DNA of 64,000 bases from Vitis vinifera (taxonomy: Eukaryota; Streptophyta; Magnoliopsida; Vitales; Vitaceae). Positions 1 through 64,000 of this stretch are shown piece after piece. The first letter of the stretch is position 1. Each line of letters begins with the position of its first letter. A program made the position numbers and the translations under genes. Below the pieces are notes generated by a model that worked only from the letters and a program-made list of their open reading frames with translations, searched no databases and was not told the origin of the DNA. The stretch covers positions 3,547,001 to 3,611,000 of the forward strand of contig NC_081818.1 in NCBI RefSeq assembly GCF_030704535.1, written 5' to 3'.

Positions 1-389
1 CAGTACAGTATAAAATATACGATTTTGTTGTCAGAAATGAAAAGCCTGCAGCATTTTGTATATCCCATAATTCATTTCTTGCACTTCATCTTCAAAATCA
101 GTAAAAACACTCTCCTAAATGCAATCTTAGTGCACTCTCCTAAGTGAAATCATAAAGCTACCAATGAGTAGGAGTACATCTAGTTTCAATGAAATGAATG
201 CATCATCTGTTGGACTAGAAGGCAGCAGAATATTTGTAAAAATTTTACAATTCACCCAAAAATCTGCTCTTATCATGAGTTCAAGTTTCTCATCAATCAT
301 TTGTACAACATGATCATTTGTACAATTACAAGATATACAAGTTTTCAGAGAACCTAATTTTAACACATATCTAAGAATATAGATGCTAC
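1..389. other. 3' flank of the TLP18.3 gene, no gene seen
   Basis: AT-rich sequence downstream of the TLP18.3 stop codon on the minus strand. It probably contains the 3' UTR. I see no coding sequence or structured RNA in it. Confidence 0.5.
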
Positions 390-3300
390 TTACTTCCTGG
401 AGACATAAGCATAATATTGTGCCATGGGCACAACAAAAGCTATCACTAACAAACCTCCAACTACAAAAGTGAATTGCCCACGTTTCTCTTCTGTCTCTTC
501 CCTGGTTTTGAAGTTAGATTCTCGTTTGTTGTCCTTAACTGATGGGCCACCAGCATCTGGAAGGCCATCAATGGCAGCCACTAGCCGTTTGGCACTGCTG
601 AAAACTGCTTCATTGTACTTTTCTTCAGTTGCTAAAACTGCAGTAGTCAACCAAAATCAAATACTCCAATTACCATGAATTCAATTGCTGAGGAAAATTT
701 ACTGCTATTCATTATCAAATCAAGAAAAATGAGAATCTGTTCTTGTAGGGGTTGTTGGGTTTGTTTTCATATGTATGATATTGTTTTTTCACTCAAACCG
801 GTTGAAAGTGGCTGGAAATAAAAAGAATGCATGGGAAGCTTTTGAATAACAATATGATGTGTCAATGGATTCAACTTCACTTATCAAATAGAATTGAATA
901 TTCAAGATCATTTAAAGGGGCCTTAATGCGAGACCGTCTACATGCTTACCTTTCACCAATGTCATTTGAAGTCTACTCAATATATTAGAAATCCCCGTCA
1001 TATATGTCTAGCCACCTTATAATGGGGTTTCTTTTGTTTGTTTGATTTTGGTGGGAAGAGGCTTGGCAAGGTTATGAACGGAGGGGAGGTAAGAGCATAC
1101 TTGTCCCCACCCATCATTGCCTTAATGTGGAAGAGCTTACTAGGAAAAGCGTTGGCTAACAAAAGTCATTCCTGTGAAGAGTTAAGAAAATCAGACAAAA
1201 ATGAAGGAACTGCTGAGCTTGTTTCTGTTAAAAGGAAAAGAATGATAATAGTTGTATTCCATACCCTGAACCCATTAATTCCTCCAACCATGATATCAAG
1301 ATCCACAAGTACATCTGTTGCACTTACAGCTAAATAGACCTCAACATCCAAAAGAACATGCTCAACACTCAGTCAATTCCATGATTGAAGGGCTTGCAGC
1401 TTGCGATGAAAATAGAAGCAGTGAGCAACCTTTTGCAAAAGGCAAAGGTTGTGAATCTTAAGCTACTCCTTGGGATGCATACATATTCACCTAATGCATC
1501 ATGAAGGACAGAATTATGGAAAGGATTCTTACAATTACCCAACAACCATGGTTAGGTGGCTTCCACCTGCAGGGTATTTTGAAATGATGCTCTCATTTTG
1601 AAGCACAAGAACTATCCTATAATCTGGCTTGACCAATAGGTCCCTGGTAAACTGGAATACAGCATTTATCTGCATGATGACCGTCCTATTAATATTTTCC
1701 GAGAAAGGATTCTGTAAGTAAATATTCCTTCAGCTGAGCTTAGTAGATGGGTGCAGATGGCCCACTTTGTTGAATCTGCCATGACCTCCCTACTAGCATA
1801 AATTGCAACTTCACCAATGCCAAAATTCCTTCTATAAAAATTTGAGAAAAGCTTCAAGTTAAAAAAAAAAAAAAAAAAAGGAGAAAAGAAAGAAGCAAAA
1901 AAGTGGTTTGAACATTCAACCACCCTTTGAGACAGCAACCAGGAATCTTAATTCACTGCATCTTGTACATTAAGTATCAGTCCACTGCATCGTACAATTA
2001 AATTTCTCATCAATGTTGAAAGTGTTTTAAAACAAAATCCATCTGATGAATGTCCTGGAATGTGCAGTGAAGGCCATGCAATGTGCTCTTTGCAATTAGC
2101 CCTTCGTCTATCTATTTCCCAATTGTGTTTTGAACCCTTTGTTCAAGTAGCATTGTGCCATGTAAAACCACATAATATCTCATAGGAAGTAGAATGAGTT
2201 CTCTGGTTTGTATCCAGCTACAATTGAGTTTATCAGTAAGTTCACAATTGGGTTTAAGAATCCAAATGAGCTCTGGGTTATATGGCTTATATCTGTTCCA
2301 TTCTGCACTTATAATTCTCATAATATAGGCTCTCTCTTCTATTCATCATCTATACAACACCTAAAGTCTTGTGTTCCATTCAATGTTCTTTCTCAAGCTC
2401 AAACAGTTCTCTTTTTTTTTTTTTTTTTTTATCAGGGTTTCTTGCAACAAATTGAATTAATAAACCATTACATCTTTTGGAATTCCTTAAAGTGTTAAAA
2501 CCATTCAAGCTTTTGATGATAAAACAACAAGACAGCCAGAATTTTAAGAAGTGAAAGGAAATGTTTTTATACCCGGAAGGTTCTCTGATACTGTAGCATC
2601 AAGAATGGTATCACCAACAGCCTGGACAAAGGCAGGGCCACCAGTGACTGCTCCTTCTTTTTGACTGGTGACAAGCACAACAATACCCTTATTGCTGCCT
2701 TCTTCAATTGTGGGATACCACCTCTCCAAAACTTGGTCAGCATATTCAAAGGCATCTGCTTTACTCTGCAAACCAATTCAAATCACAATTTTCATACCTA
2801 AAATCCAAACCCTTACACAATTGCAATCTTAAATTTCATATTTTTCTATTCACATATGCCAAGACTTCCCCATATTTCTAAGCACCAAAGCACACAATAA
2901 AACAAGTTTCTCATTTTCTGCATATGAAGTCCCAAACAATTAGATCACAAAGACCCCCATTTGCTGAAATTATCAAAAGGGTGTTGCAAAAAGAGTTCAA
3001 ATTACAGAATGCTAAGACATTGATTACACAATGATTTGACATTTCATGAACTTGAATAACTCATGCAAGAGGCAGCTCCATTTGCCCAAATCACAGATTA
3101 CCAAAAAGGGTTTCCTCAGAAAGAATGAAAATCACATTATTCTAAACTTACAGTGAGCTTCCGAACAGTGATGAAATTGATGCGCAAGTTCTTCCTGGAC
3201 TCTAAATCTGATAACAACCGCTTCAAATCAGACTTTGTCACTCTGCTAAGCACACCTGCATCGTCCACCACATATGACTCCTGTGGTGGACCATCGTTGA

Positions 3301-3598
3301 GCACATCAAACTCAGATGCTAATGCAGAATTAGTAGGCAAGAGTGGGCAAAAGTTGAGAGCTAAAGATAGAGCTAGAGCTGCTAGCCCATGGTGGGCATG
3401 TGAAAACCAGCTTTTTGGTAGTGATAGAAATGGTTTTGCTGATTGAGAGGGCTGTTTCTTGAGGTTAGATGTAATGGGTTTGGTGATCAAAGAGAGAGAG
3501 TTAGACTTGGGTTGGATAGAAGGAGAGAAAAGGGCCTTTGAGGAGGAAGGTTTGGGGTTGAAGAGAGGAGAGGAGTGAGGATAGAGAATGGTTTCCAT
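390..3598 (-). CDS. TLP18.3: Thylakoid lumen 18.3 kDa protein, TPM-domain phosphatase (3 exons)
   Basis: Exons on the minus strand are 3598-3152, 2765-2573 and 637-390, with GT-AG introns of 386 and 1935 bp. Together they encode 295 aa. Residues 1-~65 are Ser/Pro/Lys-rich like a chloroplast transit peptide. A hydrophobic stretch follows and ends in NSALA before SEFDVLND, a typical lumenal cleavage site; no twin arginine is seen, so Sec-type import is likely. The TPM domain runs from about SYVVDDAGVLS through NFITVRKL to VLATEEKYNEAVFSSAKRLV. The C-terminus has one membrane anchor (FVVGGLLVIAFVVPMAQYY) ending in YVSRK. In Arabidopsis this family acts in photosystem II repair and has acid phosphatase activity in the thylakoid lumen. 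Exon 2 ends in phase 1 and joins exon 3 to give NLPVLATEEK, which supports the splice sites. Family identity is secure; the exact start is the only Met fitting the transit peptide. Confidence 0.93.
638..2572 (-). other. Intron 2 of TLP18.3 (1.9 kb)
   Basis: Non-coding intron between exons 2 and 3. It contains an A-run at about 1861-1879 and a T-run at about 2410-2430 (plus-strand view), which could be tails of decayed retro-insertions. I found no open frame of recognisable function. Confidence 0.7.
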
Positions 3599-5059
3599 GA
3601 TATCAGATTGTGATTAGAAACGGGAAAGAGAGAAGACCCAGAGAAAGAAAAATAGAACGAAGTGTTTTTTCTGTTTTTACTTATTTATTTTTGTTTCTTG
3701 GAACTGTTTTTTTGTGTTTTGCGTTTGGTTTGGATTTTGGGTGGCTGCCATATGTCTGCTTTGGATTGGTGGCTATACTTGATTGTGGATAACGTCTATT
3801 AGTGGCCATGCAAAACACTTGGGGGCATTTTCGTCATTTTACAATTGTTATTTCCATGTATTTGTTTTTATTTTATTTTTTAATATGTAAAAAGGTCAAA
3901 AAATAAGGATTGAGAAAAGTTTGATGCCCAACAAAGTGGAGAAGGATGAGTACTAAAATTATATATTTTTATTTTTATTTTTCATTTTATCTCCTTTTTA
4001 TTTATTAATCTTTTTAAAAATATTTATTATATGTAGTGCTTTACTTTTTTAATCATTCTTTATGTTTATATAATTATTTTTTAAAAGATTCCTTAAAAAA
4101 CAAATAAAAATAACTAAAAAATACTATCTAAAAAGGAGTTGTTTTTGGTTTTTAAGAATAGAACATAGTTTTTTATTTTTTAGTTATTAAATGTGTTTTT
4201 TTTTTGGTTTTTTTCATGTTTTAAAAAATATTTACCAAATAGGGCATAATGTCAATATCAAAGTTTTTTTGTTTTTTTATATCACTTATCTAATCACTAT
4301 TTATGTATCAAACAAGCTCAATCTTGTATGTATAAAAAAATATTGCCGCTTTACATATCTTTCATGTATTATTGGATACAATTTGTTGCTTGCAAGTGAG
4401 ACCAATGTGGAGACTACCTATTTACAAGTTCAACTACATATACAATATCCAGTCTTATAGAAATCAAATTCCATAAACATTCCAATCATTTTTCTAAAAT
4501 TTGTAGGATCAACCAACCCACTTGACTTATCTTTCTTGAATTTCAAATTTTCTTCAAATTGAGTTAAAATATATTTGTGTAATTCCACCTTGATTTTTTT
4601 AAGAATTTCACTTGCATACTACTGGGAAAATAACCTTTGAATATAGATTAAAGGATGCATGCAACTAAAATCGTAAGCGTAATACCTAATTTTCAAAGCA
4701 TTACTCTAAGGTGTGCAAAAATCTCAAATACCTTACGATCTTCCACCCAATAATTGATAAGTGTTTGTTTCTTTCTAGAGGAGTGTTGGCTAGGGTTTCT
4801 CTCCAAACAATGTGGAAGATAGTAGTTAGTCTAACTTCAAATCCTAAGAGGGCTTAAATGGACTCTCTCAATTGGGCTCAAGTGTTCATCTTATGAGCAT
4901 GGATGACTTAATCTAACCCAATGAATTCTATTCAATCAATTAATCCAAATGGCTCCATTTAATTAAATAGTCTAAATAAAACTTGTAAGTCCTTTAATTA
5001 TAAGTCCTTGTGCAATTTTGTATTTATACAAAAGTATAGAGGAGTAGGACCTAGAGTCA
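3599..5059. other. AT-rich intergenic region with a decayed foldback repeat
   Basis: Upstream of TLP18.3; the first 200 bp should hold its 5' UTR and promoter. Around 4000-4250 the sequence resembles the AT-rich foldback family seen again at 6.6-6.8, 10.1-10.7, 13.1-13.8 and 31.2-31.4 kb (shared phrases such as TTTTTAAAATA and ATAATTATTTTTTAAAA). I see no gene. Confidence 0.45.
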
Positions 5060-6250
5060 TTTAATTACCAATTGAGTGGTACGTAGGATTGTAGAGAAGC
5101 CTAAAGACATCCACAAGGAAGATGAGTGTAGACCCCCACCCCTTTACTTTTCTGACTACCCGGGATTTCGGCTGAATGAGGCGGCCGGATTGAGACAGGG
5201 GGCAGAGAGTGGGTGGCAAGGAGAAGAAAGGCGGGAGTTTTGCAAAAAGAAGAAGAGAGGCAGTTGCGGGGTGGGGGGACAGGGGAGAGTTTTAGAGAGC
5301 TTGGGGAGGAGAGCATGGTGGCGAGAGAGTGACGAGCAACTTGAGGAAAAGAGGAATGGCAAGCGAGATGTCAGGGCTGGAGAAGGAAGGTGGTGTTTGA
5401 AGGAAGAAATTCTACCTAAGGGCATTCGCAGAGAGAGGTTTTCGAGAGGAGCAAAAGAAGAGCAAAGGAGGAGCTTATCAGTTTCGGCCCAGGTATGATT
5501 TCGACTCTCTTTTGTGTTTTCTCAGTTCAGAAGGTTCTATCCTTATATATATATAGCTTTTAGGACCATTGGATAATTTTTGCTGTGGATATCTAAGGCC
5601 ACAGGATTGTTTAGGTTGCATATGACTGCTCGCATACGCATGCTCTGTTTTCCTTTTGTTGATTTTCTCTTGTTTGTTCTCTCTACCACTCATGGTCTCT
5701 ATTGTTATAAATGGTCGAATTCCCGCTCGGGTTTGATGATGGATGGATATGTTGAGCTTGTTTATCCCATCCGCACTGAGTCCATAGATAGATTCTGGGA
5801 TATGGACATTTAGGCCTAGAAGCAGGGACCGCTGAATCTATGGCGTTGGTGAGTGCAGCGGCGGCATGGCAGTCACGGTATCCGACCATGCGGTGCAGGG
5901 CTATAGCGGGTAGCGGGGCTACGTCGCCGCCGTGAGCCCTTGTCGCTCGCCGGTGATGGAAAGGATGAGGACGAACCTGTCAGTGGCGTGCCAGGCGTTC
6001 ACAGCGGACACGGCAGAGGACCCTCCGGCGGAGTAAAGAAGGGAAAGAGAGGGGAGGGGGGGAGAGCAGTGCGTTCATGGGGATGGTTTTTTTAGTTGGG
6101 CCTAAACTGTTTAATGCAGCTCAAGCCCATGAATGACCTTTAAGAGTCCCTTTCCATTTTGGGCCCAGCCCAATAGCATTATCTCAATGCCCTTAAGCCT
6201 GTTTATGCATTTGTGCATGACCCTTTATCTCACGTGACAAATTTAAAACC
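5060..6250. other. GC-rich island, probable retroelement LTR remnant
   Basis: This stretch is far richer in G and C than its flanks. It contains TGTAGACCCCCACCCC at about 5127, a start resembling the minus-strand end of the solo LTR at 20444 (TGTAGGGACCCC). A frame is open for 140 codons at 5076-5498, but it is low-complexity (Gly/Arg/Glu) and matches no family I know. I could not find a matching CA end or target duplication, so the LTR reading is a guess. A decayed promoter or first-exon island is the alternative. Confidence 0.3.
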
Positions 6251-6297
6251 CTTCAAAATTCCGTTTTTTTTTTAATTTCCAAAATTCTAATTTTATA

Positions 6298-6522
6298 TTA
6301 ATTTATTTAAATCACTGTTATTTTATTTATTTATTCTAAAACTCCATTTTTAATCTATTCTTTAAAATTCTTGATTACTGAATTAAATTCCGAAAATTCC
6401 CATACTCACTTTAATTTATTTAATCACTAATATTTCATTCATTTATTTTAAAATTCCATTTTTAATCTATTCTTTAAAACTTTCGATTTCTGAATTAAAA
6501 CCCGAAAATCCCCATACTCACT
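6298..6522. repeat. Tandem duplication, two copies of about 113 bp
   Basis: Copy 1 (6298-6410) and copy 2 (6411-6522) both begin TTAATTTATTTAA and end CATACTCACT, with a shared core CCATTTTTAATCTATTC. A third copy starts (TTAATGT) but is cut off a few bases later, right at the outer end of the large inverted repeat. Confidence 0.8.
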
Positions 6523-7508
6523 TTAATGTATTATATCCCTTCATATTGTAAAATTAATTTTTAATACTTACTTCCTTTGTATTCCTATTATTCCCAAGGA
6601 TTTTTTTTTTAAATATATATTTATATAATTATTTTTTAACACAATTTAAAAAAATTGAAAATAACTAAAATGTGTTCTCTAAAAAATCAAGTTTTTTTAT
6701 CTTTAATAAGAGAAAACTGTTTTCTATTTTCTAGTTCTTAAATGTTTTTTCTTATTATTATTTTTTTTTTAGAGAATAAGAAATTGTTTTGAAAAATAGT
6801 TACCAAACAAACTCTAAAACTTTACAAACTGTTTATAAAAATAAAATTTTAACTTGAAAAACCTATTTCATAATTTTTTTGTCATAAAAATGTAATTTTC
6901 AAATATTTTTTTGATAGTTTTATAGAGTATTTCAAAAAATAATTAGAAACATAGATAATATATCCATAACTTTTACATTATAAATAAGTATATAATTTCT
7001 AGAAATTAAGAAGAGGTTAAGTGGGTCTTTGGTAAACGTGACTTAATAACTTAATTTAAGTCATTAAGTAAATTAAATATATTGTATAAAATAACTTAAT
7101 GATATGATTTAAATTCAAAAATAATTTTAAGTAAAAATAATTAACGTATACTTAAATTTATATTTTCGTTTTACATTTTTTATCCCTATTTGCTCTAATT
7201 ACCTCCATTATTTCTTTTGTTGCCCCACGACCTCCATTATTACTCGACATTCTTACCCTAATTATAATTTATGAAGATAAATATATCAATTTGATGATTT
7301 AAAATAAATTTTAAGTTAATTTTATCAAACAACCTTAATACTTAAAATATAAATTAAGTAATAAGTTTTAAGTTAACAACTTAATAACTTAAATTCAACT
7401 TAAGTTATTAAATAATAAGCATTAAATACTACAAACATGAATTCGTAATGTCCTCCTATATCATTTTTATACAAAAGCATAGACTTGTTTAAAAATGAAC
7501 AAATATGA

Positions 7509-8723
7509 CTACGAGTCTTGAGGAGGTTGAATCCATATGGTCTTTAGGCTTTTCCTACAGTAGCCATAAATCTTAGCATTCCCCGCTTCTCTTTTCTTTT
7601 CCTTCTGCCAAGTTAAATAATCATGGTCTCGAGAGTCATACTCATCAAAGCTACATAAATCCAGAGTTTGAAACTCTGGAACACCGTCGTGGTGGTAGTA
7701 GATCCTGTTTGCTATTATCTCTGTCTCTCCCCCTGCTGATACGTAGAACGAGGTCTCACCCAGAAACATCGCACGCCCCCCCAGCCTACTCACACGCACC
7801 CATTCATTCCTCGACCAATCCAACTTCAATACATACAACTGATGCCAGCACAACAAGCTTTCGAATAAATATACGAGTAACAAATCTCCCTCACATTCAA
7901 GCAAGTAACTTCGAGAAAAGTAGTTAAACAAAGAATCATCAAGATGATCCATCGCTGGACAAGTTGTCATCACAAGACTGAGTTCTTGGTCAACAATGTT
8001 GAAGGCCGCAAGATGGAAGCTACTAAAGTGACAGTAGAAAGTTCCTTCCATGTAGCCTACAGCTTTCAGGGTGCCAAGAGGATGATCATTAGCCACTAAG
8101 TCATGGGTCTTCCATGTTTTATCCGCATGGTTGTATATGTTTATTGAAATTTCATTGCAATTGCGTTCATATGGAACAAACACAAAACAGTGGGGAGAAG
8201 TTGGAGTCAAAGAGAATGTGGCGAATTCAGACACAAGTGACTCCAAGCAAGGAAGAAATATCACCTCTTTAGTAAAAGGGTTAAAGAAGAAGAACTTTCC
8301 TTGCCAGTAGTCATCCTTGTAGAAAAGGACCCAGCTGTATCTGGAAGCACGTACCTCAGCTTTCGCGAAGTTTTTCCTCCCTCTCATTCTTCCCTTTTCT
8401 ACCATATAAGAAAGTCTTCTGTTATGATGAAGTGGTTCGTAGAGCTTGCAAACACTCCAAAAAGAAATTGATTTTGGGTTCCGCCATTTATATTCCATTG
8501 TCCATGGCAACTTATCAATGGCTTTAATCCCACGATTAGGTTGTAGATGCCAATCCTTGCAAACTGCACGAAGACGAACTCGATCCGCTACATAGAGGCG
8601 TTCCATCATCGAGAATATTAAGTCTTGAGGAAGATCCAACCATGACTTGGTTTCGATTTCATCCATATGGCTTTCTTCTACGTTCTTACGCTCTGGATTT
8701 CTCACTTTGAGGGCAGGCATCAT
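7509..8723 (-). CDS. F-box/DUF295 protein, left-arm copy (404 aa, single exon)
   Basis: Single open frame from the ATG at 8723 to TAG at 7509. The F-box lies at about residues 28-60, with WLDLPQDLIFSMMERL followed by DRVRLRAVCKDWH, which includes the leucine and VCK-W positions used for Skp1 binding. The rest is the DUF295 beta-propeller-like region: FFFFNPFTKEVIFLP, FYCHFSSFHLAAFN, LLECEGDLLLVY, LKLDWSRNEWVRV, and a C-terminal KTIWIQPPQ. Such proteins are thought to be substrate adaptors of SCF ubiquitin ligases; the substrate is unknown. An A/T-only TATA-like stretch lies just upstream. It is the most intact of the three copies in this window. The start could be either of two tandem ATGs. 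Confidence 0.85.
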   Translation of the reverse strand: MMPALKVRNPERKNVEESHMDEIETKSWLDLPQDLIFSMMERLYVADRVRLRAVCKDWHLQPNRGIKAIDKLPWTMEYKWRNPKSISFWSVCKLYEPLHHNRRLSYMVEKGRMRGRKNFAKAEVRASRYSWVLFYKDDYWQGKFFFFNPFTKEVIFLPCLESLVSEFATFSLTPTSPHCFVFVPYERNCNEISINIYNHADKTWKTHDLVANDHPLGTLKAVGYMEGTFYCHFSSFHLAAFNIVDQELSLVMTTCPAMDHLDDSLFNYFSRSYLLECEGDLLLVYLFESLLCWHQLYVLKLDWSRNEWVRVSRLGGRAMFLGETSFYVSAGGETEIIANRIYYHHDGVPEFQTLDLCSFDEYDSRDHDYLTWQKEKKREAGNAKIYGYCRKSLKTIWIQPPQDS

Positions 8724-8740
8724 CACCCTCTCCCTTCAAC

Positions 8741-8760
8741 ATATTATATATAAATATAAA
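8741..8760 (-). promoter_or_regulatory. Putative TATA box of the left F-box gene
   Basis: On the minus strand the sequence TTTATATTTATATATAATAT lies about 20-40 bp before the ATG. The same stretch is kept at the equivalent place in the right arm. With so short a distance, transcription would begin very close to the start codon. This is inferred from sequence only. Confidence 0.35.
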
Positions 8761-10097
8761 TTCCTAATTTAGTCTATATTTTTTAAGTTTTCAAATTTGA
8801 ATCTCACACGTTTTACTTTCCTTTTTTTCACCACTTCTATTCTTTAAACCATATTTGGAATGGATAAAAACTAAGAAGGAAAATCAAATTTTATTCCAAT
8901 TAATAAAGTTAATAAAATTAACAAGAAATTTTTTTTATTCTTATGAAAATTAAGTCCAATTTTTATGAAGAATTTTAGAATTTTATTTTAAAATTAAATG
9001 ATTTATTTGTAGAGAGTGAGAGTGAGGATTATTCTTCTCAATTTAGTGATTATTTTGTACTTAATATATATTGATAATAATTTAGTAAAAAATATGTATT
9101 TATAAAAGAATAAAAAATCTATTTATAATAAAATAATAATACTTGCATTTTAATTAATAATTAAATTAGGAGTTTTATATATCATATGAAATCTAAAATA
9201 AATAACAATTTTTAATATTGCTCAAATTTCTAAAACTCTTTTGATTTTAAGAAGGATTACTAATTTCAAAATAAAATAAAAATGGAGGGTTAGATTTCCA
9301 AAATTATATTTTCAATGACCATTTTAATCAAATAACCCTTAGAAATAAAATAATGTCGTTATTCTACACAACCATATATCTATAAATATTTGGGAGGTTG
9401 AATCTAGATTGTTTTGAGCCCTTCCTTACCATGACCATATTTTTTTTTTTGGCTTTCTCTAACCTTTCTCTCAAACCAGAAGTATAATAAACTCATATGT
9501 TAAAAGGTAAAGTAAAAGTTGAATATGATATTGATGCGACTAATTTTAAAGCTAAGAAGATTGCTAAAAATATTAATTTTATCTAAAAGTAAATTAAAAT
9601 AATTTTATAAATTTGAGCAACATTACAAAAGCTATTTATTGATATTTTTAATATTATTTACAAGTGTTTCATTATAATTGGAGCAATTTGTTTATCATAA
9701 ATATAGGTTTATTATTATGTCAATCAATATGTGAAATAAGAAAAATTCTTTTAAAATTTGAATGTGACTTTTTTAATAATTTGATAAATTATGCATATTC
9801 AGTTATATTTATTTGCAAAAATAAAGGAGGAAACAAAATTAACAAATCCACTTTCCTTTTTCTTGCAAATTCCTTATTTTTATAAAGTAAGGTAGTTACT
9901 TTGTACTGAGTTAATCTGCTTGGATACTTCTAATATTTTGTTTCTAAACATAGAAAAATAATATTGTACTCATCCATAAAAAATTAAAACTAAAATTTCC
10001 AAACAAACACAACTTAAGATTTTTTTTAAAATTATACTCATCCGTGAAAGCCCTTATCTTCATTTTCATTTTCTTCTCATGTGTGATAACTGTTTTA

Positions 10098-10740
10098 GAA
10101 AATAATTCTGAAAAATAGTTTTTGAGAACAAGTTTTAGAAATTGTTCTATGAATTTTTTAGAATAAAAGTCTAATTAGAAACTTTTAACCTATTTTTAAA
10201 TATGTTTTAAAAATCATTTTTATATTTAATATTTTATTTTTAATTATTTTGTATGTTTGTATAATTATTTCTTAAAATAACTCTAAAAAAAATACATAAA
10301 AATAATATAAAACGACTAAAATATGTTTTCTAGAAATATTCTATTTTCTATTCTTAAAAACAAAAAACAGAAAACGGTGTTTAGTTGTCAAACAAGTTTT
10401 TTGAGTTTTTTATTTTAGAAAACATAAAACTATTTTAAAAAAGAGTTTCAAATAAATCTTAATGTTTTTAACATATTTTTAATATTTTTAAATATGCTTT
10501 AAAAATTATTTTTATATCTAATGTTTTATTTTTAATTATTCTATGTGTATAATTATTTCTTAAAATAATACTTGAAAAACAAGTGAAAATAATATAAAAT
10601 AACTAAAAGATGTTTTTTGAAAACATCCTATTTTTTGTTCTTAAAAATTGAAAACAAAAAACGGTATTTGATTGTCAAATGTGTTTTTTATTATGAAAAA
10701 TGGAAATTTGTTTTAAAAAACCAGTTCTCAAACATATCCT
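10098..10740. repeat. Two adjacent AT-rich foldback (MITE-like) elements, left arm
   Basis: Copy 1 (about 10098-10445) and copy 2 (about 10445-10740) share the order AAAATCATTTTTATAT, TAATTATTTCTTAAAATAA, AAAATAATATAAAA and AAAAACGGT. Each starts and ends with self-complementary TTTGAGAAC / GTTCTCAAA-type ends. They have no coding capacity, and edges are approximate. Confidence 0.5.
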
Positions 10741-11326
10741 AATATTTTTATTTTTGTGTCTTTTTAATATTCTTGTTTTTTATATTTGAAAATAGAAAAT
10801 AGTAACTTTAATATATAAAAGTAGACTCAAAGTATGTTTTAATCTCATTACTATCACATAATTAATAGTAATAATTACTTATAATTTATCTCATGAAAGA
10901 AGACCTATGTATTGGTTTCATTTTTCGTATCAATCTCTCTCTTTTTTTTTTTTTTTTTTTTTAATATAAAATGTAGAAATATTTTTTAAAAACTAAAAAA
11001 GACATAAATTTTATAACTTTATAAAATATATTAACTTTAGTTATCTTTCCCACTTGCATAATTTTTTTTTAAAGTTTTAGTAAACACCCTATCTCCATTT
11101 ATTGCTTTTAATAATATTTTTTTAATTAAAATTTATTAGTATAGTTATTGTGAAAAAAAAATTAGACTTTTGAGCTTTAAAAAATCATTAAAATCATTAA
11201 AAATTAAGAAATTCTAGTGAAGCTTTTTTGGTCAATACTTTTTTTTATAAAAAAAATAAATAAATATTCCTTGGATTTTTTTCTATAAATTTTTATTTTA
11301 GTTCTTTAAATTACTAGATGAATAAT

Positions 11327-12540
11327 ATTCCTAGCTTCTCCTTGCCATTTTTTACTACTTGTGTTTCCTTAATAACCATTGCTTGAGAGGGAAAAAATTT
11401 TGAAGATGCTATGGCTTCTCTAATGTTTCCCCATCCACTACTTTTGGATCTTTTTGGGATCACCAGAAAGGTTGTTTTTGGGCCTGTTATGAACTTTGGG
11501 ATTTGCAAAATCTGCCATCGGGGTTTATTTTCACCTCCAAGAGGTGCACTCTAGTTTTTTCCCTGTATTTGAGAATAAATCCTAGGGACTTGTCCATATC
11601 TGAAGCCTTCTTCAAATGGCCTCAAAGCCAATCAATCTCTTCTTTCTTAAGACCAACGGAAGAGAAGCTCTATGGCTTCCCTCTGTGAGAACAATCCATG
11701 GCCCTCCACTCTCTTCTACAAACCTTACCTTGGAAGTCTTCCTCAACAATAGGCAAATTCTTCTCCAGCTGCTGTTCATCTTCTCTAGTTTCTCAATTAG
11801 TAATAAATGATCACTTGTTCAGAGTGCTTGACTGTTGTTATTTAGCATGGTTAGTTTGGAATCCTAGGTGTGATTGCTTAGATTGCTTTTCCTTAATTGC
11901 CAAGGCTTCTTCTCCCCATCATAATTTCTTTGCAATCAAAGACTATTTGTTCTTCAACTCAAACCTGATATAAAATCCCTCTGTTAACCGTATTGAATCT
12001 TTAATCTTATCCTAGAACCTTATTTTCTTATTCCTGAATTGCGCAGGACTTTATTCTGAAAACCCTAGACCTAATTTCCCACTATAGGGCAAAATGGCCC
12101 TTCTTAAGACTTGAACTACACACGTAAACTTAACTGTCCAAGACCTTTACCATTGCTCTAACAATCACACTTATTTTGGCTTCATTGATTTATTTGGGGA
12201 TAATATCTTTTATAAGTGAAGTGGGCAAGAACTTGAGTTCCACTCCAACACTTGTGCACTTCAGATCTAATAATGGTTTTAAATCTTCTCAAGAAGGTTG
12301 AGAACTCTCTTCTTTGCCGTTCTCAACATCTTTTCTTGGTTTCTTTTCCAGATGGAGAGATCTGAACCCATAGGAGCTTCATGTGGTGCTGCTTTGGTTG
12401 TATTAATGTCTAAGGTGTAAATAGGTTTATTAATGTTATTTAGAAGGCTAAGTTATATGGTATTATATATTAGGTACTTTTGTTCCACTCTACACGCTAC
12501 ATACTTATCATGCACGCTAAATAATTAAAATGCTAAAATA
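11327..12540. other. Spacer between the inverted-repeat arms, with a decayed LINE ORF1 fragment
   Basis: The only part of the 10.5 kb unit that is not mirrored. On the minus strand, 11508-11314 reads LVIPKRSKSSGWGNIREAI, similar in layout to [18 protein letters not shown] in the ORF1 of the intact LINE at 48.5 kb, so it may be a LINE ORF1 relic. Base composition is more balanced than in the arms. No complete gene is seen. Confidence 0.4.
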
Positions 12541-13126
12541 ATTATTCATCTAGTAATTTAAAGAACTAAAATAAAAATTTATAGAAAAAAATCCAAGGAA
12601 TATTTATTTATTTTTTTATAAAAAAAAGTATTGACAAAAAAACTTCACTAGAATTTCTTAATTTTTAATGATTTTAATGATTTTTTAAAGCTCAAAAGTT
12701 TAATTTTTTTTTCACAATAACTATACTAATAAATTTTAATTAAAAAAATATTATTAAAAGCAACAGATGGAGATAGGGTGTTTACTAAAACTTAAAAAAA
12801 AAATTATGCAAGTGGGAAAAATAATTAAAGTTAATATATTTTATAAAGTTATAAAATTTATGTCTTTTTTAGTTTTTAAAATATATTTCTACATTTTATA
12901 TTAAAAAGAAAAAAAAAAAAGATTGATGCGAAAAATGAAACCAATACATAGGTCTTCTTTCATGAGATAAATTATAAGTAATTATTCCTATTAATTATGT
13001 GATAGTAATGAGATTAAAGCATACTTTGAGTCTATTTTTATATATTAAAGTTACTATTTTCTATTTTCAAATATAGAAAACAAGATTGTTAAAAAGACAC
13101 AAAAATAAAAATATTAGGATATGTTT

Positions 13127-13790
13127 GAGAACTGGTTTTTTAAAACAAATTTTCGTTCTTCATAATAAAAAACACATTTGACAATCAAATACCGTTTTTT
13201 GTTTTCAATTTTTAAGAACAAAAAATAGGATGTTTTCAAAAAACATCTTTTAGTTGTTTTATATTATTTTCACTTGTGTTTCAAGTGTTATTTTAAGAAA
13301 TAATTATACACATGTAGAATAATTAAAAATAAAACATTAGATATAAAAATAATTTTTAAAGCATATTTAAAAATATTAAAAATATGTTAAAAATATTAAG
13401 ATTTGTTTGAAACTGTTTTTTAAAATAGTTTTATGTTTTCTAAAATAAAAAACTCAAAAAACTTGTTGGACAACTAAACACCGTTAACTGTTTTTTGTTT
13501 TTAAGAATAGAAAATAGAATATTTCTAGAAAACATATTTTAGTCGTTTTATATTATTTTTATTTATTTTTTTTAGAGTTATTTTAAGAAATAATTATACA
13601 AACATACAAAATAATTAAAAATAAAATATTAAATATAAAAATGATTTTTAAAACATATTTAAAAATAGGTTAAAAGTTTCTAATTAGACTTTTATTCTAA
13701 AAAATTCATAGAACAATTTCTAAAACTTGTTCTCAAAAACTATTTTTCAAAATTATTTTCTAAAACAGTTATCAAACATGAGAAGAAAAT
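13127..13790. repeat. Two adjacent foldback (MITE-like) elements, right arm
   Basis: Mirror copies of the pair at 10098-10740, so these elements were present before the segment was duplicated. Confidence 0.5.
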
Positions 13791-14850
13791 GAAGATAAGG
13801 GATTTCACGGATGAGTATAATTTTAAAAAAATCTTAAGTTGTGTTTGTTTGGAAATTTTAGTTTTAATTTTTTATGGATGAGTACAATATTATTTTTCTA
13901 TGTTTAGAAACAAAATATTGGAAGTATCCAAGCAGATTAACTCGGTACAAAGTAACTACCTTACTTTATAAAAATAAGGAATTTGCAAGAAAAAGGAAAG
14001 TGGATTTGTTACTTTTGTTTCCTCCTTTATTTTTGCAAATAAATATAACTGAATATGCATAATTTATCAAATTATTAAAAAAGTCACATTAAAATTTTAA
14101 AAGAATTTTTCTTATTTCACATATTGATTGACATAATAATAAACCTATATTTATGATAAACAAATTGCTCCAATTATAATGAAACACTTGTAAATAATAT
14201 TAAAAATATCAATAAATAGCTTTTGTAATGTTTCTCAAATTTAAAAAATTATTTTAATTTACTTTAAGATAAAATTAATATTTTTAGCAATCTTCTTAGC
14301 TTTAAAATTAGTCGCATCAATATCATATTCAACTTCTCAAACTTGGACTTTACCTTTTAACATGAGTTTATTATACTTCTGGTTTGAGAGAAAGGTTAGA
14401 GAAAGCCAAAAAAAAAAAATATGGTCATGGTAAGGAAGGGCTCAAAACAACCTAGATTCAACCTCCCAAATATTTATAGATACATGGTTGTGCAGAATAA
14501 CGATATTATTTTATTTCTAAGGGTTATTTGATTAAAATGGTCATTGAAAATCCAATTTTGGAAATCTAACCCTCCATTTTTATTTTATTTTGAAATTAGT
14601 AATCCTTCTTAAAATCAAAAGAGTTTTAGAAATTTGAGCAATATTAAAAATTGTTATTTATTTTAGATTTCCTATGATATATAAAACTCCTAATTTAATT
14701 ATTAATTGGAATAAAATTTGATTTTCCTTCTTAGTTTTTATCTATTCCAAATATGGTTTAAAGAATAGAAGTGGTAAAAAAAAGGAAAGCAAAACGTGTG
14801 AGATTCAAATTTGAAAACTTAAAAAATATAAGACTAAATTAGGAAATTAT

Positions 14851-14866
14851 ATTTATATATAATATG
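14851..14866 (+). promoter_or_regulatory. Putative TATA box of the right F-box gene
   Basis: ATTTATATATAATAT sits about 35-48 bp before the ATG, conserved with the left arm. The leader downstream differs from the left copy by a short insertion (CGAATAAGTGTGAAG). Confidence 0.35.
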
Positions 14867-14898
14867 TTGAAGGGAGACCGAATAAGTGTGAAGGGGTG

Positions 14899-16086
14899 AT
14901 GATGTCTGCCCTCAAAGTGAGAAATCCAAAGCGTAAGAACGTAGAAGAAAGCCAGATGGATGAAATCGAAATCAGGCCATGGTCAGATCTTCCTCAAGAC
15001 TTAATAGTCTCGATAATGGAACGACTCTATGTAGCGGAGGATTGGCATCTACAACCTAATCGTGGGATTAAAGCCATTGATAAGTTGCCATGGACAATGG
15101 AATATAAATGGCGGAACCCAAAATCAATTTCTTTCTGGAGTGTTTGCAAGCTCTACGAACCGCTTCATCATAACAGAAGACTTTCTTATATGGTAGAAAA
15201 GGGAAGAATGAGAGGGAGGAAAAACTTCGCGAAAGCTGAGGTACGTGCTTCCAGATACAGTTGGGTCCTTTTCTACAAGGATGACTACTGGCAAGGAAAG
15301 TTCTTCTTCTTTAACCCTTTTACTAAAGAGGTGATATTTCTTCCTTGCTTTGAGTCACCTGTGTCTGAATTCGCCACATTCTCTTTGGCTCCAACTTCTC
15401 CCCACTGTTTTGTGTTTGTTCCATATGAACGCAATTACGATGAAATTTCAATAAACATATACAGCCATGCGAATAAAACATGGAAGACCCATGACTTAGT
15501 GGCTAATGATCATCCTCTTGGCACCCTGAAAGCTGTAGGCTACATGGAAGGAACTTTCTACTGTCACTTTAGTAGCTTCCATCTTGCGGCCTTCAACATT
15601 GCTGACCAAGAACTCAGTCTTGTGATTTTAACTTGTCCAGCGATGGATCATCTTGATGATTCTTTGTTTAACTACTTTTCTCAAAGTTACTTGCTTGAAT
15701 GTGAGGGAGATTTGTTACTCGTATATTTATTCGAAAGCTTGTCGTGCTGGCATCAGTTGTATGTATTGAAGTTGGATTGGTCGAGGAATGAATGGGTGCG
15801 TGTGAGTAGGCTGGGGGGGCGTGCGATGTTTCTGGGTGAGACCTCGTTCTGCGTATCAGCAGGGGGAGAGACAGAGATAATAGCAAACAGGATCTACTAC
15901 CACCACGATGGTGTTCCAGAGTTTCAAACCCTGGATTTATGTAGCTTTGATGAATATGACTCTCGAGACCATGATTATTTAACTTGGCAGAAGGAAAAGA
16001 AAAGAGAAGCGGGGAATGCCAAGATTTATGGCTATTGTAGGAAAAGCCTAAAGACCATATGGATTCAACCTCCTCAAGACTCGTAG
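14899..16086 (+). CDS. F-box/DUF295 protein, right-arm copy with a broken F-box (395 aa)
   Basis: Single open frame from ATG 14899 to TAG 16086, almost identical to the left-arm protein over the DUF295 region. A 27 bp in-frame deletion changes the F-box: the left copy has YVADRVRLRAVCKDWH, this one has YVAEDWH. The second half of the Skp1-binding motif (the R-VRLRAVCK helix) is therefore gone, while the first half (WSDLPQDLIVSIMERL) remains. The frame stays open to the end, so a protein could still be made. It probably cannot join an SCF complex normally and might act as a free substrate-binding propeller or a pseudogene product. Few other changes are seen (for example SPVSEFATFSLAP versus SLVSEFATFSLTP), which suggests recent duplication or gene conversion. 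Confidence 0.8.
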   Translation: MMSALKVRNPKRKNVEESQMDEIEIRPWSDLPQDLIVSIMERLYVAEDWHLQPNRGIKAIDKLPWTMEYKWRNPKSISFWSVCKLYEPLHHNRRLSYMVEKGRMRGRKNFAKAEVRASRYSWVLFYKDDYWQGKFFFFNPFTKEVIFLPCFESPVSEFATFSLAPTSPHCFVFVPYERNYDEISINIYSHANKTWKTHDLVANDHPLGTLKAVGYMEGTFYCHFSSFHLAAFNIADQELSLVILTCPAMDHLDDSLFNYFSQSYLLECEGDLLLVYLFESLSCWHQLYVLKLDWSRNEWVRVSRLGGRAMFLGETSFCVSAGGETEIIANRIYYHHDGVPEFQTLDLCSFDEYDSRDHDYLTWQKEKKREAGNAKIYGYCRKSLKTIWIQPPQDS

Positions 16087-17034
16087 TCATATTTGTTCAT
16101 TTTTAAACATGTCTATGCTTTTGTATAAAAATGATTTAGGAGGACATTACGAATTCATGTTTGTAGTATTTAATGCTTATTATTTAATAACTTAAGTTGA
16201 GTTTAAGTTGTTAACTTAAAACTTATTATTTAATTTATATTTTAAGTATTAAAGTTGTTTGATAAAATTTATTTTAAATCATCAAATTGATATATTTATC
16301 TTCATAAATTATAATTAGGGTAAGAATGTCGAGTAATATTGGAGGTCGTGGGACATCAACAAAAGAAATAATGGAGGTAATTAGAGCAAATAGGGATAAA
16401 AAATGTAAAACGAAAATATAAATTTAAGTATACGTTAATTATTTTTATTTAAAATTATTTTTGAATTTAAATCATATCATTAAGTTATTTTATACAATTT
16501 ACTTAATGACTTAAATTAAGTTATTAAGTCACGTTTACCAAAGACCCACTTAACTTCTTCTTAATTTCTAGAAATTATATACTTATTTATAATGTAAAAG
16601 TTATGGATATATTATCTATGTTTCTAATTATTTTTTGAAATACTCTATAAAACTATCAAAAAAATATTTGAAAATTACATTTTTATGACAAAATTATGAA
16701 ATAGGTTTTTCAAGTTAAAATTTTATTTTTATAAACAGTTTGTAAAGTTTTAGAGTTTGTTTGGTAACTATTTTTCAAAACAATTTCTTATTCTCTAAAA
16801 AAAAATAATAATAAGAAAAAACATTTAAGAACTAGAAAATAGAAAACAGTTTTCTCTAAAAAAACTTGATTTTTTAGAGAACATATTTTAGTTATTTTCA
16901 ATTTTTTAAAATTGTTTTAAAAAATAATTATATAAATATATATTTAAAAAAAATTCTTGGGAATAATAGGAATACAAAGGAAGTAAGTATTAAAAATTAA
17001 TTTTACAATATGAAGGGATATAATACAAACCATT

Positions 17035-18604
17035 GCTATTTATTTATAATTAATAATTAAATTGTTGATATTCTACACCCTAGAATTATCATAATAAATA
17101 TCCGTTTAAAGAATTTAAATGAAATAGTGATAAAACCAAAACTAAGTTAATTACCTAATTATAAAAAATATAAATAATTTAAAGAATAGTAAAAGATAAT
17201 CTTGTATTATTATAATATATTACAATATTATCTATTATTATAATAGATAATATTTTATTTATTTATAAATATTATTTATTAATTAATATTATATTTTAAT
17301 TTATGTCGTTTTATGTATTATTTTAATTAATTTTAAGTTATTTATAAACTATTTAAAGCAAATAATTTATCATCAAACTACTCTCTTTTTTTAATATTGA
17401 ATATGTATATATTTAACTCCTAAATTTAATTTAAATTATTTCATTATTAAAAAATAATTCACTCGTTAATTACCTTTACAATAACAAACATTATCTCTTT
17501 CCATATTACCTTTACAATAACAAACATTATCTCTTTCCATGTTAGGGTTTCACCCATGTGACTTGTTAATTTAATTTTTCGAATAATTATTAATAATAAA
17601 TAAAATGAGAATTCAAAATCCGAAGTATCATTTTATTTGGAATGATAAAGAGATATGATATCAGTTATTAGAAATTAATATTTAAAATTAACAATTGAAA
17701 TTAATTTAATTTTAAGTGATATTAAAAATATCATTCCTAGCTAGGAAATGATAGGAATATTACTTTTACTATATGAATATATTATTTATTAAAAATTAAT
17801 TTTTAAAAATTAAATTATTGATATTCTACATTTAGAATTATCATAATAAATTTCAATTTAAATCATTAAATAAAATCGTGATACAACTAAATGTTTAAAT
17901 GATTAAAAAACAAATATATGATAAGATAAGTATAAAACTTAAGTTAATTACTTAATTATAAAAAAATTTAAATAATTTAAAAAATATAAAAGATTATCTT
18001 ATATTATTATATTATATTATAATATATTTCATTTATCTATTTATCAATATTATTTATTAATTAATATTATATTTTTAATTTATGTGTACTGCTTTAATTA
18101 ATTTTAAAGTATTTAGAAATTATTTAAAGATAATAATTTATCATTGATATTAGCAAATCGTCATGTATAAACAACACACCTACTAAACTTGTGAGCTTTT
18201 ATCAAATATAATGATAAAAAAATTATTATTCCAATAAAAATCTTTTTCAAACATTAATTAATATTTATGTTAAAGTTATTATAATGAAATTTGAGTTAAA
18301 AAAATTTATTTGAAACAATAGTGATAGAAAATTTGGATAAATATAAAAAATAAATTTATATGTAACTTCCAATATAATAATGTCAAAAAAACAAAAACTT
18401 TTAAAACATCAAATTATTGATATTTTGAAGTAGAAATATTAAAAGTTAACATAAATTCAGATAATTATAATAATAAATTCATACAATTAAAATAAAATAA
18501 AATAAAACGCTTTTTAAAATATTAAATTATTGATATTTTGAAGTTATCTCTAAGTTGGGGAGAAAAAAGGAGGCTGGCAAATCTATGATTAAACATATAA
18601 GATG
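17035..18604. repeat. Very AT-rich region with a diverged direct repeat of about 330 bp
   Basis: 17044-17375 and 17808-18145 share, in order, TTGATATTCTACA, AGAATTATCATAATAAAT, AAGTTAATTAC-TAATTATAAAAA, TATTTATTAATTAATATTATATTTT and AATAATTTATCAT. Two shorter echoes of AAATTATTGATATTTTGAAGT lie at about 18410 and 18525. No gene is seen. Confidence 0.65.
17469..17540. repeat. Perfect 36 bp tandem duplication
   Basis: Copies at 17469-17504 and 17505-17540, each beginning ATTACCTTTACAATAACAAA and ending CTCTTTCCAT. They are identical, so the duplication is recent. Confidence 0.9.
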
Positions 18605-20574
18605 CTAAAACTGTGGAGGAGGTGCAATCCAGATTGTTTTTAGCCCTTGCGTACAAGGATGATAGCAAATCTTGCACTTCTCTCTATGTTCTTCGAGAAG
18701 CCCAAAGGGATAATCCGAGGGCGACAGAAAGAATTTAGGGGTGCCACGGGAGTAATGGTGGACCCTATTTGCTACCATCTCTGTTTCTCCTTCACTTGAA
18801 ATCCAAAACGACGTTTTACCAAGAAATATCGCCCCACCTCTCAACCTTCCCTTATTGCGCCATGCCTTGCGCTTCCAATCCAGCTTGTACAGAAGAAACC
18901 ATTCGTCATCATACTCACCAGGATATAGGGAATAGCGATCTTTGGCTGCATATGCCAATAACAACTCTCCTTCACCTTCCAGCAAGTAATTCGGATTACT
19001 GAAGCAAAACAAAGTACAATCATCAATAGCATAGTCGTTTTCATAGGTTGGAGAAGATCTAATTCTTGTAATACTCCATTTTTGAGTGGCAGTGTTGAAA
19101 GATGTCATCCGGTAGAAACATCCGAAATGACAGTAAAAACTTCCTCCCATGTAGGCCACGGATTCCACGGAGTCGAAAAACTCAGGTACACGAAATATAC
19201 TGCCGTTCCATGTCCGATCATCCCCACAGGGGCGGCATATGCTTATGGAGATTTTACCCGACTCGGGTGGATGCGTCACAAACACAACGCAATCAGGGAA
19301 AGTAGGGGCGGAGGAGAATGTGGCAACTTCAAACCCAGGTGACTCCAGGTGAGGAAGGGATATCACCGCTTTAGTAAATGGACTAAAGAAAAAGAAGAGC
19401 AAACTCCCTTTTCCTTCCTCTTTGGAGAAAAGCACCCAACCGTCTCTGGACGCACAAGCCTCCGCATCCACGAAGTTGCTCCTCCCTTCCATCATCCCGT
19501 TTTCTACAATGTAAGATCGGGATGCGCTGCTGCCTTGATGGAGATCAGGCTCACGTAGCTTGCAAATACTCGATGTACGGTTTGAATCCGTTGTCTTCTT
19601 CCACATGTATTCCATTGTCCATGGCAGTTTCGGAATGGGAAAGAGCCCTTGAATGAGTCGTACCTGTTGTCACCTCGCGTATCCGATGGTCCACGTTGCT
19701 GCTAGATGGATGGACACGCGATTCTCAACACACAAGGGGTTCTTGATTCAGCGGTTGCACCTGCAAAAAGGCATCCGGACAGGGTGTCCGGACACACCCT
19801 CCGATGGTTTTGTTAGCCATGGTCAGAGAAAGATATATAAATCAGTTGGCCTTTTTTTAGGTATCAAGAGGTTACCAGGAAGATCCCTTTCTTCTTCGTG
19901 TGAAGGCATATATATACAGCTTCAGGGATACTGCCCCTTTCATTAATGGTGAGGAGATATTTTATGTTGTGATGATGATAATAGGTGTCAGTAGGAGCAC
20001 TATCATCCTACGAATGGCTGTCAGAGACCATGGTAGGTGATGCGGCTGTCAGAGATCGTGGGAAGTGACTTGCTGTCACTTCCTCTTGTCTTCTCACTCT
20101 GCAGGTGATGGGATGTGGGCCATGGCTGCTTGTTGTGATTGCGTGTAAGACTCGCTTTACTTTAATTGACCATCCAGACGATTTATATCCGGATGGCTCA
20201 TGCTGATTATCCGGATGTGTTGTGGAGACTATCCGGATGTCTACACTCTGCCAGCGTCGTTTGCTCTTCCTTGGATAGGAGAAGCTGAAACGTCGTTTGC
20301 CTCTTCTTGAGGGGGTCCGGATAGGATAACTGCACCATGCATATCTTTAGGGGAATTCGGATAATGATGGTCCGGCTGATAATACGTGCCACGCGTCACC
20401 ATGAGCTGCGTGCCACGTGTTTCCCAAGGGGAGGGGTCCCTACAGTACCGGCAGCCGCCAACCCTTGCAAACGGCGCGAAACCGAATCCGATCGCAGATG
20501 TGGAGGAGGCGTTTGAATACCATCACTAGTATCTCATCAGGGAGATTCGACCATGGCCTGAGCAGGGAAGCCAT
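18605..20574 (-). pseudogene. F-box/DUF295 gene interrupted by a solo LTR
   Basis: The 5' part (20574-20450) encodes an F-box: WSNLPDEILVMVFKRL, then DRIRFRAVCKGWRLPV. The 3' part (19664-18605) encodes the propeller region with FFFFFSPFTKAVISLP, SFYCHFGCFYRMTSFN, LLEGEGELLLAY, KLDWKRKAWRNKG and KTIWIAPPPQ. Between them lies a 780 bp solo LTR. Leaving out the LTR and one target-duplication copy gives 1185 bp, exactly 395 codons with the stop, close to the neighbouring paralogues (404 and 395 aa), so the gene was intact before insertion. As it stands, the F-box part hits a TAG inside the first bases of the LTR. It is more diverged from the two inverted-repeat copies than they are from each other. 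Confidence 0.88.
19665..20444. mobile_element. Solo LTR (780 bp) with 5 bp target duplication
   Basis: The element starts TGTTGTCACC and ends GGTCCCTACA, giving the TG...CA ends of an LTR. It is flanked by identical GTACC copies at 19660-19664 and 20445-20449. No internal retroelement domain, primer-binding site or second LTR is present, so it is probably the product of recombination between two LTRs. Orientation is not clear because both strands begin with TG and carry TATA-like runs. It is richer in GC than the flanks. Confidence 0.9.
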
Positions 20575-20607
20575 GAGTGCAATTGATAGGGTTTCTTCTT
20601 CAGCCCT

Positions 20608-20620
20608 AGTTTTATACATA
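20608..20620 (-). promoter_or_regulatory. Putative TATA box of the interrupted F-box gene
   Basis: Minus-strand TATGTATAAAAC lies about 35-45 bp before the ATG at 20574, in a similar relative position to the TATA-like stretches of the other two copies. Inference from sequence only. Confidence 0.35.
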
Positions 20621-20715
20621 GTAGTAGTGTGAGGGCAAGGGATTGTTTCCAATAATGTACTTGACGTGCGGAACAAGCAAGAATGATCCGTGACAATAGG
20701 AATCCTTCTTCCCAC

Positions 20716-21929
20716 TCCATAAAATTATAATTTATGATAACGATATTCCATATTTAGTTCCAAATTTTATTTTATTTTATATATATTTATCCTTTTTAAT
20801 AATTCCTATAAATCTTATAAAAGTTATCCTTAAAATTTCTAAGTGGGCATGCATGTTTTTACTTGTACAATTTAAAGTAATAGGAATATAAAGAGAATGA
20901 ACAAGAGAAATTATTATTTATATCTTGTCTATAAAAAATAATAATATTAATAACAAGGGAAGGCAAAAGGTTTATTTTAAAAAATAATAAAAATAAAATA
21001 TAACAAGAGAAGTTTATTCTAATTGAAATAAGTTTTATTTTTGAATTTTGAGTTACATTATAATATCAACTTGAATTTCCAACTACATTACATTCGATAT
21101 TAACTTTCTTGAACGGTTGAGATATAAAAAAAAAAGGAAATACAAGAAAATATAAAAATTGAATTTTTTTTATTTTTTTTTGTATTTTTTATGGTAAACC
21201 ATAAATGAAAATAATCATTTTTATTATTATTTAATTCATTTTTCTTACCCTATATTTGGTTTTTAAAAATTTTGAAGGAGAATTCAAATGAAAGAAAATA
21301 AAAATGAATAATAAAAAGAAAAATAAAATAAAACATATATTTAAAGTTAATAACTATTTCTAGGTAGAGCTTCAAACTCATTTCACTTATTTTTTTATTT
21401 TTATATAAAGCTCAAGTAATATGTACACAAACTTTTAATTAATTTTAATTATATTTGATTTTTTTTTTATTTTTTATAATAAATCAAATATTAGAAAAAA
21501 AAATTCTTAAAAATGAATTCGAAAAAACTCTTAAAAATAATTTAGTAACTTTAATTTATTTTTTATTTTTATGTACTTTTCCTTTTTTTATTTGAAAATT
21601 TTGAAAAACACTTTCAAATTTTTGAAAAATCATTTATAGTATTTTTTTTTTTTTGGAAAAATATTTGTAGATGATTCTTTGACAGATATTTTTTAAAAAT
21701 ATTTTTATTTAAAACACTTTGGAGTACAAATACTATCAAATTCAATTAAATAAAATAATTATTGTCACTGTAATTACTTACAAAACAAAATCAAAAAACT
21801 CAAAACGCAGCGTTTTTGTTTCCCACTAAAGCAAAAAGACTATGACTACCACTAACATTCCTCCGAATACCCGCTCACATTATCCACTCCCTTCTCTACC
21901 AGACATGAACTCAATCTCCACTCTCTCTA
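20716..21929. other. AT-rich intergenic region, promoter side of two divergent genes
   Basis: Lies between the interrupted F-box gene (minus) and the PsbP-domain gene (plus). Runs of A and T are frequent. Two ATGs in a different frame (21842, 21905) precede the chosen start of the PsbP-domain gene and could act as upstream ORFs if transcribed. No gene seen. Confidence 0.5.
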
Positions 21930-24900
21930 ATGGCCATTCTTCACTTGTCTCTCTCTCCACGCCCCTTAAAACCTCCCCAAAACCCAAACCCCACCACCCC
22001 AAAACCCAGAATCCTCTGCAATTCCTCCAAGAGAGACTTCATACTCAACACTGCTTCCCTCTGTGCATTTTCTTTGTCAGCACACTACCCAGTTGCCATA
22101 GCCTTTGCTGATACTTCCCCATCTTCAAAATCCATACTGTCTGCCATAGCAAACACCAAAACTTGGTTTCAGTTCTTTGGTGATGGGTTCTCCATCCGGG
22201 TTCCACCTGAGTTTGAGGACATTATGGAGCCTGAGGTGAAAATGGTTTCACACAGTTATTCTTCTACATTCTGTGATTGACTAAAGAATTGTTTGGTAGA
22301 ACTGAAAATTCAACTTTCTGTGATTACAATAGCATGAAATTTCCAGTATTGAACACTGAATTGTGATATCAAAAAGTCCCTGTTTGACTGTTTTAATTTT
22401 TTATGTTTCTAGGATTTCAATGCTGGATTGTCTCTTTATGGAGATAAGGCAAAGCCCAGGACATTTGCAGCTAGGTTTGCATCTTCGGATGGGTATGCAA
22501 TCAGATGTCGAGTTCCTTTGATTTTGTGTTTATATTTTAATCAAATGGAAGAAATTTTTGAGAATTTTGGCTATACAAGTTGTGCTTTGTTGAATTTCAT
22601 ACCCCTTATTTATTTTTTTATGCTATTTAGTTTCTGAATATGTGAAGTTTCCACAAATTTATAGACATTCATTGTTGTGCATCTTTTCTTTATCACTGAA
22701 TGTCTTATTGTTTGGTGCAGATCAGAAGTTTTGAGCGTTGTAATTCGGCCTACCAATCAGCTGAAGATCACCTTCTTGGAGGTTTGTGCTTTGACAATAA
22801 CAGTGCTTATGATATTTTGTTCATTGTTAAATTAATCATAGAGCTCTTTTTACTAGACGAACTGTAAATCAATAATTGTTATTGAATGGTTGTATTTGGG
22901 GTTTCTACCATATTTGTTGTCGTGCAATCAGCGATTAGCCTTATATTGCCACTCTTAAATAAGGACGAGCTTAGTTTGTGCCCAATGGTGCTAGAAGATA
23001 CCACATTGTGACATTTCAATTTTTTTTCTCTAATTTTGTGCAGAACCGATAGTCTTGTGCTTTTTGTTTAATTATCTCTATCAGTGGCAAGCTTGAAATT
23101 TTTTCTTTTAGAAATAATGTTTCGCATATCTAATTAAAAAAAATTGGAATTTTTGGAATTTGGCACAATGTTTTCTTATCAATTTTGAAACTACCTTGGT
23201 TTAAGTTATAGTAATGAAGATTGTGGGCAAAATGTGTGCCTTTATTCTATTGAGACGATGTTGGTTTAATAGAAGGAAAAGTTAACTGTCCGTTTAGTAT
23301 GCCTGAGATGAGACAAACCACTGGTGTTTTAAGTGGATGTCCTACGGGTTTTAGAAGCTTTTTATGCCAAAATTTTCTTCTCCCATTCTATGCTTCTAAG
23401 TATGCGTTGGCATCAGTAGTGCTTGGCTTCCCAAGTAAATGATTACCCATAAGATTAGATACTTGGTGAGGTCCATGGTGGATTGGCCTTTTCAACTATG
23501 ATGTCAGGGTTCATTCTTGTTTCAAGTTCCAGAGGACCTCTAACTCTATTTTGCCATGATAAAAAGAGATCTATGATGACTCTTTATCTAAAATAAGAAC
23601 AAGATCCTTGAGCTTGTTCTGACCAAGTAGCTTGCGGCTTGTGGAATCCTGTGGGAATCCGTATGTAACACCTTCCTGAATAATGACTCTGCCTTTTCAA
23701 GTTTCAAAAGAGGTATAGATAAAAGCATCTGTTTGCCTAGTTCCTCCTTTAGTATAATTCTGAAGTATCTTGTCCCATACTCTGCTTGTTAATTTGATTC
23801 ATACAGTCCTTAACTTCAAGATTAAGAAGTAGATTTCCATGACCTAGCTGAAGGTCTTACCATATAGGTTTGCTTTTATCCTATCTCATGAAGTTTGTTA
23901 ACACAATTGTCATTGTAATCAATTACATTGATACAGCATTGCTTAACTCTCTCCCTAATACTTCTCGTAAACTGACATTCTTGATAACATGCTTCTCTAT
24001 TTCATTGAAAATAAGAGCATCCAGAGTGTTTTGAATTCTCTCACAAGATAAAGATCAAGCTGGGAGTTTTTCTGCAATAAGCAGCTATGAGAACATTCAG
24101 TTCTTAAAAAATTTTAATTTCCATGTAAGCTATAGCAATTAGCCTTGAGGTGGTTGTGCTGTTTCATAATCATTAGCCCTGTGGAAGGCAATTTTCACAA
24201 TTATTAGTGAAATACCAACATGGGATCATCAATATCATCCTCAGTGATAGTTTTAGATCTAATATCGTTCATGATTGTGGTTCATCCCTTTACAATCTTC
24301 TTACTAGAAGAGTAATTTACATAATCTTTGCGTACATGAACAGGCCAAAGATATTACTGATTTAGGTTCCTTGAAGGAGGCAGCAAAAATCTTTGTCCCA
24401 GGTACTTTGTCTCATTATTTTCTTCCACCTTTTTGCATTTCTTAGGCAAAACTTTATAGCAAAATCTTTCTTCAGAGGGCATAGAGCTGTTCTAACTGAT
24501 TTAGTTTTTCCCTATCAACTACTATGTATGAGTAATGGGCCTAATGCCCCCATAGTGCAGTTCTTTTTATCTTCCTTCTGCCATCTTGGCATTGATTTTC
24601 AATATTGTCATACTTCCATTGCAGCTGCGGCAACTTTGTACTCTGCCCGAACAATAAAAATAAAGGAAGATGATGGTTTCAGGTAACTTTATCTTCAGGC
24701 TGAGACAAGGGCATTTAAATCATACTGAGAATTAATTCCTCCAAAGTTCTAGTTATGTCTTTATGAAAGATTAGTAATTTCCTTTTGTTTTTCTCTTCTT
24801 TTCTTTTTGGCTGAGGAAAAAAAAGTAATATATTGAAGGGCAAGAAAAGAAATGAAATTCAATACAATCAAAAGTAATTATAAGCACCTTCCCTTCTTTA

Positions 24901-25696
24901 CTACAATCATCAGCAATAACACAAATGACATTATTAGGAATTCATCTAGCTTCCAACTATGCTTGTTTGGACTATATGACTTAGCATACTCCCCCTTTTG
25001 TCTCTCTATATTCTATAAAAGTTAACGAAATTCCAATACATCCTGCCTTTTGAAGCAATTGCTTGTCATGGTTATCTGTTTAAATACTTGATTTATTTCA
25101 GGACGTATTACTTCTATGAGTTTGGTAGAGATGAACAGCACCTAGCTGTAGTTGCTGCTGTTAACGGCGGAAAGGTTTGTTCTCACATGTCCTCTAGTGT
25201 TCGAATACAATCAAGGACTATAGCTAGACCACACTTAGGACTTTGTGCATCATGATGGATAATAGTTTTCCAGAAAAATGCATTGTGAACTGATCAGATT
25301 TTCCAAAATGGTTCACTGGCTCAGTCAATGGTGTTGAGGGACAATTTATCCCTTGAATGTATTTGGCTAATCATTTTGGTAAACCTGATTGGTTCACCGT
25401 GCAGCACTCTAGTTTCAATCTTACAGTTGATCAACTTTACAGATTTCCTATTGAATACCCTTTGTTGAACCTGCCAGTTCAAGATTTAGAATCCCAATTT
25501 TTCCACTTGAAGACCAGGGTTTTTTTGTTTTTTTTTTTGGTCATTTGGATGAATAATTATCAATTCAAGTGAATCCCATCTGTCTTTTATTTGCAACCTG
25601 TAGGCTTTTATTGCTGGAGCAGCTGCCCCACAGTTTAAGTGGGATGATGACGGTGTCAAGCTTCGTTCTGCTGCTATATCACTGACACTGTTATAG
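21930..25696 (+). CDS. PsbP domain-containing thylakoid protein (7 exons, 242 aa)
   Basis: Exons 21930-22235, 22413-22492, 22721-22781, 24344-24401, 24625-24682, 25102-25174 and 25604-25696 join with GT-AG borders and sum to 729 bp. The N-terminus is rich in Ser, Pro and Lys, then CNSSKRDFILNTASLCAFSL and an AFA site, fitting plastid import followed by lumenal targeting. The PsbP-like domain covers residues ~80-242: TWFQFFGDGFSIRVPPEFED, GLSLYGDKAKPRTFAARFAS, EVLSVVIRPTNQLKITFLE, YYFYEFGRDEQHLAVVAAVN and a C-terminal KLRSAAISLTLL. PsbP-domain (PPD) proteins act in assembly or function of photosynthetic complexes in the lumen. The GDGFSIRVPP opening makes me think of the PPD7 type, but I cannot confirm the subfamily. 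ATGs at 21842 and 21905 are out of frame; 21930 is chosen because it yields the transit peptide. Introns hold no recognised genes. Confidence 0.88.
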
Positions 25697-28600
25697 TCAT
25701 CTTCCAAGAAAAAATCATGTAACAGGTTTGCAGAATCATCTCTTGATTTTGGAATGCCCTCATTATTTGTCATGCCACCACAATGAAGAAAATTAGGACA
25801 TGATCCTTTTCTTCTAGAAATTTTAGCCCAACTTCTTGAGCTCAAGGCCGAAACCTTCAACCTGAGATAAAGCCTCTGGTCCAAGAAGTTGGAAAATAAT
25901 TCTGAAGCTATCAAAAAGTAGGAAAATTGATCATTGAGAATTTTACTGTTACTCACTTGGTGGTGGTGTTTTTTTGCTGCTTCAGAGTCCAGATTGTCTT
26001 GTATTCTTTGTAGTATGCTGCCGTGCTTCTAATTTGGAAACCAAATCATATTTGTGATTTGATGGGTCATTCTTGAAGCAAACCAAAATCCCAGAACTCC
26101 ATGGTTGTTCTTATCTGCTAATGGCAAGTTGTGGGCAGTTCAGATTTTCCTGACAGCTGCAAAGCAGCTTAGAGCTCATAGCTAATGGAGTCTGAAAGAA
26201 AAAAAATTGTTTCAGGCATTTGTAAATTCTGAGGGATTGTATGAGGGCATTTCTTGTTCAATTTGCATCGAAATTTTGTGAATGAAATACTTTTTTCTGC
26301 AGTTTTTTTGCATTATTCACTAAGTACCCACTACAGTCTTGGCTTTTTCTGAGATCTCCAAATAACATTCTAGTCTCATGGCAATGTCTGATATACAAAT
26401 CCTTTTTCTTTTCCCTCAGTTTTTCATGAGTTCACAGATGACTGACTGCCTTTTCTCTGAGCTGGTACATGGTACTGTCTCAGTCTAGATGGGCTGCAAC
26501 TTCCATGGTTTAACCTTAGCCTTTTAACAGTAAGCTTAAGATACAGGCCCATGATCCTTCTTCAGGGTTTTTGCTCCTATCTTCATCTTTCTCTGCAATA
26601 AGCCCATGAAGCAGAAGGGCTCATTCAAAATCACAGCATGCCAGCATCAAAGAATTTGGCTGACCCATTTAGTAAATCAAAGAAGCTGATTGACCCATTC
26701 AGTGGATTCCTCAAAATTCAGAAAATCAATGAATATACCAGCCAGATTTTTTATTTCATTTCTACTTCTTTGAGATGCTGTTTTGTGCATGGAAACCTCT
26801 GAAAACAGATCCTAATCCTTTTAACACTACATGGGAATAGTAATGAAAATATGATGAGAATGGAGGTAAATCATCCTAGTAAAAGATCGAGAATAAAATT
26901 TGGTTTTTTGTTCAAAAAGCAATCCAATCAATTTAAACTCCTCTATTTTAGCGTTCCAAATATGAGAATTTTGACCAAAAATAATCCCTTTTAAGAAAAT
27001 AATCAATAAACTAGATTTGATTTAATTTAAGAAAATAAATATGAGCAATTAAGGTTTTAAATTTAATTTTAAAACTGCATTTGATGACTACGCTTCGTAA
27101 CTTAAATTTCATATATATTTTTTAAAATAAATTTAATATTTTATTATATTATTTTTATTTTCTATTTTTTAATATGTAAGTGGTTAATAATTTATAATGC
27201 CAACTTTTTTAATAAAACTAAAAAATATATTTTTATATTAAATTAAAAATAAGAATTATTTAATTTCACATAGTATTTTCAAAATATTACTCATAATAAA
27301 TAGAAAATAAAAATAATATAATAAATTCATAATATTAAATTCATTTAAAAAACAAATTAAAATATTTTAAATGAAATAATATAATTTTCTAGATATAAAA
27401 AAAATGAAATTCAAAATTATAATTACGATTTTAAACTTAAATTTAAAATCGTAATTGATGACTACGATTTAATTATTTTAAAAAAAAAAATCATAATCAC
27501 TTAATGCCGTTGTATGATATAGATTTTTACGTGAAGAAAAATACATTAGATTAAAAATTATTTTCGAACCCCATCTAGATTTTGAATTTTTATTCTTAAA
27601 GGTGGAATACTTGGTAAAAAAAAAAAAAAAACCTTCAAAAATGATGTAAGAAGAGACGTACAGATGTGAAAGAAAGATTCCGCGGAATGCTCGAATGACA
27701 CATGACAACGTATGTACTGAATTGTGGTTGGATCAAACCCCCCACATGGAACACCACCCATTTGTCTGTGTACCTTCATGTGTTCATCCATTGTAGCCAA
27801 TCTTCCCCACACGTTAGGTAGCTGGCATGGCCAAGGTCAGTCTTGATTCTCCAAGGATTTGTCTCTTCTCCCTCTATAACCCTCTCTGACTGAAAGACCC
27901 ACCTCCCTAAGGATCCATGTCATTCAGTATTTGAATCAACTCATTAATTAATTAACTTCCTTTTTAATAATCTTAACTCCAGATCTCAACTCAGTGACTC
28001 ACCTTTCATGTGTGTACTTGCACATGCTCCATATGTATATTCAACATTGCTGGCATGTCCAGGATGGCCTTTTAATATGCGGTTAGTAATAAAAGAAGTA
28101 TAAATTGCAATTATGGCTTTAGGTATTTTACTTATGTTTTTTACTGTTCTAACTTTTTGCTTTGTTGAAAAATATAATATTTTTATTTATATAAAATAAG
28201 GTATGAGTAGAAAAAGGTTGCAGTCGGTTTGATAACGATGTGGTGATATTGTTTTTTTGGCCTGAATCAAATAATCCCTTAAATATGATGCAAAATGAAT
28301 CTTATTCTATCATTTGATAAGAGATTTCTCCATGAAAAATATGAATCGGAGTTTGAAGAAGGGTTAGGAGAAAGAGTTCCCGACTCGCAACAATTTGAGA
28401 TGGATTTATTCAATCATATAGTTTTTACGACTTTCTATTTGATTGTATTGAAATGACCAATGGATTGGGATTTTCCTATATAGTCAAATCTTTTCGAGGT
28501 AAGCAAATTATTAATGATGAAGAGGATAAGCTTCAAGAGAATGATTCAAAGTTATTGTGGAATGGAACCATGTAGTACCAAACACAAGATAAAATTTTCA

Positions 28601-31600
28601 AATAACAAGACTTTTTTCAAATAAGTCAATTCATTGTTACCCTATCGACTCTTTTTCTTTTTCAAATATTAGCTCTTTGTTTCTATATTTTCACATCAAT
28701 ATTTTTTTGCAAATAAAAAAATATCACATGCGCTTCTTATTTCTCAAACAGATCTTAACTTTTTGTTTTATTAAAACATTTAATTTTGTTATTTATATAA
28801 AATAAAAATGTGATTACGGTTATATCCTTTTCAATGCATCATAATTTTAAATTTTTTATTTATATAAAATAAAAATAAAATATATTTTTTTATACAAAAT
28901 GATACTTAATATTTTATATTAATTTTCTTTGAATTTATTGAGAATTAAAATTTTTAGAGACCTTTAAATTACTAAATCGCATACCAACTTCCCCCCACTA
29001 ACATACATCTAATACTTTAACTTTGACACGAAAAATCAAATGTGCTCATCATTCTTGTCAAATTTTTGTTTTTTTTCTTCACCCTCTTTAGAATTACTCC
29101 TATCACACCTGGACTTTGACTTCTTTCAATCTTTTTTACGCCGGCTTTCTGCAATTATGATTCTCTTTCTTCCCCCAAAACCACCAAACATGAAAAGAAG
29201 GGAAAAAAAGGAGCCAACTTTCTATGTTTGACACCTATTCCACCAAAGATCATGGACTTTTTCGGGAGTAGAACAGTATCCTATGCTGGTTTGTCCTTGT
29301 CTCGCCATCATATCAAGCGCAGCCAATTACTCCACGGAACAATATTCTAATGAGCTAAGAATGAGAGAATGAATTGAATTTCAATTCATTTGAATTTCAT
29401 TTCAGATTATCATATGGTGTGGGCCATGTCACAAAACGGTGGTAGATCTATCATTTTCATACATGACAAGGAAGATATTTTCTTCTTGTCAATGGGTCCA
29501 ACTTGAGATTTTCTAAGCACGAAACTATTATTATATTCGTAGAAAATTGATACTTTCATTTACGTGTAGTTGGTGAAATTTGTTAGGCGGTAGCTATCTA
29601 TCTATATATATATTGACCAAGGAATTTAAGATTTAGACATTAAATCAATAACGTGTAATCAAAATTATTGATAGATAAATGTAAGATTTAGACATTAAAT
29701 TATAAGATGTATCGAAATTATTTAATTAATTTACTAGAATTCAATCTCCCAAACAATTATGTTAAGTTAACAAGAATTGACCCAGTACTTTATGATATCA
29801 TATTAAATTATTATGGTTTGGTCTAAATATATTTTTAGATATAATGATACTAACTCCTTTTATAAAATATATAAATAAAAAATAAATAAACTTTAAAATT
29901 TATCTTAAAAAGATAATGAATATAAAAAAAATCAGATAGTAAAAAATTTAAAAATGGTTTTAGGCTATTTTTTGAGATACCTACATATCTCGCTTAATTG
30001 TTTCATCAACCAAAATTTTCACTTTCAAATGGTGAATAAAATTAAAAATATGAAAATTGTGGGACGCTCACTATTGTTTAACATGATCCCTATGTGTCGT
30101 CTAACGCAATGTATGTTATGCACAAGAAATATGTAGCATTATCTGTCCACTTTAGGGTATAAACCGATAAACCAACCAGACACTATACATTCTTGCCTAT
30201 TAAGTATTAACTACAACAAACATTAAGTGGATTGATTGATGCAACTGTTGCGAAGTTAAAAAGCCAAGACTTCAAAGCTCATCAAGATATAACAGTTGTT
30301 ATGAACCGATAATCATTAACATTAAATATGGTAAAAGCACAATCAAATACACAATTAAGGTATTAAAAAGACATTAATATTTAGCAAGGATAAATAATTG
30401 TGATTTACCAAAAGAAATATATGTTGCCTTTTTTTTCAAATAAATTCTTACTCAAATCTTTTATGTCTGACTTAATATTTGAAGGGGTGTACTTGAAAAA
30501 TTCATTCGGACATTCCTTTGTGCAAGTCCATTTATCATCTACAAGCGGAATGTAGTCAGATACTAAATTATTGGTCGTATGGCAACAAAAACCACTTTTT
30601 TTCATAACACAATTCTTGATGTTCATTTTTATGGAGAAAATGAAAGAAAAATTCAAGAAATGACCTCTATTCCAAAATGAAGAATTGTTTTCATTTTTAT
30701 TTTGATAGGGAGAATGACTTCTTAAAAAGAAATGACATTTGAGAAATCGAGCACAATTTTTAATTTTTTTTCCTTATAGTGACAATTTTTTTGATAATTT
30801 TAAAACTGTTTACAACCTCATTTATTACATCGAGTCAGATCAATCCATTTGAACATCCAATCTCAACTCTAATATTTTTTTATATAAGTTATTGTTATTT
30901 TTATTATAAAAATAATATCCAATGAAGCATTAAATTAATTTAAATTAAAAGAAAATGATTTTAAAATATAAGATAAATTTCTTCTTTTCATACCAGAGTT
31001 CTCATATAGGTTTTATTTAAAATAAAAATAAAAGAATCTACATTCACCTAATTTTTTTTTTACTTTTATAGTTTTATTTATACGTGGATTAGTAATTTAG
31101 TAATATAAATCCAAACTTGCACGGAAGTGGACCCATGTATTAAATTTAAAATATCATATTTGGTCCCACTTCAATTTGTCCTTCATAATTTGTCAAATCA
31201 AGGACGACGGGCAACTAAACCTCAAAAAATATGTTTTAATATGTTTTAAAAATAATTTTTATATTATATAATTATTTTTTAAAATACTTAAAAATAAAAA
31301 TAAAAATAAGTAAAAATATATTTTTAAAATACATAACAAAAAATAAAAAATAATTTTTATCTAAATATTAACGTACCCTAAGAATCATGTCAGACCCGTA
31401 TAAATAAAGAAAATTTTAGACATTTAAGGGTATAAAAAGAGTATATATATAATAAAATTTAGGTTATTACTAAGAATATAAATATATAATTTTAAATATA
31501 AATTATTATTAAAATAAAAAAAAAGTATATAAGTGATAAGGTGATAAGCCATGAGTCATCTGACCTTTCCACCGAGACTGATCAGCCAATGGATCGCTTT

Positions 31601-31959
31601 TAGATAGATATTGATGAAGAGAGCAGGCCCATGCCCTTTTTCCTTGTTTGTCGGCTTCTATCTACAACAGCACACGTACTTCTCGCCAGTTGCACCTGAC
31701 TGTGACTTAACATGTGACCGCTCCTTAGTCTTTCAGGTTGTGAAAGTGAAACCCTTTTTATAACAACATCCGTGCCTTTCACGAGATCCTTGGCTCTCTT
31801 ATTAAGAGTGGAGTTGAGACTTTAGATTTAATGCCCACCATTTGGATCTACAACCCTCTTCCACCAAAATTTAATTTATTCCAGTTTTTTTTTTTATGTT
31901 GTATTATTGCTTAAAGATTAAAATATCCCATCAAAATTATGATTATGTTTGTGTAAAAA
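25697..31959. other. Intergenic region, no gene recognised
   Basis: The first several hundred bases are probably 3' UTR of the PsbP-domain gene. Beyond about 26.9 kb the DNA is strongly AT-rich. Near 29629-29720 a phrase AAGATTTAGACATTAAAT occurs twice about 54 bp apart. Around 31230-31380 there is another decayed copy of the AT-rich foldback family. Short open frames at 27.6, 29.0, 30.5 and 31.7 kb have no recognisable domains and look accidental. Confidence 0.5.
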
Positions 31960-32265
31960 TCAGTACCATAGATATTGTCCGCTTTGAGTCTAAAAGGGTC
32001 CTCGCGTCTTTACTCCCCTATCCGATGTGGGACAGACACAACGTCCTCGTTGTGTCCCATGGGATTGCGAGACCAAACAGACAAACACTCCTTACGGAGC
32101 CAAACAGACTCTGATACCATTTGTAACGATCCGCATCCAACCATGTAGATATTGCCCTCTTTGGGCCCAAGAGGGCCCTCACGGCTTTAAAACACGTCTA
32201 CTTGGTTAATAGGAGTCTCTACATATATAACGTCAGAAACTTGCTCCCTTATTCGATGTGAGACA
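31960..32265 (-). mobile_element. Decayed TRIM-type miniature LTR retroelement
   Basis: Read on the minus strand: a 5' LTR of about 144 bp (32265-32122) begins TGTCTCACATCG and ends CGTTACA. Two bases later comes TGGTATCAGAG (32119-32109), the classic primer-binding site for initiator tRNA-Met. After about 75 bp of internal sequence a second LTR begins TGTCCCACATCGG at 32034. It runs to about 31960 and shares CAATATCTA with the first, but has lost about 50 bp internally and its 3' end. There is no coding capacity. TRIMs are non-autonomous LTR elements found across plants; the family name was not determined. Confidence 0.75.
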
Positions 32266-35200
32266 TTATAGTTTGATTCTTAAAAAATATATATATAAAA
32301 AAAATAAAATAAAAATATAATTTTAAAGTCAATAAAAAGATTATACTTGTGGTTTTTTTTTAAATATTATTAAAAAAAATTATTATTTTGGACCACAACC
32401 GGGCGACTAAGAGTCTAAGACATGTAACAGCAACATGTACTAGTCATTTTCACCAATTAATGTAATTTAAAATTTTCATTTCAATGAACATCACACCAAA
32501 AAAGAGAAAAAAATCATAAGGGGGCCAGCCTTGCTTTCAATGCCTTTCATCACCCTCCATCATCTTCAAAACTTATATGATAGTTATATTAAGTGAAAAA
32601 TGAGAAGATGTCAATCATAAAATAATTTAGAAATATTCCCTTAAGAAGGATATGATCACTCTTAAATTAGAAAAATAACATCTATGTTTTAAAAAATAAT
32701 TAAATATGACTCCATTTGGATGAAAATATCCTCTATGTATTTTTTTTTTAAAATTATGTTTAGTTCGGAAAATAGAGAGGGAAAGTTAAAGGAAAGAAAA
32801 ACTAAAAAAAGATAAAAATAGATTTAAAGTAAATAAATTATTTTATATACTACTTCAAACTCATTTAACTTATTTTCTTTTTTTTATATATAAAATTAAA
32901 TGATTTAAAAAATATATAGATTTCTAACCAATTTAAATTATATTTATTTTTTTCACATTATTACTATTGAAAACAAATATAAAAAATTATTTTTTTAATA
33001 GTTTTTTCTTTCTTTAATACTTTTTGAAACCAAATATAACATAAATAATTGTTTTTATTCCCTTATTTTTATTATTTTCTCAATCTTATTATTTCATTAC
33101 TTGTTGTCTTTTTAAGGGACAACTCAACCATTTTTTCCTCATTATTTTTTTCTTTTTTTTTTGTTGACTTTAATCATGAGAAATTAAAAATTCTTAATTT
33201 ATTAAGCTCCATAAAAGCCTTTCTTTCTTTTCTTAATATGGAAGTTATGAAATTATTATTAATTTTTAAATATTTGCTTGTACATAAAGTTATTTGGTAT
33301 TTAATAAAACTTTTATAATATTTCAATATTAATATTATTTTTTGAAATTTACGATTTTGACTTTGATTTAATTTTTAGTTAAAAAGATAAAATAAAAAGG
33401 TATCTCAAATGGGATGTTAATATTTTTAGGAGTAGAATATATTTCCCCCATATCGAAATTATTTTCTTCTATATTTTATCAAACAATATATATATATATA
33501 TATATAAAAGGAAAAACTAAGAGACTATTTTCCAAACATGATCTTTTTGACAAAAAATAAAATATTTGAAAAAAATAAAAATAAATAAATTGAGAACATT
33601 TAAATATCCCAAACCACTTTTAATTCAAAATTGATCAAAATTTTAAAATTTTTGTCAATAGAAAATCTAAAAACTTTTTTTTCTTTTATTTATTTATTTA
33701 TTTATTGGAAATGGGGAAAAAGGGATGAAAAGATAAAATAGATGGATCACTGTGACCATTCACTTGAGTAAGACATTACTTAATGTGAATATGACATGGG
33801 CAATCAGGGCTTCCAAGTTTCAACTATCTACAGTGGCATTTTTTTTGCTATGTTCCAAATATAAAAATATTAAAGATTTGTGGAGCCATCATCAACCCTC
33901 TTGCCCATATCACTAAATCTTGGATTATGTAATCTAAGAGGACGCATCTACAACTTGGATGTATCACTTTTCTCATTTTGCCAAAACCCACCATCATTTA
34001 TAAATTGGAGTGGTCTCCAAATAAGTTTGACCCTTTGGTCTGCCTCCCCCCAAATATTCTAGTTTTTCTAATTTTTGAAAAAAAAAAAAAGGTAGGTATG
34101 AGACCTACCAAACTTTTCAATGATTCACTTAGTTTTCTATTTTATTCAAAAATTGAAAGGAAATAATTTCATGATATATTCCCAATTTCATAAAAATATA
34201 AATAAATAGTTTAAAAATATTTTTTAAATAATAAAAATAATATGTTAAATTATTATTTAATTCAAAAGATTTAGATCATATTTGAAATATTGGAACAAAA
34301 ACTGCGAACTTGAAATTACTTTCATTATTGCTCATTTATTAATATATTTAGATTGTTTTCTAAAATAGAAACAAGAATAAGAAATTTGTTGTTCTTCGTG
34401 ATTACAACATCTCTATTTTTTACTTATTTTCATTTTTATTCTCATACATTAAAGTTATGTTTGATTTTTGAAAAGTATTAAAGAAAAGAATATTAACAAA
34501 AATGGTTTTTACATGTTTGATTTTATTATAAAAAATATAAAAGAAAATCAAATATTTAATAGGATGAAATTAAGAATACTGACCCGTAAAAGAAAAGCGA
34601 CAATACCCTATTGGTATAAGAAATTTTAGAAGTCAAAATATAATCTATATTCTTATATGAATTTTTAATTAAATCATATTAAGGATTTGACTCGTCATTA
34701 CTTTGGAGATGTGCAACCCATGAACCATTATTATTTTGTATGGGAAACTTTGAGCTTTGTTAATAACTTAATATTCTAAGAGGTGGGATGCATTAATGAT
34801 CGGAAATGCCACGTGTCAAAGTGGGTGTGTTTTAGAAAAAATATTTTGTGTCTTCAAGGGTGATTGATCAGATTTATTAGATGAAAATCATTTGATTCTG
34901 GTAATTAATTAAACAAAAAATCACATAATTTCAAATATAAACATTTGAGCGCCAACTAACAGCCATACCAAGTACTCATCTCCACTGAAACCCTCCAACA
35001 TGAGCTCACAACAATCCCACCAATGAAAACACAGCAGATAGGGGTAATCATGCCAGTTCGCATTATGGTAGGGGCTATAATAGTACTTTCCCTTTGCATA
35101 ATATGGTGTTTAATGGAGATGATTATGACACGTGTTCGGTGTAGAAGAATCCAGTGGTTCTCATTGTAGAGAATCCAGAAGTCACCAACTACCATTCTTC

Positions 35201-35383
35201 CCTCCTTCGAGGCCTTGAAAATCAGAGACGGTTGCATCATCACCTGAGCTGAGGTATCAGTCATTTTCAGAGCCTTCTTTCCTCTATATTTCGATTCCAC
35301 GTTCTTGACTCTTCCATTTGTGAAAATCCAATCTCTTCAAAACTCCAGTTGTGAATGCTAATCACAGGTGAAATTTTCGCGAA
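32266..35383. other. AT-rich intergenic region and promoter side of the NHX gene
   Basis: No gene recognised. It holds a (TA)n run near 33488-33506 and many A/T homopolymers. The last few hundred bases (from about 34950) are less AT-rich and should include the NHX promoter and 5' UTR. Confidence 0.5.
33488..33506. repeat. (TA)n microsatellite
   Basis: Uninterrupted alternating TA run in AT-rich intergenic DNA. Confidence 0.8.
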
Positions 35384-37322
35384 ATGGGGTTCTTGGATGC
35401 CATACCAAATAAGCATTCACTCCAAGATTCATCCTCCTTTCTCAACACTACTACTGTCATAGCCCTCTGTTTGTTCTTTGCTCTTCTTTGTGCTTGCATA
35501 GTCATTGGCCATCTTCTTGAGGAGCACAGATGGGCCAACGAGTCAATCACCGCGCTTCTTTTGGTGGGTTGTTTATGTTTTGATTGGTTTTTTGTTGGTG
35601 GGTTTTGTGAATTTGATTGAGATGACGAATGGTAAATGGTTGGAATTAGGGGTTGTGCGCGGGTGTGGTGGTGCTGTTGGTGAGTAAAGGCCGTAGTTCG
35701 AAAATTCTTGCGTTCAATGAGGACTTGTTCTTCCTCTATTTGCTTCCCCCAATCATTTTCAATGCTGGGTAAGATTGGTTTCTTTCTTTTTTAATCTAAA
35801 ACTCGTGATTTATTGATCATGGAAAAGGGAATTTTGGAGATATTGTATTTTGATCACATGGGATTGAGGAGTTGGAATTGAAATTGGAGCCCTAATTCCA
35901 AACCCACAGTTTAGTTACTATATGTACCAGTGGGATTGGAACTGAATTGGAATTTGGTAGACCACAAATCCACATAAAAGGAAGAATCTTCAATTCTAAA
36001 TCAGATCCAATTCTGCATAGTTAAACACAAAACAGATGTTTTAGATTGTCTCTTCGCTCTTAATTCAGAGCATGATTGGGAGATGGTCTTGTGTTTGACA
36101 TACTGTTGTTTTGCAATTTCTGGCAATGGAAATCAGGGTTTTATAAGTTTAATATTGGTTCTTTGAATTTGGAATTTGGTTTCAGTTTCCAGGTAAAGAA
36201 GAAGCAATTTTTTAAGAATTTCTCAATAATATTGATGTTCGGAGTATTTGGTACCATAATATCCTTCTGCCTCATATCAGCAGGTAAGATCAGCAATCTG
36301 TCAAGTGTAATGTTCATTCAATTTTGGCTGCCGTTTTTTTTTTTTTTTTGCATCGAGATTCAAATTCAAATTATGCTAAATCACTAGAATACTGTGAAGA
36401 TTCTCTTGTTTTTCTCTCTTAGGAAAATGCTGACTGAACTTTTGGATGATTAGTGTTGTCTTCTCAGTTGCATTTACTTTAATCACAAACTATCGCTTTC
36501 ATATGATCATGGAATAGTCATTACCGAGCACTGCTAGGCTCACTTTCATGATCTATGTCCAATCAAAGCAAATGGAAGCTAACCTGTTTACTTTTGTTCT
36601 GGAAACTCTTTAGGTGCCTTTCTTCTATTCAAAAAGATCGGCATTACAACCTTGAATATCGAAGACTACCTAGGTGATCTATCACAAGTTTGAATTTCTG
36701 TTGCTCTTGTCACTTATTATACTTATATGCTGATTTTTTGAGCTTCCAATATTTGCAGCTGTTGGCGCCATCTTGTCAGCAACGGATTCTGTTTGTACAT
36801 TGCAGGTATAGCCTATAATTTCAATCAAGACATGGCCAGTGAATTTAGACATGCTAACTGGCTGAAGCCATTAATGCAAGTTATTTTTCTCATGTTAAAG
36901 GTCCTCAATCAAGAAGAGACACCTTTCCTGTACAGTGTTGTATTCGGGGAGGGAGTGGTGAATGATGCTACTTCTATTGTGATTTATAATGCAGTTCAAT
37001 CACTTGACTTAAGCAATATCGATGCTTTGACGGCCTTAAAATTGCTGGGGACCTTCCTTTACCTCTTTTTCACCAGTACTATCCTTGGTGTAGTGGTAAG
37101 TTATAGGTTTTTTGGTTAATTTACTGCAAAATAGATTGTTAAGAACACATTATATATGGATTTTAGTAGGCAATCACTTCCTCTTGGATTCTGCAGCATG
37201 TGTTTCTCTATAAAATGTACATCCAACTTCATGTCTTAGACTCTACTTTTCTCTACGAAAATTCTTTCCTAATCTTGTTTTGAACAGTCATCATTTCCAA
37301 TTTGCATGTGTGCACACACGCG

Positions 37323-37370
<48 letters not shown>

Positions 37371-40300
37371 AACTGTTTAAACTAGCTTTGTCCTTCCTTT
37401 GGTGGTATAACTAAAACCAAACTCCATGACTTCCATGTTTGTGTCATTATGTTATTGCAGCATTTTCTTGGGCAAGATATTCAGTTTTCTTTTATCTCAT
37501 AATTTTACCATGCTATATTTTAAATTGAAATTCTCCATTTATGATTTGATTTTCTCTGGGTTGTAAGGAATAATAGTGTATATCTTTAAATTTTTGGTGG
37601 TTCACGACAAACATAATTTTCCCAATGATGCGTCCTTGCTCATCCCTTTGAGCTTATAAGTGCTTATGCATCCCTGCTCATCCCTTTCAGCTTATAAGTC
37701 AGTGTCTTACTGCCAATTCGGCCTTTAACTAAGATGTATCCTGGTTATCTTGTTGGCCAGCTAAGTGTTCAAGGTGTGCCTATTGTCTAACTTGAGATAT
37801 GTGGTGAAATTTCAGGCAGGTCTTTTGAGTGCCTACATCATAAAGACTCTTTATTTTGGAAGGTACATACAATGCTTTAGCTTTTTGTTCCTCATCTACT
37901 GTTTCATTCACTCGGCTATATTTCTTCATATTTCTGTTGGCTTTAAGTATTAGCTTAGGAGCCTCTGACAGACAAATGATTGGATAAAACAGTGAACGAG
38001 AAGGCAATATAGATTATAGGAAATGAAAGCAAAATGAAGAGGTTTAAGTAGAAGGATGAGATGAAGTTGGTTTGGGTCATATAGGTCATTTATGAGACAA
38101 GGAACTCTAGTTTTAGTCTAGCAAAACATTGTACATGCATTCTACTTGGCCTTACTGCATTATTATATGAATTTCTCATGAATATATTAGAAAACATAAG
38201 AGACTAATAATAGGAGGGTGAAACTTTATCAATGCACAAACATGTAACTCTGAAAGAATGCTAAATATGGGCATGAGAGGGAAAAAAAAAACATCGTGTA
38301 GCCATCCTTATAGATGTAAACCATCGAGAACAAGGAAGTGCGCAGAATCAGTAGAAATTGTAGAAGGCATATTTACTGTTTATGCTTGCAAAAATAGATG
38401 GTTGAACCTGAGGGATGTGTCAGAGTCTCTGTGCTCGTGCTACTCAATTTATTCTGAGACTTATCTTCTTTTATCAACAGACATTCCACGGATCGTGAAG
38501 TTGCACTCATGATGATTATGGCTTATTTGTCATACATGTTGGCAGAGGTACCAAAGACTGGATTCTGAAAATTTTATTTTAAACACTATATTTCTTTGTA
38601 AAACATGTCCTCTTTGCCTTCCATACAGTACAACTGAATGGTACTCTTTGGTTGACAAGGGACTGGTACTGAAAACTGTGAATATATTCCTTGATTGTAG
38701 ATTGTTTAAAATTGATAAATTTGTTATTTCTTGCAGCTTTTATCTCTGAGTGGGATTTTAACAGTTTTCTTCTGTGGCATTGTCATGTCGCATTACACAT
38801 GGCATAATGTTACCGAAAGCTCGCGAATAACAACCAAGTGAGTTTATGATTTTGAGTATAGGATACATATAGTACTTGTGTGGTGATACTTATGAACAGT
38901 GAATTGTTTTCATCCACAGCCTGTAGAAATGATTAAGGGAGCCTACTTATGAACATTGAATACTTTTCATCTGACAACCAGTAACATAGATGAAGGAAAG
39001 CTGGGCAGAAAGTCTGAGTAGGTTTGCATTGTTGCCTATGTCAACCAAAAGCTCAGCCCAGAAAATATAATTCATTACTAAAGTGCCAATAGCTCTTAGT
39101 CAGTAAGCTAACTTACTGTGCACTAATTTTTGAATGGAATTATATGGCTTTCAACCCAACTGTGACTGTTCCCATTCCTATGAGAAATGTGAGAAGCAAA
39201 TGCTCACAGAAGCACAAGTGGACATTCATAATCAATGAAATAAGAGCAGCAGCCCAAGCATCAAATGAGGAAAACAGCAGAAACAGAGTGGAATATTAAG
39301 AATCGTGAATAAGAAGATAAAAGAGATAAAATTACAAAATACAACTTCAAAGAACCCATTGGAAAAGGGTGTTGAGTCAGAACAATAAGTATTTTATGGC
39401 AGAAGTCAAAGCGTTCATCTACTAGTTATTGGTTTTCTCTCAAGAATCTTGAAGATCTTTGCACTGGTTCCTAAAAATAAAAGAAAACATGATGATACTA
39501 GGGAACAAAATTATATATGTAGTCTCTTTTCTTTTATTTTCTACTGTTCACTCCATTCCTCTTTTGAGCTTTGTTACCTCTGTCTTTGTTTGTTATTTTC
39601 CCACCAGTTTGAAATTTTTACTGGATTTGACTATTTGAATTTTTTTTTTTAATAATTAATGAACAATGTTATGTTAAAACATTTGAGTTAGAAAATGAAA
39701 ATTGAGTTCTAATTCAAAACTCCGATACTAAAAATGTCTTGATGATTTCAGGCACGCATTTGCTACAATTTCCTTCATTGCAGAGACTTTTATATTTCTT
39801 TATGTCGGTATGGATGCCTTAGACATTGACAAATGGAGAAGCAGCAAAGCAAGGTACTTCTATTACTGTACCACTTGAAATTCTGATGCTAGTTTTGTAT
39901 TTTTCAGTTAACAGGTTGTGAAGACAGAATTGAGATATGGTTGAGAAAATGCTTAATAGTGATCTTGACAAATGTGTTGTTAATTCCTAGACTTTATACA
40001 CCCAACAGAGAACTTAGGCTGTAGCTGTGCTACATTCATATGGCATAGACGCCAAGTGAGCAGCTGTTCAAATATATGGCAAGGGAACACAACAATATTG
40101 AATGTTAATTAAAATAATTAATTTCATATCTGAAAAAAAAAATCACATCATTAATCCAAAATGTGTCACATATCACAACTGCAAGAAACCTATATGAAAA
40201 AAGCAGGGTGATTCCTTTATTGTTGTCTTATTTATTGTGATCCAGTTTCTTGGAATACAAAGTGCTAAAAGCTGTTTATTTATATTATCTTGGAGTTCAG

Positions 40301-41671
40301 CAACTTACCATGAAAAGTGTTAAAGCTTGTTTTTCATAATATGGCACATCCAAAATCCTTAAGAGTGAAGAGCTCTGGTAAAGAAATGATAGTGGTTCGC
40401 AGATAGGGTGCTTGACGTTCCATGGCATTGAACTGGTCTATTTATCTTTTGCATAGTTCATTTTTTTATGATTTAGTAGCATTTTAATGATTCAGTTATT
40501 TTTCTTAACTCTTCTTGAAGATGAGAGCACTCTATGGTCTTGATTAATGTCGTTTTGTTTGATATCATAGCAGAAAATGTTTATCTCTAACGTGTTTCTT
40601 ACTCTTTGATTCAGTGCAGGAACTTCAGTTTCTGTCAGCTCGGCATTCCTAGCATTGGTGCTGATTGGAAGAGCAGCTTTCGTGTTCAGTCTTTCAAACA
40701 TATTAAATTTCTTTAAAAGTGCAGAGAGCACAAAAGTTGAGTTCCGACAACAGGTGATTTTCCAGACATCTAATAATGTTGCTGTTTACTCTTATCAATT
40801 CTCCTCTTGTACTAACTATTTGAAATCTCAGTTTATAATATGGTGGGCAGGCCTAATGAGAGGTGCAGTTACCATTGCTCTGTCCTACAGCGAGGTAAGT
40901 TGATAATATCCCAACTCCTGGTTTAACGTTTCTTGACTCAGGCTCCTGAGCAACTACTAAATTGTATGATCCTCCATTGCAGTTCTCAGACTCTGAGACC
41001 ACATCGACACAGGACTCTGCCCTAATGATCACCAGCACCATTATTGTTGTTCTTTTTAGTACAGTGGTATGTTTACAGATACTTCTATAATTTGAACTGC
41101 TTCACAATACCGATTTCCTGTACACTTCACTCTATTCTACACAAAAGTTAAGGTCCTTCATTCTGTTGGGCACTACTTTAAAGAATTCAGAAAAATCTAT
41201 TCAATGGTGCTCTGGAAAGGAGAATAGATATTCTTTTGAACCATTTCTGAAAAGTTGACTTTCATTAGGCCACACATTCATGTACTATGGATTGAACTAG
41301 CTAAATTCTTGAAGCTTGATGAGAGCTTTATTTAACTTTTTGAGCAGGTTTTTGGTTCAATAACAAAGCCACTGATCGGAGCAGTGCTGCTAAGACATGC
41401 AAAACCAACAGTGTCTGATGCAACTGACATTGCAAGCCTGGAAGACTTGAGACTCCTATTCCTTGAAAATGGAGACCCCAGTGATGGTGGCAACAATCAA
41501 CCAAGTCCAAAGGCAAGTAACTTGAGGCTGCTGATGAGATACCCAACATCAACAGCTCACTACTTCTGGAGAAAATTCGATGACAAATACATGAGACCGA
41601 TGTTTGGTGGACGGGGTTTTGTTCCATATGTTCCTGGTTCACCAACTGGTGCACAAGATGAAACATCTTGA
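35384..41671 (+). CDS. NHX: Vacuolar-type Na+(K+)/H+ exchanger, NHX family (14 coding exons, 541 aa)
   Basis: Exons: 35384-35563, 35650-35768, 36186-36283, 36614-36673, 36759-36805, 36901-37095, 37816-37862, 38481-38547, 38737-38837, 39752-39853, 40615-40753, 40832-40894, 40983-41066, 41348-41671; all GT-AG, sum 1626 bp. The protein swaps cytosolic Na+ or K+ for vacuolar H+, serving pH, K+ storage and salt tolerance. Family hallmarks are CIVIGHLLEEHRWANESITALLL near residue 35-60 with GLCAGVV following, the amiloride-binding FFLYLLPPI in exon 2, the transport-core acidic pair in ATDSVCTLQ and FGEGVVNDATSIV, then GAVTIALSY, and a cytosolic tail YFWRKFDDKYMRPMFGGRGF. Many hydrophobic helices fit the 10-12 spans of the family. 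Length and the tail point to class I (tonoplast) rather than endosomal NHX5/6 or plasma-membrane SOS1. Which paralogue cannot be told. No disruption was seen. Confidence 0.93.
37312..37367. repeat. Compound (CA)n(TA)n microsatellite in NHX intron 6
   Basis: CACACACGCGCACACACACA is followed by a long TATATA run. Such compound repeats mutate quickly and are usable as polymorphic markers. Confidence 0.9.
37628..37698. repeat. 38 bp tandem duplication in NHX intron 6
   Basis: Copies begin at 37628 and 37666; both contain GCTCATCCCTTT followed by AGCTTATAAG, with a few differences between them. Confidence 0.75.
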
Positions 41672-43568
41672 TTCTGCAGGCCAACCATTTTGTTCTTTTT
41701 TCCTTATAATTCTTGTTACTTGTTTTTTCTTCTTTTCTGTTATAATGAAATGTATGAGGAATTTGTGAGAATTTATCTGTAAATTAGAGGTGTTAGACTT
41801 GAATTCTTAAGAAAATATTTTATTTTTTTTGGGGAAGAAATGCAGATGTTGTTAGTTGTATGATAGCAACTGAATTTTGATTTCTGCTATGGAAAGAGGT
41901 GGTGTGTTTGTTGAATGCCTATGTAACTTGTTTTGGGAGCTCATGCATGCTCTTTTTTCCCTAAGATTGCAAATCCATTTACTATTATTTACAGTTGAAT
42001 AATGCTAATCATCTAATTATCTTGAAGATTCATAAACCTCTAAAATGTAAGAGGAAGAAAATTAAAATCAGATTCTAAAACCAAGTCCGTTTGGCAGTGT
42101 TTTTTAGGCACCATTTTTAAAAAACACTTTTAACCTAAGTAGTGTTCTTGAAATAAAATGAGGTGTTTGGCAAAATTTAGAAAACACCTTTCAAATTTTA
42201 AAAAGTCACTTGTAATGTTAAATAATTGCTTGTAGTGTTTTTCTAGATAAACATTTGATAGATGGTTTTTCTAAAAGTATTTTTACAAATCAAATGCACT
42301 TTTAGAGTGTATTTTGGAGTGATTTTATAAAATATTTATAGCATTTCTAACACTTAAATGATAAAAAATTTCAAATATTATAAAAATTAAAAGCGTTTTT
42401 TAGAATTACTGTCAAATGGGCTCTTACTATGTTTTAGAGTATATTTAGTAATGATTTTAGGAAGTGTTTCTATCCTTTATAATACTTGAAAATTTTCATC
42501 CTTTAAGCATTCAAAATATTATAAATACTTCATATAATCGTTGTCAAACGCATTTTTAGAATTCATTTGCGAGTGATTTTATGAAACACTTTTAACTTGA
42601 AAAGTGTTTTGAAAAAAATTAGATGTTTAACAAAATTTTAAAAACACTTTAAAATTATTGAAAAAATACTTGATTGGTGTTTTATCTTAAAAATATTTTC
42701 AGAAAATACATTTTCACTAAAAATACTTCAAATAGAAATATTACCAAACACATTTTCAAGTGGCTTTGAAAATGATTAAAAATAATTTATACAGGGAACA
42801 CTTTCTTATTGAAATTACATTGATAAATTTTTTAAATTTTAGATAATATTTTTAACAATCAAAATAATTGTGTTTTTATTTTATTTATAAAACACGTTGC
42901 TAAAAACACTATGAAAATATACATTTTTGTTTATATTCTAAAATTATCATTAAGATTGTTTCTAGATGAAGCATTAGTGTTATAAACTATTTTTTTTTAA
43001 ATTAAAATTTAAAATTATTTCCAAAAGACTCTAATTCCAACCTCATTTATTAAAATAAGAAATAAAATAAAATAAAATGAAATATGAAGTATTTTGTACT
43101 TCACTTTGTTGCTTCTATGCTTTTATTCATACTAAAATCATAAAAAATTATTTTATAAAAATTATTGTTTTTTAAATTATATTTTTAAAACTCAAAAAGT
43201 AAAATTTATTATTTTCTATAAATGATTGACTGTTTTGGAATTTTTTAAATTATCGTAAATACGGTTTTATACTTTTATATCATTTTATTTTAAAAATAAA
43301 AAAGTGGTCAATAAATTCTGATATGGGAACTAATCCATATTTCCACCGTTTAAATGGTGCTTGTCACGACTCACGAGGTGCAGCATTGACTTTGGTGGAG
43401 CAGCGGAGCACCGAATAGGCGGCGAATACTTTCGTCTTAAACCCTCCGAGGCTCTCCTCCTCCAAAACCTCTCATTTCGGTGTTTTTAGCTGCAGGGCTG
43501 TGGGGTTCAAAGCCGTTAATTTCATGATCCATCAATCGTTCTAGGGTTTTCGATTTCTGTAATCAGTA
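41672..43568. other. Intergenic region with a cluster of decayed foldback repeats
   Basis: The first 100-300 bp are the NHX 3' UTR. From about 42085 to 42790 there are repeated units with phrases such as AAAACACTTTTAA, GGTGTTTGG and CAAACGCATTTTTAGA in both orientations, related to the short foldback element at 63278. After that the DNA is AT-rich until a GC-richer stretch at about 43350-43560, which is probably the promoter and 5' UTR of the next gene. Confidence 0.5.
42085..42790. repeat. Cluster of decayed MITE-like foldback units
   Basis: Several segments start near GTTTGG and end near CAAAC and contain internally complementary phrases (AAAAACACTTTTAA against TTAAAAGTGTTTT-like stretches). 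A unit at about 42440-42550 shares TTTTAGGAAGTG and AATACTTGAAAATTTT with the element at 63278. Individual borders are uncertain. Confidence 0.45.
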
Positions 43569-46500
43569 ATGGCTTTTGGGCGATTGCGATCGATTCACAA
43601 TCTGTATCGAACGGCCGAGATTCGACCATTTTCATATCTGTAAGTGCAAGTTTCCATTTTTTAATGTTCTGTTTGGTTGCAGAGAAAATGTAGGGACAGA
43701 AAGGAAATCAACTTTTGTTTATTGCTTTATCTTTTATTTCTGGAGTTGGTTGGGGAATGGAAGCTGAAACAACAGAAAAGTCTTCAGACCAAAATTTTGT
43801 TCTATTTTGTTTTTTCTTTTTTCCTTACCATTTCTTTTCTTCTGCTTCTCAGTAACCAAACAGTGCGTAAACGTAATACATTATTTGGAAATTTAGTTCG
43901 TTTTTTGGATGGGTGAAGTAATTTTTGAGATGGTACTGTCTGGATTTTCAGGCTTGGAAGCTCTAGAAGCTACTCGATTGTTACAATAAATGGTAAATTG
44001 CTTCCATAGTTTCTGTTTGTTACTTTTTAGTTCTTGTTATCATGATTAATATGTAGTGCAATTTTTTTGTAGTGCAATTTTTTTTTTTTTTTTTTTTTTT
44101 ATGATAGGTAAAAGAGATTCTATTAAAAAAAAGAGACACCAAGAAGGCGGCTCAAGATACACAAACCTATACACCCACCTTCAAGAGAACGCTAAAAAAA
44201 CAAAAAGCCCCAAAATACAACCCTAATTAGAGCCCATCCAATCGATAAAATTAGCTATAGTTAGAGGGCAATCAACTATGAACAATTTTGTTTCAGCCCA
44301 AAGAGAAAGAATAAAAGAGAATTTCAATATTTGAATTGACAACATATCATCCTTGAAAGTCAAACAATTCCTTGCCTTCCAAACCGTCCAAAAAATGTGT
44401 AGAGGAGCCGCTCTCTACACCTTCTTGCGCTTTTTGCCCACAAAAGAACCATGCCAGCTTAGAAGGGTTTCTTTAACAGAAGAAGGCAACACCCAAGATA
44501 CCCCAAATAAAGTAAAAAGAAGATCCCATAAAACCTTTGTTCTTGAACAATGAAGAAGGAGATGGTCTATGGTCTCCTCATTCTCAAGGCACAAAAAACA
44601 TCTATTTTCCAAAGCCCATCCTCTTTTCTGCACCTTATCCAAGGTTAGAGCTTTGCCCCACGTAGCCTCCCATGCAAAAAAACTAATCTTGGGCTGCACA
44701 ATAAATGGCAAATTGCTTTCATATTTTCTGTTTGTAACTTTTTTCTTGATTGTATTCTCTAGTTTCCCCTTTTTAGTCTAGAGGGTAGTCTATAAATTGT
44801 ACCCACTTTTCTTCTCAAATAATAAGAGATTTTGATTTGCAACTTTCACTTCCCAAGCAAAAAAATACACTTTTGAGGGGACCAAAGAATTCCAGATGAA
44901 CGGGGAAGGGAGTTGCATGCCCCCACTCCAGAATGGAGTAAAAGGAGCCTTTCTTGAACCCATCCACACCATTCTATCCTTCACATCCCTCTTCACAGTC
45001 TCTCCTTGAATCCTTGAGAAAAAATCCTCTACATCGTCTAGCTCCCAATCATTTAAATGTCCAACGAAACGAGGATTCCAATTGTTCCCACCTCACCCAT
45101 GTCATCCCAAATAAAATGAGGATTCTAATGAAATGAGGGTGCACGTCTTTTTCCTATAGTTGAATTTAGAGGTTTTCCGGGTGACGAGAGCATGGAAGCT
45201 AAGATTACTTATGAATGGAATGATATTAGGGTTTTGAAGAATTGTTTTATTGTTCTCATTGTGGATTATTAGGTTAAGACTTGGATTGGAATTGGTGCAT
45301 TTGGCTGCAGTATACTTAGAAATGAAATCTAGTAGAAACTGTTTCTTTTGCCATGAAACCATGAACATTTTCCAGTCCAAAATTGACCATTTTATGTATA
45401 TTCAAAGGCTCCTTTATTCATTTAATTGATTTACGATTACTGCAATTGCACATGTGCAAACTGACATACATAGCAGTGCTTTACCATTCTATAGTTTTCT
45501 ACATGACAAGGTTCCTAACTTAAACAGTGGATAAGTACGGAGATGCTTCTTTATACAGTTATTTTGTTATTTCTTAATCTAACTTTTTATTTTATATAAA
45601 GATTAATTGATTGCGACACAAGTCTCTTTACCATTCATAGTTTTCTATGTGACCAGTTCCTAAAATTAATTGCTGGGCCACTTCTTACTTCTATAAGGGC
45701 CACAATGTTCTTCCCTGGACATGTCGAAGCACAATGACACTTCACTCTTCAATGGTATTTTCTAAAACATAGAATCAAAATCTCTAAATTGTAGATTCCA
45801 ATTTATAGGTTGCTAATCTTTCACTGATTCATCTACTGGTAAATGAATTATTCATTTGAACTTACTCAATATTTTGTTCCTATTAATCAAGCGCTTTTTT
45901 GTTGCTTTGGTTTTAGCCTACTGAGCCATGGATCTTGTTGAATGATGCAAGGTTGCTAACTACAAGAGCGAAAGCCCCTGCCCAAGTTCGACAAATGGTA
46001 TCCTATCCTTTCTTTTTGACTGATGGCAAATATATTGCACTGCCACAAAGCAATTAATTCCTAGATTTATCATTCCTTCCATAATTTTTTTTAATTTCCT
46101 TTATTTTGGTCAATCTTCCCTCTGTTCTTTGAATTGACATCTGGATACGTTTGTATTTTGGCATTGACACTTCACCAGCTGTCTTAACTCTTAGAGAGAT
46201 CTGTTACCATTTGAAGTGTTGCCTTTAAGAACTTTTAGCATCAGTAGAGTGATTATCCAATTTTAAAACCTTATCAGGATTTCAAATAGTCTGTGCGTTT
46301 AAATAACCTTTTTAAGATTACTTTGGTTCCTCTATGAGCATTATGCTCAAATGTTGAAATCCATTAAAATGTAATGATCCAGTAGCTTATGTGGAGGTCC
46401 ACAAGTCATGGTTTAGTGTCTACGCTGAGAGCCTCCAAAGAGGAGCTTAAAGATGGATTAGAGAGCTATTTAGAAATATTCAGCCTGAAGAGCTTGCGCC

Positions 46501-49500
46501 TTGGAGCTCATTAGAAGTTGAGATGTGAAAAATGAGAGGGTGGCTTGGCAGCTCCTTCTCAGTCTTTCAGGAGCATAGTAGGCTGACTGTGTTGGAAGAA
46601 ACTTTTTGGAGATAAAAATCTATCGCTGTGTGATTGAAAGAAGAGGACAAAAATACCAAATTCTTCCATCTGATGGCTAATACTTGTAGAAGGTTTAATC
46701 TCACAAGCAGTTTTGAGCATTGAGGGATCTTGGCTTTTAGAAGAGTCAAAGCTGAGGATGGGTATTTCTAATATTTTCATCTGCTTTTTTCTGACTTGAG
46801 GTGTTGCTGCTATGGCATTGGGATGGGGAAAGCACAAGTAGTTGCAGGAGGATAGTAGGGGCTTGGAGGGGGGCTTTAGTGAGAATGAGGTTTTGTGGGC
46901 ATTTTTGGGTAGCGATAAAACCCCTGTCAAACCAGATTCAACTTGGTTTTTTGCAAAAAGGTTGGAATGAGGTCCATTAAGATGTGAGTTGTGTGTGAAC
47001 TTTCACTGTTTTGGGTCATTTGAAAGAGTTATGCTTCATTCTGATTCCGAACAGTGGAGTGTGAGGACATTAAGGATTTATGCCCGTCAATCAGACTTCA
47101 TGCCCATCAATCTTTTTTTTTTTTTTTTCCTTTTTTTTAAATAGGCAAATAGGATCTAGAGAGGGGACAGTATCCACATTGGCAGAAGTATTGGAAAGCT
47201 GGCTTAAGAAAGTTATTGACAAGGTGGTTTTTAAGTCTCATAATGTTTTTGTGTTGGGTGGACAGGTTTTGGATGTTATTTTGATTGCTAATAAGGCACT
47301 TGATTCTAGATCCAAAAATTTGAGGCTTGGGATGGCATGCAAGTTGTATACAAGGATTGTAACTGTGTAAATCAAGATTATATGCTCTCAATATTGAGCT
47401 TGATGGGTTTTGGGCAAAAATGAGTTAGTTGGATCAAATTCTATGTCTCCAGAGTTAGCTTTCTGTTTTCGTTTGCGGTTGTTAGCATGAGCAACATAGA
47501 ATCTGTCTAGATTCATAGAATTTGGTTTAATCAATGTTTTATGTGCATTTGGTAGGGAGCAGATTATGGAGTAATTTTAGGGATTGAATAGTTGTATATT
47601 ATACTTTTTTTTTTCCATAATAGCTGTATAGATATGGTCTAATCAAGTGAGAAATCATTTTCTTCTCTTTCATTTTACTGATGGTGGCACTATGATGGCC
47701 ATTTTTCAAAGTACAATAGATTTGAGACTGTGTATCTCCATAATTATATTTATCTTGATGATGGAGGCCTTGAGTTGCTTAATTCAGAAGGTGGTGACAT
47801 TAAGGGTTTTAAGGGGGTGAAGGGTTATTTGGGCCCTTTAGCGCTTTAAGGGGGTGTTAGGTTTGAAAATCTATTAGGTGAGAAGTGATCTTATTTCAAT
47901 TAGGAGAATGATTGGTATCAAGAACTTGTCTAGTCAAATGCTTTTTAAGAAGGGTAGCCTTTCTTATAGAGTATTTGGGGCTGACTATGGGTACGTCTAT
48001 TTCGAGAAGGGTGTAAATAAAGTTGGTTGGGTCGTTTTTTGGAAGAAAAATGAACTAAACTGATAGAGTCTGTTCATGTATAGCAAAGACTCAAACCAAC
48101 CAGATTTATATTGAAAAATTGAACCAAACTAGGACATTTGAGGTTGGTTGGTTGGTTTGGTTTGGGTGGATGTGCTGAACCTGATCTCTAGGCACTTTAA
48201 CGATAGGGAGCTGAACGTTGTTGAGACTTTTTTCTCACCAATGCTAGTGCAGTCAGTTAGAAGGGACAAAAACAACAGGTGATCTTGAAGGATGATGAAA
48301 AGGGCTTATTTTTTGTTAAATCTTTCTATTTGGTCTTGAAACCCAAGAGGTAAATCCCTTTTCCAGTGAACATTATTTGGAATTCTTGGGTCCTGCCCAA
48401 AGTGAGTTTTTTTTGCTTGGGAAGCTAATTGAAGAAATTTTTTTACTCTAGATCAGCTTTAGAAAAGAAGGTGACCGTTAACAACCACAAATGGGAATTG
48501 ACTGAAGACTTAAGGTTGAATATATTCCCTGAGGGACATGATAACCTTGTTTTAAAGAAATGGAGGAGAGAGAGCGAGAGAGAGAGAGAGAGCGAGAGTG
48601 TGAGATAGTTAGAGTGAGGGTGTCTGAATCCGAGGGAGGAGAGCGAGGGGGTCTGCGATCGAAGGAGAGCGAAGGCGAAGAGCAAGGGCTTCTGCGACCG
48701 AAGGGTACCGATGAAGAAAAGAGAGGATTCCTACGGCTAGATGGGAGCGGGGGAGAAGATCGCGGGCACTCGAGCCGGAGTGAAAGTATAGAGGGAGCTG
48801 ATCTCTTGGGGCACCGGGATAAATCTAGGAAGAACAGGTTCAGTGTCGAATCGAAGACCTTTGAGCTCGAGGTGGAAGTAAAAAAGGGCAAAACGCAGCT
48901 GGTGGTGGTGGAGAGGAAACGAGGGACCTCGTCGTGGGTTCGGATGGGAGTAGAGAGCCTAGGGATTTTTCTCGAGGGTTTAGTCCACTGCTGCAAAGAT
49001 ATGAATGGTGGGAAATGGAGAAGAAGCTGGAAGGAAAATGGAAGGGTTTACTCTATGTTAAGAGATGAGAACAGAGGCGGGGGGTACATCAGATTAGGAG
49101 TGGTGGATTTGGAGAACAAAAATGCTAGTATTTTTATCCCCAAAGGGAGAGGAGCAGTGGGGGGATGGTCCTCAATGATCGAGGCGCTAAGGCGTCTGAG
49201 TATTGTTACGAAAGGGGATGAGGGCAAGAAGACTGAGGAGATGTTGTTGAAGCCTATCACGACAAAGACCTTTGCGGAGGTGATCAAACAGCCGTTGAGG
49301 AAAGATCATGCAGCAATCACAGTGGCGGTTAGAGAGAAGGAGATCAGTAGAAATATGGAAAAACTGGGTCATTGTTTGGTTGGGTCTTGGAACCCTAGAT
49401 CTGGGAGAGGGGACGACTTGAAGGTTTGGGGAACCCTCTTGGCAAAAGAATGGGAACTGAAGGGTAATCTGGGCATTGCAAAGCTGGAGAGGGGCAAGAT

Positions 49501-52500
49501 TTTGTTGGAGTTTGAAAGATTGGAAGAAGCGAAGAGAGTTCTAGGTCTCGGAAGCACTACGGTAAGGGGGACTCAGGTCCGACTGGAAAAATGGAGGCCT
49601 GCGACGGGGTGCATGCTGGAAGGGGAAAGAAGGCGGGAGGCATGGATGAGAATTGTGGGCCTCCCTGTCTCTCTTTGGGATCAGACCATTCTGAGAAGGA
49701 TTGGTGAGGAGTGTGGGGGGTTTCTAGCAATCGATCCCCAAACAGAGAGGCTTGAAGAACTTCAGTGGGCGCGGATCCTGGTAAAGACGAAAGGAGAAGA
49801 ACTACCCAACGTGGTAGAAGTATGGATTGAAGATCTGTGCTATGTGTTAACCCTTTGGTGGGAGGTCAGGCCGATCTTGAAGGTAGGGTCGGTAGGGTTG
49901 AGAGGGTTGAAGAAAGCTGCAGTGGTCGAGGTTGGGGGTGAGGCTAGTGCACGCGCAAAGAGGCGCGTGATGGAGATGGAGGATGTCGCTAGGATCGAGG
50001 CTCTGCAGCAGCTGGTAGATGGGACAAGGGGCTAGTCTAGTGGGTCGGGGAGTCCGGTGGAGGCCCGTTTGGGTGGGCTGAACGAAAGGGGCTCCGATGT
50101 TGTCCCTAGGAATAATGTGTTGAATTTTAGGCCTTCTGGGCCTGACCCAAATGCTAGCGGGGTTGGGCCATCGCGGGGTGGGTCGTCTGGACTGTTGGGG
50201 GATGGACCACATGATGTTGGGCTCATGCAAAGGGAGGAGGTGGAACGGGCCAAGACATTTTTGCAGCCAGTAGAGTTTGGGCTGGAGTATAAAGAGTTAG
50301 GCCCGTCAAAAGAGGCTTGCATGCTGGGATGGACTGGCCCACGGTTGATGAAAGGGCCAGATGCAGGTATTTCTCCTTTCTGGCTGAAGAGCATGGAGGA
50401 GCTGGAGGATCCAAGCCCTGCGGGGAGTCCAAATACTGATGGTGCCCTTATGGAAGAAGCTCAGAGGTATGGAAATTTATCTAGCCTTGGTGGATTGTTG
50501 GTCCCTGTTGCTTCTGCTTTCTCCCCTATTTTTTCTAGTCGGACCCCTTTGGGGTATTACGACTTTTCTGGTGTTGGTTGGGAGGTTGCCCAGAGAGACT
50601 CCCAGGGCTGCAGTGGCAACGGTGTAGAGTTTATGGAGCAAGGGGCAGTAGCCAATTGGGAGTTGATGGAGGCCAGCAATGGTAGTAATGGTGAAGGTGG
50701 AGAGGAGCTACGTCTGATCCGTACAGAGACACAGGGAGACAAAGGATGGGAAGAGGTTGAGTGGGAAGATAGTGAATTGGCCAGGTTTAGCAAATTTCTG
50801 GGGTTTTCGACAAAAGGCTTGGAGAAGGATATATTGGAGTTTTTGGTGAAGATCAGAAAAAGGAGGGAAAAAGTCCATAGTAAAATTCTTCCGGTCAAAT
50901 CGAAGTTTGAACGGGAGCTGAAAAGATTAGAATGCTCCATTAATTATGAAAGGGGGAAGAAGCTGAGGAATGGGATGCAAGCAAGAGGGGATCAAATGTT
51001 GGTTATCCAATGAAGTTAAGACTGTTAAGTTGGAACGTGCGGGGAGCTAATGACAGCTCCAAGAGGAAGGTGATTAAGGCCATGATTAGGAGTCAAAGGG
51101 TGGATTTGTTTTGCCTCCAGGAGACAAAAATCCAACCTATGGCTGAGGGAGTGGTTAGGAGTCTAGGCACTGGGAGGTTCCTGGAATGGGGTGCTCTGGA
51201 TGCTCATGGCTCTGCGGGTGGTGTGCTGATTTGTTGGGATAAAAGAACCTTGGAAATGATTGAGATGGAAGTGGGTCAGTTCTCTATCTCCTGTAGGCTA
51301 AGGAATGTGGAGGATGGGTTTGTCTGGACCTTCACAGGTGTTTATGGGCCGTTCTCTAGGGTGGACAGGGAGGCTTTTTGGGAAGAGTTAGGGGCAATTA
51401 GAGGCATATGGAGTGACCCGTGGTGTATTGGGGGCGATTTTAATGTCATCCTGTCTCAAAGAGAAAGGAGCATTCAGGGAAGGATAAGTGGTGCAATGAG
51501 AAGATTCGCCCAGGTAGTTGACGATCTAGAGCTTCTAGATCTTCCGCTGCAAGGTGGTGTGTTCTCATGGAGTGGGGGTAGAAATAACCAAGCATGGGCA
51601 AGATTGGATAGATTCCTTGTGACCCAGTGCTGGCTGGACAATTTTTGTGGGATTGTTCAATGTAGGTTGCCGAGGCCCACATCTGATCATTTCCCTATTA
51701 TGCTGAAGGGTGGAGGGTTAAGACGAGGCCCATCTCCGTTTAGGTTTGAAAATATGTGGCTGAAAGTTGATGGCTTTAAGGACCTCCTTCGGGAATGGTG
51801 GCAGGGGACTGTGGTGAGGGGGAAGGCCAGCTTTAGATTGGCCTCTAAGCTGAAGGTGATGAAACATAAAATCAAAGAGTGGAATAGGGAGGTGTTTGGC
51901 AGACTTGAAGTTAACAAGAATTTGGCCCTCCAGCAGGTTGAGTTCTGGGACAGGGTGGAGAGTGAAAGGAGCCTGTCAGAGAACGAAACGGAAATGAAAA
52001 AGGAAGCTAAGGAAACTTTCAAGAAGTGGGTTCTTCTGGAAGAAACCCATTGGAGACAAGTGTCAAGGGAGTTGTGGTTGAAGGAAGGAGACAAAAATAC
52101 AGGTTTCTTCCATCGCATGGCCAATGCCCATCGTAGAAATAATTCCTTGGACAGAATCAAAATCAATGGGGTGTGGAGGGCTGAGGAGCAGGAGGTAAGG
52201 GAGGGGATTGTGCAAAATTTCCAGCAACTTCTCACTGAAGAGCCAAGTTGGAGAGCGGATATTGAGGGGCTGCACCTCCCTCGCCTAAATTCTTGTGAGG
52301 CTGAAGGTTTGGAGGTGCCCTTCACTATGGAAGAGATCCATTCTGCTTTGATGGGCATGAATGGGGACAAAGCTCCTGGACCAGATGGGTTTACAGGGGC
52401 TTTTTGGCAAAACTGTTGGGAATTTGTGAAGGAGGAGATCATGGATTTGTTCAAGGAGTTCTATGTGCAAAAATCCTTTGAAAAGAGTCTCAACACCACT

Positions 52501-55500
52501 TTCTTGGTTCTTATCCCTAAGAAAGGGGGAGCGGAGGATCTTGGGGAGTTCCGGCCTATTAGTTTGTTAGGGGGTTTGTACAAGCTTGTGGCGAAGGTGT
52601 TGGCAAATAGATTGAAGAAGGTCCTTGGAAAGGTGGTTTCAATGGACTAGAACGCCTTTGTGAGGGGGAGACAGATCTTGGATGCCTCCCTTATTGCTAA
52701 TGAGGTGGTTGACTTCTGGTACAAGCGTAAGGAGAAGGGGCTGATCTGCAAATTGGACATCGAAAAAGCTTATGACAGCATCAACTGGAAGTTCCTTATG
52801 AAGGTCTTACAAAAGATGGGATTTGGGACTCGGTGGATGGAGTGGATTTGGTGGTGCATTTCAACTGCTAAATTTTCTATTTTGGTAAATGGGGTACCGG
52901 CAAGTTTTTTCCTAAGTTCCAAGGGGCTGCGTCAGGGGGACCCTCTATCTCCCTATCTTTTTGTCATGGGTATGGAAGCGTTAAGTGCTCTCATAAGAAG
53001 GGCTGTTGGGGGAGGGTTCGTCTCAGGGTGCAGCCTCAAGGGGAGAGGAGGGCTGGTGATGGAGGTTTCTCATCTACTATTTGCAGACGACACAATCATT
53101 TTTTGTGAAGCTAAGAAAGAGTATCTAACCTCTTTATGCTGGATTTTGGCTTGGTTTGAGGCGGCGTCTGGTCTAAGAATAAACCTAGCTAAAAGTGAGC
53201 TAATCCCTATCGGGGAGGTTGAAGATATTGAGGAAATGGCAGTGGAGCTTGGGTGCAAAGTGGGAGCTCTTCCCTCAGTTTATCTGGGGCTGCCCCTTGG
53301 AGCCCATCACAAGGCCATATCTATGTGGGATGGGGTGGAAGAAAGAATGAGGAGAAGATTAGCCCTTTGGAAAAGACAATACATTTCTAAGGGTGGGAGA
53401 ATAACCCTCATCAAGAGCACCTTGGCCAGCATTCCAACTTATCAATTGTCCCTCTTTCGGATGCCAAAGTCAGTAGCGAAAAGGCTTGAAAAGTTACAAA
53501 GAGACTTTCTTTGGGGAGGGGGGAGGATGGAAAGGAAAGTTCACCTTATCAAATGGGAGGTGGTGTGCACTCACAAAGTGAATGGTGGGCTTGGAATACA
53601 GAAGATTGATCTCCTTAACAAAGCCTTATTGAGCATGTGGATTTGGAGATTTGCCTTTGAAGAGGATATTCTTTGGAAGAAAGTGATTGGGGTGAAATAT
53701 GGTCAAGAAGGCCTTGGTTGGCGGACAAATGAAGCCCGCGGAGCCTTTGGGGTTGGGGTTTGGAAGGAGATCTTGAAGGAGGCAAATTGGTGTTGGGATA
53801 ACATTAGGTTTAAGGTGGGGAAGGGGACGAGAGTAAACTTTTGGACTGATCACTGGTGTGGTGATGAGGCGCTGTCCAGAAGTTTCCCTCAATTATTTGC
53901 TTTGGCGGTGCACAAAAATGCAACTATCAGTGAGGTTTGGGACTCTAGCCTTGGTCAAGGAGGTTGGAACCTCAGATTTGCTAGGGATTCAAATGATTGG
54001 GAGCTGGATTTAATAAAAGCTATGTTTAACATGCTGAGGGATTTCAAGATCTCTTAAGAGGAGGACTCGGTGGTTTGGAGAGGCGGAGGTCAAGGTACTT
54101 TTGGAGTCAGAAGTGCTTACAATCTGCTGGCTGCTCCTAACTCCATTGATTTTCCGGTTAGATGCATTTGGGTGGACAAGGTCCCTACTAAAGCTGCTTT
54201 TTTTGCTTGGGAAGCTACATGGGGGAAGATCCTTATGTTGGATAGGCTCCAAAGAAGAGGGTGGCAGCTTCCTAATTGCTGTTTTTTGTGTGGTTGTGAA
54301 GAGGAAAATGTAAATCACATTCTTTTACACTGTACAGTGGCTAGGGTTCTCTGGGAGATCATCCTTGCCTTGTTTGGGGTTCATTGGGTGTTCCCAGAGA
54401 CGGTCATAGAGCTGTTACTTAGTTGGAGGGGCTCTTTTGTGGGGAAAAAGAGGAAAAAAATCTGGAATTCCATATCGGTGTGTATTTTTTGGACGGTGTG
54501 GAAGGAGAGAAATAGATTAGCCTTTAGAGGGGGTTCTTTAGACATACAGAAACTCAAAAATTACTTTGTTTGTAACTTGTGGAGTTGGGCTAGAGTGTAC
54601 ATGGGAGAGGAGTCCTCTTCGCTTTTACTTTTTTTGGAGTGGCTAGCGGCTACCTAAGGGCCGTGTGAGGCTGCTTGTCTTTCTTGCGTTTTGGGGTGGG
54701 GCTGAGGTTGTATACATCCTGTATGCTTTTGGCTTATTTTGCCCTTTAATATAAAGTTGCGCTTATTTATCAAAAAAAACAAATAGATGTTTTCTTTGTA
54801 AACTTGAAGGGGAGTCTATTGATCATATTCTACTTCACTGCATTGAAGCAAAGATTCTATGACAATTGTTGTTATCCTTATTTAGTGTAGTTTGGGTAAT
54901 GCCTTCTTCGGTGAGCGGGATGACTCGTTTTTAGGAAAGAAAAGGAAGAAAGTGTGGAGAGTCGTTCCTCTTGGCATTTTTTGACTATTTGGTGGGAAAG
55001 AAATTTAAGAACTTTTGAAAACAAGAAATAGATAGATCAAAAGATAAAACATTTGTTCCTTTGTAATCCTTTTTTATTTTTATTTTTATGGTAAATAAGA
55101 GAATTCATTAACAGTGCAAAAGGCACATCAAGGTACACATGAAGTATATAGGAAGGGTTCAAAGGCTTACAAGAAGAGACAAAGAAAAGCGAGGAACAAA
55201 CCTATCCTAACAACCTAAAAAACCAAAACTATTTGTAGTTGCCTCACCAGCCCTTACTGCCCTCAACACCCCAAAGCAACCCTTTTTAGATGTGAAAAGC
55301 CAATAGGGCCAACATTTGAAACCTAACAAAAGCCTCATGCAACAAGGTCTGTGATCTGACAGAGGAGAGGGAAATCAGAGAGGGGATAGTTAATGCGTTT
55401 ATGCAGCAATTTTCCGAAAGTCCGGAGTGGAAGGCGGACATTGGAAATCTCTCTTTTAATCAGATTTGTGTGCAAGAGGCTGAGATGTTGGAGGCTCCCT

Positions 55501-58500
55501 TCTGTGAGGATGAAGTCCTGACGGCCCTGATGGAAATGAATGGGGATAAAGCCCCAGGTCCTGATGGGTTCTCGGTTTTCTTTTGGCAATGTTGTTGGGA
55601 TTTCGTCAAGGAGGAAATCCTGGAGTTTTTCAAGGAGTTCCACGACTAGAATATATTCCTCAAGAGTATCAACAACACATTTCTGGTGCTGATTCCTAAG
55701 AAAGGAGGGGCTGTGGAGTTTGGTGATTTCAGGCCAATCAGCCTTTTGGGGGGTCTTTATAAGATGTTGGCAAAGGTGTTGGCCAACAGGCTTAAGAAGG
55801 TTATAGACAAGGTTGTATCCCATGATCAGAATGCGTTTGTTAAGGGTAGGCAGATTCTTGACGCTTCCCTGATAGCAAATAAAGTGATTGACAATTGGAA
55901 AAAAAAGGGGGACAAGGGGGTTATCTGCAAGCTTGATATTGAGAAGGCCTATGACAGTATTAATTGGCAATTCCTCTTGAAAGTCATGGAAAAAATGGGA
56001 TTTGGCGCTAAGTGGCTGAGGTGGATGTGGTGGTGTATCTCCACAGCCAGATTTTCAGTTATGGTGAACGGAACGCCAGCTGGTTTCTTTCCGAGTTCCA
56101 AGGGGCTGCGTCAAGGAGATCCCCTGTCCCCTTATCTTTTTGTCATGGGGATGGAGGTGCTAAGTGTCCTAATCAGAAGGGCTATGGAGGGGGGTTTCAT
56201 CTCAGGGTGCAAAATTCAGCGCAATAGAGGCCGGGCTGTCCACATTGCGCATCTGCTCTTCGCCGATGATACTATAGTCTTTTGTGAGGCAAAGAAGGAG
56301 TACTTAACGAATTTGAGCTGGATCTTGTTTTGGTTTGAAGCCGCGTCCGGGTTGAAAATTAACTTGGCTAAAAGCGAGGTTATTCCAGTAGGAGAGGTTC
56401 AAAGGATAGAGGAGCTGGCTGTGGAGTTAGGTTGTAGGGTGGGGAAGCTTCCGTCCGTTTATTTGGGGCTGCCGCTGGGGGTGCCTAATAAGGCGGCTTA
56501 TGGATGGGATGGTATAGAAGAGAAAATGAGAAGGAGGCTTGCTCTTTGGAAGAGCCAATATATATCAAAGGGTGGGAGGATCACGCTTATTAAAAGCACG
56601 ATGGGAAGTATGCCAGTTTACCAGATGTCGTTATTCCGTATGCCCATGTCTGTGGTTAGAAGATTAGAAAAATTGCAAAGAGACTTCTTATTGGGGGGGG
56701 GGGGGGTCTCATGGAGAGGAAAACTCATCTGGTTAAGTGGGGGGTGGTGTGTGGGGACAAAGAAAATGGGGGGTTGGGAATAAGAAAGCTTACTATCATG
56801 AATAAAGCGCTTCTTGGCAAGTGGACTTGGAGATTTGCTTCGGATAAGGAGGCCCTTTGGAAACATGTGCTGGAAGCAAAGTATGGTCAGGAGGATCATG
56901 GTTGGAGGACCAAGAAGGCTGTGGGTGCGTGTGGTGTGGAAGGAGATATTAAAGGAAGCTGGTTGGTGCTGGGATAAAATGGGGTTCAAGGTGGGGAAAG
57001 GTAATAAAATCAGCTTCTGGACTGATGTGTGGTGCGGGGATTCAGCGCTGTCTCAAAGGTTCCCGCATCTCTATACCTTGGCAGCCAATAGAAATGCAAA
57101 GATTGAAGATCTGTGGGACCAGATTGTTGGGGAAGGCGGCTGGAATTTGCGTTTCATAAGGGATTTTAATGATTGGGAGGTGGGGTTGGTAGGTGAGTTG
57201 CTCCAAGCGTTGAGAGGGGTTAGGATATCTTGGGAGGATGACTCGGTTTTTTGGAGGGGAGGGGGAAGTGGACATTTTAGAGTGAAAGATGCATACAGCT
57301 GGTTGGATAGGCCTATGGAGGTCACCTTTCCGAAAAACAGGATTTGGGTGGGTAGAGTCCCAACTAAAATCATGTTCTTCACTTGGGAAGCGACTTGGGG
57401 AAAGATCTTGACTCTTGATAGGCTCCAAAAAAGAGGTTGGCAGCTCCCGAATAGGTGTTTTTTGTGTGCTTGCAAAGCGGAAAGTGTGGATCACTTACTT
57501 ATTCATTGTACAGTGGCTAGAGAGCTTTGGGATCTAGTGTTGGGTTTAGTTGGGGTCAAGTGGGTGTTCCCTAAATCTGTAAAGGAGGTGTTATATAGCT
57601 GGGGAGGTTCTTTTGTGGGAAAAAAAAAGAAAAAGTTTTGGAGTTCCATTCCATTATTCATTTTTTGGATGGTTTGGAAGGAAAGGAATAGGCTAGCTTT
57701 TAGGGGGGGGGGGGGGGTTTAGCAATTCAGAGGTTCAAAAATTCTTTTGTTTGTTATATCTGGGGGTTGGGCTAAGTTGTATATGGAGGAGAGGCCGCAT
57801 TCCCTTTTAGATTTCTTGGAATGGATAGCTTCCAGTTGAGGGGTGGTTTGTTTTTTTTGGTTTGTTGCTTGTTCTTGGCCTTTGCTGCCTGGTATACGTC
57901 CTGTATACGTTGAGGTTTTTTGCCTCTTTAATGAAATGTGTTTACTTATCAAAAAAAAAAACAAGGTCTGTGATCTCGCTACTCCTCCCTTGCCCTTAAC
58001 TAACAGAGGGGAGTTTTTGTAATTAACCGAACACTCCAATTTTTGGATCTCCCTCTCGAAACGGGAAGTTGAGTTTAGCTTCTTTTTCTTTCTTAAGACA
58101 CAAACACCACAACCCTTCCTTGTCTCAATCTTCCTTAAGAGGGAGAAAATCTCCTTTTCATATCTCTCGATTGACATCCCCACAAGGCTATTGAAACTAG
58201 CCAACTTAGAAAAGAGATCATCAGAAAGAACCTCCTCCCTCGCGGCCAATTGAAAGACTTCAACTCTGAAGACACTTGCTCCTTAGACCTAACGACCAAA
58301 TCTTTGCCTAAAGGGCTTTCCATGATGTTCTTTGGACACTTGAAAGAACCTTCACAAAGCCCCACCTTTGGCTGAGAATTCTTCTCTTGGTCACAATTGT
58401 CTCCTAAGGGTTGAATCAAAGCCCTACAATCACCTGGCGACCCAGCCACAGAAGCAGAAGGAGAAGAGAAAGAGGAAGTCCCTCCCCAAAGCCGAGAGTC

Positions 58501-61500
58501 TGACCTACCTTCAAAGGCTGCTGCTTTTGCCAAGAGAGCATTGTCAACACCCGAACCCCTCCCATTTGATCCTTGAGACCTTGCCTGAAGAATGGGATCA
58601 TAAAAAAAGCCCTCCCCTTTCATCGTTGCTACCTTTCTCTCCACCAAATAGAGGGTACTGAACACCCTTAGAAGCTTTCTTAACCTTGCCTGAAACCTCT
58701 CTATTGAGCTTAGAAGGTAACTTCCTTGAGTCACTTGAAAAACCCTGGCTTGTCCTTGGCAAACCCACTAGCGCTTGGCCTTGGTCCATCCAAGACAAGC
58801 TCACCAACGCTTCCTTCTAAAATGGTCGGCCTCTTAGTGAATTTGGGTTGGCCCAATAAGAACCCTTTGGCAAGGCCATAAAGACCACTCTTATCTGTCG
58901 CACCTAAGCCCACTTTGGAAGAGCATGGGTCATCCTCTGCCTTGTCTTAGGAAGTGAAAATCCCAACGGCCCATCAAGAGCCTCATTGGGACTCATAGAG
59001 GGTTTAGAGCCCGCTTCCCCAACCTGCTCCATCAAAAAGCTGCTGCCACTGTTTCTAGAGATTGCTTTTGCTGCCGTTGCGTGCATAGAGGGGCTCAGCT
59101 CAAAATCCAACACCTGTAAAACCTCTAATACACTCTTTTTATTATCCCTCCCCACTCTTCCAATAGCATGTGAACAATCCTTACCTTCTTCCCTAACCTC
59201 TGAACCACTGCGCCACTCTTTAGAGCCCATTGAAGTCATCCATGGCGGGATCTCCCACCAAAGCTGAATATTGAAAACCCTAGCCCATCCACTACATGCA
59301 GCTTTCTTGGCACCTTCTTCCCGTTAGACTTTACAAGGATCTTGGCTCACTGTAGATGACGCTTCTCTGCCTTCTCATCCATGGCCACAAAACCCCCACA
59401 AGCATCCCCAAAGTTCTTGAATAACTCTCTTCCCCACAAATGCAATGGCAACTCTAACATTCTCGCCCAAACTTCATTAACAGTGACTCCATCCCTGAGA
59501 CAATCCACTTCTGGCCTCCACCAATCCAATTGTAAAATTTTCCCTTCCAAAATGTTGTTCCTCAAATGCTAAACCCTTTTTGCTTCAAAAGGGTTTTCAA
59601 ACTCAAATAAAATAAGGGAACCGCCTATCAAGGACAGTTGAAGATTACCATTTAATCTCCAATAAATCCTAGTCCAAGATTTCAGAACACCCAAATCCGA
59701 CACCAAGTTTGCAGAGACACCCCATCTCCCTGCTAAGCACTTACTCAGAAACTCAGAATTTTTCAAAACCTGCTCTGGCATGCTCTAAAGCCAAACTGCC
59801 TCGCCCACCTCATTCATGCCCCTGCTCACTACTTCTGCAAAGGACACTCCCTTTGGAGGGACTTCCCCTTCACTATCCTCCAACCAGGATACAGCAGCCT
59901 TGGATTTCTCCTATGGCTTGGACATGGGAATAACACCGATGCTTCTTAGATTGAAAGCAAGGGTCCTCCATCCCCCTAGGTTGTCGCTTCATTTGGGAAA
60001 CACTAAGGAGAACCTGAACAAAGCAGAAAACTCCCCGAGTTGTTTTTGCAAAGGACGTCCCTTTCTCCTCTGAAACCACCACTGAACAAAGCAGAAAACT
60101 CCCTGCGTTGTTTTTGTGAATGTCGTCCCTTTCTTCTCTGAAACTACCACTGAACAAAGCAGAAAACTCCCTGCGTCGTTTTTGCGAAGCTCCGGCTTAT
60201 AGCCCCTGCCACCTTCATTCCACACCATCTTGAATGACTTTCCAGACTTCCCTTTGCGCAAAGCTCCACCCCCTCCAACAACAGTGCTACCTACCTCTCT
60301 CCAAATTTGATCCATGTGGAAAACCCTTGACCACTCTCTAGAATATTTCCAATCGTCTTCCCCTTGACCAGCTCCAAAGAAATCTCAAAGGATTTTGATT
60401 CAACACCAAACCAACACTTTCCTTTTTGCTGGTCCATCTTGTTGAAGCATCTTTGTAATCTTCTAGCTTGGGTTAGCATGTAGTACATAAGAGAAGATCC
60501 AATGCATTTGATTGATTTTTTAGATTGGGTGGGTTCTTATTGATAGTAAGGGTGTCTTTTGTGACTTCTCTTTCAAGGCCTTGCTTTTAGGTGCCCCTTG
60601 GTATATGTCTTGTGTACTTGGTGTGCTTGTTTCTATTATTAATTTATGCATATCTATCTGTTGCTTTCATCTCATACCACATCCACTATAATAGGGCTTT
60701 GTAATTAAGCCTAGGTCCCTTTTTTATTTTAAGCCCAAAGCCTAGTAACAATGCTTTGTTACTTATTGAATAGATAAAAAAAACACTTGTGTAATGGATA
60801 TTCCCACTTTTGAAATGATTCATATTCCAGAAAATCAGAACTTCTAAGTTATATGCAACCCAAACATGATTTTATGGTTGCAAATAGGATACTCATTCCC
60901 CAATTTAGATATCTGTGAACCAAATGCTCTCTAAAAGGCCATCCTTAGAAGACTAATAGTTGATATTTGTGTCTTAATAGTTCTACAAGACCTACTCGTG
61001 CCACTGTAAATTTGTAGTTATAAGTTACCTCTTGGAGCCTCCCACAAGTCATGTAGAGTTTGGGATGGGGTAACGAAAGATTCAAAAGAAAATTGGCTAC
61101 GTGGAAAAAACAATATCTCTCTAAGGGAGGTCGTCTTACCCTCATAAAGAGCACACTCTCAAATCTCCCTATCTACTTTATGCCACTTTTTGTTATCCCA
61201 AGGAAAGTGAGACTCAGATTGGAAAAAATTCAAAGGGAGTTCTTGTGGGGAGATATGGAGGAGAGAAGGAAGATCCACTTGGTAAGATGGGCGGTTATTT
61301 GCAAAGAAAAGAGGCATGGAGGGTTGGGGTTAAGGTACTTGAAGGATTTCAATCATGCTTTGCTCGGAAAATGGCTCTGGAGATTTCCTATAGAAAGGGA
61401 GAGTTTTTGGAGAAGAGTCATTGTTGGTAAATTTGGGGAGGTGCAAGGTGGGTGGACCACTAGAGAGGTGAGGGAGTCTTATGGGACGGGCCTTTGGAAA

Positions 61501-63184
61501 GACATTAGGAAGGGTTGGGAGGAGTTCTTTCTTAGAACTAGGATTCGTATTGGAAATGGGAGACGAACCAGATTTTGGTGGGACATTTGGGTAGGAGACT
61601 CTAAGCTAAAGGATCTCTTCCCTTTGCTGTTTAGAATTGCAGCTAATAATTCTGCAGTAGTTGCTGATCTTTGGGGAAGACAAGAAGGTGGAGGTGGGGA
61701 CTGGGAGGTGCACTTTAGAAGACCCTTTCAAGATTGGGAGTTGGAGGAGGTGAACCGCTTTTTGGGTTACATTTCTGCAGTAAAGGTGCAAGAAGGGGAG
61801 GATTTTTTGGTTTGGAAAATTGAGAGGAAAGGAACTTTTAAGATAAAATCTTATTATAGGTCTTTGAAGGAGGACAATAGCCCTTTATTTCCAGCAAAGG
61901 AGGTTTGGGGTTCGTATGCCCCTTTAAGAACTCGTTTTTTTGCTTGGGAAGCAGTTTGGGGTAAAATTTCTACTGTAGATATGTTAATGAGGAGGGGATG
62001 GTCTATGGTTAATAGATGCAATCTGTGCAAAGAAAATGAGGAAACGGCGAACCACATCCTAATTCATTGTAGTAAGACAAGGGATCTTTGGAATTTGTTG
62101 TTTTCTTCGTTTGGGGTGGTGTGGGTGCTCCCGGAATCAGTGAGAAATTTGCTTCTTGAATGGAAAATGAAAGGCCTGGGGAAGAAAAGGAGTGTAGTTT
62201 GGAAAATGGCGCCTATTTGTCTGTTTTGGTGTATTTGGGGAGAGCGAAATCGAAGAATCTTCCAAGAGGAAGAGATGTCAGATACGAGCTTGAGGAAACT
62301 CTTTCTTGGGTCCCTGCTTGAGTGGTCTCAACAATTTTTGGACTTGGACTTGAACTATCTCACTTTTCGGAATTTGTTGGGTGATCGGGTTGTTGTTTAA
62401 CTAATCCTTCTTAGGCTTTATCTTTCTTTTGTTGCCTTGTTTTGGGCTTTCTTTGTATACAACCTGTGTACATAGGGAGCGCCCCCTGTTTTTTGGCGTG
62501 TTTTAATCTAATGGTCCTCTTTGTCTATAAAAAAAAAAAAGTTATCGTTAATGTTAGCATACTTCATTACTTGGACTAAGCTTTATTTTAGGGTTTGACA
62601 TGAGCTTCAAACCTTGGGATAAATTGAGATAATCATGAAAATAGGATATCTGATCAATAAATTGAGATAACATGAGGATCATAGTGTTCTTCCTCTAGTC
62701 GGCATATAATTTGAAATTTCTTCTTAAACTGGAAAGTCAGATGTAGGTTGTTTAATTAATATAATGTGCTATTTATCTCATCTGTTTGTTGAAGCTATGT
62801 GAAAACTCTCCTATACTCACTTTGTAGGACCAGGTAACATGACACCTCCCAAAAACCGTGTATTAGACACACCTGAGACTGACCTCAATCCTCCCATTCT
62901 TGAATGGGAGGGCCTGCTAGTTGAACTGCCTGTGGGGGGTAGTTGGAGGCTAGGAAATTCAATAGCTCTGGGCTTTATTTTTGATATTATACTGTTAATA
63001 TAGAGCTTACAGAACTATTTTATGTTGACTTTATTTGTGATGCTAATGTGTAGTGAATGATTTGATCATATGCTGGGAAATTTGAAATATCATGCACGCA
63101 GGGAGCTCTTAAAGTCTCGATGCAGAGTCCTGGAATCATATATGAACCTTATGCACCTCGTGAACCGATCTCATTTTGGAAGAG
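43569..63184 (+). CDS. Mitochondrial Tim44-like / ribosomal mL45-like protein, 5' part (runs off the window)
   Basis: Four exons are seen: 43569-43639 ([20 protein letters not shown], a basic, acid-poor leader like a mitochondrial presequence), 43952-43992 ([14 protein letters not shown]), 45917-45997 ([20 protein letters not shown], then PAQVRQM) and 63102-63184 ([20 protein letters not shown], then EPISFWKR). The last two join in phase 0. Similar plant proteins are annotated as Tim44-related/mL45, whose core domain would follow beyond 64000. Exon 2 ends in phase 1 but exon 3 needs phase 0, so an exon of 3n+2 bases is missing from my model, or exon 2 is wrong. The intron 45998-63101 is about 17.1 kb and is filled with LINEs on both strands. 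The upstream intron also carries LINE fragments. Family assignment is moderate; exons 3 and 4 are convincing. Confidence 0.6.
43984..44031. repeat. Direct repeat flanking a LINE fragment, left copy
   Basis: ACAATAAATGGTAAATTGCT and the next 27 bases recur at 44699-44746 with about four mismatches. The repeat includes the exon 2 splice donor (ATG|GTAAAT); the right copy has GC in place of the GT. The right copy follows the 5' end of LINE fragment F, while this copy ends about 47 bp before the fragment's poly(T). Confidence 0.75.
44079..44698 (-). mobile_element. LINE fragment F, 5'-truncated, antisense
   Basis: On the minus strand it encodes the C-terminal zf-RVT region of plant LINE ORF2: [20 protein letters not shown], then [20 protein letters not shown] and SFVGKKRKK. 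It then runs through a 3' UTR and ends in a poly(A) tail, seen as poly(T) at 44079-44100 on the plus strand. Only about 600 bp remain, so it was 5'-truncated on insertion. Confidence 0.85.
44850..45130 (-). mobile_element. LINE fragment G, antisense, decayed
   Basis: Minus-strand phrases [19 protein letters not shown] and [16 protein letters not shown] match the segment before and at the zf-RVT domain of the LINEs downstream. The sequence breaks off soon after FFAWEV. It belongs to a different copy from fragment F, because both contain the FFAWE position. Confidence 0.7.
45480..45668. repeat. Pair of short direct repeats in an intron
   Basis: CTTTACCATTCTATAGTTTT (45479) and CTTTACCATTCATAGTTTTC (45625) each continue into a TTCCTAA-like phrase, roughly 40 bp apiece. 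Origin unknown. Confidence 0.55.
46400..48486 (+). mobile_element. LINE D, segment 1 of 3 (old, decayed ORF2)
   Basis: Broken ORF2 frames read, in order: EETFWR then [19 protein letters not shown] (before the reverse transcriptase), [20 protein letters not shown] and ILIANKAL (RT), MGFGQK, then [15 protein letters not shown] and [17 protein letters not shown] (zf-RVT). Stops and frameshifts are frequent, and a poly(T) stretch at about 47108-47130 may be a further small insertion. The left edge is approximate. It ends at the ACAAAT target site of LINE A. Confidence 0.8.
48487..48492. repeat. Target-site duplication of LINE A, left copy
   Basis: ACAAAT here and at 54779-54784 flank LINE A. Across the two sites the older element reads on in frame as [12 protein letters not shown], so this is the insertion point. 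Confidence 0.75.
48560..51013 (+). pseudogene. LINE A ORF1 (DUF4283 protein) with one amber codon
   Basis: One frame from ATG 48560 to TGA 51013 with a single in-frame TAG at 50033-50035. The N-terminus is made of a GA-rich microsatellite translated as alternating Glu-Arg. Residues ~95-145 hold [20 protein letters not shown] and [17 protein letters not shown]. The DUF4283-like region spans about 272-435, with [55 protein letters not shown] and [18 protein letters not shown]. No CCHC zinc knuckle is visible after it. The C-terminal part ends in a coiled-coil-like basic region ([19 protein letters not shown]). In plant L1s ORF1 is an RNA-binding chaperone of the retroelement RNP. The stop overlaps the ORF2 start. 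Confidence 0.85.
51010..54657 (+). pseudogene. LINE A ORF2 (endonuclease-reverse transcriptase) with two nonsense codons
   Basis: One frame of 1216 codons, broken by TAG at 52648 and TAA at 54055. The AP-type endonuclease is at residues ~1-235: [40 protein letters not shown] and SDHFPIML. The reverse transcriptase is at ~500-760: [57 protein letters not shown] and the catalytic FADDTIIF. The zf-RVT region is at ~1030-1120, with [17 protein letters not shown] and [18 protein letters not shown]. The TAG stands where LINE B has CAG (DQNAFV), and the TAA where LINE B has TGG. The ATG overlaps the ORF1 stop as ATGA, which suggests coupled translation. It looks inactive as written, apart from any readthrough. 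Confidence 0.92.
54779..54784. repeat. Target-site duplication of LINE A, right copy
   Basis: ACAAAT directly after the LINE A tail, matching 48487-48492. Confidence 0.75.
54785..55068 (+). mobile_element. LINE D, segment 2 of 3
   Basis: Continues the old element after the LINE A insertion: [20 protein letters not shown] across the join, [13 protein letters not shown], then IKHLFLCN. It ends in CTTTGTAATC (55059-55068), the target site of element C. Confidence 0.82.
55342..55357. repeat. Target-site duplication of LINE B, left copy (16 bp)
   Basis: ACAAGGTCTGTGATCT here and at 57961-57976 are identical and flank LINE B. Confidence 0.93.
55358..57960 (+). mobile_element. LINE B, 5'-truncated L1-type element inside element C
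   Basis: Starts within ORF2 before the RT domain and ends with an A-tail (57951-57960), flanked by perfect 16 bp duplications. The motif GTATACGTCCTGTATAC lies at 57892-57908, about 40 bp before the tail. Sequence and 3' UTR show it is a close relative of LINE A, but not a copy of it. Confidence 0.93.
55375..57839 (+). pseudogene. LINE B ORF2 remnant (reverse transcriptase and zf-RVT)
   Basis: The frame covers [20 protein letters not shown], a TAG at about 55647, then [77 protein letters not shown] and FADDTIVF. A run of 14 G at 56693-56706, where the related frame has a short Gly stretch, throws it out of frame. After further shifts it resumes with [20 protein letters not shown] and [19 protein letters not shown] second run of 15 G at 57703-57717 disrupts the last part before FLEWIASS and TGA. 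The catalytic FADD is present, but the endonuclease is missing. Confidence 0.88.
57961..57976. repeat. Target-site duplication of LINE B, right copy (16 bp)
   Basis: Identical to 55342-55357, right after the A-tail. Confidence 0.93.
58000..60440 (-). pseudogene. Element C ORF1 remnant (DUF4283-like)
   Basis: Broken minus-strand frames in order: [20 protein letters not shown] and [10 protein letters not shown] (60440-60291); a 68 bp tandem repeat region; [57 protein letters not shown] and [16 protein letters not shown] (59760-59350, the DUF4283-like part). A long low-similarity linker follows ([20 protein letters not shown]), then [20 protein letters not shown] and [14 protein letters not shown]. 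Stops and frameshifts are present. The order matches ORF1 of LINE A, though sequence is quite diverged. Confidence 0.78.
60016..60197. repeat. 68 bp tandem repeat, about 2.7 copies, inside element C ORF1
   Basis: GAACAAAGCAGAAAACTCCC recurs at 60016, 60084 and 60152. Since 68 is not a multiple of three, each added copy shifts the ORF1 reading frame. Confidence 0.9.
60461..60660 (+). mobile_element. LINE D, segment 3 of 3 (C-terminus and 3' UTR)
   Basis: After the element C insertion the old LINE resumes: [10 protein letters not shown] across the join, then [19 protein letters not shown], matching the last residues of the other LINE ORF2 proteins. The 3' UTR contains GTATATGTCTTGTGTAC at 60601-60617. 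The A-tail has decayed, so the right edge is approximate. Confidence 0.78.
60661..61022. other. Intron sequence between LINE D and LINE E
   Basis: Mixed-composition intron DNA with an A-run near 60777-60784. Nothing coding is recognised. Confidence 0.5.
61023..62540 (+). mobile_element. LINE E, 5'-truncated, a different L1 subfamily
   Basis: Begins within ORF2 after the RT active site ([12 protein letters not shown]) and ends in an A-tail at 62529-62540. GTATACAACCTGTGTAC lies at 62455-62471. A possible 6 bp duplication AGTTAT (61016-61021 and 62540-62545) is too short to be sure. Its protein differs clearly from LINEs A and B. Confidence 0.88.
61060..62400 (+). pseudogene. LINE E ORF2 C-terminal part (open for 446 codons, no ATG)
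   Basis: Open without interruption: [63 protein letters not shown], then zf-RVT with [20 protein letters not shown] and [18 protein letters not shown], ending [17 protein letters not shown] and TAA. There is no RT catalytic core because the 5' part was never copied or is lost. The long open frame suggests a fairly recent insertion. Confidence 0.88.
62541..63101 (+). other. Last part of the 17 kb intron
   Basis: Between LINE E and exon 4 (63102). A stretch at about 62828-62940 reads [20 protein letters not shown] after a possible acceptor, but I see no clear donor or frame support. Left as intron. Confidence 0.5.
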
Positions 63185-64000
63185 GTCAGTTAAATTTTAA
63201 GTGAGTTTTCAACTGTTTTGAGCTTATGGCTCTGTTAATTATCTTTTTACTCGATTAGATTGAAGGAATGAGAGCCTGTTTGGTAGAGATTCTAGGAAGT
63301 GCTTCTAATATTTTTAATACTTGAAAATTTTTATCATTCAAGTGTTAGAATGATTAAAAACGTTTTTTAGAATCACAACCAAACACACTCAAAGTCTTTG
63401 AAGTTATTGAACTCAACCAATGACTTATATCCTTGGAAAAAGAGATTATTCATTCCCTCGCTAAGTGAGCTCCTGTTTGATTTCTTTTGTTTATTTATTT
63501 TTAATATTCTCAAGTTTCCCTACTTTGATATTGGACGAAAGATTTATCTTTTCAGTATCCTTAAATGGTTTAAATGTAAATTGTGCTTAATTATATATTC
63601 ATTGTTTTTAAACCTGAAATTTCTTTCTAATTTTTTCTCCAGTTTTTTTATAATTATTGTACATCAAAATTAACCAAAAATACTTTTTTTCCTTCCATTT
63701 TGTGTAAGCCCATTTCTTACATTGTGTACATGCTGTTTTGGAAATCAGTCCAAATGTACTGCTTTCTTACTTTTATAAATATGTAATATCTATGATATGT
63801 TAAGGACATACCTTATTCTGTAATTATTATGTGTGGAAGGTAATATGATATTTTCTTTTATAACCTTGAAGTCTTTGCTTCTTTATTTTTTTTATTTGCT
63901 TGAGGGCATCTGCAAATTATTTATTATATGAAAGAATTATCAGTGTTTTATTGATAAAGAAAATATATATTTGTGTAATGGACATTATGAAACCCCCTTT
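63185..64000 (+). other. Intron of the Tim44-like/mL45-like gene, continuing past the window
   Basis: AT-rich intron after the donor GTCAGT at 63185. Apart from the foldback element at 63278-63384, nothing is recognised. Confidence 0.5.
63278..63384. repeat. Short MITE-like foldback element (107 bp)
   Basis: Begins GTTTGGTAGAGATTCTA and ends TAGAATCACAACCAAAC, so its two halves are imperfect reverse complements over about 50 bp. Related units occur at 42085-42790. No coding capacity. Confidence 0.6.

Follow-up and report, generated by a model that had tools for sequence, protein, structure and literature searches.

The systems closest to the locus described here include: (i) VIM4-VIM2 of Arabidopsis Cvi-0, a head-to-head pair of 99.86% identical genes around a 50-bp nonpalindromic centre, for which siRNAs and intergenic-spanning transcripts were found, (ii) PAI1-PAI4 of Arabidopsis, a tail-to-tail inverted duplication, homologues of which are reportedly silenced via methylation, and (iii) filler-DNA or SDSA 'patching' of double-strand breaks, a repair that can accompany transposon insertion and that moves fragments of plant genes. 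The first two are as presented in PMC13213937, which gives the VIM siRNAs as Cvi-specific and places the start codons ~96 bp apart in Cvi compared to ~2.8 kb in Col. The third is from Wicker, Buchmann and Keller (2010), as cited in PMC3445842.

A 10.5-kb locus of grape (Vitis vinifera) has features of all three, as far as these accounts describe them. Like VIM4-VIM2, it is a long inverted repeat with two divergent paralogues as arms, but with ~2% substitutions and a 1.2-kb loop. As in PAI1-PAI4, one gene is duplicated in inverted orientation; the grape copies are, by contrast, head-to-head. Similarly to the cited patching, a break appears to have been filled with a gene-bearing segment copied from elsewhere. 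The grape patch differs in drawing on two templates, a reversed adjacent arm and a distant locus, in leaving a gene-bearing inverted repeat, and in that no transposon insertion is seen at the site. The locus is probably the scar of templated double-strand-break repair, in which the adjacent arm was copied backwards and contig 6 was copied thereafter.

The window (the whole 64,000-nucleotide stretch of DNA that was analysed) is placed on contig 14, and the genome searched is a 495.6-Mb plant assembly. When the left half is compared by BLAST with the minus strand of the right half, 6527-8906 pairs with 17027-14699 and 9152-11326 with 14707-12541, each at E = 0. This reverse-strand self-alignment bears out the 10.5-kb inverted repeat of the original prediction, including its ends (6527 and 17027), arm lengths and 1.2-kb spacer, and delimits a left arm (6527..11326), taken to be the derived inverted copy, and a right arm (12541..17027), taken to be the parental segment. 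In a global alignment, the arms (4800 and 4487 bases, respectively) are mismatched at 97 of 4455 ungapped columns (2.18%) and differ by 21 indels; the longest identical run is 186, and 3958 of the 4800 left-arm bases are within identical runs of at least 21. A 254-bp segment (8898..9151), ~170 bp upstream of the left start, is present in the left arm only and has no other genome match among those listed (40 of 5054 candidates scored). Across 184 kb around the locus, no other inverted pair has arms of at least 1 kb (blastn, E 1e-10). While inverted repeats are a known class of assembly artefact, a chimeric hairpin read or false join is highly improbable at this locus: the arms differ by the substitutions and indels above, one of the two genes has an in-frame 27-bp deletion, and the spacer derives from a different contig and shows a divergence of its own. 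The window has no Rfam family (gathering threshold) and no tRNA. None of the paper titles listed in literature searches names this locus, which is not a claim that it is absent from print.

The genes of the two arms are related to the KIB1-4 F-box family (Pfam PF03478 and F-box). The left gene (7509..8726, minus strand) is a one-exon F-box and KIB1-4 beta-propeller ORF of 405 aa, and the right gene (14896..16086, plus strand) is a propeller ORF of 396 aa, both identified by ORF and Pfam; the two ORFs are outward-facing, as had been predicted, with start codons separated by 6.2 kb. The left ORF resembles the family in having the propeller (PF03478, E 2.8e-27, 96.2 bits against a cut-off of 27.4) and a weak N-terminal match to F-box-like (E 5.8e-4), whose 20 bits fall short of the curated cut-off, 24.3. 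The right ORF retains the propeller (E 1.6e-27) but departs from the family in showing no F-box, a Pfam match to which is absent from the listing up to E = 1. The arm alignment reveals the in-frame 27-bp deletion in the right gene, which removes nine F-box codons. As the left gene and a pseudogene copy ~58 kb away both keep these codons, the loss is attributed to a deletion in the right arm. Thus, the inverted copy would now have a more complete F-box than the parental gene. Comparison of the left and right genes yields a dN of 0.025 and a dS of 0.044 (ratio 0.56), and with a Fisher p of 0.18 no conclusion on selection is drawn.

The polarity of the arms is read from dispersed repeats. The foldback repeats of the original prediction are high-copy dispersed repeats. 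One, of ~400 bp, lies past the gene 3' end in both arms (7035..7437, mirrored at ~16158-16535), with many genome copies listed at ~80%. A second is in the inner arm (10080..10731), where its two similar units span 10183-10470 and 10477-10750, and is mirrored in the right arm by units at ~13106-13675. A third straddles the outer end of the right arm (16984..17475, the extent being that of its match to locus L047). This repeat is truncated after ~44 bp by the outer end of the left arm. In 7/7 genomic places examined, chosen from the 8 listed because they reach the boundary, it runs unbroken through 17027 and is cut no more than 9 bp from 6527. Thus, the right arm is the parental one, as the repeat crosses its outer end but stops at that of the left arm. 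An unanchored comparison of the right arm end with a second, local copy of the repeat is weaker, with 6/500 shuffles scoring as high and the best match out of register. The same repeat bears on whether the whole 10.5 kb is a gene-carrying, foldback-type transposon with long terminal inverted repeats. Long inverted arms do flank a short centre; however, the right end is inside another repeat that runs on past 17027, reading the ends at 6526/17028 shows no target-site duplication, and no second inverted arm pair is found among the genome matches listed. As the element ends would not coincide with the arm ends, this origin is rejected as vanishingly improbable.

The spacer (11331..12517, plus strand) is a copy of the minus strand of a contig-6 locus, which it matches in two pieces (C6:15752247-15751784, then 15749128-15748389) with 17 nt in common. 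It differs from this donor at 21 of 1187 positions (1.77%). The donor is now split by 2655 bp missing from the spacer, and this insert is LINE-like: it carries a poly(A) tail, and a direct repeat of 17 nt flanks it. As LINE insertions are not known to excise precisely, the spacer was most simply copied before the LINE-like element arrived. Contig 6 is favoured as the donor because homology of the donor to a more distant locus (L036) resumes past the spacer edge, after a 52-bp interruption, and continues for 79 bp (E 7e-7); this resumed homology is missing from L034 and L035. The argument for direction relies on one of three relatives and a single side of the spacer. Reading the spacer as a gene is rejected, since a Pfam scan of one frame on each strand (stops as X) lists no match to E = 1. 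Capture by a Helitron or other transposon is likewise rejected, as the donor match ends abruptly without recognised ends. The inserted DNA thus copies sequence still present elsewhere, namely the contig-6 donor and the parental right arm, as in filler DNA.

The divergence of the spacer from its donor (1.77%) and that of the arms from each other (2.18%) are not significantly different (Fisher p = 0.43), and this equality fits a single event. Equal divergence is also compatible with a spacer patched into an existing palindrome around the same time. Long perfect palindromes are unstable, and an inverted duplication could have been followed by a later contig-6 patch at its unstable centre. Such a two-event history, in which the slightly lower divergence of the spacer would reflect its later arrival, is considered unlikely, given that the difference is not significant and that the spacer occupies the whole gap between the arms except 4 and 23 nt.

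The two residual junctions are short and AT-rich. At the first switch point, where 4 nt separate the left arm from the spacer (11327..11330, by reading), TAGC occurs in the bases that follow and is common to the contig-6 donor and the inner end of the right arm, a possible microhomology. At the second is a 23-nt filler (12518..12540, delimited by sequence comparison), around which 12513-12532 repeats 12493-12512 at 80% and 12516-12531 is similar to 12532-12547. These similarities are only suggestive, as 16 of the 3490 positions that were sampled within the repeat reach an equal score and a further direct repeat (77%) adjoins. Transposon ends are not seen at the insert on reading its ends. Continuity of the tandem array of the left flank with the inner flank of the right arm is rejected, since the score of 28 is at shuffle level (mean 27.7; 150/300 shuffles equal or higher), so that the joint presumed to have existed before the event is only putative.

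In the proposed repair mechanism, a break would have opened immediately left of the parental arm. The left end, whose last base is now 6526, would then be extended by backward copying of the neighbouring arm (17027 to 12541), starting inside the dispersed repeat and reaching near the break, after which the growing end may have switched to contig 6 as template for 1187 nt before it was joined to the right end via the short filler. The predicted product is a second, inverted F-box gene with ~2.6 kb of upstream and 1 kb of downstream sequence. The two genes would be transcribed outward and independently, each from a separate start region, and the parental gene would have lost 27 bp of its F-box later.

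The consequences for small RNAs depend on whether one transcript crosses both arms, in which case the locus could fold into a long hairpin. The long near-identical inverted arms (2.18% substitutions) are of the kind expected at a hairpin-siRNA locus, in which a read-through RNA would pair with itself and be cut by Dicer into products that silence both genes and close relatives, as occurs at VIM4-VIM2 in Cvi-0 according to PMC13213937. A third, interrupted KIB1-4 F-box copy (18617..20559, minus strand) is oriented toward the right arm, and read-through from it is conceivable. As both genes read outward, however, a transcript begun at the start of either one leads away from the spacer, and the 6.2 kb between starts and the 1.2-kb unpaired loop contrast with the ~96 bp given for siRNA-bearing Cvi in that paper. 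Plausible targets are also few. The third copy is real, as predicted, but distant: its propeller part (18617-19651) has 41% amino-acid identity and its F-box part (20458-20559) is on the same strand, yet it has no exact 21-mer in common with either arm coding sequence. For the left coding sequence, 0/1198 21-mers are exact in the third copy, 8/1198 are within 2 mismatches and 46 within 3, compared to 161/1198 exact in the pseudogene. Small RNAs acting on the whole F-box family, as had been envisaged, are therefore unsupported. The genome DNA search lists 65 matches, only 3 of which overlap F-box coding sequence (left arm, right arm and pseudogene), a lower bound given that 40 of 3485 candidates were scored and that the list lacks even the distant third copy. 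A role as a hairpin-siRNA locus is thus rather improbable. It is a claim on function and is compatible with the repair origin. More doubtful still is an analogy in which one repair event, by copying a gene backwards and taking the loop from another chromosome, made a hairpin-ready locus, read-through RNA (e.g., from the leftward third copy) silences both genes and the nearby pseudogene, and the loop acts as an insulator, so that silencing would begin once the loop was lost, as is reported for loss of the spacer at VIM4-VIM2.

Hairpin small RNAs and new genes can both arise from inverted gene duplications, the origin of which is seldom readable. The grape locus is a further example of an already known kind of event, with an unusually readable repair scar: a single assembly reveals which arm is the parent and which the copy, what served as second template and in what order the events took place, and the later LINE-like insertion at the donor is an additional time marker. 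With VIM4-VIM2, it forms a testable pair, alike in head-to-head layout but differing in the long unpaired loop of the grape locus.

Self-comparison confirms the prediction of two colinear arms in inverted orientation, with the left arm at 6527-11326 and the right arm at 12541-17027. The arm alignment has 97 mismatches in 4455 ungapped columns and 21 indels, and identical runs of at least 21 bases cover 3958 of the 4800 left-arm bases. Substitutions range from 1.0 to 3.0% in 11 of the 13 windows along the alignment, with 4.3% in the window around the gene start and 0 in the last (32 columns). The gaps include (i) a 254-bp segment found in the left arm only (8898-9151), (ii) an in-frame 27-bp gap in the right gene and (iii) a left-arm gap of 16 bp directly before the gene start. 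If the source is the PN40024 line, the arms would not be alleles, as this line is reported to be 99.8% homozygous (PMC10199708). A tandem pair of 112-bp units, 78% alike, occupies 6271-6494, and the left arm outer boundary lies within ~30 bp after the second unit.

Each arm includes a one-exon ORF with a KIB1-4 propeller by domain search (left, 7509-8726, minus strand; right, 14896-16086, plus strand), and an ORF scan places both in outward orientation. The left ORF matches the F-box at 20 bits, below the Pfam cut-off, and the right ORF has no F-box match in the Pfam domain search, since nine F-box codons are gone. These codons are still present in a related pseudogene ~58 kb away (C14:3493947-3495090), thus the loss is assigned to the right gene. 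The pseudogene itself has several in-frame stops and gaps. Polarised against it, 16 changes fall on the left gene and 15 on the right, with 2 ambiguous; dN/dS between the two genes is 0.56, with no departure from neutrality (p = 0.18). In the interrupted third copy (18617-20559, minus strand), ~0.8 kb (19652-20457) separates the F-box part from the propeller part.

Elsewhere in the window are a direct repeat pair of ~2.3 kb and 71% identity (52349-54647 and 55528-57829), a 107-bp tandem direct repeat (60014-60188, 91%, offset 68) and an ORF (3137-3598) that matches the start of the TPM_phosphatase domain (22.8 bits, cut-off 22.1) and presumably resembles the thylakoid lumen protein TLP18.3.

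The polarity of the arms is read from a dispersed repeat that begins at 16984 and extends beyond the right arm outer end. Among the 106 matches listed, from the best 40 of 188 candidates, eight besides the locus itself cross 17027; seven of these eight places were compared (eight locus identifiers, L046 and L056 being one place), with C5:10453009 left out. In all seven, which were picked for reaching the boundary as the remaining matches are one-sided and uninformative, the match crosses 17027, and for the mirrored left sequence the best match ends at 6522-6536, when the two best pieces per locus are considered. Short left-side matches at 6462-6432 (genome locus L053) and 6462-6428 (L055) lie entirely outside the boundary; neither crosses it. 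In agreement, the match to a local second copy of the repeat extends into the arm from three anchors, each above 300 of 300 control stretches and above 299, 300 and 300 of 300 shuffles; without an anchor the comparison is less clear-cut, its score being reached by 6 of 500 shuffles. The repeat is continuous over 17027 and cut at the left end, which makes the right junction the old one and the left arm a derived copy.

The spacer (11331-12517) points to a second source. A search of the 495,616,077-base assembly (21 contigs), in which the window occupies 3547001-3611000 of contig 14, with 11330-12536 gives 15 matches. The two best non-self matches are pieces of a single contig-6 locus, one matching over 740 bases (9 mismatches) and the other over 464 (12 mismatches). 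On contig 6 the pieces are split by 2655 bp (C6:15749129-15751783), in which reverse-transcriptase reading frames, presumably of plant LINE type, are broken by stops. This LINE-like stretch has a poly(A) at its end and a 17-nt direct repeat on both flanks. As the spacer has a single copy of the 17-nt repeat and no LINE-like stretch, it would most simply represent the donor before the insertion, the empty site surviving in the window. Past the left edge of the spacer, donor homology resumes for 79 bp in one of three more distant relatives, which is consistent, at that edge only, with contig 6 as the source.

The arms have diverged by 2.18% and the spacer from its donor by 1.77%, with no significant difference between the two values (p = 0.43). 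An assumed substitution rate of 6.5e-9 per site per year would put the age of the arms at ~1.7 million years, or more if grapevine is slower. The simplest route would be a single break to the left of the parental right arm, copying of this arm in reverse (17027 to 12541), a template switch, at or close to a common TAGC (11332-11335), onto contig 6 and end joining via 23 nt of filler that resembles short local copies. The resemblance weakly suggests that the filler is made of such copies; its score is equalled at 16 of 3490 positions sampled in the repeat, and sequence comparison finds no homology between the left-flank array and the right inner flank.

The original prediction further held that a hairpin RNA across both arms could yield small RNAs acting on the whole F-box family. 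Inverted gene pairs can silence, as in the Arabidopsis Cvi-0 VIM4-VIM2 pair, where a deletion that left the start codons ~96 bp apart is reported to permit read-through and siRNAs (PMC13213937). By contrast, the start codons are 6.2 kb apart at this locus, with an unpaired loop of 1.2 kb. Transcription from each arm gene's own start runs away from the loop, judged by ORF orientation; a crossing transcript would need an outside origin, for which the leftward third copy is one candidate, or cryptic starts close to the centre. Of the 1198 21-mers in the left coding sequence, 161 are identical in the pseudogene and 630 lie within 2 mismatches; in the third copy, none is identical, 8 lie within 2 mismatches and 46 within 3. 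The hairpin targets identified here would be the two arm genes, the pseudogene and dispersed repeats, and hardly the third copy, so a family-wide reach is not supported; silencing by a long hairpin is a possible, unproven reading and appears unlikely here. The locus, a recent and well-preserved inverted gene duplication with an ectopic loop, is best assigned to the filler-DNA kind.
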